A DNA stretch of 64,000 bases from Candidatus Bathyarchaeota archaeon (GTDB lineage Archaea; Thermoproteota; Bathyarchaeia; Bathyarchaeales; Bathycorpusculaceae), in NCBI GenBank assembly GCA_026014735.1, contig JAOZHT010000002.1, positions 434,001 through 498,000 on the forward strand, read 5' to 3'. Both the position numbers and the translations under genes were made by a program. Positions 1 to 64,000 of the stretch are shown one piece after another (position 1 is the first letter of the stretch; each line of letters begins with the position of its first letter). A model generated the notes under the pieces. That model saw only the letters and a list, made by a program, of their open reading frames with translations, ran no database searches and had not been told where the DNA came from.

Positions 1-796
1 CCATGGGTGTGAAGGCGAGGACTGCGTGGCCTGCGGGCTTGATGAATTTAACGCATTTTTCTACGTCCATATCGCGTGTAACGGAGCTGATGAGGAAACG
101 TTCACCGGGGAACTGTGCGCATACCTCTTCGAAGAGTGCAGTGTCTTTAACTGGGTCACCGCATCCGCCGATAACGAGGGGCACATCGACTGCCTGCAGA
201 ACCTTCTCTATGGTTTTGCATGCGTCTTTGGGTGTTGCGTCCTTTAGCAGGGGGTCAACGCTGATAAGGTGCATTGTAACCATGTCTGCGCCGAACTTTT
301 CAACTGCAAGCTTTGCCCATGCCGCGGGGTCGCCGACGACGTCTTTAACATGCATCTTCACGGCCTTGGACAGGGGAACTTCCATGTCGAAAACGTCTAA
401 GGTGATGATTGGCTTGTGGGGCGTTGGATTCTCAAAGCTGTAGAAGGCAGGAGAAAGTTCTCCGCCTATGGTAAGGGTTTTGCCGCGTGTGCCGCCTTCG
501 CTCTTGGTTGCGCCTAGTTTGACTGTTGCGATTTGGTTGGGGTACTTTTCGACTGGTGGCATGAATGATTGCTGTAGGAGGCTGGTTGGTTTGCCTGCTG
601 CGACGCCGGCTGGGAGCTTGAGTTTTGGCAGGACGGTTGCCGCCATGCCGGGCTCAAAGAGTATCTGCAGCTCCTTAGCTTCAAGCTGGAAGTCCTCCAG
701 CTCGATTTGCTTGAATTTTGCAAGCGCGGCTAGGAGGTCGTCTGTTAGCTGCAGACCCTCAGCGTCTTTCTTTTTGTCTGTGTCGTGGTGAGTCGT
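1..796 (-). CDS. cdhD: Acetyl-CoA decarbonylase/synthase subunit delta, CdhD (partial, 3' end off the window)
   Basis: Corrinoid iron-sulfur protein small subunit of the archaeal CODH/ACS complex. With CdhE it carries the methyl group from tetrahydropterin to the A cluster on CdhC. About 265 N-terminal residues are visible; they run from an acidic/Lys-rich start into the TIM-barrel part (ITLDVFDMEVPLSKAV, then GADMVTMHLISVDPLL and LVIGGCGDP). The reading frame opens after a TGA and has no ATG, GTG or TTG before a Met about 45 codons in. The best start is an ACG at 794-796, seven bases after a GGTGA ribosome-binding site and giving T-H-H-D-T-D-K-K-K. It follows cdhC by 15 nt, so it is surely in the same operon. 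Family assignment is firm; the start codon is inferred. Confidence 0.9.
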
Positions 797-811
797 TTTA
801 TGTCACCAGGT

Positions 812-2221
812 CTATGCTTTCTTTTCGTCCTTGACGGTTTGGATGATGACTTTGTTGGCGTAGATCTTGGCGTCTTTGAGGATGATTTTGAATCCGCCGG
901 CCATAATTGGCAGGGATCCAGCTGTGGCAACTGGCATCATGGTGCCTGCTGCTTCCTCATTAACGGTGACCGCTGCTGTTTCTTCTGCTGCTGGGGCTTC
1001 TGTTTCCCATCTTGCAACGACCGGGTGGTTCTTTGCCTTCAGGAACGCCTTGAGTTCGTCAACGTTCTTTGCATCCTCTTCGGTGGCGATTTTGTCGACG
1101 ACGTCTGCTGGGATGAAGTCTTTGACTTTCTCTTTGACTTCTTTAGGTACCCAAACGATTCGGTTCCAGCCACCGTCTGCTGCGAAGAATTTGCTGCTTC
1201 GCATGTATTCGATGGACATGCCGTGGAAGCCGTCGATTTGTCTGCCGCCTGCCGCGGAGTCTGCGATGGTGCTGAAGGGTAAGCCGTTCACGGTTGCGCC
1301 CTTGAAGTTGCGTTGCACGACTGCTAAGCCGTCGACTTCTGGAACATAGAAAGTTACTGCTTCGAAGCATCCGCAGCTTGTGTGTGGATGATCAAAGGCT
1401 GTATAGAGCCAGACTTTGCTGACTTCGCCCATGCTGCGTTTCTTTGCTGCTTCGTTGACGCCGCTGAATTCACCTTTTTCTTCGTTGAGCATTTCGCCTC
1501 TTGGAATCGCGAAGACTGGGCCCTTGGGGTCGATGCTTGCGGAGGCTTTACCGTCGAACCAGCTGATGGCGCCGCAGTTGCTGTATCTTTGGGGTGTGAT
1601 GACGCAGACGTGGCTTGGCGCGAATGATTGGCACAAAGCGCAGCCGTAGAATTCAGAGACTTCGGAGTCTTTGAGTCCACGGGCTTTGGAGTCGCGTGCC
1701 TCGTAGGCTTGGATTGCTGCAGGGGTCATTTCGTCTAGTTTAGCGGGGTCTGTGATGAAGGTAACCTGTAGTTTCTCGACGATTGGCAATTCGCTCTTGA
1801 ATAGGCGATAGATAACTTTGCCGATTGGCTCAAAGCTGTTGAGGCCTTTCTGGAAGGATTTCTTGCCGATGCGTATCCAGATATCATAGCGCTGGTTTAG
1901 GTGCATGAAGCCCTCGATGTAGTTGAGGTAACCGTGAATGCGCCTTTCAAGGACACCTTCAAGGCCTGCATCGAGTTTCTCGCCTGCCGCTTCGATAAGG
2001 ATACCGAAGGGGAAAGCGCCGCCTTCCTTTAGGTCTTTTAAGTCTGGACCGATGATGGTAATTTTGCCATCTTCGATCTCGTTCATGGGTTTTACTTTTG
2101 CCAGTTCAAACTTTTGTTTGACTGTTGGTCCGCCGAGTTCGACTTGCATGTCGTTTCTTCGGATACGTTCGCCTTCGTAGATTACGCCGACTTCTACAGG
2201 GATATCTTTAAACATTGACAT
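812..2221 (-). CDS. cdhC: Acetyl-CoA decarbonylase/synthase subunit beta, CdhC
   Basis: Catalytic acetyl-CoA synthase subunit, 469 aa. It joins CO, the corrinoid-bound methyl group and CoA at the Ni-Ni-[4Fe-4S] A cluster. All expected cysteines are present: Cys194, Cys197, Cys206 and Cys216 in the CALCQSFAPSHVC region and after it, and Cys283/Cys285 in TSCGC. Like other archaeal CdhC it lacks the N-terminal CODH-contact domain of bacterial AcsB. The ATG at 2221 lies just behind the stop of cdhB; its GGAGG ribosome-binding site sits inside the last codons of cdhB, implying translational coupling. The C-terminal 80 residues are an Ala-rich linker plus a small terminal segment. Confidence 0.96.
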   Translation of the reverse strand: MSMFKDIPVEVGVIYEGERIRRNDMQVELGGPTVKQKFELAKVKPMNEIEDGKITIIGPDLKDLKEGGAFPFGILIEAAGEKLDAGLEGVLERRIHGYLNYIEGFMHLNQRYDIWIRIGKKSFQKGLNSFEPIGKVIYRLFKSELPIVEKLQVTFITDPAKLDEMTPAAIQAYEARDSKARGLKDSEVSEFYGCALCQSFAPSHVCVITPQRYSNCGAISWFDGKASASIDPKGPVFAIPRGEMLNEEKGEFSGVNEAAKKRSMGEVSKVWLYTAFDHPHTSCGCFEAVTFYVPEVDGLAVVQRNFKGATVNGLPFSTIADSAAGGRQIDGFHGMSIEYMRSSKFFAADGGWNRIVWVPKEVKEKVKDFIPADVVDKIATEEDAKNVDELKAFLKAKNHPVVARWETEAPAAEETAAVTVNEEAAGTMMPVATAGSLPIMAGGFKIILKDAKIYANKVIIQTVKDEKKA

Positions 2222-2223
2222 TT

Positions 2224-2769
2224 CTAATTTCCTCCATCACTAAATTTTGAGGTCATTACTTTGAGGTTTACAGCCCACTCTTCAAGGGTTGCATTGGGGA
2301 AAGACCAGCTTGCATGCACATGATACATGTTGTCAAGAGTCATGGTTTTGAGGTCCGGTGCAAAGTGTTTGAGACCCGCCAAGATGAGTGCTTCCATGTA
2401 GTAGGGCATACCTACGTACATGACTAGGTCTGGGTGGCCTTTACCGTCCAGTCCCATCCAAGTTGGGTCACCGACGCGTTGGCTGATTTCCATTGCGTTC
2501 CAGAATGCCGCGGGTGTGTAGCCGCGTTTGATGAATTCGCCGACCATGTGAGCGGTGGCGACGACTGGAACTTTGCTTGCTTTTGCGAGGTCGATGATGT
2601 ATTCGATTGCTTGTTTGCCTTCCATCCAACGTTCAGTGACGTTGCTGCCCACAATTAGGAGGGGGCGTTGGGCTCTTTTGATCATTGCTACGGCTATCTC
2701 GGGTTTTTGGATTGGGTTTGCTTTTTTAGTTGCTGCGATTTCTGCACATTGCCATGGTTCACAGGACAT
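2224..2769 (-). CDS. cdhB: CODH/ACS subunit epsilon, CdhB
   Basis: Epsilon subunit of the archaeal CODH component, a Rossmann-like protein (DHS-like NAD/FAD-binding fold) that binds CdhA. It opens with SCEPWQCAEIAATKKA, a typical N-terminus for the family, followed by the core RPLLIVGSNVTE. Two in-frame ATGs compete: one at 2784, overlapping the cdhA stop, and one at 2769. The second is chosen because GGAGGAG sits about six bases before it and family members start close to this point. Gene order cdhA-cdhB-cdhC is as in methanogens. The starting point is the only uncertainty. Confidence 0.93.
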   Translation of the reverse strand: MSCEPWQCAEIAATKKANPIQKPEIAVAMIKRAQRPLLIVGSNVTERWMEGKQAIEYIIDLAKASKVPVVATAHMVGEFIKRGYTPAAFWNAMEISQRVGDPTWMGLDGKGHPDLVMYVGMPYYMEALILAGLKHFAPDLKTMTLDNMYHVHASWSFPNATLEEWAVNLKVMTSKFSDGGN

Positions 2770-2784
2770 AGTATTCTCCTCCAT

Positions 2785-5133
2785 TTACTCCTTCATTTTC
2801 CGAACCATTCTTGGAAGCAGGGTTGGGTCCGGAATTGCTGATTCTTTCCAGTTATTGGCTTCAAGAAGCTTGGTGATTTCGTCCTTCATTGTGATTGGTA
2901 CATCAGCCAATGTTCTGACGTAGAGGTGGACATCGTTGGGCATTACTCCCAGGTAGCGTTTGTGTAAGTCGATGTAGTGGCTGAGTTTGCCTGAGCGTCC
3001 CTTCCATGTATCGTTTGGTCTGAAGCAGAGCTTTGCGATTTGAACGATGCATTCCTCTTTGGTTTCTGCGACGTTGAAGAGGTGTTCTGGTGCTGGACCA
3101 ACGTTAACTGTTTCGCCTGTGCGTGCATCGAGGACATTCCAGTTTTCTGGGTCTTCTTTTCTGCCCAGGAGCATACGTCTGTATTTGCTGCCGTGCGGGC
3201 CGACGACCACTGGGACACCTAAGCGCCAGAAGCCTGCGCCGATTGATGCGGCTTTCTGTGAGTATGCACCCCAAGCTAAGCCGACTGCACCTAGACGGTT
3301 GTGGATATAGTCTGCGATTTCCTCGTAGTTGCCTCTTAAGCTGCGTTTTGCGAAGATATTTGCTACTTTGATGGCTGCACCTGCGATGTGCGCGTTTGAG
3401 ACACATGAACCGACGTTTAGAACTCCTCCTGCTTCGAATCCACCTGGGAATTCTTCATAGAGGGTCTTGCCGTCGCTGTTGCGGTAGCTGCCTGCTGACA
3501 TTGCACTGCATCCCGATAGTGCAACGATGTATCGTCTGCTTGCGAATTCTCTGGCTATGTCGTATACGTCTTTGCCGCCTTTTGGATAGTTGCTGCAACC
3601 AACGATGGCAATGATACCTGGAATTTCTCCGAGAACTATTGGGCCACCGACGCTGCGTATTTCGACATCTGAAACTGCACCTCTACCACTGCGGCATAGG
3701 TTGTCTTCGCATTCCATTGATTTTTGGCCTGCTTTAACGATGAGACTGTGTATGGCGATTTTCTGCGGGCACGCTTGTTCGCATCTGACACATCCGATAC
3801 ATACTTCGTAGAGGTCGGTCAGTAGGGAGATGTCGCCTGCTGCGGCTGCTTTCATCGCTGCGGGGATTGCGTAGTCTTGTGGACAGTTGCGCTGGCAAGC
3901 TTTGCATTGTGTGCAAGTCTTTGCGATTGCTACAAGTTCCTCTGGTGTTGGAAGAACGTTCTTGCGTTTGCGGATTGGAGCCATCTTTTGTGCAACACGA
4001 ACTGCGACTTCGCCGACTTTTTCCGGGTCAAGTAGCAGCACACCCTTTACTTTTCCGCTAACAAGGTCTTCAACGATTGCGTCTGGCTCGTCATTTGTGC
4101 GGTTTTTGAAGCCGACACAGTTCTTTTCAGAAGCTGCAATGACGGGTGTGTTAACTTTTGCTGCTTCATCAGCAACATCTGTTCTGATACATTGTTCATC
4201 GAGCACAACTACATCTGCCAATCCTGCACGAATAAACCGGAGTTCCCAGCTGATTGGGCCGACTACTCTGGCGCGTGTATAATATCGGGTCATGTCGTGT
4301 GCTGTGCAGCATAAACCGACTACTTCGATTTGATCGTCAACTTTCTTCTCTTTAGCAAAGTCAATAATTCCAACTGACGGAACAACGTTGTGGCCAATGC
4401 ACATGACTACGGGTTTGGTTCTGTCGACGCTGGCTATACCCAACTTTACTAATGGGGCTTCAGGGTCAGCTTTTGGGAAACCGAAGACGGAAATTTGTGC
4501 AATGTCGCCAACCTCCATACCGACGTGGTCAACCATGCCTGCATGGAAAGCTTTGGATTCGAAGTCTAGATTGTTGGCTTCTTGGCCTGTGTGCGCGGTT
4601 GCTAGAATTTGGGTAAGTTGTTCTTCGGTGTAAGTTAATATGTCATCTAAGTCACCGAGTGTTTCAGGTTTGATACCTGTGACGAGGCGACTGACTGGCG
4701 CCTCAACTTTTACGTTCAATCCTCCGACATCTAATGGGTATCGGCGGCCGTATTTTTCAATTAAGTGGTGAACAAGGTGCCTTGAATGCGCGGTGTGACA
4801 TGCCGAACCGATAGCACAAGCAATCATGACGATACGGGATGATTGGGCTGCGATGTCTAAGCCGCATGCGCCGCGTTTGCCAGCGGTCAAGTCGCATTTG
4901 CCGAAAGTGCAAAGGCAGCATGAGTCGCAGTCGGGCATATAGAAGGGCTTGTACTTGGTTAGAAGCTTCATGTCCCAATCGCGCATGGCGGTTATGGAGG
5001 GCATCGGAGTTGGGCCCATCGGCTCGTTATAGTTGTCGTTGATAACTTTACCGATGGATATATCAAGATTTTTAATGAGACCGGCGTTGGTCTTCATCTC
5101 GTCTATTTTAACATGGACGTTTTTAGCAGTCAA
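2785..5133 (-). CDS. cdhA: CODH/ACS subunit alpha (carbon monoxide dehydrogenase), CdhA
   Basis: 782-aa nickel-iron CO dehydrogenase of the archaeal complex; reduces CO2 to CO at the C cluster. The N-terminal Cys-rich block (about residues 69-90, CDSCCLCTFGKC...) supplies the B and D clusters. Two ferredoxin-type motifs distinguish archaeal CdhA from bacterial CooS: Cys407/410/413/417 (CTQCKACQRNCP) and Cys445/448/451/455 (CIGCVRCEQACP). Later Cys and His residues (CCTAHD, CSNYPKGG, SGCSAMSAG, GSCVSNAH) fit C-cluster ligands. First gene of the cdhABCD block, with its own promoter upstream. Its metallochaperones CooC are immediately upstream on the same strand. Confidence 0.96.
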   Translation of the reverse strand: MTAKNVHVKIDEMKTNAGLIKNLDISIGKVINDNYNEPMGPTPMPSITAMRDWDMKLLTKYKPFYMPDCDSCCLCTFGKCDLTAGKRGACGLDIAAQSSRIVMIACAIGSACHTAHSRHLVHHLIEKYGRRYPLDVGGLNVKVEAPVSRLVTGIKPETLGDLDDILTYTEEQLTQILATAHTGQEANNLDFESKAFHAGMVDHVGMEVGDIAQISVFGFPKADPEAPLVKLGIASVDRTKPVVMCIGHNVVPSVGIIDFAKEKKVDDQIEVVGLCCTAHDMTRYYTRARVVGPISWELRFIRAGLADVVVLDEQCIRTDVADEAAKVNTPVIAASEKNCVGFKNRTNDEPDAIVEDLVSGKVKGVLLLDPEKVGEVAVRVAQKMAPIRKRKNVLPTPEELVAIAKTCTQCKACQRNCPQDYAIPAAMKAAAAGDISLLTDLYEVCIGCVRCEQACPQKIAIHSLIVKAGQKSMECEDNLCRSGRGAVSDVEIRSVGGPIVLGEIPGIIAIVGCSNYPKGGKDVYDIAREFASRRYIVALSGCSAMSAGSYRNSDGKTLYEEFPGGFEAGGVLNVGSCVSNAHIAGAAIKVANIFAKRSLRGNYEEIADYIHNRLGAVGLAWGAYSQKAASIGAGFWRLGVPVVVGPHGSKYRRMLLGRKEDPENWNVLDARTGETVNVGPAPEHLFNVAETKEECIVQIAKLCFRPNDTWKGRSGKLSHYIDLHKRYLGVMPNDVHLYVRTLADVPITMKDEITKLLEANNWKESAIPDPTLLPRMVRKMKE

Positions 5134-5177
5134 ATTCGAAACCTCAGTAAAGGTTTACAACCCTACTTCCTTACAAT

Positions 5178-5188
5178 CTTTTTAAACC
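5178..5188 (-). promoter_or_regulatory. TATA box for the cdhABCD operon
   Basis: On the minus strand the gap between cooC2 and cdhA reads GAAAGGTTTAAAAAG, a good BRE plus TATA box. Transcription would start about 26 nt downstream, near 5157, giving a leader of roughly 25 nt before the cdhA ATG at 5133. The cdh genes can therefore be transcribed apart from the cooC pair. Confidence 0.6.
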
Positions 5189-5270
5189 TTTCCAGATTCT
5201 TTATGCGAAAGTCAGGTTACACCCATCGAAAAGCAAAAGAATGAAAAAAGTTAAGTAAAAAAAACTGCGC

Positions 5271-6035
5271 TCAGAGGTAGCCTAAGCCGTCGAGGATTTT
5301 CTGCACTGAAAGGTAGGCTTTGTTGTCGTTGGGGAGCTCAAGCAGCGACTTCCCGTTTAAAACGTAATCGTCTAGCTGCTCGTCAGCCTCGATTTTGCCC
5401 AGGTACTTGAATTTCAGTTCCTCCTGCGCTGATGCACCTAGTTCAGCGGGGAATCGGTAGCCTCCGACGAGGTAGAAGTTGTTGAATTTCATTTCAACTT
5501 CTTTGGCGATTTTGTATGCGCGGCGTACGTGGTCCTGAGATTTTTTGGAGTGGTCAAGGATGTCGAAGATGTCATTCACGTTGGAGGTTATGCGCCTGTT
5601 AAGGTTTTCTAGCCCTGCGGGGGAATCGACCAGTATGTACTTGTAGTTTTTTGTTAAAGATTCCAAGGCGCCCTTCAAAGCGGAGTTAGGCATGCAGTAG
5701 CAGCCCTCAATCCACTTGGTGCCCACCGACATGAAATCGAAGTGGGCGCTTTCGTAGAGGCCCTGCTCCCAGATGCGGCTTTCAATGCGCTCGGTGGGGG
5801 GAACACCCACTGTGGTGCCGCCCTTAACGATGAAGGTATTCACCAAAAGCTCAGCTATGGTGCTTTTTCCGGCTTCCCGCATGTCAACGCCCAGCATCTC
5901 AGCTAGGTTCTGGTCGGGGTCAGCGTCCACCAGAAGCAGCGGAGAATGATTTTTTTCGATGAAGCATTTAGCCATAAGGGCGGTGAAGCTGGATTTGCCT
6001 GTTCCGCCGCGGCCAATCGTTACCAGAGTAGTCAA
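5271..6035 (-). CDS. CooC-family nickel-insertion ATPase (second copy)
   Basis: 254-aa MinD/SIMIBI-type ATPase of the CooC group that matures the CODH active site. Deviant Walker A at residues 8-15 (GRGGTGKS), a DADPDQN loop after beta-strand 2, and a CxC pair (GCYCMPN) at the place where CooC dimers bind metal. It starts at TTG, two bases after the stop of the other cooC gene, so the two are co-translated. It is divergent from that copy, with GRGGTGKSS in place of the usual GKGGVGKT. It may serve a different cluster (C versus A) or act as a heteropartner; this is inference. Confidence 0.85.
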   Translation of the reverse strand: MTTLVTIGRGGTGKSSFTALMAKCFIEKNHSPLLLVDADPDQNLAEMLGVDMREAGKSTIAELLVNTFIVKGGTTVGVPPTERIESRIWEQGLYESAHFDFMSVGTKWIEGCYCMPNSALKGALESLTKNYKYILVDSPAGLENLNRRITSNVNDIFDILDHSKKSQDHVRRAYKIAKEVEMKFNNFYLVGGYRFPAELGASAQEELKFKYLGKIEADEQLDDYVLNGKSLLELPNDNKAYLSVQKILDGLGYL

Positions 6036-6036
6036 G

Positions 6037-6834
6037 TCAGGTCGCCTCTTTTTTCTGCGAGGTTTTCTTTAGCAGAAGCTCGCATATATTGTCTATGGTC
6101 TTAACTGCCTCGATTTCCTTGTTCTTAAGCGGGGTTACGCCCAGCATGTCGGATTCAATGACTTTCTGGTCCCAAGGCACATACGCCAGCACCGGGATGC
6201 CGTTTTGATCCGCGAAGGCTTGCACAGCCTGCTTTTGTTGTTCATTCATCATGCGGTTACCGACAAGGTAGAGGTTATTCATGCCTGCAGCGGCTGCCAT
6301 ATCATAGATGTGTTTGGCGATCTCCAGTGATTTAAGGTTCGAATCCGCCACAATCAAAAGCGCATCCACCTGCCGCGCCGTGCCTCTGCCGATGTGCTCC
6401 ACACCCGCCTCCAAATCCAAAACCACCGCCTCATTGGTTTCCACCACCAGATACCGCAGCAACGCACGGATGACGGCGGTTGGCGCACACATGCAGCCTG
6501 CCCCCATGGTGTGGACGGTGCCCATGACGATGAGGTTGGCGCCCAGCGGCGTAGGCTTAGCGTACTGTTTAACGATGTCGTCTACGGTGAAGTTTAGGTT
6601 GTAGACGCCGCTGTAGCCTGTGCTGGTTTTGGACTCCACCAGTTCCTTGTTGTCGGATATAGGCACGATTTTACGGGTTTCCTCAGCTGACAAACCTAAA
6701 GTTAAACCCAGATTCGGCGAGGAATCCGCGTCTATCGCGATTGTTTTAAGGTTACGCGAGGCAAACCCGCTGGCTAATCCGCCTGCAATAAGGGTTTTGC
6801 CGACGCCTCCTTTACCTGCAACTGCAACTTTCAT
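6037..6834 (-). CDS. cooC: CooC-family nickel-insertion ATPase (canonical copy)
   Basis: 265-aa CO dehydrogenase maturation ATPase. It begins MKVAVAGKGGVGKT, the textbook deviant Walker A, followed by IDADSSPNLGLTLG and a CxC metal site (GAGCMCAPTAV). The reading frame extends upstream to 6861, but the ATG at 6834 is chosen because family proteins start directly at the P-loop strand. First gene of a cooC-cooC-cdhABCD string, consistent with delivery of Ni to the complex encoded next door. Confidence 0.9.
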   Translation of the reverse strand: MKVAVAGKGGVGKTLIAGGLASGFASRNLKTIAIDADSSPNLGLTLGLSAEETRKIVPISDNKELVESKTSTGYSGVYNLNFTVDDIVKQYAKPTPLGANLIVMGTVHTMGAGCMCAPTAVIRALLRYLVVETNEAVVLDLEAGVEHIGRGTARQVDALLIVADSNLKSLEIAKHIYDMAAAAGMNNLYLVGNRMMNEQQKQAVQAFADQNGIPVLAYVPWDQKVIESDMLGVTPLKNKEIEAVKTIDNICELLLKKTSQKKEAT

Positions 6835-6922
6835 AAATACCACAAGAAGACTTGTATGCAAAACTAATTTTCAGCTTGCTTAATTTACGTTACCCCTCAA
6901 AAACCTCATTTGCAAGCAGCAG

Positions 6923-6930
6923 ATATAAAG
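6923..6930 (-). promoter_or_regulatory. TATA box for the cooC pair; rest of the 6862-7219 gap is non-coding
   Basis: On the minus strand CTTTATAT lies about 26 nt before a predicted start near 6899, leaving a leader of roughly 65 nt before the cooC ATG. The remainder of this 358-nt gap has short spurious frames only. It is C-rich on the plus strand and shows no tRNA-like or CRISPR-like structure that I can support. Confidence 0.5.
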
Positions 6931-7219
6931 TTCGAGTTTTTCTTTAGTTGTTGTTGCCGCTGACCCCTCTTTACACAACAACGACCTATGGTTTGTGCAG
7001 AACAATGCAACCGGGCAACAGGCACCAAAGCATATTGCAGGCTGGTTGTGGCGGCTTCCACAAGCAGAACAGCCTAAACTACGTTTCTCGGGGGCACCTT
7101 GCAAAATAGAGCCTCAAGGGGCTAGGGGAAAACCGCTAAAAACCCCACATGCACCCAAAAAACCATTCATTTCGCTACCTCTAAAGATTTTTGCACCGAA
7201 CCTCAATGGGCGCCTATAG

Positions 7220-8191
7220 TTAGTTGCCGCCTAATTTGATGGGCTTCTCTAGCTTGCTCAGCAGTACCACGCGGCTCTCATGCGCCTCATTTAGAATTCT
7301 ATAGCCGGTTGCGTTTGCCAGTTGCTCGGCAAAAGCCCTGACTTCATGATGCATGGGCATATGCTCAAAGCCCAGCCGCAAACCCGAAAAACCGATATGC
7401 ATGTAGGCTTTAGCTTCGATGTAGGTGGGCTGGGCTTTCTCTATCAGCTTTGCATAGCCTTCAATCGCGGTCATATTGTGGTCTTTAACCATGGTCATGC
7501 GCACCGCGGTGGGGCAGCGGAAACTCGGCAGCATCTCGAGGGTTTCGTTTAGTTTTTCCCATGCTTTGGGGAACTGAGGGCGGCAGACTTTGCTGAAGAC
7601 TTCTGAGTTTGGGGCGCACATGGAAACGTAGAGTTGGCTGGGTTCCGCGCTGAGTTTGCTGAGTTTGCCGGGTAGGTTGCCGTTGGTGACTAGAAAAACC
7701 GAGGCGCCCCTCTTACGGAACAACCCAATCAAGTCGCCCAAGGGCTCATAGAGGGTGGGTTCGCCGGTTAAGCTGATGGCAACCTGGTTGGGCCGCATGG
7801 CTTCCTGGAATTTGCGCCAATCCGTCTTCTCGTTGCCCTTATAGCCGGATATGATGCGTTGCTGCGCATGATAGCAGCCCTCCACAATCTCCTCGGGGCT
7901 GTCCTTGTTGGGGTTATGCATCTCATCCCATTGCTCACCCATATCACCGCTCTGTGCCCGCCAACAGAACAGGCACTGCTGCGTACAGTAGTAAAGCGAG
8001 GGCGTCATCTGGATACATCGGTGGCTTTGGATGCCGTAGAATTTCTGTTTATAGCAGGGACGATTGTTAACGATGGATTCGTAGAGCCACTTGCACCGCT
8101 TCACCGCCGAGTGCGCACCGATAAGGTGGTACTTCTGTTTTTTCAGGGATTCCACAAGCGGAGATGCGGGGGCTTGAGTCAAATATGGCAC
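7220..8191 (-). CDS. taw1: 4-demethylwyosine synthase TYW1/Taw1 (radical SAM)
   Basis: 323-aa radical SAM enzyme that condenses m1G37 of tRNA-Phe with pyruvate carbons to form the tricyclic imidazopurine of wyosine bases. It has the SAM cluster motif C69-x3-C73-x2-C76 (YYCTQQCLFCW) and the second-cluster cysteines Cys33, Cys46 and Cys59 ahead of it, exactly as in Taw1. Other landmarks are SLTGEPTLYEPLG and VTNGNLPGKL. Start is GTG. Its substrate m1G37 is made by Trm5, of which two versions are in this window (11135 and 52681). A TATA-like CTTTTTAAATG on the minus strand at 8217-8228 suggests a very short leader. Confidence 0.95.
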   Translation of the reverse strand: MPYLTQAPASPLVESLKKQKYHLIGAHSAVKRCKWLYESIVNNRPCYKQKFYGIQSHRCIQMTPSLYYCTQQCLFCWRAQSGDMGEQWDEMHNPNKDSPEEIVEGCYHAQQRIISGYKGNEKTDWRKFQEAMRPNQVAISLTGEPTLYEPLGDLIGLFRKRGASVFLVTNGNLPGKLSKLSAEPSQLYVSMCAPNSEVFSKVCRPQFPKAWEKLNETLEMLPSFRCPTAVRMTMVKDHNMTAIEGYAKLIEKAQPTYIEAKAYMHIGFSGLRLGFEHMPMHHEVRAFAEQLANATGYRILNEAHESRVVLLSKLEKPIKLGGN

Positions 8192-8374
8192 CAGATTGTT
8201 AACAAAAACAAACAGGCATTTAAAAAGTCCCCTGTAAACCCCAGTTTTTCAGGGCAGAAATAACCTGCTCAAATTCTAATCCGCCGCTTCTTTGCCAGCT
8301 TTAAGTAAACCTTTAAAGTGCTCCCGCAGTTACTTTGAAACGATGATTAGCTGCCTAACTGGGAGAGCCGTGGT

Positions 8375-10438
8375 TTGAGGAACAAGAAAATTGCCGCAGT
8401 CACCATCCTTTTGCTTGTATCATTCGCCATGCTGCTTACCCCAGAGGCTGCGGTGAGCGCAAGCAGCAGCGTGAAGATTTTGGAGCTAACCCCCTCCAAC
8501 GCAAGGGGATCCTACGGAACAAGCGTTAACTTGGGCGGAACCATCGCCACCGAAAACGGCTCCTACCGAGTTGTGCTGGGCAAAACCGTGGTGGCAACCG
8601 GGGTATCCGACGGCAACTACGTCAACGCCAACTTCACGGTGCCTGAGCTCCCAAGCAACCTCTATCCCCTCATACTGCAGGATGTAGCCGCCAACGTTAA
8701 CTCAACCCAGCAGTTCAGCGTCACCATCGGCTATAGCGTAAGTGCCTCGCCTACAACCGTGCAGGAGGGAAGCAAAGTTACGTTGGAGGTGGCGGTAACG
8801 GGCACTGAACTCGGCGTTTCCTACGCCGCAACCGTGGCAGTGTCGCTTCCAAGCGCCGCCGGCGGCAGCTACTCAAAAACGGTGTCGCTAAGCGGACCCA
8901 ACCAGAGGGGAACCTCAAGCGCCCAAGTTAGCTTTCCAGACAGCGGCTTCTCAGAGGGCGCCAACATGGATTACACGGGAGCCTACACGGCGACCTTTAA
9001 CCAGTCACTGGCGCAGACCCAGTTTGCAGTAGGCGTCCTCGACCAGACCGTTTATCATCGCGGAGACACCGCCTCGATTAAGGCAACGGGTTACCAGCCT
9101 AACCAGGAAGCAACAGTCACCATAACCACTAGGGCAGGCGAAACCGTGGATTCAAAAACAGCTACAGCCTCAGCTGAAGGCGTCATCTCGTTGAACTGGA
9201 TTATTCCATCCAACATCCCCATCGGAACCAACAATATCAAAATCACCCCGACGGGCACCCAGAAGGCAATCGTGGACCATCAGGCCTTCACCGTCGCAGG
9301 GTACACCGTGAAGGTGCAGACCACAAACCTTGCAGGCGACTCTGTCCCAGACATATTGGTTAAGGCAAAAGATACTTCAAGCCTGCTGGAAACCAACTCG
9401 ACCAGCGACGAAGAAGGCTCAGCCTCATTCAAGCTGGAGAAGGGCATACAGGCGCTGACAGCTTACCTTGAAGACGTGAAGGTGGCGGAGGCAAACATAA
9501 CGGTAACTGGAGACGGCAACTTCACCCTCACTTGCCAGCTTACCAACATAGAAATCCTGGTTCAGAACGTGGACGGCGCAGAAATGTCCTACGTGAACTT
9601 AGCGATCAGCTTTAACTACCAAAGCAGCAGCGGCGGAGTCAGAAAGGGCAGTTCATCAGGCATAACTGATCCCTCTGGGAGATTCAGGATGAAGTCGGCT
9701 TTGGCAGGCGCCACCTACACCATCGACGCCTCCATCTATAACCAAGTATTCAACGAGGGCAACAACACCGCTAACAACCTGCCCAGCAAAGCAATCTCCC
9801 AAATCCTCATCGTCTGCCCCAACCAAAACGTAACCATCAACGTAAAGGGATTCAACCAAGAAGCAATCCCCAATGCCCGCATAGAACTGGTGGAGCTTTC
9901 AAACGGGCTCTTCTACTCCGCGACAACAGACGGCAACGGGTCAGTGACGACGCAGCCTACACTGGGGGTTTACCGGCTACGAATCTTCAAAGACAACACA
10001 CTCCTAAACGAGTCCAGCGTGCCAATCTTCAGTGACCGCCAAGACGACATACGCTGCACCCTCTACGGCATTCAGCTTTTTGTCTCGGTGGTGGATCTCT
10101 TCGGCGCCCCCATCCCCAACATGCAGGTGACGCTTAAAGGCCCAGAGAAGGTTTCCGCCATTACACCCAGCGACGGCAAAGTCTCCTTCAACAACATCAT
10201 GGGAGGCAACATGTTAATCACTGCGCAATCCGCCGACGTAGAAGATGCTTCGCAGGCGGTAACCGTAACCGTTAATGAACCCACGGTTGTACAGATAAAA
10301 ATCGACCGATATGTGTCGGTAGGCGGCACCCTGATTCAGGCAAGCACACTGATAACTATGATCATAATTTTAGTTGCCGCTGCCCTGTTTATGCTAGTTG
10401 AGGTTTATCGGCGCCAAAGAAGAAAACCAACATCGTGA
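8375..10438 (+). CDS. Large secreted, C-terminally anchored surface protein with beta-sandwich domains
   Basis: 687-aa exported protein starting at TTG. Residues 1-30 are a signal peptide (MRNKKIAAVTILLLVSFAML...). The long ectodomain is Gly/Ser/Thr/Asn-rich. Its first half looks like Ig-like or big-domain beta-sandwiches; from about residue 310 it shows several carboxypeptidase-regulatory-like repeats (patterns such as VQTTNLAGDSVPDILVKA, VVDLFGAPIPNMQVTL). Near the C-terminus a single membrane helix (LITMIIILVAAALFMLVEVY) is followed by RRQRRKPTS, a tripartite tail like those cut by sortase-type enzymes. It could be a client of the archaeosortase at 39446-40609; that link is inference. Many NxS/T sequons suggest N-glycosylation. 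Confidence 0.75.
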   Translation: MRNKKIAAVTILLLVSFAMLLTPEAAVSASSSVKILELTPSNARGSYGTSVNLGGTIATENGSYRVVLGKTVVATGVSDGNYVNANFTVPELPSNLYPLILQDVAANVNSTQQFSVTIGYSVSASPTTVQEGSKVTLEVAVTGTELGVSYAATVAVSLPSAAGGSYSKTVSLSGPNQRGTSSAQVSFPDSGFSEGANMDYTGAYTATFNQSLAQTQFAVGVLDQTVYHRGDTASIKATGYQPNQEATVTITTRAGETVDSKTATASAEGVISLNWIIPSNIPIGTNNIKITPTGTQKAIVDHQAFTVAGYTVKVQTTNLAGDSVPDILVKAKDTSSLLETNSTSDEEGSASFKLEKGIQALTAYLEDVKVAEANITVTGDGNFTLTCQLTNIEILVQNVDGAEMSYVNLAISFNYQSSSGGVRKGSSSGITDPSGRFRMKSALAGATYTIDASIYNQVFNEGNNTANNLPSKAISQILIVCPNQNVTINVKGFNQEAIPNARIELVELSNGLFYSATTDGNGSVTTQPTLGVYRLRIFKDNTLLNESSVPIFSDRQDDIRCTLYGIQLFVSVVDLFGAPIPNMQVTLKGPEKVSAITPSDGKVSFNNIMGGNMLITAQSADVEDASQAVTVTVNEPTVVQIKIDRYVSVGGTLIQASTLITMIIILVAAALFMLVEVYRRQRRKPTS

Positions 10439-10540
10439 AGCGCAAATTGATTTCTTGCCCTGAATAGAACAAAGTTTATATGGCTTCCAAGGAACATAGA
10501 GAAAACCAAGGCACTACAAACAGCGAACGATTTTGACAAC

Positions 10541-10849
10541 ATGAGGTGTTACCTGTTGGCTCAAACAAAACCTTGTTCTCCAACATGCTATTCCTTTAAA
10601 TGCGGCAAAAACGCGGCTTTTTTCCGGCGAGACGCAGTCTGGTGTAGAGATGCAGATGAACCATGCAGCGTCGCAAAATGCACATATGCAATGTGTATGA
10701 AGCGGCGGATGCTGCCGGGGGCAATCTGCGGCGAAACCGTCAAGCGAAAAACCGTTGAAAAAGACCTTGACGAAGACTTCTACCAAGAAGACAGCTCCGT
10801 GAAGCTTAAGGGAAAAGCATTGCGCAAGTACGATGAAGACCTCTACTAA
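10541..10849 (+). CDS. Small Cys-rich protein, unknown function
   Basis: 102 aa with nine cysteines in the first 63 residues (Cys3, 12, 16, 21, 35, 42, 47, 52, 63) and a charged tail (EKDLDEDFYQEDSS...). The spacing suggests zinc or Fe-S binding, but I recognise no family. It has its own promoter: GTTTATATGG at 10474-10483, giving a leader of about 37 nt. It is followed by a strong hairpin terminator, which supports it as a real, separately transcribed gene. Confidence 0.65.
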   Translation: MRCYLLAQTKPCSPTCYSFKCGKNAAFFRRDAVWCRDADEPCSVAKCTYAMCMKRRMLPGAICGETVKRKTVEKDLDEDFYQEDSSVKLKGKALRKYDEDLY

Positions 10850-10871
10850 GGAAACCCGGAAAAAGTTTGTG

Positions 10872-10893
10872 CTCGTGCAATGCACGAGTTTTT
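10872..10893 (+). terminator. Hairpin terminator between convergent genes
   Basis: CTCGTGC and GCACGAG form a perfect 7-bp stem with a 3-nt loop, followed directly by TTTTT on the plus strand. On the minus strand the same stem is followed within a few bases by another T-run. It sits between the ends of the convergent Cys-rich gene and rpoP and could serve both. Confidence 0.7.
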
Positions 10894-10898
10894 CTCAT

Positions 10899-11060
10899 TT
10901 ATTTAGATTGGACACGCTTAACTACTGGAGGCTTAACCTTCTTGAGGATACGGTAGCCGCAGATGATGCATTTAGTTTCTCCGCCACGGAGCTCAAGCTC
11001 TTCAGAGGGCACACGTGAGCCGCATCTCATGCACTCATAAACAATTCCTGACTTTTCCAT
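10899..11060 (-). CDS. rpoP: DNA-directed RNA polymerase subunit P (Rpb12/Rpo12)
   Basis: 53-aa zinc-ribbon subunit of archaeal RNA polymerase. C-x2-C pairs are ECMRCGS and KCIICGY, followed by the conserved basic tail RILKKVKPP. The frame continues upstream, but the ATG at 11060 (MEKSGIVYECMRC) matches the usual length. It shares a divergent promoter region with the methyltransferase at 11135: TTTAAAAGTAAAATG lies about 26 nt before the expected start. Confidence 0.92.
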   Translation of the reverse strand: MEKSGIVYECMRCGSRVPSEELELRGGETKCIICGYRILKKVKPPVVKRVQSK

Positions 11061-11134
11061 GCGTAAACGCCTGTTCCTACAAAGAAAAAGCATTTTACTT
11101 TTAAACATTTCCAATACATTAATACAATGAGGAT

Positions 11135-12007
11135 ATGCAGTTGAGAGTTCGCCTCAAAGAAAAACTCGCCGGCGCCCTTCCGCCACAACAACTAAACAAA
11201 ATCTACAGCGCATTTGACATCATAGGCGACATAGCCGTCATCAAAACCGTCGACGGCGACCCCCAAAACGCACAGGCAGCCGCAAAGCAGATAATGGCGA
11301 CGCATAAAGGCATAAAAACCGTGCTTCTCCAAACCGGCGCCGTCGGGGGCAGCCACCGCACCCGGAAACTGGTGGTTCTGGCAGGCGAAGACAAAACCGT
11401 CACCCGCTACAAGGAAGCAGGCTGCGTATTTTCCGTTGACCTCGACAAATGCTATTTTTCTCCACGACTTAGCCATGAGCGGCTGCGCATCGCCAGCCAA
11501 GTTTCACCCAGAGAAACCGTCGTTAACATGTTTGCGGGCGTGGGCTGCTTTAGCATAATCATCGCTAAATCCTCGCCGCAGACCAAAGTTTACTCGATAG
11601 ACCTTAACCCCGCCGCCTACCAATCTATGGTTGAGAACGTACGGGTTAACCGCGTCTACAGCCGAGTTATCCCCATGCTGGGTGACGCTAAACAGATCGC
11701 GGAGGGGACGCTTCGGGGGGTTGCTGACCGCGTGTTGATGCCGCTGCCGGAGCTGGCGCTGGAGTATCTGCCGGCTGCTGTGGCGGCGCTTAAGCGGGAA
11801 GGCGGCTGGATTCACCTCTACCACTTTGAGCATGCAGTTGGCGATGAGGACCCCGCCGAGAAAACCGAACGTAAAGTCGCCGCAAAACTCTGCGAGTTGG
11901 GGGTGCATTACATGTTTGCGTGTTCCCGGGTGATTCGCAGCACCGGACCTAACTGGTACCAGACAGTGCTGGATATCCAAGTAGCCGAGTTGCCAAGCAA
12001 GTTTTAA
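11135..12007 (+). CDS. Trm5-family tRNA (guanine37-N1)-methyltransferase, short form
   Basis: 290-aa class I methyltransferase of the Trm5 type. It has GDIAVIKT at the start of D2, the signature YFSPRLSHERLRIA, the SAM loop VVNMFAGVGCFS and the DLNPAA strand. Compared with the copy at 51611-52681 it lacks the N-terminal D1 domain. The NLP motif (catalytic Asn, Asn265 in the M. jannaschii enzyme) reads M-P-L-P-E here, so the Asn is Pro. It could be a Trm5a-like paralog, a wyosine-pathway enzyme with altered activity, or act on another position. The next gene encodes a Trm112-like protein, a known activator of several methyltransferases. TATA CTTTTAAAC at about 11096. Confidence 0.8.
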   Translation: MQLRVRLKEKLAGALPPQQLNKIYSAFDIIGDIAVIKTVDGDPQNAQAAAKQIMATHKGIKTVLLQTGAVGGSHRTRKLVVLAGEDKTVTRYKEAGCVFSVDLDKCYFSPRLSHERLRIASQVSPRETVVNMFAGVGCFSIIIAKSSPQTKVYSIDLNPAAYQSMVENVRVNRVYSRVIPMLGDAKQIAEGTLRGVADRVLMPLPELALEYLPAAVAALKREGGWIHLYHFEHAVGDEDPAEKTERKVAAKLCELGVHYMFACSRVIRSTGPNWYQTVLDIQVAELPSKF

Positions 12008-12047
12008 TAAGCCAAGCCTCACCTAATCTTTACAGTGTGGAATCTCA

Positions 12048-12317
12048 ATGAAGCGTAAACTGATGGAAATCCTCGCATGCCCAATCGACCACCATGACCC
12101 GCTTGAACTGCATGTTTTTGAGGAGAAAGACGAAATCGTGGAGGGACTTATCGTGTGCCCCAAATGCAACCGCTGGTACCCTATTCGCGATGAAATCCCC
12201 GAGATGCTCCCCGACGAGCTACGCAAAGAATCCGAGGATCTGCCCTTCCTCAAAAAATGGAAAGCTCAGGTGCCAGAGAAGATTCTATCAGAAGGCAAAC
12301 CCTTCAACCTCAAATAA
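12048..12317 (+). CDS. Trm112-family methyltransferase activator
   Basis: 89-aa zinc-ribbon protein: MKRKLMEILACPIDHH (first CxxD/CP), then VCPKCNRWYPIRDEIPEMLPDE, the highly characteristic Trm112/UPF0434 signature. Trm112 proteins bind and stabilise SAM-dependent methyltransferases acting on tRNA and translation factors. It lies 40 nt downstream of the Trm5-like gene in the same direction and may be co-transcribed. Whether it partners that enzyme is inference, since classical Trm5 does not need Trm112. Confidence 0.88.
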   Translation: MKRKLMEILACPIDHHDPLELHVFEEKDEIVEGLIVCPKCNRWYPIRDEIPEMLPDELRKESEDLPFLKKWKAQVPEKILSEGKPFNLK

Positions 12318-12319
12318 AC

Positions 12320-13270
12320 CTAGTTTTTCAGTTGCACCGCAGCGTTTTTAGCAGATGACTGCATGGCGGCAGTGGCGATTTCCAGCGCCTTCACGCCGTC
12401 CTCGCCGGTCACGATGGGCTTCTCTTTTTTGGTTATGCAATCCACGAAGTGCTGCAGTTCTGCTTTGAGGGGCTCTTGGAAGGGCAGTCGGGGCTGGACA
12501 GTTTGGGTTTTCTCTTCAATGTAGAGTTCCTGAGTGTTATAGTCAAGCCGCATGATGGCTTCGGTGCCGGTTGCGATGAGTGTTCGGGTTTTGTAGGGCG
12601 TGAGCCAGTTGGATTCGATAAACGCGGTTTCGCCGTCAGCATAGGTCAGCATGATTTGGGCGTAGTCCTCAAATTTCTGGATACGCTTACTGCCCATCTT
12701 GGCATAGACGCTAATGGGGTCCTGCCGCGAAATAAAACGCATCACGTCTATGTCATGGATAGCGGTGTCTTTGACGACTCCGACGTCGCCGATGCGTTCA
12801 GGCCACTGCGAAACACGCTTAGCGGTAACGCTGACTAAGTCCCCGATTTTTTTGTTCTCAACCGACTGGCGAATAAGCTGCAATCCGGGGATAAAGCGCA
12901 TCAGAAAACCCACCGTTAAATGCAAGCCGTTTTCCTCTGCAGTTTTAACAAGCTGGCGTGCCTGCTCGGGGGTAGTGGACATGGGCTTTTCCACAAGTAC
13001 GTGCCTGCCTGCGTTGAGGGCTTTTGTGGCTTCCTGAAACAGAATCGTTGACCACGTGCAGACGTTAACGGCTTGGATTTGGCTGTCTTTAAGCATCTCT
13101 GCGCTGTCACTGTAGGCTTTGCAGCCATACTGCATCGCCATCGCCTTAGCCCGATCCATGTTAACGTCGCATACCGCAACAAGTTCAGTGGAGGCAAGCT
13201 CCTTGTAGACTCGGGCATGGTTTCTGCCCCATTGCCCCGTCCCGATAACTGCTACACCAAGTTTATTCAT
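12320..13270 (-). CDS. Gfo/Idh/MocA-family oxidoreductase
   Basis: 316-aa NAD(P)-dependent sugar dehydrogenase. Rossmann motif VIGTGQWGRNHARVY at residues 9-23, the conserved EKP at about residue 95 and the active-site segment DTAIHDIDVMRF. It resembles WlbA/GnnA-type enzymes that oxidise the C3 hydroxyl of UDP-linked N-acetyl sugars. It overlaps the stop of the upstream nucleotide-sugar dehydrogenase by four bases (ATGA). It is the last gene of the four-gene nucleotide-sugar operon, so a step in making a modified amino sugar for surface glycans is likely. The exact substrate is not determined by the sequence. Confidence 0.85.
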   Translation of the reverse strand: MNKLGVAVIGTGQWGRNHARVYKELASTELVAVCDVNMDRAKAMAMQYGCKAYSDSAEMLKDSQIQAVNVCTWSTILFQEATKALNAGRHVLVEKPMSTTPEQARQLVKTAEENGLHLTVGFLMRFIPGLQLIRQSVENKKIGDLVSVTAKRVSQWPERIGDVGVVKDTAIHDIDVMRFISRQDPISVYAKMGSKRIQKFEDYAQIMLTYADGETAFIESNWLTPYKTRTLIATGTEAIMRLDYNTQELYIEEKTQTVQPRLPFQEPLKAELQHFVDCITKKEKPIVTGEDGVKALEIATAAMQSSAKNAAVQLKN

Positions 13271-14583
13271 TTCTTTTCCACTCTTCTTCCCAGCCCAGCG
13301 TATATGAATCCTTCTGTTTCCACGTGGGCAGGCTCAAACTTGCCTACCAAATCCACCATAACCGACGGTGACTTCATCAGCACCTTGATTTTTTTGAGAT
13401 TCAAGCGTCCAAGCTGATCAGGATTAGATAGCAGCACAATACAGTCGGTGCCCTCCACTGTCTCGTTGAGGCTGCGTTTCACCACCCGCGCATCCAGCGG
13501 CTCTCTGCGGGCTGCTGGATCGTAGAGGCTGACTTTGGCGCCCTTCTGCTCCAGCATCTTAACGTAGGCTGCAGTAGCAGACTTAGGGCTTGCAGAACCC
13601 AAAACCGCAACTTTGCCCCGCCGAAGCGTTTTGTCGCCGCATCGCAGAGCATCCGCCGTCAAATTCACCGCGTGCTTAATCATGTCCTCGTTTATTTGAC
13701 GCGCCAACGCGGGTAGCTTGACTTTGGCGTTTAGGTTCTCGGCGGCTTCCAGCAGCAGATGCGCCTGTGCACAGTTGTCTTCGGCGACTGCAGGGTAGAA
13801 GTCTGGGTGGTCTTGGCTTAGGAGGTTAAGCACCGAAAAGCAGTCGACGTTGGCGCTCTCACAGAACATCGCCATCTCATTGGCTAACGCTATGTCCGTG
13901 TCCTGCTTTGCTAGCCTGAAAAGCACAGCTACTTCGGCGGCTTTGACATCGCCGGTTTCCGTGACGTTCGCCGTTAATGTTTTAAGGAGTGCCGTGGCGG
14001 AGGCAAGGCTGTTTTTGTCAGCGGCAGCAACCTGAAGCGCCATATTCACGGAGGTGGAGGTGAGGGGGCTGTAGGCTAAGCCGAATTGTTCCCCAGCTTT
14101 CAATCCCGAGGTGTTCTCCAGCGTCTCCTTTATGGCGCCCTCCATGAAGCCCAAAGCTGCCACGCCGCCGTAAACAACCAATGAACCCTGCTGCAACGCG
14201 GAGCCGACTTGCTTACATGTGCCCACTAACCCGTTGTCGCCGTTGATTTTCTGCTCATCCACGACTCCGTTGATGGCGACCACAACTACGTCGCATTGGG
14301 AAACTGCCTTTTTGAGGTCTCCTTCAGCGCAGATTCTTTCGGCTGTAACGTGGCTTTTGAGTTTGGCTTCCATTTCAGGGGCAGCAAAGGAGGCTTTGCC
14401 CTTGGCCAGCTTCTTAACTACGCTGGCGTCCGCGTCAGTGCAGATTACCCTAAAGCCTGCATCCGCAAAAGCGTTAGCATAAAAGATGCCTTTGTGCCCG
14501 CAGCCGACGACGGCAACACTGATTTTTGAGCGTTTCTCAGTGGAGTCCAAATCTTGGGGTTTTAGCTGCAAAGCTGGGGGCAC
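13267..14583 (-). CDS. Nucleotide-sugar dehydrogenase homolog with degenerate active site
   Basis: 438 aa, GTG start. It has the three-part layout of UDP-glucose/UDP-ManNAc dehydrogenases: Rossmann domain with VVGCGHKG, helical central domain, and UDP-binding C-domain with VAVLGSASPKSATA. The catalytic features are missing. The usual G-G-x-C region reads YPAVAEDNCAQAH (Cys271, without the glycines). The conserved Lys of the AE-x-x-K helix is Val (AEVAVLFRLAKQDTD). The sugar-oxidation chemistry is therefore doubtful; it may be a binding or regulatory paralog, or catalyse a different step together with the Gfo/Idh protein it overlaps. Part of the glmM operon. Confidence 0.75.
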   Translation of the reverse strand: MPPALQLKPQDLDSTEKRSKISVAVVGCGHKGIFYANAFADAGFRVICTDADASVVKKLAKGKASFAAPEMEAKLKSHVTAERICAEGDLKKAVSQCDVVVVAINGVVDEQKINGDNGLVGTCKQVGSALQQGSLVVYGGVAALGFMEGAIKETLENTSGLKAGEQFGLAYSPLTSTSVNMALQVAAADKNSLASATALLKTLTANVTETGDVKAAEVAVLFRLAKQDTDIALANEMAMFCESANVDCFSVLNLLSQDHPDFYPAVAEDNCAQAHLLLEAAENLNAKVKLPALARQINEDMIKHAVNLTADALRCGDKTLRRGKVAVLGSASPKSATAAYVKMLEQKGAKVSLYDPAARREPLDARVVKRSLNETVEGTDCIVLLSNPDQLGRLNLKKIKVLMKSPSVMVDLVGKFEPAHVETEGFIYAGLGRRVEKK

Positions 14584-14609
14584 AATGGTTCCTCAGGCTG
14601 AAATCTCAC

Positions 14610-15980
14610 CTATAGGGTTGCTAGGAGTTTTTCAAGCCGTGAAGTGTAGTCCCTAACTAGCTTTAATGCTTTTTCTTGGTCTTTAGCTTCAGCGTAGAGT
14701 CTAAAGACGGGTTCGGTGCCGCTTGGGCGAATCAGAATTGCGCTGCTGTCGGCAAACCAGATTTTGACGCCGTCGATGGTGCTGATGTTCTCGCCTTTGA
14801 CCTGCTCAGTAATCGCTGCTAGCAACGGCTCTTTTTTGTCGTCGGAACATTCGATTTTGCCCTTCTCGATGAAGTACTGCGGCTCCTCTGCAACGAGTTC
14901 ACCCAGGGATTTTCCTGTATCAGCCATTATGTTGAGCAGCAGCGCAGTGGTCATGGCGCCGTCTCGGACTGCTTGGTGAGGCCGATAGAAGATGCCGCCG
15001 TTTTCTTCGCCGCCTAGATTGGCGTCTTCAGCCTTCATAGTCTGGGAAACGGTGACGCTGCCCACTTTGGTCCAGATGAGCTGTCCCTTGTAGGCTTCAA
15101 CGGTGTCTTTGATGAGGGTGGAGCTGGAGACGGGCGTGACGATTTTGGCTCCAGGATGCTTTAGCAGGTACTGTTTTATGACGACGGCGAATGTTTTATC
15201 GCCCCAGTAGATGACGCCGTTGCCGTCGCAGAAAATTGAGCGGTCAGCGTCGCCGTCGAAAGCCACAGCCATATCTGCGCCGACGGCTTTGACGGTGGCT
15301 GCCATGTCGCCGAGGCTTTCCGGTCGAGGCTCGGGGAGACGCCCGGGGAAGGTGCCGTCGATGTTGGCGTTTATGGTGGTGACTTTGCATCCGAGTTCAC
15401 GCAGCAATATCGGCAGAGCGATGCCTCCGACGCTGTTGGCAGCGTCCACAACAACATGGAAATGTTTAGAGGCGATTTTGGCGACGTCCACATGTTTTTT
15501 CATGGCGTCTTTGTATTCGTCGTTGATCCCCGGCAACTCATGTTTTGCTCCGAGGTGATCCCATGGAGCATAGATGATTTTGTTGTCGAAGTAGATGCCT
15601 TCGATTTCTGTTTCCTGCTCGTGGCTGGTTTCGATGCCGTCGCTCCAGATGACCTTGATGCCGTTGTATTCGGGGGGGTTATGTGAAGCTGTGATGATGA
15701 CTCCACCGTCCATGCTGTGATTTTTGACGGCGAACTGCAGCGCAGGCGTAGATGCCATACCTGCAAAGTAAACCTCGATGCCCGTCGAAATCAAACCTGA
15801 GATGACGGCTTGGGAGAACAGGGAGCCGCTGGTTCTTGCGTCATGCCCCAGCAGCAGTCGCTTGCCTTTTCCGAAGAATGTTCCGATGGATGCCCCGATT
15901 TTAATTGCCATTTCAGGCGTCAACTCAACATTGACTAGCCCGCGAACCCCGTTTGTTCCGAAAAGCTTTCGTGCGCTCAT
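14610..15980 (-). CDS. glmM: Phosphoglucosamine mutase / alpha-D-phosphohexomutase GlmM
   Basis: 456-aa phosphohexomutase converting glucosamine-6-P to glucosamine-1-P. It begins MSARKLFGTNGVRG and has the phosphoserine loop ITASHNPPEYNG, the metal loop DGDADRS, the sugar loop GEENGG and the phosphate loop RPSGTEP, in order. A TTG nine bases upstream is less likely than the ATG at 15980. It lies between a sugar-1-phosphate nucleotidyltransferase and a nucleotide-sugar dehydrogenase on the same strand; GlmS at 47826 would provide its substrate. Confidence 0.93.
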   Translation of the reverse strand: MSARKLFGTNGVRGLVNVELTPEMAIKIGASIGTFFGKGKRLLLGHDARTSGSLFSQAVISGLISTGIEVYFAGMASTPALQFAVKNHSMDGGVIITASHNPPEYNGIKVIWSDGIETSHEQETEIEGIYFDNKIIYAPWDHLGAKHELPGINDEYKDAMKKHVDVAKIASKHFHVVVDAANSVGGIALPILLRELGCKVTTINANIDGTFPGRLPEPRPESLGDMAATVKAVGADMAVAFDGDADRSIFCDGNGVIYWGDKTFAVVIKQYLLKHPGAKIVTPVSSSTLIKDTVEAYKGQLIWTKVGSVTVSQTMKAEDANLGGEENGGIFYRPHQAVRDGAMTTALLLNIMADTGKSLGELVAEEPQYFIEKGKIECSDDKKEPLLAAITEQVKGENISTIDGVKIWFADSSAILIRPSGTEPVFRLYAEAKDQEKALKLVRDYTSRLEKLLATL

Positions 15981-16000
15981 AAATCTCAACTCTATATCTG

Positions 16001-17089
16001 TTAACAGTCAAGTTTGGGTTTTAAAATGTTTTCAGAGATAACTTTGGCTGGACACACCGCTGAGCCGTCACATAGATGTAGCGCATCGCTGATTTTAGCT
16101 AAGTCGCCTACGATGCAGCCTTTGCCGAGTTTGACGTGCCCACCGATTTTGGCTCCCTCACCCACTATGGCGCCGTTTAAGATAACGTCGTCGCCGATTT
16201 CCGCGTCGGGAAACACCACCGAATTGGCGATTTGGACGTTTCTGCCGACCTTGACGTTTCTGCCTACAACCGCATATGGTCCAATAACGCAGTTCTCGCT
16301 GATGCGTACCCCACTGTCAAGTGCCACGGGCTTTTTCACTTCATACCCTCTGGCGCGCGGTTGGCGTAGCTGAATTGCGGTTTGGTCGAGCACCGTCATG
16401 TTTGCTTGCAGGTACTCCTGGGGCTTGCCGATATCCATCCAGAGCCCCTCCATGCAGAAGCCATTAAGGCGCCCCTCCGCTGCGAGCACGGGGAAGACTT
16501 CCCGCTCAATCGAGACGGCTTTGCCCTCGGGTATGTAGCGGAAGATTTCGGGGCTAAGCACGTAGGCGCCTGCGTTGATGAGGTTGCTGGGGGCGGCGCC
16601 CTTGGGGGGTTTTTCGATGAAGCGGCGGATGCAGTTTCCATCGCAGAGTTCGGCGACGCCGAAAGCCGAGGGGTCTTCTACGGTGCAGAGCGCGATGGTG
16701 GCGAGGGCGTTTGATTTTTTGTGGTTTTCAATGAGTTGTCTGTAGTTGATGTCGGCGAATATGTCTCCGTTTAATGCGATGAAGGGTTCGTCGTGGCCGA
16801 TGAGGCGCTCGGCTTTTTTGATGGGTCCGGCGGTTCCCAGCGGCTTCTTGGGCGGGTCGATGGAGAAGCGGACTTTTAAGCCGCTTTTGGAGGGTTTATG
16901 TTGGCGGATGTAGAATTGGGTCAGGGCGTTGACGGCGAGGATGGCTTCGTCTACACCGCCTTGGGAGAGCCGCTCGAAAATCCACTGTAGCAGCGGCTTG
17001 TTAACTATGGGGAAGAGGGTTTTGGGTCTTGCACAGCTCAGGGGTCTTAGCCGTGTGGCGAATCCGCCTGCTAGAATCAGAGCCTTCAC
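16001..17089 (-). CDS. Sugar-1-phosphate nucleotidyltransferase with left-handed beta-helix
   Basis: 362 aa. N-terminal nucleotidyltransferase with ALILAGGFATRLRPL and the lysine-containing RPKTLFPIVNKPLL; GDIFAD supplies the metal-binding Asp. The last 110 residues form hexapeptide repeats (GVRISENCVIGPYAVVG, AEIGDDVILNGAIVG), i.e. a LbH domain. With GlmM next in the operon, a GlmU-like role making UDP-GlcNAc (or UDP-GlcN) is most likely. A GDP-mannose pyrophosphorylase role is the main alternative. First gene of the operon; a TATA-like TTTAAAAATA lies about 40 nt upstream on the minus strand. Confidence 0.85.
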   Translation of the reverse strand: MKALILAGGFATRLRPLSCARPKTLFPIVNKPLLQWIFERLSQGGVDEAILAVNALTQFYIRQHKPSKSGLKVRFSIDPPKKPLGTAGPIKKAERLIGHDEPFIALNGDIFADINYRQLIENHKKSNALATIALCTVEDPSAFGVAELCDGNCIRRFIEKPPKGAAPSNLINAGAYVLSPEIFRYIPEGKAVSIEREVFPVLAAEGRLNGFCMEGLWMDIGKPQEYLQANMTVLDQTAIQLRQPRARGYEVKKPVALDSGVRISENCVIGPYAVVGRNVKVGRNVQIANSVVFPDAEIGDDVILNGAIVGEGAKIGGHVKLGKGCIVGDLAKISDALHLCDGSAVCPAKVISENILKPKLDC

Positions 17090-17417
17090 AGAGTCACCTT
17101 GCGTAGTATATCTTCAGTTGGGCTTATTTTTAAATAAACCGCTAACTGCAAAGCGATAAAACCCATTTTAGGGTATGGGCGATAATCTATACAGCAACCC
17201 AGAGCAACAATAGACCCCCGAAGTTCTATGATGACCGCGTAAAAAGTCACGTGGGTATACCGAAATAGAGAGCTAGCGCAAAAAAAGAGAATAGCGAAAA
17301 TAAGGCTTCACAAACAAACACCCGAAGTTAATTTGGAAAAACGTCTCTGCCATCGCTTTGACAAATTATAGGGTGTGTGTCAAAGTGTCAGATAGCAACA
17401 AAACTTAAATTGGCAAT

Positions 17418-17528
17418 AGTATATACTCTTTTTCCGCGGCTGGGAGGCTCGCCTATTGCGGGTCGTTACGAGATAATCTCTCGTACTCGGTCGCCTTGTA
17501 ATAACACGGGCGGAGAGGGGAACAAGAA
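17418..17528 (+). promoter_or_regulatory. Promoter and structured leader of the DUF3800 gene; 17090-17417 otherwise empty
   Basis: AGTATATACT at 17418-17427 is a palindromic TATA box, so the transcript should begin near 17447. The leader of about 80 nt is GC-rich, unlike the AT-rich gene after it. It contains a perfect 7-bp hairpin (TACGAGA, loop TAATC, TCTCGTA, 17467-17485) and ends in GGAGAGGGG, a strong ribosome-binding site eight bases before the GTG. The hairpin flanks partly pair (GCG with CGC). Upstream of the TATA box I see only the glm operon promoter and AT-rich sequence without genes. Confidence 0.5.
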
Positions 17529-18344
17529 GTGTATTTTCTTTACATAGATGAATCTGGCTCCCCAAACGGATGGGCAACCCAAAATCATTTTGTTTTAGGC
17601 GGTGTGGCTATTCATGAAGGGCAAGTAGCAGGGTTAGCAAGCAAATTAGATGAAATTCAAACTAAATATTTTGGTGAATTAAAAGTACCTATTGAATTTC
17701 ATGCGGGTGACATCAAGACAGGAAATAAAAGATGGAGAGGAATCCTTGAAAAGACAAGGGGAGAAATAATGAATGATGTCTATGAAGTAGTAGCAAATGC
17801 CCCTTTTCCCACATTAGTAGCTTTTGGAAACGCATTGCATATAAGCAAGGCAGAGACCGGAGAATCCATTAATTTAAAAATAACTTTCCAAGATGTTTGT
17901 CTTAGTTTTAATCAATTCTTAACGAAAATGCATAAGGCAGGCAATACTAACAAAGGGTTATTAATAATTGATGATGCACATAAAAGCCAATTTCGAGACT
18001 TAATTTATGTTTTTCGAAAAGAAGGCGTTGAAGGAAGACCAATTCATAATATCGTTGACATTCCCTACTTTTCAGCCAGTCAAGATACTCGTATGCTTCA
18101 GCTAGCCGATTTTTGTGTTTATGCTCTTTACCAGTATTATGAAAAAAATAATGAAAAATACCTAGAAAAAATTCTAAATAAGTTCAATTGGAGAGATTCA
18201 TTACATTCAGACGGAGTTAAACACTTGATAAAAAAACTTGATTGCACATGTATAGCTTGTTCGGCTAAACGTGAAATGCGCAATCAAAGATTCTTACACC
18301 TTGATCAAGATAACGCCATCGAACCACTTGGCGATAACCGCTAA
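17529..18344 (+). CDS. DUF3800 protein
   Basis: 271 aa with the two hallmark DUF3800 motifs: an N-terminal YIDESG (residues 5-10) and C-terminal QLADFCVYALYQYYE. Asp residues in YIDES, IIDDAHKS and QLADF fit an RNase H-like metal site. The family is common in mobile and defence-associated regions, with no settled function. The gene is clearly AT-richer than its neighbours, starts with GTG behind GGAGAGGGG, stands alone between unrelated housekeeping genes, and looks horizontally acquired. A Cys pair near the C-terminus (CTCIAC) is extra. Confidence 0.82.
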   Translation: MYFLYIDESGSPNGWATQNHFVLGGVAIHEGQVAGLASKLDEIQTKYFGELKVPIEFHAGDIKTGNKRWRGILEKTRGEIMNDVYEVVANAPFPTLVAFGNALHISKAETGESINLKITFQDVCLSFNQFLTKMHKAGNTNKGLLIIDDAHKSQFRDLIYVFRKEGVEGRPIHNIVDIPYFSASQDTRMLQLADFCVYALYQYYEKNNEKYLEKILNKFNWRDSLHSDGVKHLIKKLDCTCIACSAKREMRNQRFLHLDQDNAIEPLGDNR

Positions 18345-18519
18345 AAAAAATTCGATCGTTCTCTATAAGACTGTTTCAGTAACGGTAAATCCGATGCTTA
18401 GAACTCAGATAGTCAACACGCAAAATTCCGTTTTTCCCCTTAGGCTGCTTGGCTGATCGAAACAGACAAAATTACATGAAAAGCAAAACAGACAAAAATT
18501 CCCATAACCAAATTGGCGC

Positions 18520-18557
18520 CTATAAATAGAGGGGGGGCTATCTTGGCAGAGCAACAG
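18520..18557 (+). promoter_or_regulatory. Dispersed TATA/G7 element, copy 1 (faces into argS antisense)
   Basis: CTATAAATAGAGGGGGGG at 18520-18537, then GCAACAG at 18551-18557. The TATA-to-GCAACAG distance is 31 nt, which puts GCAACAG at the expected transcription start. It reads rightwards, directly into the 3' end of argS on the opposite strand, and no plausible coding frame follows. The 18345-18519 gap before it holds nothing else I can support. Confidence 0.6.
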
Positions 18558-18566
18558 AACTCGGGT

Positions 18567-20507
18567 TTACATTTTCTCTGGCGCAGTCACGCCGATGAGG
18601 TTAAGCGTGTTTTTCATGACGGTCTGGATGGCTTTTGTCAGAGCGAGGCGTGCATCGATTAGTCCCTGCGAATCGGCTTTTAGCACGGGGTGGGCGTTGT
18701 AGAAGGTGTTGAATTTGTCTGCCAACGCGTTGGCGTAGTCGGCGATCATGTTTGGTTTGAGGTACTCGGTGGCTTCAATGAACATGTCGGGGAAGCCGGC
18801 GAGGTTAAGGATAAGCTCTTTTTCTAGGCGTTCAGAGAGCAGGCTGTAGTCGGGGTTTTGGGGTTGCCGCCCAGCCTTGCGTAGGATGCTGCAGGCTCGG
18901 GCATGCGTGTACTGCACGTAGGGGGCGCTGTTGGTTTCGAAGTTTAACACGCGTTCCCAGGTGAACATCACGGGTTTGCCTGAATCCACATCCAAAAGTG
19001 CATAACGCACTGCACCTAACCCCACAAAGTCTGCGATGACATGTTTTTCGTCTTCGCTGAGCATGGGGCTGCGTTTGGTGACTTCCTGGTATGCGCGTCT
19101 TACGGCTTCGTCGAGGACTTCATCGAAGGTTATGTAGTGTCCTCTTCGGCTGCTCATCTTGTAGCCTGGAAGCGTAACGAGGTTGTATGCGAAATGCACC
19201 AAATTATCTGCCTGCACACTAAAGCCCATAGCGTAGAGCGCTAGTTTTAGCTGCAGCTGCGCCAGCGACTGCTCCATACCGATGACGTTGACGACTTTTT
19301 CGGCGTGGCGGAACTTCCAGATGGTGTAGGCAATATCGCGGGTTGTGTAGAGGGTGGTGCCGTCTGCGCGGACCAGCGTAAGCGGGGGAACCTCGTTGTT
19401 CTCGCTTAGGCCCAGCTTGGATTTAAGATCCAGTGCCTGAACGGTTTTGTTTGCGTCAAACTGGAGCACACCCTTCTCGTTGAATATGAACGGTGTTGCC
19501 TTAAGCCTTGCCATTACCTCGCTGACCTGCGGGGTCCACACGAAATCGCTTTCCCAATCCCACGAATCATACTTGACGCCAACACGTCCCATGGTCTGGC
19601 GGAAGCCGTCTAGGCAGAGGTCGCTGACTTCGCGGATAAGCTGCTTAGCCTCTGGTGCTCCGTCTTCGTAGCTGCGGTTGAGGCGGCTGATTTCTTCTTC
19701 GGGGTTTTGGTCTTGGCTGATTTTGGAGAGCAACGCCTCGAAGAGGACAGGGTATTTTTCTTGGAGTTCAGCTGCGATGGCTACCCATTCGTCGAGTTCC
19801 CGGTTTGTTTTAGCTAAATCATCTGGATTCTGGGCTATGCTGCGGAGCCGTTTAAGGCGGTTGATTTCCACGATGCATGCGGTAACCGTGTAGATCTTGC
19901 CCACAAAAAGATCCGGTTTCTCGGTGGGTTTGGGTCTGCCCAGCTTCTGGTAGCCATATGCCACTACGCTGCTTTGGCGTCCTACATCATCGATGTAGTA
20001 GTGACGTGAAACAGCGTGTCCACGCAGCTGCAGAATACGTGCAAGTGCGTCGCCAAGCATGGGGTTGCGGGCTTGCCCAATATGAATAGGATGCAGGGGG
20101 TTAACACTGGTGTGCTCCACGATGATGCGCTTGGGCGAGGGGGTTTTTACGAAGCCAAAGTCAGCGCCCAACTGCTCAACAGAATCCAAAGTAAGAGAAG
20201 CGAACTTGCCGAAGTTCAAATGGAAATTGATGTAGCCGCCACCAGCAGGCGCTACCTTCTCCACGAGGTTAAAGCCGGATGGGTCGATGGCTGCGACTAG
20301 ATGCTCAGCCAGGGGCAGGGGTTTCTGGTTGAGTTTCTTTGCCAACTCAAAGCACAGTGAGGTGGCGAGTTGCCCATAGTCGAGGTTGGGGGTTTTTTTA
20401 AGTGTTATTTGGGGCGGCTTGATTTCAGGCAGCGTTTTGTTGATGGCGTCTTGTAGGAGGGTTTGGCATTCTTGGCGGAATAGCTCGAAGGGGTTTTGGG
20501 CAATCAT
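18567..20507 (-). CDS. argS: Arginyl-tRNA synthetase
   Basis: 646-aa class I synthetase. It contains the HIGH motif as HPIHIGQARN, KMSKS as KMSSRRGHY, and a C-terminal helical anticodon-binding domain after SAPYVQYTHARACSILRKA, which is typical of ArgS. The open frame extends 204 nt upstream to 20711, overlapping the divergent gene, but the ATG at 20507 (MIAQNPFELFRQECQ) gives the normal N-terminus and has a TATA-like TTTAAAATATAAG just upstream. The ArgRS N-terminal additional domain is recognisable in residues 1-90. Confidence 0.95.
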   Translation of the reverse strand: MIAQNPFELFRQECQTLLQDAINKTLPEIKPPQITLKKTPNLDYGQLATSLCFELAKKLNQKPLPLAEHLVAAIDPSGFNLVEKVAPAGGGYINFHLNFGKFASLTLDSVEQLGADFGFVKTPSPKRIIVEHTSVNPLHPIHIGQARNPMLGDALARILQLRGHAVSRHYYIDDVGRQSSVVAYGYQKLGRPKPTEKPDLFVGKIYTVTACIVEINRLKRLRSIAQNPDDLAKTNRELDEWVAIAAELQEKYPVLFEALLSKISQDQNPEEEISRLNRSYEDGAPEAKQLIREVSDLCLDGFRQTMGRVGVKYDSWDWESDFVWTPQVSEVMARLKATPFIFNEKGVLQFDANKTVQALDLKSKLGLSENNEVPPLTLVRADGTTLYTTRDIAYTIWKFRHAEKVVNVIGMEQSLAQLQLKLALYAMGFSVQADNLVHFAYNLVTLPGYKMSSRRGHYITFDEVLDEAVRRAYQEVTKRSPMLSEDEKHVIADFVGLGAVRYALLDVDSGKPVMFTWERVLNFETNSAPYVQYTHARACSILRKAGRQPQNPDYSLLSERLEKELILNLAGFPDMFIEATEYLKPNMIADYANALADKFNTFYNAHPVLKADSQGLIDARLALTKAIQTVMKNTLNLIGVTAPEKM

Positions 20508-20584
20508 GGTTTTCCACTTGTTTGGCACTTTAGGCTTATATTTTAAATGCGACGCCACATTTATGTGTCTGCTGGATGCAACCG

Positions 20585-21433
20585 ATGAAGACCACGATCG
20601 TGTACTCCGAAAAATGTTTAGCTTATGGAACTTGGCATATTGAGGGGCCTCAAAGAGTGAAAGTTGCCCATGACATCCTGCAGGAGAAGGGCTACGAGTT
20701 TGTGGAGCCACCCCCTGCCACCGAAGACCAGTTGCTCTCGGTTCATGACATGGAGTATCTGTGGAACCTCAAAAAGGGGATGGTGGAGGATTCCGATACG
20801 CCAGCTTACGATAAAATCTTTGATTACGCCAGCTTATCGGTTGGCGGGGCTTTGCTGGCAAGCAAAATCGGAGGCTTCGCCCTTACACGTCCACCGGGAC
20901 ACCATGCGGGCAGGTATGGAGCTGCCTTGGGCGCTTACACCCGTGGCTTCTGCTACCTAAACAACGTTGCCGTCGCCGTTAAGGAGCTGGGCAAGAAAGC
21001 GTTGATTTTAGACATCGATGGACACCATGGCAACGGCACCCAAGAAATCTTTCTAGGGGACTCCGATGTAGCCTATGTTTCGCTGCATCAGTCACCCAAC
21101 TACCCTGGAACCGGCATCACCATAGAGCAGAACTGCATCAATTTTCCTCTTCCGGCGACTGCAGGGGGCAAACTTTACCTTGAAACATTGGATAAGGCGC
21201 TGGGTTTGGTTGATGTGGGCAAGTTTGAGGTTGTGGCGGTTTCGGTGGGGTTTGACACGCACAGCGGCGACTTGGCAACTCTGGGGCTTTTGGGGCAGGA
21301 CTTCTATGATATAGGCAAAAGAATAGCTTCGCTTGGGCTGCCTGCGTTTTGGGTTCTGGAAGGCGGCTACAACGGGCAAAACGTCGGGTTAGACGCGGAT
21401 TTACTGATTAGGGGTTATGAAGAAAACCGTTAA
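20585..21433 (+). CDS. Histone deacetylase-family (acetoin-utilisation-type) hydrolase
   Basis: 282-aa zinc hydrolase of the arginase/deacetylase superfamily. Catalytic dyad RPPGHHAG, zinc ligands in DIDGHHGNG and GFDTHSGD, tail VLEGGYN. Archaeal members may deacetylate lysines on chromatin proteins such as Alba or histones, or small acetylated polyamines; the sequence does not decide. ATG at 20585 is preferred over 20576 because MKTTIVYSEKC is the family N-terminus. A TATA-like TTATATTTTAAATG sits about 40 nt upstream, so the transcript is nearly leaderless. Divergent from argS. Confidence 0.88.
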   Translation: MKTTIVYSEKCLAYGTWHIEGPQRVKVAHDILQEKGYEFVEPPPATEDQLLSVHDMEYLWNLKKGMVEDSDTPAYDKIFDYASLSVGGALLASKIGGFALTRPPGHHAGRYGAALGAYTRGFCYLNNVAVAVKELGKKALILDIDGHHGNGTQEIFLGDSDVAYVSLHQSPNYPGTGITIEQNCINFPLPATAGGKLYLETLDKALGLVDVGKFEVVAVSVGFDTHSGDLATLGLLGQDFYDIGKRIASLGLPAFWVLEGGYNGQNVGLDADLLIRGYEENR

Positions 21434-21452
21434 CCCAAAAGGAGAGTGAGGT

Positions 21453-22082
21453 TTATTCCTCAGCTTCTTTCTCGGCTCTTTTAGCCATAGCTTTGGTGTT
21501 GAGGGCTTCGAGTTTCTCAGAGATTTTCTCCGAGCGCTTCTCTGCACTTGCCAGCAGCGGCTTCCAGTCCTTGTTTTCGACTGTTTTGAGGAGTTTCTCG
21601 CTTCGCTCAGGCAGCTTTGCTAAGGCGTCGTTGAAGCGTTTCTCGGCTTCCTCGTCGGTTGAAACGATTTCCAAGGCTTCCTCGGGGCAGGATTCGATGC
21701 ATTTAGGTTCGCCTTCGCAGAGGTTACATGCGATGGCTTTGCCTGTTTCCGCGTGGAGCGCGATGCCGCCATGTGGGCAAGCTTGAATGCACCAGTCGCA
21801 GCCTTTGCATTTCTTTTCGTCGATGATGAGGAGGTTGTTAACTGCGGATTGGGTGATGGCGCTTTCGGGGCATGCTTTAACGCATCGTGCATCAATGCAT
21901 CCTCGACATGTTAATGCGAAATTGAAAACTGGTGACATGCGGACAACGCGGATTCTGCTGCGAATCGGGTTCCAGATGCCTTCGCCTTTCTCAACGGTGC
22001 AGGCGTACTCGCAGATGCCGCAGCCGATGCATTTGCTGGGGTCAACTGAAACGAATTTTCTGGGAGGATTTTTAGCCGACAT
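21453..22082 (-). CDS. 4Fe-4S polyferredoxin (HycB/DmsB-like electron-transfer subunit)
   Basis: 209 aa with four cysteine clusters: CIGCGICEYAC, CRGCIDARCVKACP, CKGCDWCIQACP and CNLCEGEPKCIESCP. These define a four-[4Fe-4S] electron carrier of the DmsB/HycB type, which usually pairs with a molybdopterin or tungsten oxidoreductase. No such partner is next to it. The last 60 residues are a Lys/Glu-rich coiled coil (RSEKISEKLEALNTKAM...). ATG at 22082 (MSAKNPPRKF) is chosen over upstream starts. The transcript probably begins at the TATA/G7 element near 22233, leaving a leader of about 150 nt. Confidence 0.85.
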   Translation of the reverse strand: MSAKNPPRKFVSVDPSKCIGCGICEYACTVEKGEGIWNPIRSRIRVVRMSPVFNFALTCRGCIDARCVKACPESAITQSAVNNLLIIDEKKCKGCDWCIQACPHGGIALHAETGKAIACNLCEGEPKCIESCPEEALEIVSTDEEAEKRFNDALAKLPERSEKLLKTVENKDWKPLLASAEKRSEKISEKLEALNTKAMAKRAEKEAEE

Positions 22083-22224
22083 TGGTAACCAAACCTTTGG
22101 TGTTAAAGTAACACTGTGCAGCATTTGCTTTTATGCGTTACTTAAAAAAATGGTTGTTTTTATGGAAAACCCATGCTAGATCACGGAAAAATATGGTTTG
22201 GCTGGGCTTGGCTGCATTTGGGCT

Positions 22225-22264
22225 CTGTTGTGCGTGTTCTTCTCTACCCCCCCTCTATTTATAG
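22225..22264 (-). promoter_or_regulatory. Dispersed TATA/G7 element, copy 2 (upstream of the polyferredoxin)
   Basis: On the minus strand CTATAAATAGAGGGGGGG (22264-22247) is followed 31 nt after its first base by GCACAACAG, a variant of GCAACAG. It directs transcription towards the polyferredoxin with a leader of about 150 nt. Confidence 0.65.
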
Positions 22265-22279
22265 GCTAGGCGTCTGCAT

Positions 22280-22369
22280 GGGTTTTGTTTGGGGGTTTGG
22301 GTGGGTGTTGGTTTTGTGTTTGTTTGGCTGTTTGTTTGTTGGGTTTTTGGTTGGGGTTTTGTGGGGTTG
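22280..22369 (+). repeat. G/T-only strand-asymmetric tract with G-quadruplex potential
   Basis: About 90 nt of the plus strand are almost entirely G and T, with runs such as GGGGGTTTGGGTGGG and GGGTTTTTGGTTGGGG. Four G-runs of at least three occur close together near 22279-22305, enough for a G-quadruplex. It lies between the promoter of the polyferredoxin (minus) and the HEAT-repeat gene (plus). Short frames through it encode only Val/Phe/Gly/Trp strings and are not credible genes. Confidence 0.6.
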
Positions 22370-22500
22370 CCGCGGGGCTTCGGTAATTCTTAATTAGCGG
22401 CTAAAAGTTAGGGATAATTATTGTAAAACCCTTCCACCGCTCACAAGCACACGTTAAATAGTCCTGTCCTAAATAATCAGGATAGTATGGTGCAGCAACA

Positions 22501-23400
22501 ATGGATTTGTTGAAACCTAATGTTAAAAAGATGACTGAAAATAGAAATGTTGACGGTTTGGTTAAGGCTCTGCTGAATAAAGATTTTCTTATACGAATAG
22601 CAGCCGTAGAAGCTCTCGGCAAAATAAAAGCCCCCCAAGCAGTGAAACCATTAATTGAATTATTAAGCGACGAAGATAGTTCTGTAAGATACGCAGCCGT
22701 CAGAGCTTTAAGTGAGATTGGTGACAAGAGTGCTGCATACGCCATTTTCGAAAAGGCTGACTATAGCTATGACAAATTTCTCACTCTTGCCTTGATGGGA
22801 GATACAAGGGCATTATGCGGATTGGAGTTGCTGCTCGAAGAGATTTTCCCAGACCCACGTGTCGTTTACAGTAAGAGCCCGACTACAAGAGAAACTGCAG
22901 CAATATTGGCCAATATAGGTGAGCCCGCAGTTGATGCGCTCATTTCTTTTTTACAAAAAGATGCCCCAGCCTGGTATCCTCGTAACCCCGCCAGGTTTGT
23001 AGGACTTGGCAATCCACCCAATTCAGTTGATATGATGCGGTTTGTAATAGAAGTACTGGGATATTTAAAGAACCAAAAAGCTGTTAAGCCATTGCTCGAG
23101 TTGGATTGGACGCATGATGCGCATCTATTTGATACTGCAGCTTGGTCACTTGGGGAAATCGGTTGCAGAGATGAGCACGTCATTCAACGATTACAAGCAA
23201 AACTAAAAGAGGAAGCTGCTCGCCCCTGGAAAGACAATAGGATAATAAGCATATTATCAGAAGCTTTATTGAAACTAGAAAAAAAACACAGTAAGCTTAC
23301 ACGGATAATTTTAACGGCTCTACGGTCAAGGCTTAAATTTCCTCCAACAAGTTTATATCAAAAATATGGAGAAATATCCATTACAGGTCTATTCTGCTAA
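22501..23400 (+). CDS. HEAT-repeat (PBS-lyase-type) protein
   Basis: 299-aa alpha-solenoid. At least four HEAT/PBS-lyase repeats can be read: DFLIRIAAVEALGKIKAPQAV, DSSVRYAAVRALSEIGDKSA, then TTRETAAILANIGEPAVDAL and DTAAWSLGEIGC. No catalytic motif and no signal peptide, so a cytoplasmic protein-binding scaffold is likely. ATG start; a TATA-like GTTAAATAG lies about 45 nt upstream. It is AT-richer than flanking genes and lies next to an ankyrin-repeat gene of similar composition, suggesting both were acquired together. Confidence 0.82.
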   Translation: MDLLKPNVKKMTENRNVDGLVKALLNKDFLIRIAAVEALGKIKAPQAVKPLIELLSDEDSSVRYAAVRALSEIGDKSAAYAIFEKADYSYDKFLTLALMGDTRALCGLELLLEEIFPDPRVVYSKSPTTRETAAILANIGEPAVDALISFLQKDAPAWYPRNPARFVGLGNPPNSVDMMRFVIEVLGYLKNQKAVKPLLELDWTHDAHLFDTAAWSLGEIGCRDEHVIQRLQAKLKEEAARPWKDNRIISILSEALLKLEKKHSKLTRIILTALRSRLKFPPTSLYQKYGEISITGLFC

Positions 23401-23465
23401 TAGTGTTACTAGAAAGTTTATAAATTCTCACCTTTATTAAAAGACAAAGAAGAGGCCAGAGAAGC

Positions 23466-24083
23466 ATGATTGCGAATTTTGAAATTATAGGCAAATTAGC
23501 CGCAGCTTGCAAGGCAGGAAACAATAGAGAAATTGAAGAGATTCTTGACCGTGAACCTAATCTTGTAAATGCAAAGGACAGTTCTGGAAATATCGTACTT
23601 TTTCACTATGCTAGCCTTTATCGACAATTTGAAATTATTGACATTCTTATTCGAAGGGGGCTCAAAATCAACGATACAAACATTGTCATAGGTGGTGGTG
23701 ATGATGTAGCAATGGCTGAATTTTTGATCTCCCGAGGTGCTGACATAAATAAAGGAAACCATTGTGGGGTTACTGCACTTCATAGTGCAGTACTTTGTCA
23801 AAACTCCTCGCTATTTGATTTCATCTTACAGCATGGAGCTAACGTCAATGTGCTGGATAAGGATGGTGCAACACCTTTGCATTACGCAGCAGCTAGAGGA
23901 GACAAGATTTTGGCTGAAAAGCTACTTTTAAAAGGCGCAAACATTAATGCGCGTCTAATGGCAAACAAGCATTTCTGGGGTGGAATAGTTCCAGAAAAAG
24001 GAGCTACGCCTTTAACTGTTGCTAAATTATATGGTGAAAATTCCACAGCTGATTTTCTACTTGAAAATGCTGGTATTGAATAA
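23466..24083 (+). CDS. Ankyrin-repeat protein
   Basis: 205 aa made of ankyrin repeats: GNIVLFHYASLYRQFEIIDILIRRG, GVTALHSAVLCQNSSLFDFILQHG, GATPLHYAAARGDKILAEKLLLKG and GATPLTVAKLYGENSTADFLLENA. The last repeat is interrupted by an insertion (ARLMANKHFWGGIVPEK). No enzyme domain. It follows the HEAT gene by 65 nt in the same direction but has its own TATA box (GTTTATAAATTC near 23415). Probably a cytoplasmic protein-protein interaction module; ankyrin proteins of this kind are patchy in archaea and often transferred. Confidence 0.85.
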   Translation: MIANFEIIGKLAAACKAGNNREIEEILDREPNLVNAKDSSGNIVLFHYASLYRQFEIIDILIRRGLKINDTNIVIGGGDDVAMAEFLISRGADINKGNHCGVTALHSAVLCQNSSLFDFILQHGANVNVLDKDGATPLHYAAARGDKILAEKLLLKGANINARLMANKHFWGGIVPEKGATPLTVAKLYGENSTADFLLENAGIE

Positions 24084-24258
24084 CATGGAGCGCATACAAA
24101 TTTTATTTTAAGAAAAATTTTAATTGATTCGTTTAGGTTTGGTTTCAATTCCAAACTCATATTCTTTTGAACTCCATTTGTGGTTTATGGAGGTCAACAG
24201 TTTCTTCACCTTTTACTCATAATTATCCCTAAGAATCCTAACATAATTCTTAAATAGT

Positions 24259-24282
24259 CTGTAAACATTGTAGTGTTTACAG
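24259..24282. promoter_or_regulatory. Perfect inverted-repeat operator at the head of the RGWFP array operon
   Basis: CTGTAAACA, six-base spacer TTGTAG, TGTTTACAG: a perfect 9+9 bp dyad. It starts two bases after a TATA box (TTCTTAAAT, 24248-24256) and covers the expected transcription start near 24280, eight bases before the ATG of the HTH gene. A protein bound here would block initiation. The HTH protein encoded directly downstream is the obvious candidate (autoregulation, inferred). The 24084-24240 stretch before it is AT-rich and empty. Confidence 0.7.
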
Positions 24283-24290
24283 GTATTGTC

Positions 24291-24773
24291 ATGTCCACGC
24301 CCTGCAACGTCTCCTCACCCCTCAGTCAAAGCCAAAAAACCATCTGGGAACTCCTCGGCAAAGGCCTCAGCGTCACCACCATAGCCCAAAAACTCAAAAC
24401 CACCCGCCAATACGTCAACCAAACCCGCCTCACCGCCCAAACCAAACTCGCCACCACCCTCCTCGAAGTCGCCCAAGTCAACGACCTCCAAGTCACCAAA
24501 CTCCTCCCCCAACAAGCCATACTCCTCGGCTACCACCCCGGCCTCAAACGCAAAGCCATCATCACCTACACCACCAGCCACGGACTCAAAGTCTGGTACT
24601 GGCACGACAACCCCGAAGAAATCACCGACACCGCGTTCCTCAACCAAACCCGCCAATACCTCATCGACATAGCCCATGAAAGAGGCATAGAAATCCCCGA
24701 TGCCGACAAGATTCACCCTGCCAAGCTGGCGCATCAAATCTTCAGCCAACTCATACCGGAGCTCAAAGCATGA
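24291..24773 (+). CDS. Helix-turn-helix regulator heading the RGWFP array
   Basis: 160 aa. Residues 9-50 form a sigma-region-4/LuxR-like HTH (LSQSQKTIWELLGKGLSVTTIAQKL, then TTRQYVNQTR as recognition helix). The rest is a small alpha/beta domain of unknown role (KAIITYTTSHGLKVWYWHDNPEEIT). ATG at 24291 follows the operator. A GTG in frame at 24273 lies inside the dyad and probably upstream of the transcript start. Its stop overlaps the ATG of the first array gene (ATGA), so translation is coupled. The coding strand is strikingly C-rich and G-poor, unlike the AT-richer array genes. Likely regulator of the array; ligand unknown. Confidence 0.75.
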   Translation: MSTPCNVSSPLSQSQKTIWELLGKGLSVTTIAQKLKTTRQYVNQTRLTAQTKLATTLLEVAQVNDLQVTKLLPQQAILLGYHPGLKRKAIITYTTSHGLKVWYWHDNPEEITDTAFLNQTRQYLIDIAHERGIEIPDADKIHPAKLAHQIFSQLIPELKA

Positions 24774-25954
24774 ATTGGGAAAGCGGCTACCAGCGGTACC
24801 TTCGAGGCTGGTTCCCTCAAGAACCCGCACTTCAGACCAAGGCAGTAACACGCATAGATAACGTCCCTTCACAGGAACGAAAAAACAAAAAACAGCTACT
24901 AATTTACACAGTTATTTTTGGTATTTTCTCGATTTTTAATGGAGTTACCTCTTTATATTCCAAGGATTACCCTATTGCAGCCTTTGACTTTTGTTGGGTC
25001 GCTATTTTATTCAGTCTTTGTTATGGCATTTACAGATACAACATAACTATTCGACTAAGATTTGCTGTAACAGCTGTGTTCATGTTTATAGGCGCTGCCG
25101 GCGTTTTTTTCAATGATGCACTTTTAGGCATTTTGCGTTTTTCAGGAATCATCGCATATCCTCTGCTAGGCACCAGTGTGGGCGTAGCAACCTTCGTTGG
25201 AGTGGTAGCTGTAATATTGATAATTTTTACCGTCACTACTTGGAAATTACAGAAAGAAAAGTTAATTTGGACTGTTCCCGATAATTTTCCGACCAAACGG
25301 CAACTACTCGCGCCCCTTGCCGCTATAGCAATCTTACCCGCCATCACATACCTTGTAATAACCTCGGGATTGCAGTATGAGTATGCCATTCCGATAGCTT
25401 TGATTACAATAGGCTTTCTGGTTCTTCGAGGATTAGACCGCTTCGCCAAAACCCTCCCCGCCATTTTGGCGCTTCTCTTTTGCATTATGTTCTTAGGTAC
25501 AGCCGTTGCAGGCGCATTCACAGTCACCTACGTGCCCGAAAATCACTATATAACCACCACAGAGGCGCCTAACGTAAACGTTGTGAATTTAAATGTTAAC
25601 ACAAATCAAGCAGACATCCATGTCTACTTTACAGAAGACACCACCAAAATCTGTCAAGTATCCTTCATCAAACAATATGGACCAACCATAGTTAGCAGCC
25701 GAGCAGAATATCATCCAAACGGTACCTATGACAATGAACCAGCAAACAACTTCAACTATACCGTACAAGGCCAGCAATTACTGGTGTATGTAGATTGTTA
25801 TAGCACACTGGTTAATGTCACGTTAAGTCAGAATTATAGTTATAACCTCAACCTCTTCTCGTATTTTGGCTGGATAACCGTTCACGACTCGTCAAGCATT
25901 CAAGCGGGAAATTACACGACTCAGTGGGGTCATGTAGAGAGGCTTCAAAACTAA
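24770..25954 (+). CDS. RGWFP-array membrane protein 1 (seven TM segments plus ectodomain)
   Basis: 394 aa, largest member. The motif RGWFPQEP is at residues 12-19, followed by a polar linker. About seven membrane helices span residues 45-256 (for example LLIYTVIFGIFSIFNGV, LLGTSVGVATFVGVVAVILII, ILALLFCIMFLGTAVAGAF). A beta-rich ectodomain of about 135 residues follows, with many NxS/T sequons (NGT, NYT, NVT, NYS) and ending in GHVERLQN. The motif would lie in the cytoplasm or at the membrane interface. The ATGA overlap with the HTH gene implies coupled expression. No known family recognised; it is the only array member with a sizeable extracellular part and may be the sensor or substrate-facing subunit (speculative). 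Confidence 0.7.
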   Translation: MNWESGYQRYLRGWFPQEPALQTKAVTRIDNVPSQERKNKKQLLIYTVIFGIFSIFNGVTSLYSKDYPIAAFDFCWVAILFSLCYGIYRYNITIRLRFAVTAVFMFIGAAGVFFNDALLGILRFSGIIAYPLLGTSVGVATFVGVVAVILIIFTVTTWKLQKEKLIWTVPDNFPTKRQLLAPLAAIAILPAITYLVITSGLQYEYAIPIALITIGFLVLRGLDRFAKTLPAILALLFCIMFLGTAVAGAFTVTYVPENHYITTTEAPNVNVVNLNVNTNQADIHVYFTEDTTKICQVSFIKQYGPTIVSSRAEYHPNGTYDNEPANNFNYTVQGQQLLVYVDCYSTLVNVTLSQNYSYNLNLFSYFGWITVHDSSSIQAGNYTTQWGHVERLQN

Positions 25955-25957
25955 AGG

Positions 25958-26587
25958 ATGATGGGTATGAAGAAACCAACTTTGGAAAACCGAATCAGAG
26001 GATGGTTCCCTGCCACACCGACCTTACCAAAGCCACAAAAAAGCCTGCCAAGAATGCAGAATGCCCTGGCAGTGGTTAATCCGCTTCCGGCAGCCATGGA
26101 ATCAAAATATCAACGCGATGCAGGCATAGTGATTGGCTTTGGCATAGGATTGATCGCTTTGGGTTTTGGGGCAGCATTAATTTCAAGTATAAATTACAGC
26201 CATTTTGCGGAAGCGTTAAGTTGGCAGGGCATCGTTATAGACAACCGCCTTTTCAGAGATTTACTTGACAATATTGCGCTCTTTTTATCGATGGGCGTTG
26301 GCGGCATACTTATGGCAGTTATGGGCGCAGTATCGATAAAAAGCCAAAGATTCAGAAACTCGATGGCTGAAGGAATGATGCGGAAGAATTTTGTGGGAAA
26401 TTTCCTCTTCGGCTGCGGCTTTGGCGTGATTGCAATTTCCTTCCGATTCCTATTCCTCTACCTGCTGGCTCCAACCGACCTCAGCCTCAACTATGACTAT
26501 TTGCAACTGAAGATGTTCGGCGGCTTCTTCGCGGTCGGACTTACAATGTTTACAGTTGGAATACTTTCTTGGAGGAGAAAAAAGTGA
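25958..26587 (+). CDS. RGWFP-array membrane protein 2 (four TM)
   Basis: 209 aa. N-terminus reads NRIRGWFPATPTLPKP, then a polar linker to about residue 50. Four membrane segments follow (VIGFGIGLIALGFGAALI; LFLSMGVGGILMAVMGAV; FLFGCGFGVIAISFRFLFLY; FAVGLTMFTVGILSW), with a basic end RRKK. The motif is the least canonical of the ten after the prolines (ATP rather than QEP). The ATG is three bases after the previous stop; an ATG at 25967 is also possible. Function unknown. Confidence 0.68.
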   Translation: MMGMKKPTLENRIRGWFPATPTLPKPQKSLPRMQNALAVVNPLPAAMESKYQRDAGIVIGFGIGLIALGFGAALISSINYSHFAEALSWQGIVIDNRLFRDLLDNIALFLSMGVGGILMAVMGAVSIKSQRFRNSMAEGMMRKNFVGNFLFGCGFGVIAISFRFLFLYLLAPTDLSLNYDYLQLKMFGGFFAVGLTMFTVGILSWRRKK

Positions 26588-27219
26588 AAACACGAGAAAC
26601 CTTAAGAAACCGAATCAGAGGCTGGTTCCCACAAGAGCCTAAAATAAAAAACTCAACGTTTGCTATTAGCGATAGCTTACCTAAAATGCAGGCAATACCG
26701 CCCCAGAGATACAAAGCTTTTTCCCTAAACCGCGATTCAATATTTTTCATTTTATTGTTAGGGATGCCGCTGCTAAATTGTTTATTTTACCTGCCTTTCT
26801 CTAATTTTGTTGGCTTAATTCTTTTTGGCGCAGTTATAGGAACATTTCTCGCAATAGTGCCCGCATATAGGGAACTGCAAACGCTATTTAAAACTGGCTC
26901 TTCAAATGTTAAACTCTCGACAACGACATTTATTGTCTTTGCTCTTAGCGGTTTGTGTTTGATAATAGGGAACTGGATAGTTAACTTCCCCCAAGTTGCT
27001 ACGTTAACATATTCAATGATGGCCTTCTTTGTTTCGAGTTTATTATCCGCTGGGGCTGCACAAACGCTTCTTTTTCGTGCTTGGGAAAGAAAAAATAAAT
27101 CAGAGCTTTGGCGAGGAGAGATTAAAAGCGGAGACTTTTGGCGGGGAAGATTCGTGCTTTATTCTATCCCAAAAACACGTACTGAACAAAACGAACAAAA
27201 AAGCCGGTTGAAGCCATGA
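26584..27219 (+). CDS. RGWFP-array membrane protein 3 (four TM, WERK tail)
   Basis: 211 aa. Start chosen at GTG 26584, overlapping the previous stop (GTGA), six bases after GGAGGAG. The motif NRIRGWFPQEP is at residues 9-19. Four TM segments are followed by a cytoplasmic tail with WERKNKSELWRGE. It is a recognisable paralog of array protein 10 (shared TM2 end AYREL/TYREL, then KLSTTTF/KLSSISF and WERK-x-x-SE-x-W). Unknown function. Confidence 0.68.
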   Translation: MKTRETLRNRIRGWFPQEPKIKNSTFAISDSLPKMQAIPPQRYKAFSLNRDSIFFILLLGMPLLNCLFYLPFSNFVGLILFGAVIGTFLAIVPAYRELQTLFKTGSSNVKLSTTTFIVFALSGLCLIIGNWIVNFPQVATLTYSMMAFFVSSLLSAGAAQTLLFRAWERKNKSELWRGEIKSGDFWRGRFVLYSIPKTRTEQNEQKSRLKP

Positions 27220-27521
27220 AAAACAAAGAGCACAGTGGAAGGCAAATCAGAGGCTGGTTTCCAGCTGACCCCAAACTTAACGCAATCAAAGTAAACGTAG
27301 CGAAGCCTAGGCCAGCCATAAGGGGGCCTCCGACTGTTCGGGAACGGCTTGTAGGCGGATTAGGCGCGGCAGGCGGCTCCTTTACTGCGCTGGGGGTCAT
27401 CATGAGTTTTGTTCCCGCATACCCAAATCAGGTGGCGGTTCTGCTGGTTGTTTTGGGGGTTCCGCTGTTGGCGGCGGCTTTTCTGGTGTGGCTCAGCTAT
27501 CGGAGGGAAACAAGCCGATGA
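27216..27521 (+). CDS. RGWFP-array membrane protein 4 (two TM)
   Basis: 101 aa. RQIRGWFPADPKL near residues 9-21, basic/Pro linker (KPRPAIRGPPTVRERL), then two TM helices (GGLGAAGGSFTALGVIMSF and VAVLLVVLGVPLLAAAFLVWL) and a short charged end. ATG overlaps the previous stop by four bases. One of three two-TM members interspersed with four-TM members. Confidence 0.66.
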   Translation: MKNKEHSGRQIRGWFPADPKLNAIKVNVAKPRPAIRGPPTVRERLVGGLGAAGGSFTALGVIMSFVPAYPNQVAVLLVVLGVPLLAAAFLVWLSYRRETSR

Positions 27522-28120
27522 ACGCCAAAAGAAGCCTCCAGACACGCATCAGGGGATGGTTCCCACAGGAACATGCTTCGCCCTCAAACCGAAAAATTGA
27601 GGCGGCACCCATGAGCAGAATCGGCGCTATCTCAGCCCGAACATTTGGCGGATTGGGAGTGGCCAGCCTATTGGCAGGGTTTGTTCTCTTGGCGGCTCCA
27701 TACTTGCTGTTTCCGAATAGCTTTACCCCTAAAGCTAACTCTGGATGGGGATATGCCTCGCCCAGAACGCCAGAGGCATGGATAATTTTAGCAGGGGCAA
27801 TTGCGCTGATTTTCATCTCAGTTCTCGCCTTCACGTTTTGTGGAGTCAAGCTTAAAACTCAGGGTTCAAAGTGGATGAAATACACACGCTGGGTTACGCC
27901 CGCTGAAGACTTTGGAGACCTCTTCAAAGCCACCGTTGCAGCTAACATTATGTTGGTCTGCGCCTTCTTAGGGTTCACATTATACACAGCCGCAACCGCC
28001 GGGTCACAGCCACTGTTTACCTCGGTGATCATTTTTACAGTTCTCATAGCACTCGTTAACCTGTTTTTCCATGAATACGGCAAGAAAAAAACCGCCGAAA
28101 AAAAGGAGACCTCAAAATGA
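27518..28120 (+). CDS. RGWFP-array membrane protein 5 (four TM)
   Basis: 200 aa. Start at ATG 27518 in the ATGA overlap (MNAKRSLQTRIRGWFPQEH); the frame is open further upstream but only through the previous gene. The last Pro of the motif is His. Four TM segments (VASLLAGFVLLAAPYLLF; WIILAGAIALIFISVLAF; IMLVCAFLGFTLYTAA; SVIIFTVLIALVNLFF) and a Lys-rich tail. The first seven residues match those of array protein 6 (MNAKRSL), evidence of shared origin. Confidence 0.67.
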   Translation: MNAKRSLQTRIRGWFPQEHASPSNRKIEAAPMSRIGAISARTFGGLGVASLLAGFVLLAAPYLLFPNSFTPKANSGWGYASPRTPEAWIILAGAIALIFISVLAFTFCGVKLKTQGSKWMKYTRWVTPAEDFGDLFKATVAANIMLVCAFLGFTLYTAATAGSQPLFTSVIIFTVLIALVNLFFHEYGKKKTAEKKETSK

Positions 28121-28437
28121 ACGCCAAAAGAAGTCTCCTAATGCGCATAAGAGGATGGTTCCCTCAGGAACCCAACTACAAACACCTCGCAAGTCCTGCC
28201 TCATTGCCCAAAACAAAAGCAGAGCCAGACAAGAAAGCCTTCAAAGTCGCGCAGATAGCCAACGGAATCATGGTGGCCGTGTTTTTGGGCACCGACTTGC
28301 TATTTATTCGCCCTGCCTACGACAGCTTGACAGTATCCGTTTTGCAGTGGAGCATATTTATTGCAACGTTGGTGTCCGTGAACGTGCTGATTTATCGTAA
28401 CTATAAGCAGCGTCTGCTGCCGAAGGGATGGCGTTAA
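28117..28437 (+). CDS. RGWFP-array membrane protein 6 (two TM)
   Basis: 106 aa. MNAKRSLLMRIRGWFPQEPNYKH, linker with SLPKTKAEPDKKAF, two TM helices (ANGIMVAVFLGTDLLFI; LQWSIFIATLVSVNVLIY) and a basic end (KQRLLPKGWR). ATGA overlap with the previous gene. Confidence 0.66.
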   Translation: MNAKRSLLMRIRGWFPQEPNYKHLASPASLPKTKAEPDKKAFKVAQIANGIMVAVFLGTDLLFIRPAYDSLTVSVLQWSIFIATLVSVNVLIYRNYKQRLLPKGWR

Positions 28438-28438
28438 G

Positions 28439-29104
28439 ATGGGGTTGCGGCGGCGTTCAGAAAAATTCTTCAGAGGATGGTTTCCCCAGGAGCCCGCTTT
28501 GCATAGAAATAGCTACCAAACGGTTCATGAAAAGAGGCAGCTACCTGTAACTCCGCCGGGGTCCAAAACAAGGGTAAAACAAGATAACTTCAGACTAACT
28601 GTTTTCTTAATTATTATTGATTTATTTTGGGGATGTTTCTTCTTTGGACTTGCCTTAGATTCCCCCGGTTGGATTTCCCTGTTTGCTGTCGGATGGATGA
28701 TTGCAGGCATAATTTTGGGGGCAGGTTTAGGCGTATTATCCATTCGAAGAGTCATGAGAAAGTTGTTTGAAGACCACCGGTATCAAATGGATTTAAGGGG
28801 TTTTCTGCCATTTGTTCCCTTGACTATCTTTGCTATCTTTGCGGCTTATGCCGATGTCGTGTTCAATGAGGGCCCGACGATATCGCCGTCGCTAGCGTTT
28901 GTAGTTTCGGGTTTAGCCTTGATTACGGCAGCTGCAATTGCGAGATATGTTTTGTTTCCTGCTTTCGAGAAGAGGGAAAACATGCGTTTAATGATTGCTG
29001 GGTTTGGAGGCGGCATCGTCGCTGTTCCAAAAGAGAACCCGTTGATGACTGGCTGTGAAGCGGGTGACGGTGAATTAGGCAAAGAGGGTGGAGGCGCAGT
29101 TTGA
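28439..29104 (+). CDS. RGWFP-array membrane protein 7 (four TM, FEKRENMR tail)
   Basis: 221 aa. RSEKFFRGWFPQEPALHRN near the N-terminus, then a linker of about 35 residues and four TM segments. Between TM2 and TM3 is a charged loop (MRKLFEDHRYQMDLRG), and the tail contains FEKRENMRLMIAGFGGG. Paralogous to array protein 9, which has FERKNDMR at the same place. ATG one base after the previous stop. Confidence 0.67.
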   Translation: MGLRRRSEKFFRGWFPQEPALHRNSYQTVHEKRQLPVTPPGSKTRVKQDNFRLTVFLIIIDLFWGCFFFGLALDSPGWISLFAVGWMIAGIILGAGLGVLSIRRVMRKLFEDHRYQMDLRGFLPFVPLTIFAIFAAYADVVFNEGPTISPSLAFVVSGLALITAAAIARYVLFPAFEKRENMRLMIAGFGGGIVAVPKENPLMTGCEAGDGELGKEGGGAV

Positions 29105-29415
29105 TGAAAAAGTTATCTTCTCGCATAAGAGGATGGTTCCCAGAGGAACCCACGTTGCCTACTCGGCTTAAACCGCTGGGGCATGTTCCCTATATGGCTT
29201 GGTGGCTGGCGGGGGGGATTGCAGGCGGAGCAGGCGCTTTAGGGTTGATGGTTGTCTTTGGAAACCTAACAGGAATCACGGGTGAATCCGCCGCCGCTTT
29301 TCTGTGGTATATTGAAACGGCTTCTTTTGCATGGTGCGTCGGCGCCGCTATCGCGGTTTACGGTTACCTTCGACATAGAAGGAGCCATGGAGAGGGGAGC
29401 TATGAAGGCAAGTGA
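29104..29415 (+). CDS. RGWFP-array membrane protein 8 (two TM)
   Basis: 103 aa. MKKLSSRIRGWFPEEPTLPTR, then two Gly/Ala-rich TM helices (WWLAGGIAGGAGALGLMVVF; ETASFAWCVGAAIAVYGYL) and a basic tail (RHRRSHGEGSYEGK). ATG 29104 overlaps the previous TGA; a TTG three bases earlier is also in frame. Confidence 0.66.
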   Translation: MKKLSSRIRGWFPEEPTLPTRLKPLGHVPYMAWWLAGGIAGGAGALGLMVVFGNLTGITGESAAAFLWYIETASFAWCVGAAIAVYGYLRHRRSHGEGSYEGK

Positions 29416-30016
29416 GATGCTGGCTAACCGCATCAGAGGATGGTTCCCGCAGGAGCCCCGCTTGATATGCTCGGCGAACCTGCAAGGGCATGAAGCCAAG
29501 CAGCCGCCCCGGATAATTCCCTCCGATTACACGCTTAGCACAACAAAGTATGCGGTTGTATTGGCGGTTTTCAATGTGGTGCTCTTTGGCTTCATGTCTT
29601 TCTCCATAGGGCTTGAGCTTCGAGCTTCATTGGTGACTGCTGCTTGGGTAACCATGGGCGCAGCGGCGGGTCTTGTTTGCAGTTGGGCATTAACCACACG
29701 TCAGCTTGGCGTGCTTGCAAAAGAATACCATTACCGCTTTACCGCTAAAGAGCTGGTTTTGCTATTACTCATTGCAGCTATGCCGATCACGGGAGGTTTT
29801 GCCTGCTGGAGTATCTACGGCAGAGATTTATCGCCCTTTTTAGCCCTGCTTTACCCCTGGGTCGTTTCCTTCGCAATCACCCGACCCCTACTCTTGGCTG
29901 CTTTTGAACGGAAAAATGACATGCGTATAGTGCAGAGCACGTGGGGAACTGGGATGTATCTTATCCCGAAACCGCCCCAAGACAACATAAGCAGCCGTGC
30001 AGGTTGGAGGCGCTAA
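29402..30016 (+). CDS. RGWFP-array membrane protein 9 (four TM, FERKNDMR tail)
   Basis: 204 aa from ATG 29402 (MKASEMLANRIRGWFPQEP), which overlaps the previous gene by 14 nt and has GAGGGGAG just upstream; ATG 29417 is the alternative. Four TM segments with a charged loop (LGVLAKEYHYRFTAKEL) between TM2 and TM3. The tail FERKNDMRIVQSTWGTGMYLIPKP is shared in outline with proteins 3, 7 and 10. Confidence 0.67.
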   Translation: MKASEMLANRIRGWFPQEPRLICSANLQGHEAKQPPRIIPSDYTLSTTKYAVVLAVFNVVLFGFMSFSIGLELRASLVTAAWVTMGAAAGLVCSWALTTRQLGVLAKEYHYRFTAKELVLLLLIAAMPITGGFACWSIYGRDLSPFLALLYPWVVSFAITRPLLLAAFERKNDMRIVQSTWGTGMYLIPKPPQDNISSRAGWRR

Positions 30017-30020
30017 ATGA

Positions 30021-30617
30021 ATGGGCACACATAGAAGCCCCCGCTCAAAGATAAGAGGCTGGTTTCCCCAGGAGCCAATCATCATCAAGATGCCTCTGGT
30101 GGGCTACAGCCGCAGCGGCCTTGCTTTAGCTGAGAGACCGCAGAGTGCAATGCGCATTTCTGTAAACCTGATTCTTATGGCGATTACTTCCACAGGCTTT
30201 GTAGTAACCTTTAGCAGATATCTAACTTACGTTTTGGCTGCGCCGGTGATGGCGGCGGCATTAGCTGGCTCGGTTGCTTTGGGTTTATTCCTCGGGGCAG
30301 CTTTGACATACAGGGAGTTGAAGGTTCTTGCTCGGGCGGGTCAAGCCAGCACCAAACTGTCATCGATCAGTTTCCTAATCACCGCTCTAACGCTGGTAGC
30401 AACTGTTTTCCTCAGCGCATTCTATTATCCTCAAGAAATATGGGGCACAGCGTTCCTCTGCGTTTTCGTGACAATAGCTACATATTTTGATTCAAAGGCA
30501 GCGTTGATTTTCGGTTGGGAGAGAAAATATCGCTCTGAAGTCTGGGTGGGCAAAAACCAGCTGCTCACGATGCCGAAACCAAAAAATCCCCGCGGCTACC
30601 CGCCAAAAGCGCCCTGA
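30021..30617 (+). CDS. RGWFP-array membrane protein 10 (four TM, WERK tail)
   Basis: 198 aa, last member. RSKIRGWFPQEPIIIKMP at the N-terminus, four TM segments, tail WERKYRSEVWVGKNQLLTMPKP. Closest to array protein 3. ATG four bases after the previous stop. The array ends here: the next gene is on the opposite strand, and no T-rich terminator is obvious between them. Confidence 0.67.
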   Translation: MGTHRSPRSKIRGWFPQEPIIIKMPLVGYSRSGLALAERPQSAMRISVNLILMAITSTGFVVTFSRYLTYVLAAPVMAAALAGSVALGLFLGAALTYRELKVLARAGQASTKLSSISFLITALTLVATVFLSAFYYPQEIWGTAFLCVFVTIATYFDSKAALIFGWERKYRSEVWVGKNQLLTMPKPKNPRGYPPKAP

Positions 30618-30628
30618 AGAGCAGACCG

Positions 30629-30829
30629 CTATCGGCTGAGGTCGGGGGGCGCTTGGCTGTGGAGTTTGCCGCCGCTTGCCCAGTTCTCCTTGGGGACCTC
30701 CAGAATCATCACGGTGGTGGCTTGACTGGGGATACCCATATCCGTGAAAACCCGGGTTATTCCCTCGACGACTTTCTGCTTATTCTCAGGGCTCATGCCG
30801 GCCCAAACGTTTACCTGCACAAAAGGCAC
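30629..30829 (-). CDS. 4-oxalocrotonate tautomerase-family protein
   Basis: 66 aa. The catalytic base of this superfamily is an N-terminal proline exposed by Met removal. Starting at GTG 30829 gives (M)PFVQVNVWAGMSPENKQKVVEGIT, exactly that arrangement. The ATG at 30841 would bury the proline behind four extra residues, so the GTG is preferred. The rest (KVVEGITRVFTDMGI, VMILEVPKENWASGG) is typical of 4-OT-like tautomerases. Substrate unknown. It is convergent with the array and unrelated to it as far as can be seen. Confidence 0.85.
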   Translation of the reverse strand: MPFVQVNVWAGMSPENKQKVVEGITRVFTDMGIPSQATTVMILEVPKENWASGGKLHSQAPPDLSR

Positions 30830-30994
30830 ATAAATCACCATAAAGGGTTAGGCGGCAGGGCAGATTAATTTTTCCCACCGCATCAAACCTAGAAGAAAAG
30901 CCGCTTTGCTGTTTCTACTGATAACTGCTTTATACATCCTCCGCCAATAAAGGGTACCCGTCTATCCCAAGCAACCAACCCCTGAGGATACAGC

Positions 30995-33991
30995 GTGGAA
31001 AACCAATCCGCCCCAAACCCGCCAAACGAATCCAGGGTGGACTTAACGGTTCCCCTGATGATCGTGACCTTCTTAGCGTGCGCCTGGCTCGTCTACGTCT
31101 TCATCAACCAGAACTGGCTGGATGCGCTGGATCAGGTTTCCGCGTGGATGCTAAAGCCACAAGTCACCTATACGCCGGTAGCCATCGTGGGGGTGCCGTG
31201 GGCTCTGCTGGCAACCCTGGAGGTTTTGGCGCTTGGGCTACTCTGGGGGCAGCTGCTGCTAGGCAACGAAAAAGATTTTGTCCTCAAACTGGTCGCCTCC
31301 GTCGGCTTGGGTTTTGGCCTCACCGGCTTAGTAACCATCATATTGGGCATCGCCGGCAACCTCTATGCGGCGCCCCTTAACCTTGCAATTCTGCTTGCCG
31401 GCGCAGTCTCAGCGGCTGCCCTGCTCTACCGAAGACGCCGCCAGAAGCTACCCCTCATACCCCATTTCGCTCTGCGCCTCCAATTCAAGCTGCCGCCAAA
31501 CCCCAAATTCTGGCTCCCCGCCGCCCTCGCAGTCGCCGCCATATTCTTTCTGGTCTTCTACCACGCGCTCCTCACAGCCGTCGTGCATTGGGACGCCACC
31601 GTCTACCACGCCGCCGTAGCAACCATGACGTACCGCGACCACGCCCTCCCCGTCCTAGCGGGCCCCTCCATCGGCATCCAGATGAGCGCAAACTTTCCAC
31701 CCCTCTTCCCGGCTCTTGGCGCCTTCTACTACACCCAAATCGGCGCAGTCGAAGACTTCTATCTCCGCGCCATACCACCGGTGATGGGGCTGCTTGCGGT
31801 TGCCGCAACCTACAAAATCGGGGAGGTCCTCCACGGCAGAAAACTCGGGCTTCTAGCCGCGCTTTTCCTGGCGCTTACCCCCCTGTTTTTCCGCTACTCC
31901 ATCTACGCGACAAGCTACTCGACGCTCACGTTTTTCTGCACTATGGCGGTTTTGTTTGTGCTGCTGGGCATATTTAGGGGCAACATGAAATACTGGGTGG
32001 CAAGCGGTGTGTTTCTGGGGTTTGCCGCCTTAACCTCTTATATCGCGTTGTATATGGCGCCGTTTTTCCTATTTGCGCTGGTCTACCAGTTCCTCAAACA
32101 TAGAAGCCTCTTCAAACTAAACATGAAAAAAACAGCGGTTTTTCTTTTTGCGGTGCTGCTGGTCGGCGGCGTCTGGTACGCCCGCAACGCAGTGGTCGTA
32201 GGCAACCCAATTTACCCTAACGCCTACACGGTGCTGGGCGGAGTCAACATAGACCCCCTGATAATGAACACCACCGTTAACGGCATCAAGAACTCAGCCG
32301 CCAACAGCGTCTTCGGAGAAGTTAACGCCACAGCATTCGACCAAGTGATGACGTTTTTGACGTACCGCACCAGTTTCCCAGCTATTTCACTCTTCACCCT
32401 ACTGGCGGTCGCGCTGCTTCCAACCATGAATAAAAAGTTCTGGCTTTTGGCTATCTGGCCCCTATCTCTGAGCGCGCTGGTGTTAAGCGGCATCTCATGG
32501 GGGTTTCCCCACCACTTGGTTTTCGCTATGCCCGGCTTCGCGTTGCTGACTGCGCTGCCAATAATAAAAACGCTGGACATGTGTAAACAATGGGATAGCC
32601 AGGCAGCGGAAAAGCGGTTCAGAGTGGTTAAGCATCGCCTGCTTAGCCTACGCAAAAGCAACATAATCAGGTTAGGCCTCGTCGCTGTTCTTCTGAGTGC
32701 ATTCATCTTTCCAAGTTTAACGTTGGTTATGGGCGGGAAGGTGTATGAAGAAGACCACAATAATGAGGTGCCTGCGGATTACTTGTGGCTTTTAAAGCAT
32801 CCAAACGCTGACACCTGGACGGTGCTTAACAGGCTCTTTCCGCAGGTGCAAGCTTGGGAATACATCAACGCCAACGTATCAGCGGGACAAAAAGTCGCAA
32901 CCATAGAAAACCAACTGTACTACGTTAAAAACTGTAGCAACGACTACTTCTTCTACCTTGACAGTTGGGAAGCACGCGACCTCTACCATATCACTGATCC
33001 AGAACTTATGCTGCAGTTTCTACGAAAAAATAACGTGACTATAGTTGTGGATGTGGAATGGGCAAGAGATCACTTCAGCATCCTGCCAATGACAAAATAT
33101 CTGGGTTCTTCCCTTTACTTCCCAACTATTTTTAGCAACAACTCAAACCTCGCTATCTACAACGTAGGCCCCTTCGATTCGCCCATAACCAACAATTCAA
33201 AAACCACCATCTCCATTAACCAACACGGATGGAGCGTGCCCCGAGCAATTAGCGGCATACAAACCCAATCAGTCCTAGCAAACAATGACTCCGCCCGACT
33301 TTTTGTTGCCACACGGGACTTAACCACCGTAAAAATCACTTACTTAGATGTGGGCAAGGACGCATTATACGTAAATATCTTTAATCCCGACTCGCTGCTC
33401 TGGAGTGAGCTTGTATCCATACAGAAAACAAACACGGGCAACTGGAAAACCTACGAGTTCCTTGTGCCCCTTTCAAGAATAGGCCTCGTTGAGTTAGGTC
33501 TATATGCATTCAACCAGGATTTTGTTGTCAGCAAAATCGAGGCTTCACCATACGCAACCGTAAAAGAAAGAACCGCAGTAGCCTACACGAACTCTACGCT
33601 GAATATGTCGCTGACGAACCTGACGATTCCAAATTCACTATTCATTTATCTTCCTGAAATAGCCCAAAACAACACGCTACAACTTGTAACTAACACATAC
33701 GGTAAAAGCATGGTTATTGAAGTGTTTGAGGGGTTAATTCAGCCTTCGGAGACTACGGGCTGGTGGATAAACCATGGCCTAGCTATCCGCTCACCTAACT
33801 CCACCGCTTTTGAAGTAATCAACCCGACCTTAAATTGGAACGTAACCAAGCCGGATTATTACACGGTGATACTGGTGTTTAGGGAGCCTTGGGATAACAA
33901 CGCAAAAGTTGACATCTCAATAAACATGGTTGTTGGACCCAACCAAAAATTTGTTACATACAAAGGATTGGGAGAGTATGGTCAACCTTAA
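30995..33991 (+). CDS. Large GT-C-type membrane glycosyltransferase with ectodomain (GT39/ArnT-like)
   Basis: 998 aa, GTG start. About 12-13 membrane helices fill the first 560 residues. After TM 5-6 comes the GT-C signature loop: HWDATVYHAAVATMTYRDHALPV with the probable catalytic Asp, followed by GPSIGIQMSANFPPLFP. The remaining 430 residues are an exported beta-rich domain with many sequons. It probably transfers sugars from polyprenyl-phosphate donors to proteins or glycans on the outer face. It is paralogous to the next gene (same WD-x(3)-Y and GPSIGI-x-MSA motifs), which it overlaps by 14 nt. TATA-like CTTTATACAT near 30930. Confidence 0.75.
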   Translation: MENQSAPNPPNESRVDLTVPLMIVTFLACAWLVYVFINQNWLDALDQVSAWMLKPQVTYTPVAIVGVPWALLATLEVLALGLLWGQLLLGNEKDFVLKLVASVGLGFGLTGLVTIILGIAGNLYAAPLNLAILLAGAVSAAALLYRRRRQKLPLIPHFALRLQFKLPPNPKFWLPAALAVAAIFFLVFYHALLTAVVHWDATVYHAAVATMTYRDHALPVLAGPSIGIQMSANFPPLFPALGAFYYTQIGAVEDFYLRAIPPVMGLLAVAATYKIGEVLHGRKLGLLAALFLALTPLFFRYSIYATSYSTLTFFCTMAVLFVLLGIFRGNMKYWVASGVFLGFAALTSYIALYMAPFFLFALVYQFLKHRSLFKLNMKKTAVFLFAVLLVGGVWYARNAVVVGNPIYPNAYTVLGGVNIDPLIMNTTVNGIKNSAANSVFGEVNATAFDQVMTFLTYRTSFPAISLFTLLAVALLPTMNKKFWLLAIWPLSLSALVLSGISWGFPHHLVFAMPGFALLTALPIIKTLDMCKQWDSQAAEKRFRVVKHRLLSLRKSNIIRLGLVAVLLSAFIFPSLTLVMGGKVYEEDHNNEVPADYLWLLKHPNADTWTVLNRLFPQVQAWEYINANVSAGQKVATIENQLYYVKNCSNDYFFYLDSWEARDLYHITDPELMLQFLRKNNVTIVVDVEWARDHFSILPMTKYLGSSLYFPTIFSNNSNLAIYNVGPFDSPITNNSKTTISINQHGWSVPRAISGIQTQSVLANNDSARLFVATRDLTTVKITYLDVGKDALYVNIFNPDSLLWSELVSIQKTNTGNWKTYEFLVPLSRIGLVELGLYAFNQDFVVSKIEASPYATVKERTAVAYTNSTLNMSLTNLTIPNSLFIYLPEIAQNNTLQLVTNTYGKSMVIEVFEGLIQPSETTGWWINHGLAIRSPNSTAFEVINPTLNWNVTKPDYYTVILVFREPWDNNAKVDISINMVVGPNQKFVTYKGLGEYGQP

Positions 33992-36320
33992 CTCTAAGTT
34001 GCTGTCAGCAGCCATAATCGCCGCTGCCTTGTCGGTCATCCTTTATGTGATTGGCTTAAGAAACCCAATGCAGGACCAACCGGCTACCGTTCCCTTCGAC
34101 GCGGGCTGGCTGGGCATACTGTTCATATTAGCAAACGGGTTTCTCCTCTCCATCAGTCTTAACCACACAAAAATAGGCGCGGCTGAACGAGCAATAATGA
34201 CGGTGGGCTTAGGGTTCGGTTTAACCTTCCTAGCCACAATTTGCCTGGGCGTTCTCTGGGAGATAACTTTCCTATCGGTACTCTCCACTCAACTAGCCCT
34301 CTTTATCGCCTTAAGCATCACCGCATATGTGGGCGGTTACAGACCAAAAATCGCCTTTCGCCCCTCAAACCTTAAGCCCGCTAAAATAAACAATCAGCAC
34401 CTGCTTCTGCTCGCTATAATCAGCGTACTCATCGTGGCCTCCACCTACAGCGCACTGGCGCTTCCAGCTACAGAATGGGACTCACTCGCCTACGGCGTCA
34501 ACTATGCACGGTTAATCTTCCAGAACAGCCACATCCCCCTCATCGCTGGCCCCTCAATAGGCATAGAGATGAGCGCAGCCTATCCGCCGGGCATGCAACT
34601 TACCGCAGCTTCCCTCTACACCCTCGCAGGCAGCGCCAACGACTTCTACTATAGGTTGCTGTCCCCGATTTTCAGCCTGACAATACTTTTGGTCACCTAC
34701 AAGTTCGCGATGCAATTCACCGCAAACCGCACCTACTCGTTTCTCGCGGTTGCCGCATTAGCCCTTGTTCCGTTCTTCTGGATGCTCTTCATCGAGGAAA
34801 CCTATCTTATGGCGTTGACGTTGATGATGACGTTGTGCGCCTACTTCTTCTTTAGGGCTCAGACCGCAGGTCCCGGCGAAGCAAAAAAGTATGAGGCGTC
34901 AGGCGTGCTGTTCGGTGCCTTTGCAGCCCTCACCAGCTACATTGGATTAGCAGCCATCGGCATTTTTCTTATATACGCTTTACATAAGAAAATAAGTTTA
35001 AAGCAGGCTGCTCCCCTTGCCGCTTTGGGTTTAGCCATCATTTTCCCCTGGTACCTGCGCAATCTGCTTTTGCTCGGCAACCCCCTCTACCCATTCTTCG
35101 GTATAGGAAAATATCTAGACCCCCTGCTCTTAAGCTCCACAACCCAGCATTTCCAGCACTACGCCTTAGATCCCCTCTACCACTGGACCACTACCCTCTA
35201 CAAGGCAGGCGCCGTGCTCCTGGTTGCAGGCACAGCAATTTTCACCTTTTACAGGCCACGCAGGAACCTCCGCGTTGCACTGCCCCTTTACCTGCTGCTG
35301 GTCAGCGTTGCAGTTATGGCGTTCCACGTTGCGTTTCCACGGTACCTAATCATTGCGCTGCCCGCTTTAGCGGTGCTTTTCGCCTACGGATTCACGAATA
35401 TCCCCAACCGATTCAAGCTGCCTAAAATCATCCCCGCAGCATTTTTCGTTTTAGCCGTGGTTCTCCTCGGTGCAGTTATGTTGCCCTACGCTAACACCGT
35501 TAAGCCGCTGGTTCAACCTGGCGAAACCAAAGTAGCCTACCTGTCGCATGTATTCGAGGAAGGCGACGCCTGGCAATGGATCAACCAAAACACACCCGCA
35601 AACACCCGCATCGCAACCTTTGACATTAAAGGGTACTACCTAAACCGCAGCATACTGCCGCTAGACGGAAACGAGTCAGCTCCCCTCTACCATATGAGCG
35701 GCATCGAGGAGGCATTGGCGTTTCTGGAAGGCAGAGGCGTCGGCTACGTGTTGAGTGTTCCCTGGGCAGGCCCAACCGATATCAGGATGCCCCCCGCCTA
35801 TGACTTGTGTATCCTCACCAAGTATCTGGGCACCGCAAGTTTTCTTCCACTGGTTTTTGTTGGCGCCAACGGCACCTCAGTTTACCATGTTGGACCCGTA
35901 GATACGCAAACAATAACTGAAGACTTCGCCCGGAGAGGTCTTGTTTATCCGCTGAGGCAGTTTTCAGTTAACGTCACAGTTACCGACAGTTGCTATCCAT
36001 ACAAGGGCGAGTTCTACCTGCCTATTCCCGTTGAATACCGTGGCTTAAACATAACTGCCTCTGCATTCAGCAGCCACCCCATCGAATTGCATCTTTGGAC
36101 CGGATTAATAGACACCTACGTAGTTGATAACCCCTACAATTTTATGGTTGCAAACTCTGAGTATGGGCTTGCAGGCAACAGCACTGCCAGCTTTAACTGG
36201 GGAATCGACAAAGCCGGATACTTCACCATCCGAGTGGTTGACAAAGCCAGCAGCTTCCAAACGCCCTTCAACGTCACAGTCAACGTAGAGTTCATAGAAG
36301 GCCCGGCTAAGGCAACTTAA
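33978..36320 (+). CDS. GT-C-type membrane glycosyltransferase, second copy
   Basis: 780 aa from ATG 33978 (MVNLNSKLLSAA), preceded by GGGAGAG and overlapping the previous gene by 14 nt. It shares the layout of its neighbour: hydrophobic half with EWDSLAYGVNYARLIFQ and GPSIGIEMSAAYPP, then an exported C-terminal domain of about 270 residues with sequons. Likely a polyprenyl-phosphate-sugar-dependent transferase for surface glycosylation. Its stop overlaps by four bases the stop of the convergent flippase-like gene. Confidence 0.75.
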   Translation: MVNLNSKLLSAAIIAAALSVILYVIGLRNPMQDQPATVPFDAGWLGILFILANGFLLSISLNHTKIGAAERAIMTVGLGFGLTFLATICLGVLWEITFLSVLSTQLALFIALSITAYVGGYRPKIAFRPSNLKPAKINNQHLLLLAIISVLIVASTYSALALPATEWDSLAYGVNYARLIFQNSHIPLIAGPSIGIEMSAAYPPGMQLTAASLYTLAGSANDFYYRLLSPIFSLTILLVTYKFAMQFTANRTYSFLAVAALALVPFFWMLFIEETYLMALTLMMTLCAYFFFRAQTAGPGEAKKYEASGVLFGAFAALTSYIGLAAIGIFLIYALHKKISLKQAAPLAALGLAIIFPWYLRNLLLLGNPLYPFFGIGKYLDPLLLSSTTQHFQHYALDPLYHWTTTLYKAGAVLLVAGTAIFTFYRPRRNLRVALPLYLLLVSVAVMAFHVAFPRYLIIALPALAVLFAYGFTNIPNRFKLPKIIPAAFFVLAVVLLGAVMLPYANTVKPLVQPGETKVAYLSHVFEEGDAWQWINQNTPANTRIATFDIKGYYLNRSILPLDGNESAPLYHMSGIEEALAFLEGRGVGYVLSVPWAGPTDIRMPPAYDLCILTKYLGTASFLPLVFVGANGTSVYHVGPVDTQTITEDFARRGLVYPLRQFSVNVTVTDSCYPYKGEFYLPIPVEYRGLNITASAFSSHPIELHLWTGLIDTYVVDNPYNFMVANSEYGLAGNSTASFNWGIDKAGYFTIRVVDKASSFQTPFNVTVNVEFIEGPAKAT

Positions 36321-37405
36321 ACATCAGGGAGCTTTCGATTTAAACCTGAAAGCGGCGACGTTTTAGCCGCATCCGGCTTCAACCCGACTTTAATCAGTGG
36401 ACCCAGCCCAATTATGTCTGTGCCCGTAAACAAGGCGCGGGTTATCAACGCGAACGCAAGCAGCCGCGGATCAACCGCCGTTAACGGAAGCCCCAGCAGA
36501 AGCGAAAGCACAAGCACATAACCCGTTTCCTGCACGCCTAAACCCGCAATAGTTATCGGGACATACGTCAACGCTGAAGCAAAACAGGCCATTAGAAAGA
36601 AATCAAGCAAACTAAGGGAACTTTGCCATAAACCGCCAAAAATAAGGTACAGGGCAGCAGCGTTAACTGCCAAAGAGAGAAAAATCAGCAGAGCCACCGC
36701 GATAAGTGAACGCTTAACTTTTTGGCCTTCTTTTTGAACGTCAGCAAACATGCCTGTGAAGACGCCTAGTTTCTTTCCGATTAAGGGCAGCTTCTCAAGC
36801 TTCAAAACAAACCGTGACATCCGCTTCTCCCACATAAGCAAAAGCAGCACCGACCCCCCAATCAGCAGCACCGCGATGCCGACAATCAAGGAATCCACCA
36901 CCGCTGCGGGAAGAGGCAGAAACGTGATGAAGTAGCCTAAGCCTACGCTGCATATCACTGCCTTAAGCAGGGCGTTTATGCTGCCTGTTGCCAGAACCCC
37001 AGTCATTCCCTGCTCAACGGGGATGCCGGCTAATCGGTTAACGAAAACCGGCGTTATGAAGTAGCCTGAACGGGCTGGTGTTACATCGCTGAGCAATTGT
37101 CCGCCGAAGCTGGCAAGTACCACTCTGCTTATTGAGGCGTGGGGGTTTGATTCTTTTAGGGGAACATAGAGGGCAAGGCCAACTAGGGCAGAAGCTAAGA
37201 TGAAGCAGACTGCGGCGCCCATGAGATAGAGGAGGTTAGCTTGCAGTATAGCATTGAAGGTTTCGCCGATGTTTGCTAGTTGAAGCAGCCAAAGCAGAAT
37301 GGCGACGCCGACGACGAGCTGGATAACAGTCCGCATGCGTATGCGGCCCCGTATCCCCCGCTTCTCTGGCCCAGGTACGCTGTTCTGTTCACTCATCCTA
37401 TCCAC
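36317..37405 (-). CDS. Flippase-like integral membrane protein (UPF0104 / LPG-synthase TM family)
   Basis: 362 aa with about eight TM helices. It contains the family pattern around ASFGGQLLSDVTPARSGYFITPVFVNRLAG, and GLGVQETGYVLVLSLLLGLP late in the protein. Relatives such as haloarchaeal AglD/AglR-associated proteins and MprF membrane domains are implicated in moving lipid-linked sugars or lipids across the membrane. Its position among glycosyltransferases fits flipping of polyprenyl-linked sugars for S-layer glycosylation (inference). Confidence 0.78.
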   Translation of the reverse strand: MDRMSEQNSVPGPEKRGIRGRIRMRTVIQLVVGVAILLWLLQLANIGETFNAILQANLLYLMGAAVCFILASALVGLALYVPLKESNPHASISRVVLASFGGQLLSDVTPARSGYFITPVFVNRLAGIPVEQGMTGVLATGSINALLKAVICSVGLGYFITFLPLPAAVVDSLIVGIAVLLIGGSVLLLLMWEKRMSRFVLKLEKLPLIGKKLGVFTGMFADVQKEGQKVKRSLIAVALLIFLSLAVNAAALYLIFGGLWQSSLSLLDFFLMACFASALTYVPITIAGLGVQETGYVLVLSLLLGLPLTAVDPRLLAFALITRALFTGTDIIGLGPLIKVGLKPDAAKTSPLSGLNRKLPDV

Positions 37406-37592
37406 GCCGTCATTGCAGCCAGTTACTTTTATCCTACACTTCTCCTTAATAAAATAGCGTAAAAAATCTGTTTTGCCATGTCTTGATTAATATAAAAAAT
37501 TTACCCGCAACAATTTTTTTAGCGTATCTTTGGAAAAGCATAAAAAGAAAACGGTAGAAGAATGGTAGTTTAACCGCGGTGTACCCAGAAGC

Positions 37593-38642
37593 ATGAAAAA
37601 TAAAAAAATCTTGGTGACAGGCGGAGCATCTTTCATCGCCAGCCACCTAGTTGACACACTCCTAAAAACCGGCGCTGATGTGGTGGCAGCTGACGACTTC
37701 TCCAGTGGAAAGCTAGAAAATTTAGAGTACCCCTTTACAAAGAAAAACGTAGACAAATGGGTTTACAAAAACCTAACTGTTTACCGGGGGGACCTCAAAG
37801 ACCGCAACTTCACACGGCACATGGTAGACGGCGTCGACGTGGTTTTTCACCTTGCAGCCCTCCATGGGGGAAGAGGATACATAGATACGCACCCCGCTGA
37901 ATGCTCCTCAAACATGATACTAGACCAGCTGGTTTTTGAGGAAGCCTGCAGGGCAGGGGTTGATCGAGTATGCTTTGCAAGCTCAGCATGCATTTACCCC
38001 TCGTATCTGCAGGAGCAGGCAGGGTCTAAGTATCTGCTTAAAGAAACAGACGCAGACCCCTTTGTCCGCGATAAAGCCTTTGCTGACTTAGAGTACGGTT
38101 GGGCGAAGCTTATGGGGGAAATGGCTCTCAGGGCCTACCATAGAGAATTCGGCATGAAAACAGCCTCGGTGAGAATCTTCACAGCCTATGGCCCCCGAGA
38201 AAACGAAACCCATGCAATTGTGGCCTTAATCGCGAAGGCATTCATAAAAATGGATCCCTACAGCATCTGGGGCAGCGGCGAACAGGACCGCAACTTCACG
38301 TATGTCCAAGACATCGTGGATGCCCTGGTTTTGGCGTCTCAGAAAATTGAGGATGGCACAGCGGTGAATGCTGGACGCAGCGACCGCTTGACCATAAACC
38401 AGGCTGCTGACCTCGTCTTTGACCTTGCCGGCTGGAAGCCAAAGAGTATACAGCGGGATTTAAGCAAGCCGCAGGGAGTTACCTCACGCGCCGCCGACCT
38501 AGATAGGGCACGTGCACTGCTGGATTGGTCCCCAAAGGTTTCCTACGAAGAAGGCTTCAAGAAGACAATCGAGTGGTACATTGCAAACCATGATGTCGAA
38601 GCGGTCAAGGCTAACTTGGAGAAGGCGCTGGTTGAACGATAG
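37593..38642 (+). CDS. NAD-dependent nucleotide-sugar epimerase/dehydratase
   Basis: 349-aa extended SDR. Rossmann motif VTGGASFIASHL at residues 8-19, DDFSSGKLENL after strand 2, and active-site Y-x3-K in LEYGWAKLMGEMALR. SSACIYPS supplies the Ser/Cys region typical of GDP-mannose epimerases, and GGRGYIDTHPAE resembles GDP-mannose-3,5-epimerase-type enzymes. The substrate cannot be fixed. TATA-like CATAAAAAG lies about 50 nt upstream. It is followed 34 nt later by a GT2 transferase in the same direction. Confidence 0.85.
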   Translation: MKNKKILVTGGASFIASHLVDTLLKTGADVVAADDFSSGKLENLEYPFTKKNVDKWVYKNLTVYRGDLKDRNFTRHMVDGVDVVFHLAALHGGRGYIDTHPAECSSNMILDQLVFEEACRAGVDRVCFASSACIYPSYLQEQAGSKYLLKETDADPFVRDKAFADLEYGWAKLMGEMALRAYHREFGMKTASVRIFTAYGPRENETHAIVALIAKAFIKMDPYSIWGSGEQDRNFTYVQDIVDALVLASQKIEDGTAVNAGRSDRLTINQAADLVFDLAGWKPKSIQRDLSKPQGVTSRAADLDRARALLDWSPKVSYEEGFKKTIEWYIANHDVEAVKANLEKALVER

Positions 38643-38675
38643 CGCCGCCCATTTTCAGTAACTAGAAGAGGCAAA

Positions 38676-39449
38676 ATGATGGACCCCAAATTTGAACAAG
38701 TCATTGCTGCTCCTTCAATCTCCGGTGAACGAATAGCGTTAATTATGCCCGTGTATAACGAAGCCGACACCATCAGGCACACGGTGAGAGAAATCCATGA
38801 GAAAATCGAGTCAAAAATGGGCAACGTGGACACCTGGGTTTTTGAGGACGGCAGCACAGACGGCACCAAAAATGTGCTCAGAGAACTGAAACGGGAATTT
38901 AGTGGACTGCATGCAGAGATGACACCTGCCCGAAAGGGTTACCCCCGGGCAATGCGGGATGCATTCCTAAACATAAGCGGGGCCGACTATGATTATGTCG
39001 TGGCGGTTGACTCTGACGGTCAGTATGAGCCAGATGATTTCTTTAAGCTGTGGAGCATCATGCAGCGGGACTCCCCCGATATAGTTATGGGTAGACGTAT
39101 GGCGAGGCGGGAGCCGCCCTACCGCAAGTTGCTTTCGCGGGGGCTACAGTTGCTGGAGAGAGTAATGTTTCCAGTCAAATGCAAAGACGTTACAAGCGTG
39201 ATGCGGCTGATGAAGGTTGATTTAGCCCATGAAATCTGCGGGGAAATCAAATATTCACCCTACAATTTTTGGCTAGAATTCACAGCGCGCATGTCAATGA
39301 ATGGCTACCGAATAGTCGAAATCCCCATTACTTACCGAGACCGAGCGGGAGGAAGCCGAGTTTACAGTGTTAAGAAAATGCCCAAGGTGATCCTCTCGGA
39401 GTTTCGCGCATTGCGTGCGGTGCGCAGGGAACAAAAAAGTAAAGCTTAG
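38676..39449 (+). CDS. Family 2 glycosyltransferase, dolichol-phosphate-mannose-synthase-like
   Basis: 257-aa soluble GT-A enzyme. IALIMPVYNEADTI starts the fold, FEDGSTDGT binds nucleotide, and AVDSDGQYEPDDF contains the metal-binding Asp residues. There are no C-terminal membrane helices, as in DPM1-type synthases. It probably loads a sugar onto a polyprenyl phosphate, which the GT-C enzymes upstream could use. ATG at 38676 (the next ATG codon is also possible). Its end overlaps the archaeosortase stop by four bases. Confidence 0.85.
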   Translation: MMDPKFEQVIAAPSISGERIALIMPVYNEADTIRHTVREIHEKIESKMGNVDTWVFEDGSTDGTKNVLRELKREFSGLHAEMTPARKGYPRAMRDAFLNISGADYDYVVAVDSDGQYEPDDFFKLWSIMQRDSPDIVMGRRMARREPPYRKLLSRGLQLLERVMFPVKCKDVTSVMRLMKVDLAHEICGEIKYSPYNFWLEFTARMSMNGYRIVEIPITYRDRAGGSRVYSVKKMPKVILSEFRALRAVRREQKSKA

Positions 39450-40609
39450 TCAGCTTCCATTTCTTGCTGTGATGGCGTGGGCTTCTCTCTTTTCAGGCTT
39501 GAACCCACCCAGTTGACGCCTACTAGGGTTCTTTCGATTAAAGAGAACCTTTCTATGCAGACAATCACCAAGATGAAGCCAAAGATGAAGGAGAACCCGA
39601 AAAGCTCACCGTAGGTGTTATGGAACACCATTCCCGCATCGACTCCATCGTTTAGCCTGATGATTATAATAATGTATATCCGCAGCACGTTAGCCATGAA
39701 GGTTCCAAATAACCCGATAAAGAAGTACATCGCTTTTCTAAATGCTGTAATGCTGGAGCGCTTGAAGAAAAGCAGAATTATCAAAACGTAGAGGAGCAGG
39801 CTGTAGACTCCCGCGCATGCCCAGGCTATCGCGACACTGGTGGTATTGCTGCCTAATCCAACGGTTAATTGTGGAAGCATTGACTCGCCGAGGTGATAGG
39901 GATAATTTAGTTGAACAGTGTAGCCTAAAACGTCAAAGAGCGCCGCAGTTGTAGCTGCTGTGGGAAGAGTCATTTCTTGGAGGGGACGGAATACACCGAA
40001 GGGGTAGATTGTATCAAGCATATAGGCTACCGCCATAGCGCCCAAGACAGCCAGCGAAATGCTGAAGGTCTTCAAACCCTTTATTTTGTAGGCTAAAAGA
40101 ATGGCTGCTAAGAAGCAGAAGAAGAAAACGGTGTATTCGATTGAAAGCGGCCACTGCAGGTGCAGAAAATCAGAGGGTTCATTTTGAGCGTTGATTGCAG
40201 GCAGCCCTAAGTTGAGGCCCTCTTTAAGTATCGTTAAATCTAAACCGAAGAAGTTAACTGCTAAAACGAAGACCGTGGGAATCAACGCGCAGGCAAGCGA
40301 AGCAACCATTAATTTGCGGTTTGCCGGTTTATTGTCAACAACGGTTCGCCAGCTTAAAGCGGTTTCAACAACCAAAAACCATGCGAATATGGAGTAGAAC
40401 ATTCTGCCTTTCCATGTGAGGTCGAAAGTGAAGTTTTGATCAAAGTACGTGTTGCTCCAGGGTTCAAAAGAGCCATCCTCGCCGTTATAGCGGTACTTGT
40501 AGCCTTCGATGTTACCGTAGTCTAGAACTGCAAGCATAAGAATGGGCGTGATGATCAGTATAAGCAGAGCGAGTTGGAACCAGAGTTTGTTGAACCTTGC
40601 CCACTTCAT
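39446..40609 (-). CDS. Archaeosortase/exosortase-family protein-sorting transpeptidase
   Basis: 387 aa, about eight TM helices, with the complete catalytic triad of exo/archaeosortases in order: Cys265 in AWACAGVYS, Arg310 in ANVLRI and His330 in FHNTYGELFG. These enzymes cut C-terminal tripartite tails of surface proteins and attach them to lipid. An inserted extracellular region after TM1 (residues 31-65) and the N-terminal layout resemble thaumarchaeal-type archaeosortases more than ArtA. Possible clients in the window are the proteins ending at 10438 and 47440, each with a late TM helix and basic tail. The gene closes a glycosylation region. Confidence 0.85.
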   Translation of the reverse strand: MKWARFNKLWFQLALLILIITPILMLAVLDYGNIEGYKYRYNGEDGSFEPWSNTYFDQNFTFDLTWKGRMFYSIFAWFLVVETALSWRTVVDNKPANRKLMVASLACALIPTVFVLAVNFFGLDLTILKEGLNLGLPAINAQNEPSDFLHLQWPLSIEYTVFFFCFLAAILLAYKIKGLKTFSISLAVLGAMAVAYMLDTIYPFGVFRPLQEMTLPTAATTAALFDVLGYTVQLNYPYHLGESMLPQLTVGLGSNTTSVAIAWACAGVYSLLLYVLIILLFFKRSSITAFRKAMYFFIGLFGTFMANVLRIYIIIIIRLNDGVDAGMVFHNTYGELFGFSFIFGFILVIVCIERFSLIERTLVGVNWVGSSLKREKPTPSQQEMEAD

Positions 40610-40880
40610 AAGTTACCTATGGGCGCCAAGTTTGCTTTTATGTTTTTGCTAAAAAAAGGCATTGATTGAGAAGATAACATGGCCTAAGCATATTTTTTGC
40701 TATTATAGTTCTGGCTCCATCGGCTTTTTGCTTTGTAAATAGCAGAAAATAGAGTTTTGATTCGACAACGGGTTTCGCCCAATAAAAAACCGGAGTCCTG
40801 TCATCTTCTCCTCTTTTTTTATCATAGACTTTCTTTTAAGCCAAAAGGGCGGTTGCTTGTTTTAAAGAAAATTAACGAAG

Positions 40881-41438
40881 TTATGCGGGCGGAGCAGTTT
40901 GCGGCTGCGTTGATTGCGTTTGTTGTTTGTCGAAGTATTCTTTGGTTATTTGCTTTACATGTTCCTGCTGTGATTTATTTTTTCTGCGGCCACGATAATC
41001 TATAGCTAGCATGAATATGTAGGGTAGGGAGAGGTAAAATATGGCGAAGAAAATGTTGCTAAACATCCATGTGTAGGGGTTGGAGAGAATTACGGCGGAG
41101 TTTGAGAGGTCAAAGTTATAGGCGGTTTTGAAGAAGTCAACGAGGATAAAGCCTAAGAGCGCCATGGCTAGGCAGACGATGAACTGAACAAAGACGCTGC
41201 GTTCCTTGCCTAAAATGAGGACGGGAATGATGGAGGATAAAACAAACACCCAAGCAAAAGAGTAGACGAAGACCACCATGTCGATGTGGGAGCCCAGCCA
41301 TAACCCGGCAAAGGGTACGTAGAGGGTGAGTGAACCCAGAACTGTTTCGACGGCTGTTTCAGTGAAGATTTGGTAGCTTACCATTAAGGCCCAAGCTACG
41401 GATAGATATGCGGGAGTGATTAGTGCAGCCTTAACCAA
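40881..41438 (-). CDS. Integral membrane protein of unknown function
   Basis: 185 aa, about five TM helices (ALITPAYLSVAWALMVSYQIF; MVVFVYSFAWVFVLSSIIPVLIL; FIVCLAMALLGFILVDFF; NIFFAIFYLSLPYIFML) and a Gln/Lys-rich cytoplasmic tail (KNKSQQEHVKQITK...). No family recognised. It lies behind the archaeosortase on the same strand, separated by 271 nt of AT-rich sequence without a gene. A perfect palindrome lies between its TATA box and ATG. Confidence 0.6.
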   Translation of the reverse strand: MVKAALITPAYLSVAWALMVSYQIFTETAVETVLGSLTLYVPFAGLWLGSHIDMVVFVYSFAWVFVLSSIIPVLILGKERSVFVQFIVCLAMALLGFILVDFFKTAYNFDLSNSAVILSNPYTWMFSNIFFAIFYLSLPYIFMLAIDYRGRRKNKSQQEHVKQITKEYFDKQQTQSTQPQTAPPA

Positions 41439-41448
41439 TCAAGACACC

Positions 41449-41462
41449 TATAGCCGGCTATA
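41449..41462. promoter_or_regulatory. Perfect 14-bp palindrome in a promoter
   Basis: TATAGCCGGCTATA is a perfect palindrome ten bases before the ATG of the minus-strand membrane protein and directly downstream of its TATA-like CTTATAGTTATAG. Its position over the transcription start suggests an operator. Confidence 0.5.
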
Positions 41463-41555
41463 ACTATAAGGATACACCTTAACTTATCCTTTACGATACC
41501 CTACGCCCTGATACTTGGCAAACCCACACCAGAACAGCCCTGTAGCCGCGTCACA

Positions 41556-41924
41556 CTACTTAGTCTCGCCATCACCTATCTCCATGGCTTCCCGAATCAA
41601 CTCAACCTCACGCACCGTCAACGGCTTATTGGTTGCCTTCAAAACCACCCGCTCCTGCCAGCCGCAGTCCGGGCACTCATAACTCGGCGGCAGCATCCCC
41701 AAATGCGCCCACATGTCCCCGCCCTGGCTTCTCGCACGCCGAACCCGAGGGCTTTTGCATCGGGGGCAAACCTGAATGTCAAGATCGACACCCTGCGCTT
41801 TAAGTTCATCAAGTGCCTCTGTGACTGAGGCAGCGTTTTGAACTGCGGTTTCTTCCTGGAGCTGCTCAAGGGCGGTGAGTTGCTGCTTTCGCCGTTTCTT
41901 CTTTTGCACCTGCGCTTCAGACAT
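41556..41924 (-). CDS. Small zinc-ribbon protein
   Basis: 122 aa from ATG 41924 (MSEAQVQKKKRRKQQLTALEQ), which has AGAGG eight bases upstream. A Lys/Gln-rich helical start is followed by a zinc ribbon, CPRCKSPRVRR and YECPDCGWQER, and a helical C-terminus. It resembles archaeal zinc-ribbon proteins linked to transcription or translation, but I cannot name a family. Confidence 0.65.
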   Translation of the reverse strand: MSEAQVQKKKRRKQQLTALEQLQEETAVQNAASVTEALDELKAQGVDLDIQVCPRCKSPRVRRARSQGGDMWAHLGMLPPSYECPDCGWQERVVLKATNKPLTVREVELIREAMEIGDGETK

Positions 41925-42048
41925 CGTTATTCCTCTGGGTTGATTAGGGTCTGGTTTAAGAAAGGTTTTCTGGTACAGCAATTTACCCCGCAGTATTAGT
42001 ACAGCTGTTTACAGAATATGATAAATAGCCCAATGCGGAAACTTTTGC

Positions 42049-42708
42049 TTGATTCGCTTGAACCAAAAAACAGCCTTCGCATTACTGCTTGCGCTGCTTG
42101 CATGCTCAGTCTGCTTCACAGCGGCAGCCTCCAGCCCCACCGCTTTTCCCCTCCCCGGGGCAGAGCATCCAGGGCAACTGCAGCTTTCAGCGTCGATTCC
42201 TTTAATCGTCGGCGCAGGCTTGCAGGGCAACACATCAAATCCCCTTGAGCAGCCGACCCGAAGCCAAATCTATTGTTACATCCTACAGAACCCCGGCGTG
42301 CATTTCCGTGGAATCACAGGCGGTTTGGGGTTGTCAGTGGGGGTGGTGCAGTATCATCTCTATGTGCTGGAGCATGCCGGCTTAGTCTGCAGCATAACCG
42401 ATGGGCAGAGCAAACGGTACTTTGAACGTGCCACCTACAAAGAAACCGACGTGCAGCTTGTGTCCCTGATGCGCCATAGCACCGTCGCCCAGATCCTGCA
42501 TATTTTAGCCCAAAACGGGCCCACCCTGCACCGCGACATCGCCGATAGCCTCGGCGTCACATCGCAGGCGCTAACATATCAGATGAACCAGCTTAAAGAG
42601 GCGGGGCTGGTGACCGCGGAGAAAGTGGGCGTTAACGTCCGCTACAGCCTAGCCAGCGACGGTATGGGGCGGGCAATCCTTGATTTATGCGGTCAACTTA
42701 AGATTTAG
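42049..42708 (+). CDS. Membrane-anchored tandem winged-helix regulator
   Basis: 219 aa, TTG start. Residues 5-28 form a hydrophobic N-terminal segment (signal anchor). After a Pro/Ser linker come two winged-helix domains: residues 70-130 (TRSQIYCYILQNPGVHFRGITGGLGLSVGVVQYHLYVLEHAGLV) and 140-215 (RHSTVAQILHILAQNGPTLHRDIADSLGVTSQALTYQMNQLKEAGLV). Membrane-tethered HTH proteins of this kind are common in archaea; here the anchor precedes the DNA-binding part. TATA ATAAATAG near 42020 makes the transcript almost leaderless. Confidence 0.75.
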   Translation: MIRLNQKTAFALLLALLACSVCFTAAASSPTAFPLPGAEHPGQLQLSASIPLIVGAGLQGNTSNPLEQPTRSQIYCYILQNPGVHFRGITGGLGLSVGVVQYHLYVLEHAGLVCSITDGQSKRYFERATYKETDVQLVSLMRHSTVAQILHILAQNGPTLHRDIADSLGVTSQALTYQMNQLKEAGLVTAEKVGVNVRYSLASDGMGRAILDLCGQLKI

Positions 42709-42912
42709 GCTGAGGCAAACGGGATGGTTAATGTTGGGTTGATGCTTGTGTGGGTTCATAATGGTTGCTTTAGGCGTTTTGGTGGGTGCCTACGTTGCTT
42801 TGGAGCGACGCCGCGGAGACATACAGGCCAGGATGCTATCGATTAAGTCCAATTTGACAGTGAATTCTCTATATGTGGTGGAGCTTTTTCTGTAAATTTA
42901 ATAGGGCAGTTG

Positions 42913-42950
42913 CTGTTGCTCTCACTGACCTACCCCCCCTCTATTTATAG
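42913..42950 (-). promoter_or_regulatory. Dispersed TATA/G7 element, copy 3 (overlaps a gene 3' end)
   Basis: On the minus strand CTATAAATAGAGGGGGGG (42950-42933), then GCAACAG at 42919-42913, spacing 31 nt. The element itself encodes the last residues of the small membrane protein ending at 42922 (AINRGGVGQ, stop). Downstream on the minus strand (42912-42709) there is no gene before the convergent HTH gene ends, so a short non-coding transcript is possible. Confidence 0.6.
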
Positions 42951-43131
42951 CAACAAAGAGAGCCACCGCGGCGGCAACCAAGATTAGGGTGCTTACCGGC
43001 GTAAACGAGCAGGCAGCCCTGTAGCCTAAAAGGCAGGGTTTGCTTGCCGTCTGGTTGGGCAGCGCCGTTTTAACCGCTGCTATGGCAAGCACTGCAACCA
43101 CGATGTAGACGATGATTCTAAGTGCTTCCAC
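42922..43131 (-). CDS. Small two-TM membrane protein
   Basis: 69 aa, GTG start behind GGAGGTGA. Two hydrophobic helices (IIVYIVVAVLAIAAVKTAL and STLILVAAAVALFVAI) are separated by a loop with two Cys (SKPCLLGYRAACSF). Downstream of, and translationally close to, the frameshifted gene at 43167-43363, probably one operon. Unknown function. Confidence 0.6.
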   Translation of the reverse strand: MEALRIIVYIVVAVLAIAAVKTALPNQTASKPCLLGYRAACSFTPVSTLILVAAAVALFVAINRGGVGQ

Positions 43132-43166
43132 CGTTTTTCACCTCCAGCCCCTTTAGTTCGCCGCGG

Positions 43167-43363
43167 CTAAAGGTCCACTCGAAGGGTGCCACCTTTCCCA
43201 GTGACCTCCAAGAGGGTGCCCTCGATGACTTCAGCATGCAAGGGCTCGCCCAAGTTGCCCTCAACGAGAACTTCCCCGCCCGAGCCGTTGGATAACGTGA
43301 GGGTTTTAAGCTCTGCCTTTGATGCAGCTCCACCGAGAAGAATCGTTCATTGTTTTGATTCAT
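43167..43363 (-). pseudogene. Small beta-rich protein gene with an apparent one-base frameshift
   Basis: ATG at 43363 has a strong ribosome-binding site (GAGGGG) and reads MNQNNE. The protein-like frame continues in another phase as LLGGAASKAELKTLTLSN, GSGGEVLVEGNLGEP and LHAEVIEGTLLEVTGKGG, ending LRVDL and stop at 43167. Joining them needs one extra base near 43344-43350. The unshifted frame reads on as low-complexity Ser/Arg sequence through 43118 and is not protein-like. Either a true frameshift or a sequencing error. I do not recognise the family. Confidence 0.55.
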
Positions 43364-43456
43364 TTTTTCCCCTCAAGCAGGATGGGGGGCGAAGGTGATT
43401 ACCTTTATTTGCTTATGTTGTGCATACCTGTACAATAGTGTGAAAACGTTAGCACT

Positions 43457-44182
43457 GTGAGATGCGTGGGTACCTTGGAGATTGAACGATTATTCTATGA
43501 GCTTGCCAGCGAAAGCAGACTAAGCATCCTTGAGGCGCTAAAAGAGAAAGACTGCAAAATGAATGACCTCTCACGCAACCTTGACTTATCCACCACCGAA
43601 ACCTTCCGGCAGCTACAGCGCCTCAGCGAAGCCTCCCTGGCCAGAAAGCAGCCTGAAGGCACCTACGCCATCACCGAATACGGCAAACTCGTATTGGGGT
43701 TTTCTTCGCCGCTGGGTTTTCTGCTCAAAAACAAACAGTTCTTCTTAACCCATGACGTGCAATGCTTGCCGGCTAAGTTCATTATGCGTTTAGAGATTCT
43801 TTCGCAGGCAACTTTTCTCTCAGGGATGGTTGAAAGCACCACAAAAATCTCCAACATGATTGGTCAGGCAAAATATTTCATGTGGGCTATCTCGCCGGAG
43901 CCGCTCTTCCAGTCTCTTGAGGACATATCCAAAGAGATCCCCAAGGGCGCCCAATACCGCGTTATGTCACCGCAGCCCTACATGAAGCTTCCCAACATCG
44001 AGAACCGAACCCTTTCCGAGCCGCCCCTGATTTTGGCGCTCACCGAGAAGCAGGCAGCGGTGTGTTTTCGGCTTATAGACGGAAAAGTGGATTACACATG
44101 CTTTTTTGGGGAAGCCTCTGGGTTTCATGAGTGGGTTAAGGATTTGTTCTGTTACTTTTGGGATCGGGGAAACCGTGTTTGA
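43457..44182 (+). CDS. Winged-helix regulator with C-terminal FilR1/DUF1724-like domain
   Basis: 241 aa. N-terminal HTH (LFYELASESRLSILEALKEKDCKMNDLSRNLDLSTTETFRQLQRL) followed by a sensor domain with HDVQCLPAKFIMRLEIL and VMSPQPYMKLPNIENR. This layout matches archaeal regulators of the methanogenesis-marker/FilR1 type. GTG at 43457 or TTG at 43475 could be the start. TATA-like CTTTATTTGC about 50 nt upstream. Effector unknown. Confidence 0.75.
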   Translation: MRCVGTLEIERLFYELASESRLSILEALKEKDCKMNDLSRNLDLSTTETFRQLQRLSEASLARKQPEGTYAITEYGKLVLGFSSPLGFLLKNKQFFLTHDVQCLPAKFIMRLEILSQATFLSGMVESTTKISNMIGQAKYFMWAISPEPLFQSLEDISKEIPKGAQYRVMSPQPYMKLPNIENRTLSEPPLILALTEKQAAVCFRLIDGKVDYTCFFGEASGFHEWVKDLFCYFWDRGNRV

Positions 44183-44235
44183 CTGGGCTGCCTGGCATGC
44201 AAGTGTTTAAATCAGAAGCATGTTAGAATATCCTA

Positions 44236-44580
44236 ATGGTGCAAATGGTGCCCGAAAAACTTGATTTGACCCTCTACGAGATGCAGGCGCAGGTCTCCAA
44301 AACCCTTGCTCATCCACTCAGACTCGCCGCGCTACATTACCTTAGAGACGGCGAAAAAACAGTCAATCAACTCGTCGAATACACGGGCGCCAACCAATCT
44401 AACCTCTCCCAGCATCTGGCTATCCTGCGGCAGGGCGGCATCGTTAAAACCCGCAAAAAAGCCTCAAACATCTACTACCGCGTCGCCAGCCCAAAAATCA
44501 GCCAAGCCTGCGACATGCTCCGAGAAGTCCTAAAAGAGCAGCTTAACCAAAGAAACGAGTTGGCAAACAAATATCCCTAG
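44236..44580 (+). CDS. ArsR-family transcriptional regulator
   Basis: 114-aa winged-helix protein: VSKTLAHPLRLAALHYLRDGEKTVNQLVEYTGANQSNLSQHLAILRQGGIVKTRKKASNIYYRV, the complete ArsR/SmtB core. No metal-binding ELCVC motif is present, so it is not an arsenic/metal sensor of the classical type. Leaderless: TATA GTTTAAAT near 44204. Confidence 0.88.
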   Translation: MVQMVPEKLDLTLYEMQAQVSKTLAHPLRLAALHYLRDGEKTVNQLVEYTGANQSNLSQHLAILRQGGIVKTRKKASNIYYRVASPKISQACDMLREVLKEQLNQRNELANKYP

Positions 44581-44617
44581 AGCACCATGCTTGAGGTGGT
44601 TTTCGGGCTCAGGTGGC

Positions 44618-45436
44618 TTATGGTACTTTGGTTGCGGATGCGCCGCCGGAGGTGTTAATGTTACCCAAGACGGTGTTGCCCCGATAGGACAGGTGGGAGC
44701 CGCCGCTCAAATTCGCATTCAATTCTCCATCAACATACACTGTTCCCTGGCTTCCCCCACTCAAATCCACGGCTGCACCATTAACCATCAAGTTCTGCAG
44801 CATCAGATTCGAGCCGCCTGAACCCTCTGCGGTAAGTGCTGTGGCTTGCCCCGTCATGGTGACTCTGCTGCCGCCGGAGAGGTCAACATTCAAATTGTGG
44901 GTTAAATTGAAGCCGGAAACGTTGGCTTTTGCTCCGCCTGACAGCGACACCGCAGTTAAGTCAGGCATGGTTATTTCTGCTTTAAGCGTGGAGGGCCAAT
45001 GGATGCCTGAGACTCCGATTTGCAGGGTCTGCCCAACTACCTTGGCGTCGATATACTGCATCATGTTCTCGTTTGTGGTTACGCTGACGCTGTAGTTGCT
45101 GCCCTGCTTGATTGTTACGTCAAACCCGTAGCCTGCATCAACCGCGTAGAAGCCGCTGAGGTCCATCTGCTGGGTCTGCAGGTTACCCGATGGGCTTTCG
45201 TTGAATGGCCCCGTCAGAATGGGCAAAACCCCCACAGCGATCAGGGCAACAAAGATAACAACTACCGCCGCTAACACCGCCACCACAGCGATGCCGAAGA
45301 CCCATCCGATTGGGCGGCTCTCATGTCGAGGCGGCTGAGAAGCGTTGGCGCTTGGCGTTTTGACTTGGGCGCCGCATTTTGGGCAATAAGCCATGCCCTC
45401 GTCGAGTTTGCTTCCGCATTTCCAGCAATAACCCAT
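44618..45436 (-). CDS. Zinc-ribbon plus GIN-domain (DUF2807) membrane protein
   Basis: 272 aa from ATG 45436 (MGYCWKCGSKLDEGMAYCPKCG, a double CxxC zinc ribbon facing the cytoplasm). One TM helix follows (WVFGIAVVAVLAAVVVIFVALIAVGVL), then an exported DUF2807/head-GIN beta-helix with repeating LSGGSxxxxxG motifs (VSLSGGAKANVSG, VDLSGGSRVTMTG, VDLSGGSQGTVYV). GIN domains are putative adhesin or polysaccharide-related modules. Function in archaea unknown. Confidence 0.85.
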   Translation of the reverse strand: MGYCWKCGSKLDEGMAYCPKCGAQVKTPSANASQPPRHESRPIGWVFGIAVVAVLAAVVVIFVALIAVGVLPILTGPFNESPSGNLQTQQMDLSGFYAVDAGYGFDVTIKQGSNYSVSVTTNENMMQYIDAKVVGQTLQIGVSGIHWPSTLKAEITMPDLTAVSLSGGAKANVSGFNLTHNLNVDLSGGSRVTMTGQATALTAEGSGGSNLMLQNLMVNGAAVDLSGGSQGTVYVDGELNANLSGGSHLSYRGNTVLGNINTSGGASATKVP

Positions 45437-45508
45437 AACTACCCCTAATACTTCTGCGTTGAACTGTGGATTTAAAACTTTCCCAGCATACTTCACCGCT
45501 GGGCATGG

Positions 45509-45730
45509 CTAAGAGCTGGTTGGGCAGGAAGACCTAGCGGGCTTTATGATAATTTCTTGGTCTACCAAGCGCACGGTGACTATTGTGCCAGGCGCCAATT
45601 TTAAGGCGTCCCGAATAGGCTTAGGAATCGTAACTTGCCCCCTTTTACCGACCGTCGCGTCTTTTTGGTACATACCTTCTCGATTCACAGTAAGCGGCGT
45701 TTCCTTTTTAAGATTTAAGTCAATTCGCAA
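45509..45730 (-). CDS. AbrB/SpoVT-type DNA-binding protein
   Basis: 73 aa containing the swapped-hairpin motif ATVGKRGQVTIPKPIRDALKLAPGTIVTVRLVDQEIIIKP. ATG at 45673 (MYQKDATVGKRG) would give a more usual length of 54 aa; the upstream start is retained because LNLKKETPLTVNREG could be a genuine extension. Usually an antitoxin or transition-state regulator; no toxin gene is adjacent. Divergent from fen1. Confidence 0.8.
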   Translation of the reverse strand: MRIDLNLKKETPLTVNREGMYQKDATVGKRGQVTIPKPIRDALKLAPGTIVTVRLVDQEIIIKPARSSCPTSS

Positions 45731-45775
45731 ACCTCTTAAGGTACACTTCAGCCTATCTTATTCTGTGGAATCGTT

Positions 45776-46804
45776 TTGGGCGTAAACTTCAAGGACCTTA
45801 TCCCGAAAACCCCCGTTAAACTCGAAGACCTCTCAGGCAAAATTATAGCCATAGACGCCTACAACGCCATCTACCAGTTCCTCAGCATCATCCGCCAACC
45901 CGACGGCACCCCCCTCAAGAACAGCAAAGACCAAATCACCAGCCACCTCAGCGGCCTCTTCTACCGCACCACCAACCTCGTTGAATTGGGCATAAAACCA
46001 GTCTATGTTTTCGACGGCAAAGCCCCTGACCTTAAAGCCAAAGAGGTTGAGCGGCGCCACCAAATCAAAGCCCAAGCCACCGTCCAGTACGCTAAGGCGC
46101 AGGCAAGCGGCGACACAGAAAAGATGCGTATGTACGCTTCTATGGCGACAACCATGAAGCCCTACATGGTGCCGGATAGCAAGCGGCTTTTGGAGCTTAT
46201 GGGGCTGCCCTGGATAGCGGCGCCCAGCGAAGGCGAAGCGCAGGCGGCGTACATGAACCGCAAGGGCGACGCGAACTATTGCGCCAGCCAAGACTACGAC
46301 AGCCTGCTCTTCGGCGCGCCTAAGCTGCTGCGTAACGTCACCATTTCGGGGCGGCGGCGACGCGGCAAAGCCTTCATCGAAGTGGTGCCTGAAATCGTTG
46401 AGCTCAAGAAAGCGCTGGGTGAATGCGAGTTAACCTATGAGCAACTCATCGACGTCGGCATATTAATCGGCACCGACTTTAACCCCGACGGCATCGAGGG
46501 CATCGGACCCAAAACCGCCCTCAAACTCATCCGCGCCCATGGCACCCTCGAAAACGCGTTGCCCTCCATCAAAAACGCCTCTTTCCCCTGCGAACCCCAG
46601 CTAATCCGACAGGAGTTCCTGCATCCCAAAGTCACCGACGACTACAAGCTTGAATGGCGCGCACCCGACGAGGCAGGGCTGGTCGAGTTTATGTCGGTGG
46701 AGAAGGAGTTCGGGGAGGAACGCGTCAAGAAGGCGGTGGAGCGGATGACGGCGGGCAGCAAGAAGGCGAAGGGTAAGGTTTCACTGGAAAAATGGTTCGG
46801 CTGA
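45776..46804 (+). CDS. fen1: Flap endonuclease 1
   Basis: 342-aa structure-specific nuclease that removes Okazaki flaps. TTG start gives MGVNFKDLIPKTPVKLEDLSGK with Asp in IAIDAYNAIYQFL; later metal ligands are in YVFDGKAP, APSEGEAQAAYM, SQDYDSLLFG and IGTDFNPDGIEGIGPKTALKLI (helix-hairpin-helix). The C-terminus ends KVSLEKWFG, a PCNA-interacting-type tail. The last 26 bp of this gene are found again, nearly perfect, at 47617-47641. Confidence 0.95.
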   Translation: MGVNFKDLIPKTPVKLEDLSGKIIAIDAYNAIYQFLSIIRQPDGTPLKNSKDQITSHLSGLFYRTTNLVELGIKPVYVFDGKAPDLKAKEVERRHQIKAQATVQYAKAQASGDTEKMRMYASMATTMKPYMVPDSKRLLELMGLPWIAAPSEGEAQAAYMNRKGDANYCASQDYDSLLFGAPKLLRNVTISGRRRRGKAFIEVVPEIVELKKALGECELTYEQLIDVGILIGTDFNPDGIEGIGPKTALKLIRAHGTLENALPSIKNASFPCEPQLIRQEFLHPKVTDDYKLEWRAPDEAGLVEFMSVEKEFGEERVKKAVERMTAGSKKAKGKVSLEKWFG

Positions 46805-46930
46805 GATTGAAGCCTCCAAATCGGCAGCGTTCCAGCCGAGACTGCGTTCGCATTACAGGTTTTGGTTGCTTGTTTTCCTAGTTTATGAGGAAACGAAGGC
46901 TTATATCACTGCCACGCTTCACAGCTATTT

Positions 46931-47440
46931 GTGAATAAAAAAAACAAGAATCACGCCGTAATTCTGTTGCTAATACTAATTTCGAGCACAAGTTTAATGA
47001 TAACTAAAGGCGTGCAAGCACAAAACAACACACCGCCAACAATTTCCATTCTTTCTCCCACAAACGATACTGTTTTCGATGTTGGTGCCCGCCAACTGGT
47101 GTTCTTTCAATTGAATTATCAATCAAACGGCACAGTCTCATGGGTAGGGTATAGCATTGATGGGGCGAGTAACATAACTGTCAATGGAACTGGCGAGTAT
47201 GTTGATGACGCCGAGTCTTCTGGATATCACAATCTAACTCTCTATGCAAACGACACAACGGGCAATTGGGCTACTCCGCAAACCGTAACTTGGCTAACCA
47301 AGATTCATGGAGATGTAGGCGCGCCTTTTCCTTTCATGCTATTGTTGATACCGGTTACGTTGGTAATTATCGTCATCATGGCGCTTCTACTTTTTAGAAG
47401 GCATCGGAAAAATAAGTCAACAAAGCCAACAAGCCCATAA
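46931..47440 (+). CDS. Small secreted, C-terminally anchored glycoprotein
   Basis: 169 aa, GTG start. Signal peptide (HAVILLLILISSTSLMITKGVQA), one Ig/cadherin-like beta domain with PPTISILSPTNDTVFDVGARQLVFFQL and several sequons, then a TM helix (FMLLLIPVTLVIIVIMALLLF) and basic tail RRHRKNKSTKPTSP. It is AT-richer than fen1 and sits inside the first copy of a duplicated fen1-glmS junction, so it was probably inserted there. Possible archaeosortase client (inference). TATA GCTTATATC near 46898. Confidence 0.7.
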   Translation: MNKKNKNHAVILLLILISSTSLMITKGVQAQNNTPPTISILSPTNDTVFDVGARQLVFFQLNYQSNGTVSWVGYSIDGASNITVNGTGEYVDDAESSGYHNLTLYANDTTGNWATPQTVTWLTKIHGDVGAPFPFMLLLIPVTLVIIVIMALLLFRRHRKNKSTKPTSP

Positions 47441-47517
47441 ATCCAAGCATTTCTATGATAAATCTTCAATTTTGTGTCATTGAGCGTTGTCAGGAAGAGA
47501 GAAGCGAAAAGAAGAGT

Positions 47518-47641
47518 TATTTTACAGTAACTAATTACGCTAGGTTCCGCAGCATGACGGGGTTGAAGCCCCCTCTCCAGCGCAGTTTAGGCCGCCAAAA
47601 GCTGCAGGGGCAAGGTTTCACTGGAAAAATGGTTCGGGTAA
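47518..47641. repeat. Duplication scar: degraded glmS 3'-end copy fused to a fen1 3'-end copy
   Basis: 47510-47616 aligns with the 3' end of glmS at 47818-47920: matching blocks include GCTAGGTT, GGGTTGAAGCCC, CTCCAGCGC and AGCTGCAGGGGCA, with scattered substitutions and one small indel. It is followed directly by AAGGTTTCACTGGAAAAATG and GTTCGG, matching the last codons of fen1 (46777-46801). The order glmS-tail then fen1-tail is what a tandem duplication of the fen1-glmS interval leaves at its join. Frames crossing it are not genes. Confidence 0.75.
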
Positions 47642-47645
47642 AGGG

Positions 47646-47789
47646 TTATTCGGTGAAGGCTTGGCATGTGCAGCCTTGGGCGGCGCATTTTTTGTCGTTT
47701 GGGTGGTTGCCTCTTGGATGCTTGCATGTGGAGCATTCATTTAGTGTTGTTGCGCTTAGGATTGCGTCCTGCACAAGGATGTCGCTCAT
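47646..47789 (-). CDS. 47-aa zinc-binding mini-protein
   Basis: Short frame starting at ATG 47789: MSDILVQDAILSATTLNEC, then C-x2-C-x-H-x4-H and a C-x5-C-x-C end (CSTCKHPRGNH, KKCAAQGCTCQAF). This cysteine/histidine pattern is that of small CxxC...CxC zinc proteins seen in archaea and bacteria. It lies just downstream of glmS on the same strand. No clear ribosome-binding site. Confidence 0.6.
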   Translation of the reverse strand: MSDILVQDAILSATTLNECSTCKHPRGNHPNDKKCAAQGCTCQAFTE

Positions 47790-47825
47790 GACCGGTCGCC
47801 TTTAAGGATTATGTGAAAAGGGGGG

Positions 47826-49655
47826 TTACTTGACGGTAACCGATTTTGCTAGGTTGCGGGGCATATCTGGGTTGAAGCCCTTCTCCAGCGCCGTATAGTA
47901 CGCGAGTAGCTGCAGGGGCACCGCATAGGGGATGGGTGAGAGCACCGCGGGGATGCCTTTGGGGACCTCGATGAAGTCGTCGGATAAATCCTGGATTTCC
48001 CGGTCGCCTTCCTCGGTTATGGCGATGATGTGGGCGCCTCTTGCTTTCATCTCCATGATGTTGCCGATGACGGTTCTATGCGTATCATCTCGAGGACAGA
48101 CGAACACGACGGGGAAGCCGTCTTCTATGAGGCTGATGGGGCCATGCTTGCTTTCGCCCGCGGGGAACGCGATGCTGGGGATGTAGGCGATTTCCATGAG
48201 TTTTAGTCTGCCCTCAAAGGCGGTGGCGGTGCTGATGCCTCTGCCCAAGAAAAAGAAGACTTTGCTGTTCACGTATTTCTTGGCGATCTGCTTGATTTTT
48301 TCTTCCTGCGTACTCACGATGACATCGGTCATGTCAGGTAGTTTTTGCAGGCTCTCTTCGAGGCTATCGATTTCATCCTGGGAAACTTTGCCTCTTTTCT
48401 TAGCCAACTTCAACGCCAACTGAGCCAGAACTGAAAGCTGAGAGGTGAAGGTTTTTGTTGCCGCAACCCCAATTTCGGGTCCCGCCTGCGTGCCGATGTA
48501 GACTCGGCTGATGCGGGTCAGCGTGGATCCGATAACGTTGGTTAAGCTCAGCACGGTTGCCGCACGCTGCTGCGCGCAGGATACCGCGGCTATGGTGTCG
48601 GCGGTTTCGCCTGATTGGCTTACGGCGAGGATGGTGCTGTCTATGTTGACGGATTTGCCATGCTGCTCCAAAAACTCCGAGGCATACACGGGGTAGGTGG
48701 GTAGAAACGCCAGCTTGCTGAACATGTAGGAGGCTGCGAGGCAGGCGTGGTAGCTGGTTCCGCAGGCAACCAGGAACACTTCGTTGGCGCGGTCCAGAAA
48801 AGTCGAGAGCAAATCCAGATAATGATCCTGAATACGCAGGGTGTTGCGCAGCGTTTCGGGTTGCTCATGGATTTCCTTAATCATGAAATGCGGATACCCC
48901 TGCTTAACCGCCATCTCCGCAGTCCACTCGACAGTGATGGGGTCACGGGTGACGACGGCGCCGTCGCAGATCCGTTTGATTTCGTAGCCTTCGCCAGTTA
49001 AGGTGACGAGTTCGCCGTTGTTAATCAAGACGGCTTTGTTGGTGACCTCCAAAAACGCCGGGATATCGGAGGCGCAGAAAACGCCTTTGTGGTTAATGCC
49101 CAGCACCAGGGGGCTTTCGTTTCGGGCACAGATAATTTTGCCAGGTTCCCGAGTCGATAGGATGGCAAACGCGTAGGAGCCATCGATGCGTTTGAGGCTC
49201 TCAAGCACGGCTTGCTCGAAGGACAGTTTGGGGTTTTGCTTTAGGGTTTCCTCGATGAGGTGCGCCATAACTTCCGTGTCGGTTTTGGAGACAAATGTGT
49301 GGCCGAGGTTTTGGAGTTCCGCTTTCAGCTCGATGAAGTTCTCGATGATGCCGTTGTGGACGACGACGATTTCGCCGGTGCAGTCAAGGTGGGGGTGGCT
49401 GTTGACTTTGAGGGGTGCGCCATGGGTTGCCCAGCGGGTGTGTCCGATGCCTATGCCGCCGGGTAAGTCGTCGAGGTCGAGGATTTTGTGGACTTCATCG
49501 ATTTTGCCCTGGTCTTTTTTTATGAAGATTTTGCCGCCGCTTTGGGTGGCGATGCCGACGGAGTCGTAGCCGCGGTATTCGAGCCGTTTAAGAGAAGAAT
49601 GAATAAGGGGGGCTGCGTTGCCTTCTTTTAGAACACATCCAAATATTCCGCACAT
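47826..49655 (-). CDS. glmS: Glutamine-fructose-6-phosphate aminotransferase GlmS
   Basis: 609 aa. N-terminal glutaminase with nucleophile Cys2 (MCGIFGCVLKEG), RLEYRGYDSVGIA, GIGHTRWATHG and the HNGIIENF loop. The C-terminal half has two SIS domains (VACGTSYHACLAASYMF; SQSGETADTIAA; GAAT-like GVAATKTFTSQL) ending KSVTVK. First step of UDP-GlcNAc synthesis, upstream of GlmM at 14610. TATA-like CTTAAAAATCC near 49725 on the minus strand gives a leader of about 45 nt. Confidence 0.96.
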   Translation of the reverse strand: MCGIFGCVLKEGNAAPLIHSSLKRLEYRGYDSVGIATQSGGKIFIKKDQGKIDEVHKILDLDDLPGGIGIGHTRWATHGAPLKVNSHPHLDCTGEIVVVHNGIIENFIELKAELQNLGHTFVSKTDTEVMAHLIEETLKQNPKLSFEQAVLESLKRIDGSYAFAILSTREPGKIICARNESPLVLGINHKGVFCASDIPAFLEVTNKAVLINNGELVTLTGEGYEIKRICDGAVVTRDPITVEWTAEMAVKQGYPHFMIKEIHEQPETLRNTLRIQDHYLDLLSTFLDRANEVFLVACGTSYHACLAASYMFSKLAFLPTYPVYASEFLEQHGKSVNIDSTILAVSQSGETADTIAAVSCAQQRAATVLSLTNVIGSTLTRISRVYIGTQAGPEIGVAATKTFTSQLSVLAQLALKLAKKRGKVSQDEIDSLEESLQKLPDMTDVIVSTQEEKIKQIAKKYVNSKVFFFLGRGISTATAFEGRLKLMEIAYIPSIAFPAGESKHGPISLIEDGFPVVFVCPRDDTHRTVIGNIMEMKARGAHIIAITEEGDREIQDLSDDFIEVPKGIPAVLSPIPYAVPLQLLAYYTALEKGFNPDMPRNLAKSVTVK

Positions 49656-49878
49656 TTATTTCAAAACCTTGATTTAGTTGCTGTTGATTATGGCAGAAGC
49701 GGTGGATTGCTAATAAGGATTTTTAAGAGTTCAGTTTGGCTACTGAAAACTTTTTTTTAGCGGTTAGCCGCTTTTTTCCCTGAGTCTTTTGGGTTGGCAC
49801 CACAAGTTTCGCCGAAATAACCCCGACCACTATAAAGAAATTTTTAATAGCACCAGCGCAGTAAACCACTGGATAACC

Positions 49879-50841
49879 ATGGACAAAAAAATGCTCCTCC
49901 AAGACGACGGCACAACACAGCAAATCAAAGAAATCAGCATCATCCAAGACTCCCAAAAACTCAAAAACATACTCGGCGAACTCAGCTGGAAAATCCTCAG
50001 CCTCCTCAACCAAAAAGAAATGTACCCCCTCGAAATCGCCAAGCGCCTAGGCATGCATGAACAGAAAATCTACTACCACATCCGCAAACTCGCCAAAGCC
50101 GGCGTCATCGTGGTAACGCGGGAAGATAAAAAGAAAGGCGCCACCGCCAAATACTACAAACCCGTCTCCCCAGCGTTCGGCATAGAGTTCCCCGAGGGCT
50201 ACAAACCCATACAGAACCTCTGCATGGAAAGCATAGCTCCGCAGCTACAGGGCTTCTTTAAAGAATTCATCAGCAACGGCGTCTTCGACGGCAAAATCGT
50301 GGTAGGCAGCCCCATGCCGCATGGCCCCTTCAAAACCAGCGCCCGAGACGGCCACTACGCCGCGCACCTCGCCTTGTTTTTGGGGCAATTCGCCAAGATG
50401 CCCAGTGAATTCGCGGTGAAGCTCGACGTGGATGTGAAGGCGGAGAAGGAAGAAAAAAACAACCTTATCTTAGTCGGCGGCCCAGGCACCAACTTTCTAA
50501 CTCAGGAAATAAACGAATACTTACCCATCAAATTCAACATGCAGTCTTCGCCCCAGGGCTTCCTTTTGGGGGGGTTATCGTCGAAAAAGACCGGGCAGGT
50601 TTACTTATCCGACATGTCGGGGTTGGTGGCGAAAATCGTTAACCCCTGGGACAGCAGCAAATGCATCGTGGTCTTAGCAGGCAACAAGGCGGTGGGAACC
50701 AAAGCCTGCGTAATTGCGCTGACGAATTTCTACGCGAAAACCCTTGAGAAGTACCATGGCGAAGACACGTTTGCGGCGGCTATCACCGGATTCGATTTAG
50801 ACGGCGACGGCAAAGTAGACTCCATCGAGGTCCGAGAGTAA
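49879..50841 (+). CDS. Winged-helix protein with C-terminal ligand-type domain and EF-hand-like loop
   Basis: 320 aa from ATG 49879 (MDKKMLLQDDG). Residues 25-90 are an ArsR-like winged helix (LGELSWKILSLLNQKEMYPLEIAKRLGMHEQKIYYHIRKLAKAGVI). The large second domain contains KIVVGSPMPHGPFKTSARDGHYAAHLA and NLILVGGPGTNFLT, patterns reminiscent of archaeal S-layer-type domains. The protein ends DLDGDGKVDSIEVRE, a canonical 12-residue calcium loop. The stop overlaps the start of the DUF371 gene (TAATG). Two TATA candidates lie at 49833-49851. Role unknown. Confidence 0.72.
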   Translation: MDKKMLLQDDGTTQQIKEISIIQDSQKLKNILGELSWKILSLLNQKEMYPLEIAKRLGMHEQKIYYHIRKLAKAGVIVVTREDKKKGATAKYYKPVSPAFGIEFPEGYKPIQNLCMESIAPQLQGFFKEFISNGVFDGKIVVGSPMPHGPFKTSARDGHYAAHLALFLGQFAKMPSEFAVKLDVDVKAEKEEKNNLILVGGPGTNFLTQEINEYLPIKFNMQSSPQGFLLGGLSSKKTGQVYLSDMSGLVAKIVNPWDSSKCIVVLAGNKAVGTKACVIALTNFYAKTLEKYHGEDTFAAAITGFDLDGDGKVDSIEVRE

Positions 50842-51272
50842 TGACAAAAACACTGGTTGAAGTCATCCATGCCTACGGGCACCCAAACATCCAATCCTGT
50901 CACCCGACAACGATTATGTTTACCAAAGAGCGTCAGGTAACCAAAAGGGGCGACTGCGTGGTAGCGGTGGCAGCTGACAAATCTGTGGCGGATTTAAGCG
51001 AGAAATTCAAGGCTGCGCTGCGGCGGCCAAACGCGAAATTAAGCATCCAGCTCGAGGTAGATGGGTTAGTGGGTCAAATAAGCGCTTATGGCTCCCCCGA
51101 TTTGGCGCTGAGTCACCCTAACGATTTGGTGATACGGAAAAGCGACTTTGTTTCTGACCGAACTCTGGCTGTGAAAGCCGACAAATCATCCGGCGACCTC
51201 TCGCGGGCAGTGGTGGAGAAACTCAGAAACCCAAAGCAGCAAGTCACTTTAACCTTAACTTTGCAGGTGTAG
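50841..51272 (+). CDS. DUF371 family protein
   Basis: 143 aa conserved archaeal protein of unknown function. Two similar halves: VIHAYGHPNIQSCHPTTIMFTKERQVTKRGDCVVAVAADKS and ISAYGSPDLALSHPNDLVIRKSDFVSDRTLAVKADKS, showing an internal duplication with conserved GHPN/GSPD and HP turns. ATG overlaps the upstream HTH gene stop, so the two are co-translated. Confidence 0.85.
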   Translation: MTKTLVEVIHAYGHPNIQSCHPTTIMFTKERQVTKRGDCVVAVAADKSVADLSEKFKAALRRPNAKLSIQLEVDGLVGQISAYGSPDLALSHPNDLVIRKSDFVSDRTLAVKADKSSGDLSRAVVEKLRNPKQQVTLTLTLQV

Positions 51273-51298
51273 CGCTGGCTTGCTTATTCGGTGGGGCG

Positions 51299-51502
51299 TT
51301 AGGCTTCTGTTAGCACCAGATAGTAGGTTATTGCGGCGGCGGCAGCGGTGAAGAACAGCAAACCGCCAATTGTCAAAACGCTGTTGCTGAACATTTGGCC
51401 TAACCCGATTAAAGTTACAAACAAAGCGATAAAACAGAAAATCGCCAGTTTCAACTGCACTAGTTTCCGCATGTTTTGTTCTTGCTGTATTATGTACTGC
51501 AT
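51299..51502 (-). CDS. Small two-TM membrane protein
   Basis: 67 aa; ATG at 51472 (MRKLVQLKLAIFCF) is an alternative start. Two TM helices (LAIFCFIALFVTLIGLGQMF and IGGLLFFTAAAAAITYYLVL). No family recognised. Stands between the DUF371 and Trm5b genes. Confidence 0.55.
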   Translation of the reverse strand: MQYIIQQEQNMRKLVQLKLAIFCFIALFVTLIGLGQMFSNSVLTIGGLLFFTAAAAAITYYLVLTEA

Positions 51503-51610
51503 CCCGCTTCACCCGATAGGGGTATAGGCTGTGGAGATTATAGCCCTACCATTTAGAAGAGGCACCTCTAAGAGTTAGAGCCCAAGCGCTAAGCGATAGA
51601 ACACCGATGC

Positions 51611-52681
51611 TCAGCGGATTTTCGCGTCTAAGGCAACCTGCGACTCAAACGGCGCTGTCTCGCGGATGCTGCGCACAAGCAAAAACTCCTCCACACAGCG
51701 CCCATTCTGAGCCACCGCATCGGAGAAGCGCAGCTTAAAGTTCTCAACGGAGTCGGGTTGACGCACAAACCCATAGAAATGCACCACGCCCCCATCAGGC
51801 TTAACGGCGCTGCAGGCGGCATCCACAAAGTCAAGGGCGGTTTCAGGCAGATTCATGATGACGCGGTCGGCTCTGCCGCGGAGTTTGCCCCCGGCGGCTA
51901 TCCGGGCGTCGGCAAGCATGGGGAAAACGTTGCTGACCACTCGGTTAACGCGGACGTTGAGCTCAAGCAGCTCCACCGCGTCGGGGTTAAGGTCCACCGC
52001 GTAGACCTTTGCGAAGGGGCATTTCTTGCCAATCAAAACCGAGAAGGGGCCAACTCCAGCAAACAAATCCGCCACCACCTCGCCGGCAGCAACTAAACCA
52101 GCCACCCGCATGTGCTCATGGCTGAGTCTAGGCGAAAAATAAGCCCGTGCCAAATCCACGTGAAAGCTGCAGCCGAATTCGCGGTGCACCGTCTGCGTCT
52201 TATGTTCACCTGCAATGTAGGTGTAGTCGCGGACGCGGTAGACGCCGCTGATGTCGCCTGCTTTGGCAAGCACGGTTTTGGCGCTTTTCTGGATTTGCAG
52301 GACTGCTTCGCCGACGAGTTCCTGGTATGGTTTAAGTTTCGCTGGTAGGTCGATTACCACGATGTCGCCTATAACGTCATATGCTTGGGGGACGCTGGCA
52401 AGCAACGCAGTGGGAAGTTTATCTTGGAGAGCTTGGTTTAATGATTCGGGGGGCTGCTGTTTCTCGCTGAATGCAGCGGTGAAGAGGCTGAAGTCAGAGA
52501 TTTGGCTTTTAAGGGTTGCAAGCTCTATGCCCCCGGGTTCCCTGAGCAGAGGAATGCAGAGGCTGCCCTCTTCACGTTGGATAACCAGTGTTTTGTCAGC
52601 TAAACCCAGTTTTGCGGCTAACGTGAGGGTTTTTTCGCCCTGATTTTTGGGAACTTTGATGCACAGGGAGGGTCGGGGCAT
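51611..52681 (-). CDS. trm5b: tRNA (guanine37-N1)-methyltransferase Trm5b
   Basis: 356 aa, full three-domain Trm5. D1 starts PRPSLCIKVPKNQGEKTL, D2 has YDVIGDIVVIDLP, the linker YFSPRLSHEHMRVA, and the SAM domain VVADLFAGVGPFS, DLNPDAVELL and DRVIMNLPETALDF with the catalytic Asn of NLP. Methylates N1 of G37, which prevents frameshifting and feeds Taw1. Compare the short paralog at 11135. Six bases downstream of rtcA, same strand. Confidence 0.93.
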   Translation of the reverse strand: MPRPSLCIKVPKNQGEKTLTLAAKLGLADKTLVIQREEGSLCIPLLREPGGIELATLKSQISDFSLFTAAFSEKQQPPESLNQALQDKLPTALLASVPQAYDVIGDIVVIDLPAKLKPYQELVGEAVLQIQKSAKTVLAKAGDISGVYRVRDYTYIAGEHKTQTVHREFGCSFHVDLARAYFSPRLSHEHMRVAGLVAAGEVVADLFAGVGPFSVLIGKKCPFAKVYAVDLNPDAVELLELNVRVNRVVSNVFPMLADARIAAGGKLRGRADRVIMNLPETALDFVDAACSAVKPDGGVVHFYGFVRQPDSVENFKLRFSDAVAQNGRCVEEFLLVRSIRETAPFESQVALDAKIR

Positions 52682-52686
52682 AGCTT

Positions 52687-53721
52687 TCAGCTTTTTTCTA
52701 TGCGGTAGAGACTGTTAACTTTTTGGATGCTGAATTGGGCGTTTAGCATCTTTTCCACTAGCCAGATGTTGGCTTCTATGTGCTCGCTTATGGCTCGGCT
52801 ATAGATTACCGATGTGCCCTCGGCGAGCGCCATGTAGGGAATCAGCATATCCGCAAGGAATATGTCGGCGGTTGTTTGGGCTTGAAGCTCGCACAGGAGG
52901 TTTTTGGCGGCTTCCACTCCGACGTCCTCAGCCAATTTGCGCAGTTGCCCAATGGAGTCGGCGCCGACCCGAACTCCACTGTCGGTTTCCGCCCACAGCA
53001 CGATGGAGCTGCCCTTCTGTAGGGGGTTAGATTGGTCGTTGACGACTTGGATGTCGGATTTGTAGCCTCCCTGAGTTAGCAGATTTGCGGCGGCTTTTGC
53101 TTGGCGCTGAGCAACCTGCCGGTCACCCAGACAAGTATCGACAGAAACGCCATGGATGCCTTTGAGAACGCCGAATTTATCCAGCAGAATCGGTTTGAGA
53201 TGTCGGTTTGGCTGCACAGTCAGAGTTGCTTCGCCCATGCCCTTGGGGTAGTAACCGTAGCTTTGAACACGGATTTCCGCTTCCGCACCCATCTGGCGCA
53301 GCGTGGGCAACAGGACATGTCGGAGGTAGTTGATGGTTGGCGCATGCGTGGTGTCGGTTCCGCCCTTTTGGACATGTATCTGCACGGGTGCTTGGGCATA
53401 GAGGCATATGGGCAGCGCCGCCATAAACAGCATAGGGATGCTTCCGGCGGTTTCGATGAGGGCTTCCACTTTTCCGCCGCAGACCTCGCCTGGGGTAAAG
53501 GTGAGTTCCCGTGAACCCAACGTTGCGCCCTGCAGTTTGGCGTTGCAGAGTTTAGCGGCGGTGAGCACAGCCTCGAGGTGCTGGCGTTTGAGGCCGGGCT
53601 GGGGGCGGCTGGCTCGGATGTTGGTGATGTGGAGCGGCTCTGCTTTGATGGCTGAGAGGGCTACGGCTAATCGCAGAAGGGTTCCGCTGCCGCTTTTCTG
53701 GCTACCATCGACTTCAAACAT
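52687..53721 (-). CDS. rtcA: RNA 3'-terminal phosphate cyclase RtcA
   Basis: 344 aa. FEVDGSQKSGSGTLLRLAVALSAI, then IRASRPQPGLKRQHLEAVLTAAKL, HVQKGGTDTTHAPTINYLRHVLLP and LWAETDSGVRVGADSIG, all diagnostic of the RtcA family that converts 3'-phosphates to 2',3'-cyclic phosphates through an AMP-histidine intermediate. In an operon with trm5b. The minus-strand CTTATTTTTTAG at 53745-53756 is a suitable TATA box. Confidence 0.93.
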   Translation of the reverse strand: MFEVDGSQKSGSGTLLRLAVALSAIKAEPLHITNIRASRPQPGLKRQHLEAVLTAAKLCNAKLQGATLGSRELTFTPGEVCGGKVEALIETAGSIPMLFMAALPICLYAQAPVQIHVQKGGTDTTHAPTINYLRHVLLPTLRQMGAEAEIRVQSYGYYPKGMGEATLTVQPNRHLKPILLDKFGVLKGIHGVSVDTCLGDRQVAQRQAKAAANLLTQGGYKSDIQVVNDQSNPLQKGSSIVLWAETDSGVRVGADSIGQLRKLAEDVGVEAAKNLLCELQAQTTADIFLADMLIPYMALAEGTSVIYSRAISEHIEANIWLVEKMLNAQFSIQKVNSLYRIEKS

Positions 53722-53818
53722 ACTTGAAATTATAGCGGGGCCAAACTAAAAAATAAGTCCCCAACCATTTCTCAGGAACAACAGACCCCCCAACGGCGCC
53801 GTCGCCACATTTGCCTGC

Positions 53819-53859
53819 CTATAAATAAGGGGAGGGAGGTCTCTGTGGGAGGGCAACAG
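53819..53859 (+). promoter_or_regulatory. Dispersed TATA/G-rich element, copy 4 (diverged)
   Basis: CTATAAATAAGGGGAGGG followed by GCAACAG at 53853-53859, spacing 34 nt rather than 31. It points right, away from rtcA, into a 330-nt gap whose only candidate product is the 45-aa ORF at 53870. Otherwise 53722-54052 contains just the rtcA promoter. Confidence 0.5.
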
Positions 53860-53869
53860 GAGCGCGGCT

Positions 53870-54007
53870 ATGCTGCTTAAACTCAACGTGCGCTATTTTA
53901 GGTGTTTTTCGGGGAAGTCTTTGCATTTATATATGCGGAGTTGCCGCTGGGGTTCGAGGCGGCAGCGTTTCCGCGAGTTTTTCCTCTTCAATATCTGGGG
54001 AAGCTGA
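53870..54007 (+). CDS. Possible 45-aa basic mini-protein
   Basis: ATG eleven bases after the GCAACAG of the promoter element, with AGGAG as ribosome-binding site eight bases before it. The product is Arg-rich (MLLKLNVRYFRCFSGK..., then MRSCRWGSRRQRFREFFLF). Supported only by promoter and ribosome-binding site; no homology known. Confidence 0.3.
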   Translation: MLLKLNVRYFRCFSGKSLHLYMRSCRWGSRRQRFREFFLFNIWGS

Positions 54008-54052
54008 AAGAAGGGGCATTTACTGCAAAGCGTACTCATTTGTTTTTTTCTC

Positions 54053-56131
54053 CTACCTTGTCATCATCCGCCGGAACACTGGCAGCGCGATGGCTATCAT
54101 GACGATGCCGAACACTGCTAGTATAATCAACTCGTTGCTTATTTGGGGTACGCCGGCGCCCAGCACCATCACCTTACGCAGCGCATCTGAAGCGTAGGTT
54201 AACGGCAGGAACTGGCTGATGGACTGCATGTACCAGGGCATCTGCTGAATCGGGAAGAAGACCCCGCTGAGGAACATCATCGGAAACATCAAAGTCATCA
54301 TCAGCATCTGCGCGGTCTCCTGGTCCTTGGTAAATGAGGTAATCACTATGCCCAAGCCCACGAAGCTAAACACGCCCAGCAGCAAAAGCGCAAACACCAG
54401 CAGAATATTACCCTGTATGGTTACGCCGAAGATGCCGATAGCTAACGCTAAAATAATGACGCCCTGGATTAAGCCGCGGCCAGTCTGCGCCAACGTTTTA
54501 CCCAGCAATATCGAGAGGCGATTAACTGGGGCAACCATCATGCCGTCCATGGTGCCGATTTCCTTCTCCTGGCTAATCGCCACCGGCAACCCTGTCATAA
54601 CGCTCATCATCACTGTCATAGCCATGATGCCAGGCGCAATGAAGTTGAAGTAGTTGCTTGATTCCTGAGTTGGAACAACGTATGGCTGCACCATTGCTAA
54701 AGCGGTTGCGTCGCTGATGATGGGGTGGGTTAGCAGCATGGTTTGCTGAGCCATCAGCGTACTCATCTGGTTAACTATCGTGGACAAGGTGGCGGTGACG
54801 GTGGCTGACTGGATGGGGTTTTTGGTGTCAGCTAAGATTTTGACGGTTCCCTGCTGCCCAGTGGAGACGACTTCGCTGAAGTTGCTGGGCAATATTATGG
54901 CGCCATCAAGCGTTCCCGCGTTAATCATGTCTTTAGCTGCGCTTTCACTTGTCAGAGCGGTGATTTTCATGATTTTTGTCTGGTTGTTTATGCCCTCAAG
55001 CATCGCTGTGAAGGCATCGCTCATCGCCACGGAGCCGTTGTAGCCACTATCCAGGTTAACTAAGCCCACTTTAAGTGTGCTTGTGGAGCCCAGCTGCAGG
55101 TTCACTGTTGGAGCTGAAACCGTGAAGGGCTGCACCACCGCTAAGGCTTGGCTGCTTGAGATAGAGGGAGCAACTGTAAGCACTGATTGCTGAGCCGACA
55201 ATGTACCAATCTGATTAACTATCCCCGTTAACATGCCGCTTACCGTCGCGGATGTAATGGGGTTAGATGTGTTGGTTAAGATGCTGATGGCGCCCTGCTT
55301 CCCCGTCAGGAGGCACTCGCTAAAGTTGCTGGGCAACACTATGGCACCATATATTGTGCCGTTGGCTATAGCCGCCTGAGCAGAGGTAACATTGGTGGTT
55401 AAAGTGAGTTTAAGCAAGCCAGTTTGGCTGTTTATAGCCTGCAGCGTCGCAGTGAAAGCGGTGCTGGGGGCAGTTGAGCCGCTGTAGCCTGAATCTAAGT
55501 TAACAAGTGCAACGGGCAAGTTGCTGCTTAGGCTAGTTTGGGTTGCGCTTTGAGTGGGAATCGATGCCGTGAAGGGCTGCACCATCGCTAAAGCCTGCGT
55601 GTCGTTGAGTGTTGGGTGCGTGTAAATGGTGGTTTGCTGAGCCATCATGGTGCCCATCTCACCGATTATTGACGTCAAAATTCCCCTGACAGTGGCGGAC
55701 ATCTGCGGGTTAGACTGATCAGTTATGATTTGCACGACGCCCTGCTCCCCATTAAGGAGGCATTCACTGAAATTACCCGATAACACTATGGCACCGTCTA
55801 GTTCGCCCCGCTGAATCGACTCCGTCACCTCGCTTTGGCTAGTCGCGTTAGAGAGTTTCATCAGGTGGGTTTGGTTGTTTATGGCGGTCAATACCGTGTA
55901 GAAGGTTTGGCTTGGAACCGTTGAGCCATTATAGCCAACGTCCTGGTTGACGAATGCGATGGGCATGTCGGTTGGCGCCGCACTATCCGAGGGATAAATG
56001 AAGCCGACCATAACCATCATGAACAGCGGCATAACAATCAACAACACAAGACCTAACCGGTTGCGGAAAAGCTCCATCAGGTCTTTCCAGGCGATACGAA
56101 GAGTATGCTTAAGGATGGTTTTTGCCGTCAT
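54053..56131 (-). CDS. ABC-2 type transporter permease with triplicated extracellular domain
   Basis: 692 aa. One N-terminal TM helix (LVLLIVMPLFMMVMVGF), then a giant exported region, then five TM helices from about residue 495 (FIAPGIMAMTVMMSVMTGLPVAI onward, with QEKEIGTMDGMMVAPV). The exported region is three tandem copies of about 148 residues: 56-190, 205-341 and 353-487. Each begins with a VALVNLDSGYNGS-like strand, contains GAIVLPSNFSECLLTGKQG and ends ALAMVQPFT. Relatives have one copy. ATPase encoded just upstream, PadR regulator divergent: a drug- or lipid-exporter arrangement. Confidence 0.88.
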   Translation of the reverse strand: MTAKTILKHTLRIAWKDLMELFRNRLGLVLLIVMPLFMMVMVGFIYPSDSAAPTDMPIAFVNQDVGYNGSTVPSQTFYTVLTAINNQTHLMKLSNATSQSEVTESIQRGELDGAIVLSGNFSECLLNGEQGVVQIITDQSNPQMSATVRGILTSIIGEMGTMMAQQTTIYTHPTLNDTQALAMVQPFTASIPTQSATQTSLSSNLPVALVNLDSGYSGSTAPSTAFTATLQAINSQTGLLKLTLTTNVTSAQAAIANGTIYGAIVLPSNFSECLLTGKQGAISILTNTSNPITSATVSGMLTGIVNQIGTLSAQQSVLTVAPSISSSQALAVVQPFTVSAPTVNLQLGSTSTLKVGLVNLDSGYNGSVAMSDAFTAMLEGINNQTKIMKITALTSESAAKDMINAGTLDGAIILPSNFSEVVSTGQQGTVKILADTKNPIQSATVTATLSTIVNQMSTLMAQQTMLLTHPIISDATALAMVQPYVVPTQESSNYFNFIAPGIMAMTVMMSVMTGLPVAISQEKEIGTMDGMMVAPVNRLSILLGKTLAQTGRGLIQGVIILALAIGIFGVTIQGNILLVFALLLLGVFSFVGLGIVITSFTKDQETAQMLMMTLMFPMMFLSGVFFPIQQMPWYMQSISQFLPLTYASDALRKVMVLGAGVPQISNELIILAVFGIVMIAIALPVFRRMMTR

Positions 56132-56135
56132 GATC

Positions 56136-57152
56136 TTACCTCACTCTGCTCTGTGGCGCACCAAACCTTCGGTGCTCATTTGGGATTTTTTGGTCGGCGC
56201 TGTCTCTAACTTGGTGGCCGGTAATATGGAGGAACACGTCTTCAAGGGAAGGCTGAAGGTTTGACATAGATGTGATTTTGCCGTTTTGCCTGCGGATGAC
56301 ATCCACGATTCTGTCGAAGGCTTCTTCTCCATGAACGATTATGTGCAGTTGAGTGCCGGTTTCCTGGGCAACTTGGTCTATGCAGTCAATTTCTTTAAGG
56401 GCTGAAAGCATGTCTTGGTTTAGGTTCGCGACTTCCAATCGGATAATCATGGTGTCTCCTCCGGAGATGATTTTTTTAAGGTTAGTCGGTGAATCCAGCG
56501 CTATGATTTTGCCATGGTCAACCACAGCTATTCGGTCACAGAGCAAATCAGCGTCAACCATAATGTGAGTTGTCAAGATGACGGTGGTGCCGTTTTCTTG
56601 GTTGAGTTTTTTTATGTACTCGCGGATTTCAACCGAAGTCTGGGGATCTAAACCTAAGGTGGGTTCATCGAGAAACAGCACCTCGGGGTCGTTTAGCAAC
56701 GCGCGGATAACATTCATTCGCTGCCGCATGCCAGTTGAATAGGTGCCGACTTGGGCGTTCTTGAATTTGGTTAGCTGAACGAATTCTAATAGGTCATCGA
56801 TTTTCTTGTTTAACTTGTCTTTGGGGATGTTGTAGAGGGTGCCGAAGAACGATAGGTTTTCTTTGGCGGTTAATCGGTTGTAAATGATCATTTTCTCGCT
56901 TACTATGCCGATGTGTTCGCGGACTTGTATGTCGTTTTTGACTGTGTCATATCCGCTTATGGAGGCTGATCCTTTGGTGGGCCTTGAGAGTGTAGAGAGC
57001 ATGCGAAGAGTGGTGCTTTTGCCTGCTCCGTTTGGGCCCAGTAGCCCGAAGATTTCTCCTTTTTTGACTTCGAAGCTGATGTCGTCTACGGCGGTGAATT
57101 TGCCGAATGTTTTGGTGAGGTTTCGCACTTCGATGATGTTGCCTTTATCCAT
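56136..57152 (-). CDS. ABC transporter ATP-binding protein (DrrA-like)
   Basis: 338 aa from ATG 57152 (MDKGNIIEVRNLTKTFGKFTAVDDISFEV). Walker A GPNGAGKST, signature YSTGMRQRMN, Walker B VLFLDEPTLGLDPQ and H-loop TTHIM. The C-terminal 100 residues form the extra domain of DrrA/CcmA-type exporters. The stop is five bases before the permease start. Upstream start codons (to 57224) fall in the promoter region and are rejected. Confidence 0.92.
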   Translation of the reverse strand: MDKGNIIEVRNLTKTFGKFTAVDDISFEVKKGEIFGLLGPNGAGKSTTLRMLSTLSRPTKGSASISGYDTVKNDIQVREHIGIVSEKMIIYNRLTAKENLSFFGTLYNIPKDKLNKKIDDLLEFVQLTKFKNAQVGTYSTGMRQRMNVIRALLNDPEVLFLDEPTLGLDPQTSVEIREYIKKLNQENGTTVILTTHIMVDADLLCDRIAVVDHGKIIALDSPTNLKKIISGGDTMIIRLEVANLNQDMLSALKEIDCIDQVAQETGTQLHIIVHGEEAFDRIVDVIRRQNGKITSMSNLQPSLEDVFLHITGHQVRDSADQKIPNEHRRFGAPQSRVR

Positions 57153-57164
57153 TGGGAACAACCC

Positions 57165-57219
57165 ATTACCTATATTATTGGTTGCAATATATTGCGGTAA
57201 AATATAAGTATTACCTATA
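57165..57219. promoter_or_regulatory. Divergent control region of the PadR gene and ABC exporter
   Basis: Two direct repeats ATTACCTATA (57165-57174 and 57210-57219) flank a perfect 12-bp palindrome GCAATATATTGC (57184-57195). The palindrome contains a usable minus-strand TATA box for the ATPase gene; TAAAATATAAG on the plus strand serves the PadR gene. Likely binding region of the PadR protein, repressing both directions. Confidence 0.55.
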
Positions 57220-57241
57220 ATCATCTATATAATCGACCACC

Positions 57242-57835
57242 ATGAAACCCCACGCCGAAGACGAGACAACCCAGAACTGGCTCAAAGAAGCACAAAAAGG
57301 CTACATACGCATGGGCGTCCTCATCCTACTCAACAAAAAACCAGCCCACGGCTACGAACTCATGAAGGAAATCAACAGCCGCACCAAAGGCTTCTGGCAA
57401 CCAACCCCCGGCGGCGTCTACCCCATACTCAACGACCTCGAAGCATCAGGCTACATCAAAGGACAATGGCAAACCCAGAGAAACCGCCGCCAAAAAGTCT
57501 ACACCATAACCCCCTCAGGCAACGCCATCCTAAAACGCGCCATCATAAAACAAACAGAAATCTTCAACACCGTAAACGGGCTCTTCATGGAATTCGCCAA
57601 AGAAGTCCTCAATATCGAAAGCCCCACGCCTCCGCCCCCCATGCATACGCCGTTAACACCCTTTTTGGAGGATAAAAAAGACTCAGCTGTAACCCTCCAG
57701 CAGCTCGAAGCGGAACGTAAACATTCAGTTGAACACATTAAAGCCATCAAAGAGCGCCTCAAGCAACTTGACGAGCGGATTGTGCAGTTAAAGCGGCAGG
57801 CGCCTTCCAGTTCGGGGGAGCAGGGAACGGCTTAA
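57242..57835 (+). CDS. PadR-family transcriptional regulator
   Basis: 197 aa. Residues 18-100 are the PadR winged helix (YIRMGVLILLNKKPAHGYELMKEINSRTKGFWQPTPGGVYPILNDLEASGYIKGQW). The C-terminal third is a coiled coil (TLQQLEAERKHSVEHIKAIKERLKQLDERIVQLK) that mediates dimerisation. Divergent from the ABC exporter it presumably represses; PadR proteins commonly sense the exported drug. Confidence 0.9.
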   Translation: MKPHAEDETTQNWLKEAQKGYIRMGVLILLNKKPAHGYELMKEINSRTKGFWQPTPGGVYPILNDLEASGYIKGQWQTQRNRRQKVYTITPSGNAILKRAIIKQTEIFNTVNGLFMEFAKEVLNIESPTPPPPMHTPLTPFLEDKKDSAVTLQQLEAERKHSVEHIKAIKERLKQLDERIVQLKRQAPSSSGEQGTA

Positions 57836-57872
57836 TGGTTTAAATTTTAGTGCTGCTTAACATTATGCGAGA

Positions 57873-58205
57873 GTGAATTGCTTGTTCCGTGTTAGAGTCA
57901 ACAAAATCGAATCAACCCGCGACGTAGACGGCAACCTAGGAAAAAGAATTGAGCTTCTTGAGGAACGCGAAGTTAACCCCTACATTGTGCGGCCCCAGTC
58001 TGACGAAGCCAAAATGGCGCAGGACCTCATGCAGGCAATCCAGCAGCAGATGCCGTTTCTGCCCCAGCGCAGCCAATTGGCGACGCCTAAAATCATCTTG
58101 TTCCTCACCGAAGATGAATACGACAGCTTAGGCATAATCTTTGACGTTAACCAGGTCTACGAGGTCGCCCTTGAGAACCAAGCGATTCGCTTCAGGAAAG
58201 TTTAA
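57873..58205 (+). CDS. Conserved hypothetical protein, faintly arcadin-1-like
   Basis: 110 aa, GTG start (a TTG nine bases on is possible). FRVRVNKIESTRDVDGNLGKRIELLEEREVNPYIVRPQSDEAKMAQDLMQAI, then IILFLTEDEYDSLGIIFDVNQVYEV. The RDVDGN-x-G-x-x-IELxEER start and overall size recall arcadin-1-like archaeal proteins associated with actin homologs, but no crenactin gene is here and the match is from memory. Its end overlaps the convergent gene by 14 nt. Confidence 0.55.
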   Translation: MNCLFRVRVNKIESTRDVDGNLGKRIELLEEREVNPYIVRPQSDEAKMAQDLMQAIQQQMPFLPQRSQLATPKIILFLTEDEYDSLGIIFDVNQVYEVALENQAIRFRKV

Positions 58206-58524
58206 GCAACTCACTTCTCATCTGCGCCAACGCCAGATGCTTAGGGTGAAACGAAAGCACAAACATCATGTGCCGGAGTGCACTGCTGATTTCCTTTAGA
58301 CCCGACATTTTTCCTTCGTCACAGTAGAGGGGAATCGGTTCGCCATCGTTTTCTTCGTAGTAGACATAGATTGGGGAGGCTGCCCGCTCAAAGCGGACTA
58401 TCTCGAAATCCAGATTCAACTGAGCCGCGGTTTGCTTGGCGGCGGAGCGCACGGATTCGAGGCGTCTGCTGGGGAACCCCGTGGAAGCGTAAACCATCAG
58501 TTTACCCTGGTTTGCCTTAAACAT
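58192..58524 (-). CDS. Hypothetical protein
   Basis: 110 aa if ATG 58524 (MFKANQGKLMVYASTGFPSRRLESVR) is the start; ATG 58497 is the alternative. The frame is open further to 58644, but that part looks like non-coding sequence of the divergent promoter. Mixed alpha/beta with YVYYEENDGEPIPLYCDEGK and a helical end. No family recognised. Confidence 0.5.
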   Translation of the reverse strand: MFKANQGKLMVYASTGFPSRRLESVRSAAKQTAAQLNLDFEIVRFERAASPIYVYYEENDGEPIPLYCDEGKMSGLKEISSALRHMMFVLSFHPKHLALAQMRSELLKLS

Positions 58525-58686
58525 ATAGCACCACAGGTCTAAGTTGCCGGAAACTCCTTTTAAGGCACAGCCAGAATCGACACCGCGGATATGTGGAGGG
58601 GTAACTGAAAGTGAAGTCTCGTGGCTGCAACGCAACACCCACAACCGCTTAAATCAAGCCCTCCGAGATGGATTTCTGGTGAGATT

Positions 58687-59148
58687 ATGCAGCATCAGGG
58701 CTGGCAGATGCCCAGTTGGTGGTACCGCAACAAGCATCCGCCTAACGATAATGCCTACTTTGAGAACATGTGCAGGGTGATTTTTGAGGCTGGCTTAAAC
58801 TGGCATGTGGTGGATAAAAAATGGAGTGACATTCGAGTTGCGTTTTTGGGGTTTGACATCGAAAAAGTCGCCGCCTTCACCGATGCAGACGTAGCTAGGC
58901 TACTGCAGAACGAGGGGATAATTCGCAACAAAGCCAAAATCCGAGCCGTCATCGGGAACGCCCAAAACTTCGCAGCCATACAGAAACGCTACGGTTCCTT
59001 CCAGCGGTACCTAAAAAGCCTTGGCAAAGCAGGCAACTATGCCTCTGCAGTCAAGGATTTAGTTAACAAATTCAAGTGGCTGGGTCCCTCATCGGCAAGC
59101 CTGTTCCTTTACTCCGTCGGCGAAGACGTCGAGCCAGAGCAATATTAA
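58687..59148 (+). CDS. DNA-3-methyladenine glycosylase I-like (Tag family)
   Basis: 153 aa from ATG 58687 (MQHQGWQMPSWWYRNKHPPND), preceded by GGTGAG. Helix-hairpin-helix-fold glycosylase: YFENMCRVIFEAGLNWHVVDKKWSDIRVAFLGFDIEKVAAFTD and LLQNEGIIRNKAKIRAVIGNAQNF are the Tag core. It is shorter than bacterial Tag and lacks the C-terminal zinc-ligand segment, so substrate range may differ. Confidence 0.85.
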   Translation: MQHQGWQMPSWWYRNKHPPNDNAYFENMCRVIFEAGLNWHVVDKKWSDIRVAFLGFDIEKVAAFTDADVARLLQNEGIIRNKAKIRAVIGNAQNFAAIQKRYGSFQRYLKSLGKAGNYASAVKDLVNKFKWLGPSSASLFLYSVGEDVEPEQY

Positions 59149-59176
59149 TTAAATCAGGCAGAAAAATGCTTTAGCT

Positions 59177-59455
59177 ATGGCAAAAACCAGAGCGCACATC
59201 TACGTCGGCGGCAAAGTGCAGGGCGTCTACTTTAGGCAGCATACGAAGCGGCAAGCACAGATCCAGGGCGCAACGGGTTGGGTACGTAACCTTGAGGATG
59301 GGCGGGTTGAAGCTGTTTTTGAAGGCGAAGAGGAAGCGGTAAGGGCGATGGTGGAGTATTGCCGCCATGGACCCCAAAGCGCTTCGGTAACAGCGTTTGA
59401 GGTATCCTGGGAACCGTATAGGGGCGAGTTCGCCGGCTTCGAGGTTGCTTACTAG
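59177..59455 (+). CDS. acyP: Acylphosphatase
   Basis: 92 aa. KVQGVYFRQHTKRQAQIQGATGWVRNLEDGRVEAVFEGEEEAV contains the catalytic Arg (YFR) and Asn (VRN) of acylphosphatase, which hydrolyses carboxyl-phosphate bonds. Starts 29 nt after the Tag-like gene in the same direction. Confidence 0.93.
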   Translation: MAKTRAHIYVGGKVQGVYFRQHTKRQAQIQGATGWVRNLEDGRVEAVFEGEEEAVRAMVEYCRHGPQSASVTAFEVSWEPYRGEFAGFEVAY

Positions 59456-59502
59456 CTGGGCTGGCAGGGTTAAGAGTTAAATTTTGGTTTCAAACCTATC
59501 TT

Positions 59503-60051
59503 GTGAGGGAAAGCTTGAAGATTCTGGGTTTAGTAGGTAGCCCCCGAAGAGGCGGCAACACAGACCTGATGGTAGACGCCATCCTGAAAGGCGCCGCCGA
59601 CAAGGGCTATGCAGCCGAAAAGGTGTACCTCTACGACGTGAACATTGAGCCCTGTGTAGATTGCCGCGCCTGCAAACAAGGCAGCTTACGCTGCGTTTTC
59701 CAAGATGGCATGCAGACGCTTTATCCTAAACTGGAGACGGCGGATGTGGTGGTGTTTGGTACGCCGCTTTACTGGTATGGCGCCTCAGCAACCATGAAGC
59801 TGCTGGTTGATCGGTTGCGCCCCTACATTGCCTCAAAGAAGCTCGCCGGCAAAAAGGCAGTTGTGGTGGTGCCCTCTGAGGAAGGAGCCGACGCCTGCAG
59901 CCACATCGTTGCCATGTTTAGTTTGTCGTTTAGGTATCTGGGGATGGAGTTGGCGGGTGTTCTGCTGCCTAAAGCCTACGAGAAAGCTGAGGTGCGCCAG
60001 AATCCCCAGGTGCTAAGTGACGCGGAAGCGGTTGGCAGAAGCCTCGGTTAG
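59503..60051 (+). CDS. Iron-sulfur flavoprotein / NADPH-dependent FMN reductase family
   Basis: 182 aa, flavodoxin-like. ILGLVGSPRRGGNTDLMVDAILKGA binds FMN phosphate. CVDCRACKQGSLRC (C-x2-C-x2-C-x6-C) is the compact cluster motif of archaeal iron-sulfur flavoproteins. FGTPLYWYGASATMKLLVDRL completes the fold. ISF proteins accept electrons from ferredoxin and may deal with O2 or peroxide. GTG start; TTG 59515 is an alternative. Confidence 0.88.
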   Translation: MRESLKILGLVGSPRRGGNTDLMVDAILKGAADKGYAAEKVYLYDVNIEPCVDCRACKQGSLRCVFQDGMQTLYPKLETADVVVFGTPLYWYGASATMKLLVDRLRPYIASKKLAGKKAVVVVPSEEGADACSHIVAMFSLSFRYLGMELAGVLLPKAYEKAEVRQNPQVLSDAEAVGRSLG

Positions 60052-60052
60052 A

Positions 60053-60499
60053 TTAGGCTTTGTTTTTTGGTACGCGGAAGTGGCTGTCTTTGCCTGCGCT
60101 GATGTATTCGCCGCCCATGCCTCGGGCGGCTGAGGCTATTTTTGCGAAGTTCTCCGAACCCAGGAACTGTTTGGGTTTTATGATTATGAATTCTCCGCGT
60201 TCCTCAAAGCCGAGGCGGGCTTCAAGTTCCTCGGGGAAACTCATGCGGATGTCGTCGAGCGAGCGCTTTTTGGAGTCAGCTGGCGGGGCGGGTGCCGGCG
60301 CAGGTTTCGGTGCAGGCGCGGGGATGGGCGCTGGGGCGGATGCGGGTTTTGCTGGTGGAGGCTGGGTGATTTGTCCCACTGCCAGTGACTTCAAAGACGC
60401 CGAAACCGTCCGCAGTTCCTCAGAAACCCTGTTTAAAGTAACCGATATCTCTTCCACTTTAGCCAAAAGCTGATTGAGCTTATCCCTCTCACTGCTCAC
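60053..60499 (-). CDS. Hypothetical protein: coiled coil, Pro/Ala linker, small globular domain
   Basis: 148 aa in three parts: an N-terminal coiled coil (LNQLLAKVEEISVTLNRVSEELRTVSASLK), a linker of alternating Pro-Ala from about residue 47 to 74, and a compact C-terminal domain (FPEELEARLGFEERGEFIIIKPKQFLGSENFAKIASAARGMGGEYISAG). The last part may bind nucleic acid or protein; no family named. The transcript probably begins at the TATA/G7 element near 60655, giving a leader of about 155 nt. Confidence 0.7.
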   Translation of the reverse strand: MSSERDKLNQLLAKVEEISVTLNRVSEELRTVSASLKSLAVGQITQPPPAKPASAPAPIPAPAPKPAPAPAPPADSKKRSLDDIRMSFPEELEARLGFEERGEFIIIKPKQFLGSENFAKIASAARGMGGEYISAGKDSHFRVPKNKA

Positions 60500-60648
60500 G
60501 TGCGCTCCCTCATAAACCCCTAAACAGCCCCGATGCTTATTACTTTTTTTCCTAAATCACAACAAAGCAGCCGGATACTCGCAGAAAAAGTTGGGGTCTT
60601 GCCGGAAATGGCGCTTTCTGCGGCAGCACAAATTGCGAAGGAGAGATG

Positions 60649-60686
60649 CTGTTGCTTGCACCTATCTACCCCCCCTCTATTTATAG
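60649..60686 (-). promoter_or_regulatory. Dispersed TATA/G7 element, copy 5
   Basis: On the minus strand CTATAAATAGAGGGGGGG (60686-60669) and GCAACAG (60655-60649), spacing 31 nt. Faces the coiled-coil/Pro-Ala protein gene at 60499. The region to its right holds the TATA box (CTTAAATAC near 60742) of the geranylgeranyl reductase. Confidence 0.65.
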
Positions 60687-60771
60687 AGTGAACTGGCGGT
60701 TCAACTTCTGCTGCCTTTCGCCTAAGGCTTCTGCCCCTTTGCTTAAATACAAAGCAGGGCAATCCATACCT

Positions 60772-62007
60772 ATGACGCCCAAGCCCCCCAGCCCCGCAGA
60801 CCCCGACATTGCCATAGTGGGCGCTGGACCCGCCGGCAGCTACACGGCGCTGCAGCTGGCAAAACTGGGCATAAAAGCCGCCGTCTACGAGGAACACAGC
60901 CAAATCGGGGTGCCCAGTCACTGCGCAGGCCACATCAGCATCCGCAGCCTCAGAAACCTCGGCCTCTACCCCCTCCCATCAGGCATCGAGGAAAACCGGT
61001 TCCGCGCAGCCAACTTTTACTCACCCCATGGAACCAAATTCAGCCTGCACCTCTCCTGCCCAGTCACGGTGGCGCTTAATCGGGCACGCTTCGATGGGTA
61101 CCTTGCGGAGATGGCGCAGGCGGCGGGAGCACAGTTTAGGCTGGGCGCGCGTGTGGATTCGCTTCTGGTGGGCAAGGGCGGCGTTGGAGGACTAAAGGTT
61201 GCATCAAGCGGCGGCCAAGAAACTGTGAACTCGAAAGTTGTGGTGGACTGCGAGGGCATCTCGTCGCGGCTGCTAAGGCAGGCGGGACTGAAAACGCTGC
61301 AACCTAGCGGGCTTGTCTATGCGGTGGAAACCGAAATCGAGGGCGCCCAAGACCTCGAGCCAGACGCAGTGGAGGTTTACTTCGGCAAAGCCTACGCCCC
61401 GGGCTTCTACGGCTGGCTTATCCCACGCCGCGACGGCACCGCCAAACTGGGCTTAGCCACCAACCACGGCAACCCCCAGGCTTACCTGCGGCGGCTAATG
61501 ACCAAGCACCCCGCTGCGTCAAAGCAGCTTGCCAAAGCCAAAATCACGTCGGCAGGCTACCACGGCATCTCGCTGGGCGGGCCCATCCCCCGAGCCTACA
61601 CCGGCGGATTCCTCGCCGTCGGCGACTGCGCCTCACAGGTTAAACCCACCACGGGCGGAGGAGTCATCTTCGGCTTAACCGCAGCCACCCAAGCAGCAGA
61701 CGTAATCAGCCGCGCCCTCCAAAGCGGCGATGTCTCAGCCCATGCGCTCTGCGAGTACCAGAAACGATGCAGTGACCTGTTTGGCTTTGATTTCCGCGTG
61801 ATGCTGCGGCTACGGCGGTTTTTGGATTCGCTCTCCGATGAGAGGCTAGATGAGATGCTGCGGGTATGCCGCAAACTCGGCGTAGACAAAGCACTCGCTG
61901 ATGCAGATGAAATCGACTACCAGGGCCAACTGCTCCTTTCCGTGGCGACAAAACCGCAGATGCTGGCGGCACTCGCGTACTTTGGGCTACTCTACCTGTC
62001 TACATGA
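60772..62007 (+). CDS. Geranylgeranyl reductase-family FAD flavoprotein
   Basis: 411 aa from ATG 60772 (MTPKPPSPADPDIAIVGAGPAGSYTALQLAKLG). FAD dinucleotide-binding motif at the N-terminus, YEEHSQIGVPSHCAGHIS, and VGDCASQVKPTTGGGVIFG near residue 290, the digeranylgeranylglycerophospholipid-reductase family signature. Reduces isoprenoid double bonds of archaeal lipids or of quinone/dolichol side chains. Nearly leaderless. Confidence 0.9.
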   Translation: MTPKPPSPADPDIAIVGAGPAGSYTALQLAKLGIKAAVYEEHSQIGVPSHCAGHISIRSLRNLGLYPLPSGIEENRFRAANFYSPHGTKFSLHLSCPVTVALNRARFDGYLAEMAQAAGAQFRLGARVDSLLVGKGGVGGLKVASSGGQETVNSKVVVDCEGISSRLLRQAGLKTLQPSGLVYAVETEIEGAQDLEPDAVEVYFGKAYAPGFYGWLIPRRDGTAKLGLATNHGNPQAYLRRLMTKHPAASKQLAKAKITSAGYHGISLGGPIPRAYTGGFLAVGDCASQVKPTTGGGVIFGLTAATQAADVISRALQSGDVSAHALCEYQKRCSDLFGFDFRVMLRLRRFLDSLSDERLDEMLRVCRKLGVDKALADADEIDYQGQLLLSVATKPQMLAALAYFGLLYLST

Positions 62008-62064
62008 AGTCAAGGATGAGTAAAATGCCGTTAAAACTAGATAAATGATTTACTAAAACGTAAC

Positions 62065-62676
62065 TTAGATGATGTGTATCGCTTGTAATATTGTTAAGGC
62101 AAACGCAAAACTTGAAACAGCAAAGGAAGCATAGGCTATTTTTACTGCTCTTGAAACCATAAGAATTTGGTAATATAAACTTGCATTATTGCATTGCTGC
62201 TTTAGTGATTCAGAGTCTTTTTCTAATTCGTTTATTATTCTATTGATTAATTCTTTTAGTGAATTCCCTTTATTGACACAGGTAAGTTCTTTTCTTTTTT
62301 TGCTGTCGTTTACAAAATCATCTGTATGGTATCTTATGCATTCTAATCCTCTGAGAGCAACATCGGCTGCAGTAATGCGAACCATAGTAATTTTCAATTG
62401 TTTTCTATCAAAATTACCACAGAGTAATAATGTCATATCAACCTCCCTGCCCAGAGTTGAATAACCACCCTCTCCCCCTGATTCATTCCATTTTTCATAA
62501 AAGGTCGATAACTGTTTAGCAATTTGTTCAATCTTATACAACCGCTCTTCAATTGAATCCTTACTTAAGTTAGACTTGTCTATATTGGCAGTAATATCTT
62601 CTATCAAGCTAGCTGTCAAATCATTTGCTTTGTTAATAAAATCAAGCGCAACAAGCATTCTTTCTTCCTTAGTCAT
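62065..62676 (-). CDS. AT-rich hypothetical protein with C-terminal membrane segment
   Basis: 203 aa. Mostly helical and charged (ATANIDKSNLSKDSIEERLYKIEQIAKQL; NSLKELINRIINELEKDSESLKQQ), ending in a hydrophobic helix (KIAYASFAVSSFAFALTILQAIHII). No family recognised. Base composition is far AT-richer than its neighbours, and codon use favours A/T endings, so recent acquisition is likely. TATA-like TATCTTTAAATG about 35 nt upstream on the minus strand. Confidence 0.65.
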   Translation of the reverse strand: MTKEERMLVALDFINKANDLTASLIEDITANIDKSNLSKDSIEERLYKIEQIAKQLSTFYEKWNESGGEGGYSTLGREVDMTLLLCGNFDRKQLKITMVRITAADVALRGLECIRYHTDDFVNDSKKRKELTCVNKGNSLKELINRIINELEKDSESLKQQCNNASLYYQILMVSRAVKIAYASFAVSSFAFALTILQAIHII

Positions 62677-62753
62677 ACCGTATCAACGGTTGTTAGCTTA
62701 ATTAGTTACCCATTTAAAGATATACTCTAAACTGAGTGACCTCAAATAGTATC

Positions 62754-62767
62754 GGAGAGAATTCTCC
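62754..62767. promoter_or_regulatory. Short dyad between divergent genes
   Basis: GGAGA, loop GAAT, TCTCC lies midway between the AT-rich hypothetical gene and pth2. It could be an operator or cruciform; there is no T-run after it, so it is not a terminator. The pth2 promoter (CTTTTTAAGTATA near 62813) is separate. Confidence 0.3.
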
Positions 62768-62852
62768 TAAGTGTGAAAAGAAAAGGGATTATCGCTTAAA
62801 CATAAAAGCACCTTTTTAAGTATATGGTTGGATTTTAGAATGGGTAAGAAAA

Positions 62853-63218
62853 ATGTCCGACGAATTTGAGTATAAGCAAGTCATTGTTTTCCGCACGGAT
62901 TTGCAGATGGGTAAGGGCAAGATCGCGGCGCAGGCAGGGCACGCAGCTATCTCCTCGGCGCAGGATGCTTATGTTCATCATAAGAAGTGGTGGGATGCAT
63001 GGCTTTTTGAGGGCCAAAAGAAGGTTGCGCTTAAAGTCGCCACGGAAAAGGAGCTCTGCGAACTTGAGGAGGCAGCCGAAGACCTGGGGTTGCCCCATGC
63101 GCTCATCGTGGACCGCGGCTTAACTCAGATTCCAGAGGGCAGCATCACCTGCCTTGGCATCGGACCCGCCCCAACCGGCATGATTGACCGCTTAACGGGA
63201 AAGCTTAAGCTGCTGTAG
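62853..63218 (+). CDS. pth2: Peptidyl-tRNA hydrolase Pth2
   Basis: 121 aa. YKQVIVFRTDLQMGKGKIAAQAGHAAISSAQ and LPHALIVDRGLTQIPEGSITCLGIGPAPTGMIDRLTGKLKLL are the full archaeal/eukaryotic Pth2 fold. Recycles peptidyl-tRNAs dropped from the ribosome. Archaeal pth2 is often followed by truD, as here. Confidence 0.96.
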   Translation: MSDEFEYKQVIVFRTDLQMGKGKIAAQAGHAAISSAQDAYVHHKKWWDAWLFEGQKKVALKVATEKELCELEEAAEDLGLPHALIVDRGLTQIPEGSITCLGIGPAPTGMIDRLTGKLKLL

Positions 63219-63227
63219 GCGACTTTT

Positions 63228-64000
63228 TTGGCTGTTCCAGACATCGATCGGCTGCTGGGCATGGAGGTCTACGCCACCCATACCGTGGGCATCGGCGGCT
63301 CCATCAAGACTGCGCCAGAGGATTTTTTGGTGGAGGAGGTCCTGGTGGATGGCTCCAAAGCCAGCGTCGACTGCGAGGTTCCAAGCAGGGTTTTAGGCTC
63401 AAGCGCATCGCATCAGCGGTTTCTGCTCTGCATGCTAATTAAGCGTAACTGGGACACCTTCATCGCCACCAAAAACGTCGCGAAAGCACTGGGGATTGAG
63501 CCGCGGCGGCTGCAGTTCGCAGGCATCAAAGACGCCAAAGCCGTCACTGCCCAGTTCATCACGCTTGAGAACGTTTCGGTGGAGGAAGCCGCCAAAGTCG
63601 AGGTAACCGGCGTGCAGTTATTCCCCGTCGGTTATGTGCATGAGATGCTTTCGCTGTTCTATCTTCTGGGCAACCACTTCACAATCACAATCAAGGGCGC
63701 AGACGCCACAGTCGAGCAGATAAACGCGGCAATCAGCGAACTTGACGCTGCCGGGGGCATCCCCAACTTTTTTGGGCACCAACGCTTCGGCACCACCCGC
63801 CCCGTCACGCATCTGGTCGGCAAAGCCCTCACAGCCGGAGCCTTCGAGGAGGCAGCAATGCTGTTTCTGGCAAACCCCAGCAGCTACGAGCACCCCGCCT
63901 CGAGGCAGGCACGCCAGGAACTCGCAGATACCCATGACTTTAAACGCGCCGCTGAAGGTTACCCCAAGCAGCTGCGGTTCGAACGCCAAATGCTAGGCCA
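63228..64000 (+). CDS. truD: tRNA pseudouridine(13) synthase TruD (partial, 3' end off the window)
   Basis: The first 257 residues are present. TTG start at 63228, nine bases after the pth2 stop: (M)AVPDIDRLLGMEVYATHT, then IKTAPEDFLVEEVL, LCMLIKRNWDTF, and the catalytic Asp in FAGIKDAKAVTAQ (GxKDxxAxTxQ). Later IPNFFGHQRFGTTRPVTHLVGKAL is the TruD-specific motif. The gene runs off the right edge. Confidence 0.93.
   Translation, partial: MAVPDIDRLLGMEVYATHTVGIGGSIKTAPEDFLVEEVLVDGSKASVDCEVPSRVLGSSASHQRFLLCMLIKRNWDTFIATKNVAKALGIEPRRLQFAGIKDAKAVTAQFITLENVSVEEAAKVEVTGVQLFPVGYVHEMLSLFYLLGNHFTITIKGADATVEQINAAISELDAAGGIPNFFGHQRFGTTRPVTHLVGKALTAGAFEEAAMLFLANPSSYEHPASRQARQELADTHDFKRAAEGYPKQLRFERQMLG

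Follow-up and report, generated by a model that had tools for sequence, protein, structure and literature searches.

An array of N-terminally tagged membrane proteins in Bathyarchaeia headed by a candidate autoregulatory HTH gene

The window analysed here, 64,000 nucleotides of a Candidatus Bathyarchaeota contig, contains a run of membrane protein genes that share a short N-terminal peptide and little else. Does this peptide join the proteins to each other or to something else? The first-pass annotation described a ten-gene tandem array and proposed that the motif is a docking, targeting or processing tag that brings paralogous subunits together in a single membrane system.

The tagged array

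The motif RGW[FLI]P was found within the first 45 residues of exactly 10 of the 68 ORFs called in the window. These ten genes are consecutive on the + strand (24770-30617), which bears out the array, and the rate expected by chance, computed from composition, is about 1.4e-5 per gene. When the genome to which the window belongs was searched with the pattern MGNGGNTGGTTYCC, 13 matches were obtained, 10 of them inside the array. An exact scan of the whole collection for IRGWFP[KQ]EP matched three contigs of Bathyarchaeota and a single one from a bacterium (Microvirga), which was regarded as a chance match. A literature search for 'RGWFP' yielded no paper with that string, and a search for Bathyarchaeia arrays of such genes found nothing relevant.

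The tag is short, basic and N-terminal, with the consensus [IL]RGW[FLI]P[QK]EP in the array. Mean identity within the array is 79% over the 10-aa tag versus 14% over the bodies, in agreement with the low similarity outside the motif noted before. The tags of 81 tagged proteins use 6 codons for R, 4 for G and 4 for P. Because the tag codons are saturated, selection acts on the peptide and not on a DNA repeat, as had been proposed from the ten genes. The tag lies at residue 12 in 51 of the 81 proteins and, in 78, precedes the first helix and is assigned to the cytosol by the positive-inside rule. As it ends approximately 20-25 residues ahead of this helix, the proposed processing or targeting signal, if cleaved, is unlikely.

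A crude hydropathy scan of proteins 1-10 gave 8, 4, 4, 2, 4, 2, 4, 1-2, 4 and 4 helices, so the earlier description of two, four or seven helices needs correction. Most of the ten are small, have 2 or 4 TM helices and show no recognisable sensor domain, and none scored above the curated cut-off of a Pfam or NCBIfam family. The genes had been described as abutting or overlapping by 1-14 nt. With the likely starts at 26584 (GTG), 27518, 29101 or 29104, and 29402, used instead of the longest ORFs, most junctions either abut or overlap by 4 nt. The features of the operon are listed in Table 1.

Table 1. Positions in the window of the promoter elements and genes of the operon
Feature	Position	Strand	Basis
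TATA-like box CTTAAATAG, operon promoter	24249..24257	+	sequence; comparison with homologous promoters
Predicted 22-bp operator palindrome TGTAAACATTGTAGTGTTTACA	24260..24281	.	promoter comparison, genome scan
HTH regulator, 160 aa, Tfx/LuxR-like HTH and beta4-alpha2 C-terminal domain	24291..24773	+	
Tagged membrane protein 1, 394 aa, ~8 TM and C-terminal extramembrane domain, YLRGWFPQEP	24770..25954	+	
Tagged membrane protein 2, 4 TM, RIRGWFPATP	25958..26587	+	body homologue in L032
Tagged membrane protein 3, 4 TM, GTG start, RIRGWFPQEP	26584..27219	+	motif
Tagged membrane protein 4, 101 aa, 2 TM, QIRGWFPADP	27216..27521	+	motif
Tagged membrane protein 5, 4 TM, RIRGWFPQEH	27518..28120	+	motif
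Tagged membrane protein 6, 106 aa, 2 TM, RIRGWFPQEP	28117..28437	+	motif
Tagged membrane protein 7, 4 TM, FFRGWFPQEP	28439..29104	+	motif
Tagged membrane protein 8, ~103 aa, 1-2 TM, RIRGWFPEEP	29101..29415	+	motif
Tagged membrane protein 9, 4 TM, RIRGWFPQEP	29402..30016	+	paralogue of protein 7
Tagged membrane protein 10, 4 TM, KIRGWFPQEP	30021..30617	+	paralogue of protein 3

The HTH gene, its operator and their co-inheritance with the tag

The extent given to the array was correct for the ten tagged genes and left out the promoter and the HTH gene at its head. An HTH gene heads 15 of the 17 loci fetched by the tag, which confirms the suspected clustering of such arrays with HTH genes. The HTH gene of the window overlaps the first tagged gene in an ATGA, and its operon combines all the features that define the module: an HTH homologue, an overlapping tagged TM gene and a 22-bp promoter palindrome.

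Homologues of the window-type HTH share 63-82% identity. It co-occurs with the tag across Bathyarchaeia: among 163 genomes, it is present in 20 of the 22 that bear the tag (p=1e-19); two genomes with the HTH (G010 and G026) have no tag at all. A tagged gene directly follows the HTH gene in 21 of the 27 operons of the window's clade, and the six HTHs with no adjacent tagged gene form one subclade. The same adjacency was seen in 30 of the 35 usable operons of the CPxP type described below (one match, L094, having been discounted by eye) and in 13 of 13 of the KPP type. Meanwhile, the number of tagged genes per operon ranges from 1 to 10, their bodies turn over fast and their presence is patchy. 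The HTH family is the only one that recurs at nearly every array locus, and no other gene is co-conserved. In every lineage, the constant companion of the tag is the HTH regulator with its operator rather than a sister subunit. The assembly of paralogous subunits into one membrane system also fits poorly with the bodies of the 81 proteins, which fall into 34 groups, and with operons encoding a single tagged protein (L036, L045 and L056).

The operator consensus TGTAAAYA-N6-TRTTTACA was found directly after a TTAAATA-like box in 24 of the 27 homologous HTH promoters with at most 2 mismatches; in most of these promoters, TTAAATA stands 0-4 nt ahead of the palindrome. The 2.9-Mb genome has only two perfect copies of the palindrome core, both in front of HTH+tag operons, and the one-mismatch copies in the window's genome lie inside called ORFs. 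The operator is also kept at tagged genes unlinked to an HTH gene, exactly at L043, L049 and L051 and with one mismatch at L112 and L113, as well as at the unlinked tag match G025:C23.

Pfam detected only a weak GerE/HTH_7-type HTH in the regulator, which is not a sigma factor and in which no LytTR domain was found. The Tfx family TIGR00721 reached 20 bits over residues 11-50 only, the cut-off being 60.25, and a PDB sequence search with the protein gave nothing significant. In the AF2 model (pLDDT 91), the C-terminal domain consists of four strands followed by two helices, which differs from the 'Eighth note' fold of Tfx with its beta-alpha-alpha-beta-beta C-terminal domain. The best PDB fold match of the model was EnfR (8hno; TMq 0.36, E=0.24).

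Distant relatives of the HTH pair with single membrane proteins tagged with CPxP, some of which have extracellular domains; PQQ-propeller, CarboxypepD_reg or weak GH43/BNR-like domains were seen in some of these partners. A Cys triad in the HTH protein accompanies the Cys of the CPxP tag, and the RGWxP clade has lost the two together. A strict rule that Cys in the HTH means Cys in the tag is weakened by the KPP subfamily, which has the triad and no Cys in its tag, and the correlation counts as one evolutionary transition. The type of tag switches together with the HTH subfamily. The ancestral form was probably one regulator with one CPxP-tagged membrane protein.

A possible docking function of the tag

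We consider it somewhat probable that a closed signalling operon regulates itself here and that the array forms its membrane side, in which the tags of membrane sensors dock the autorepressor and relieve repression. The HTH protein, presumably as a dimer, would repress its own operon by binding the palindrome, which lies downstream of the TATA box and ahead of the start codon; repression rather than activation is suggested by the position of the operator relative to the assumed TATA box and start site. Each co-transcribed membrane protein would display the same basic tag, [IL]RGW[FLI]P[KQ]EP, in the cytosol, where the C-terminal domain of the HTH protein may serve as its docking site. When their membrane or extracellular parts sense a cue, the tagged proteins would keep the regulator bound at the membrane, and repression would be relieved. 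In the lineage of the window, one regulator would serve up to ten different membrane proteins. The idea of a common docking tag remains plausible, with the HTH regulator, and not sister subunits, as the likely partner.

It is also conceivable, if unlikely, that the HTH protein only regulates the operon and the tag docks something else, such as a shared membrane scaffold, insertase or protease, for joint assembly or turnover, a reading that comes near the first-pass proposal. A short basic N-terminal tag common to unrelated bodies would suit such a role, and operator control by the HTH protein explains co-regulation without docking; against this, no gene other than the HTH recurs with the arrays, and the tag changes type with the HTH subfamily. 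We find it rather improbable that the tag tethers the HTH protein to the membrane as a co-repressor; binding of the tag would then favour repression, and a signal would free the regulator or alter its DNA affinity. Membrane-held regulators acting on DNA are known, the anatomy is the same as expected for an antirepressor, and regulator and partner are products of one operon. No feature tells the sign of the two apart, and access to DNA would be harder for a regulator held down by as many as ten membrane proteins. We think it very unlikely that the array is a surface or defence cassette that evolves fast by gaining and losing membrane proteins behind a standard promoter, the tag serving simply for expression or insertion. 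The fast turnover of bodies, the variable number of genes and the patchy presence agree with it, but the tag is no weaker in distal genes than in the first one, its third codon positions vary freely, its class tracks that of the HTH, and among the CPxP partners there are single genes whose exodomains resemble sensors. The 10 copies of a 31-nt direct repeat might suggest an element of the DNA itself, a site of recombination or an RNA element instead of a peptide. This was rejected, since synonymous codons are saturated over 81 copies, each repeat copy keeps to the frame of its gene, and an Rfam scan of the array region found no family.

The antirepressor reading can be extended, and here we are tentative, to one autorepressor read by an array of unrelated sensors through an interchangeable docking peptide. 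The CPxP form may be metal-bridged by three Cys of the regulator and one of the tag, a bridge replaced by hydrophobic contact where the arrays expanded; this would make an undescribed class of archaeal signalling.

Comparison with known systems

To our knowledge, little is known in archaea of how signals pass from the membrane to transcription factors, apart from regulators with their own membrane helix. In ArnR-type regulators, the HTH and TM parts are in one polypeptide. Here they are separate proteins, joined by the operon and, presumably, by the tag. The ArnR-type one-component regulators of Sulfolobus are described as exerting transcriptional control from the membrane (PMC6396743).

By sequence comparison, the tagged array/HTH module matches no named family. 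In RsgI/SigI and other membrane anti-sigma systems, a conserved N-terminal cytosolic segment binds the regulator and is followed by one TM and variable extracellular domains. The tagged proteins would work like anti-sigma factors in that a cytosolic N-terminal segment may bind the regulator. However, no sigma factor is involved, the tag has only ~10-20 residues and the HTH regulator has its own operator; the Pfam domain RsgI_N is absent from the ten array proteins and from eight further tagged or partner proteins. In LytTR regulatory systems (HdrRM, BrsRM), a two-gene operon has the regulator gene first and the gene of its membrane partner second, with autoregulation through promoter repeats, and a link to ABC transporters is sometimes seen (PMC6193735). 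The module shares this layout at the level of architecture. The LytTR regulators belong to another family and act as activators, with a single membrane protein as their inhibitor, and the text consulted describes neither a shared N-terminal tag nor arrays of up to ten partners (PMC6193735).

Among archaeal factors with a solved structure, EnfR of Thermococcus onnurineus (PDB 8hno) comes closest in fold; its authors suggest an unidentified antirepressor and leave relief of repression by such Tfx-like factors as an open question (PMC10570040). Tfx/EnfR and the HTH protein are both archaeal and have an N-terminal sigma4/LuxR-like HTH, a long helix and an alpha+beta C-terminal domain; the latter is predicted here as beta4-alpha2, whereas it is beta-alpha-alpha-beta-beta in EnfR, and the text consulted reports no membrane partner of EnfR (PMC10570040). 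By analogy, the tagged proteins would be the kind of antirepressor proposed for EnfR. The module offers a concrete, testable answer, namely that membrane proteins unrelated in other respects share a short peptide for docking. With profiles of the tag, operator and regulator, many bathyarchaeial genes now called 'hypothetical membrane protein' could be assigned to a regulatory system.

A read-through fold of the HTH protein with the tag, computed from an alignment of HTH rows plus a single further fusion, weakly suggested a strand at tag residues 164-166 with disordered flanks.

The tagged array and its peptide

The first-pass annotation had described a tandem array of divergent membrane proteins sharing an N-terminal peptide, and these genes proved to be real. 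RGW[FLI]P occurs in the first 45 residues of 10 of the 68 called ORFs of the window and of no others, the chance expectation being about 1.4e-5 per gene, and the ten genes are consecutive. Ten of the 13 genome-wide matches (2.9 Mb) to the nucleotide pattern of the tag lie inside the array. The codons are saturated (six for R, four for G and four for P in 81 tagged proteins, relatives included), in line with the earlier reading that selection acts on the peptide. It should be noted that the invariance of G, W and the first P in this set is partly imposed by the search pattern; the flanks, I-R before and [KQ]-[ED]-P after, are also conserved, though not all of them were demanded by the search.

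The mean body identity within the array is 14%, and BLAST detects two pairs of paralogues only. Searches of the array proteins against Pfam and NCBIfam gave no family at its cut-off, and the 81 proteins sort into 34 groups by body. Residue 12 is the usual position of the tag's R, the first helix begins near residue 43, and the positive-inside rule places the tag in the cytosol in 78 of the 81 proteins, with gene starts and TM calls in these metagenome-assembled genomes being crude.

The HTH gene and its operator

The search for relatives with the tag pattern yielded 17 loci. The arrays do cluster with HTH genes: the same 160-aa HTH protein heads the run of tagged genes in 15 of them, normally joined to the first by an ATGA overlap. 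Its identity between species is 63–82%, sharply unlike that of the membrane-protein bodies. In the confident AF2 model (pLDDT 91), three helices at the N-terminus are followed by a beta4-alpha2 domain.

The 163 genomes of the order were searched with a codon-independent tag profile (E<=0.0012). The tag was found in 22, and 20 of these belong to the 24 genomes that carry the window-type HTH (hypergeometric p=1e-19, which overstates the association because related genomes are not independent). Judged by the tree, the association is nonetheless deep. The two tag genomes outside the HTH set are incomplete assemblies; the exceptions are a tagged array lying at the edge of a contig (L110) and a tagged gene after ABC transporter genes (L111).

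The 22-bp palindrome TGTAAAYA-N6-TRTTTACA, with up to two mismatches, lies upstream of 24 of the 27 window-type HTH genes. A TTAAATA-like box stands 0–4 nt ahead of it, and its end is mostly 7–12 nt before the start codon. The perfect core TGTAAA-N10-TTTACA has two copies in the window's genome, at C2:208840 and C2:458260, each in front of one of the two window-type HTH operons, and the four one-mismatch copies are all within called ORFs. Genomes that lack the HTH contain about half a copy per genome by chance, and most such copies do not extend to the fuller consensus. Tagged genes of other genomes without an adjacent HTH gene keep the palindrome upstream, exactly (L043, L049, L051) or with one mismatch (L112, L113), as does the tag match at G025:C23:143873. 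From this distribution, the apparent target of the regulator is its own operon together with the tagged genes, to which we infer that it binds.

Coordinates of the array, its promoter and further features
Feature	Location	Strand	Remark
Carbon monoxide dehydrogenase/acetyl-CoA synthase-like cluster with CooC-like ATPases	window 812-8191		by eye
HEAT-repeat-like and ankyrin-repeat-like protein genes	window 22501-24083		directly upstream of operon; by eye; not seen beside other arrays
TATA-like box	window 24249-24257		promoter
Palindrome	window 24260-24281		promoter
HTH gene	window 24291-24773	+	160 aa; heads array
Ten tagged genes	window 24770-30617	+	array
Small tautomerase-like protein, 4-oxalocrotonate tautomerase type	window 30629-30841	-	just past array; by eye
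ABC transporter operons (ATPase + permease)	L047:7679-10511; L048:1357-5341; L111:4498-6424; L113:370-2427		contain or adjoin tagged genes
Partner of a distant HTH (another class)	L080:2861-3448		bPH_5 bacterial PH domain after tag and TM helices
Decayed HTH gene	L109 (G032:C3, ~11058-11521)		internal stops

Three subfamilies of the HTH protein

An HTH profile search found relatives in 52 of the 257 genomes of the class and a small number elsewhere in the phylum, in other classes. Gene context was read for most of them, and three subfamilies were drawn from it. In type 1, that of the window, the HTH C-domain is without a Cys triad and the partner tag is RGWxP; a tagged partner is adjacent in 21 of 27 cases, the six exceptions forming one subclade of the tree. 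Type 2 HTH proteins carry C-x2-C-x5-C, and their partners, usually one gene, have the tag CPxP, often WCPxP (adjacent in 30 of the 35 cases that could be used). L094 was discounted as such a partner, its match being an internal CPxxC. Domain matches in three of the type 2 partners scanned were to a PQQ propeller, to CarboxypepD_reg repeats and, weakly, to GH43/BNR. Many type 2 promoters contain palindromes of the same 22-bp geometry, e.g., TGTAAGC-N8-GCTTACA and TGTCAAC-N8-GTTGACA.

In type 3, a more distant branch, an HTH with a Cys triad is accompanied by a partner of ~240 aa starting [VI]I[KR]PP...SGxxFxPS (13/13). Loci of this subfamily are L082-L087, L100, L101, L103-L107 and, in the window's own genome, G000:C1:254083. 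This membrane partner is uncharacterised; its N-terminus continues as SGxxFxPSKAFLHK, and the promoters have GTAAATCTTTAC-type repeats.

The single-partner operon L056 of the window's own genome has the tag FRGWLPQQPSNFQRLRQHSTPIVI, similar to type 2 tags such as WCPCPEPPRYTMLRQYSKPIII; by its sequence, this tag bridges types 1 and 2. At L109, the C-terminal HTH remnant is in frame with a WCQKP-tagged membrane protein.

Proposed mechanism and relation to known systems

In archaea, an operator that follows the TATA box and covers the start site usually mediates repression, and the palindrome occupies this position relative to the expected start site. No partner of the tag is constant except the HTH protein. 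Because the tags are predicted to be cytosolic, the operator position is repression-like and the partner is constant, we infer that the tags dock on the HTH protein, thereby titrating or switching the regulator. The window clade has lost, in a single event, both the Cys triad that type 2 HTHs carry and the Cys found in CPxP tags, as would be expected if one metal site joined the four Cys; this joint loss hints at docking. Type 3 breaks the Cys rule linking the triad to the tag. L059 was folded as a read-through, natural in sequence except for a Gly in place of the stop; in this model the tag residues NWC form a strand with a confidence above that of the flanks, which is faintly suggestive of docking. 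The tag would act as an antirepressor or as a co-repressor.

The nearest PDB fold to the HTH protein is EnfR, a Tfx-family repressor, but the match scores weakly, the C-domain has a different topology, and similarity to the Tfx profile is confined to the HTH part. The EnfR authors suggest an antirepressor of unknown identity (PMC10570040). A regulator with a membrane partner is a known general plan; the component families are without description in the libraries searched. The module resembles in anatomy membrane anti-sigma systems and LytTR regulatory systems (PMC6193735), but is a member of neither. The placement of tagged genes in or beside ABC operons recalls the ABC links of LytTR systems (PMC6193735).
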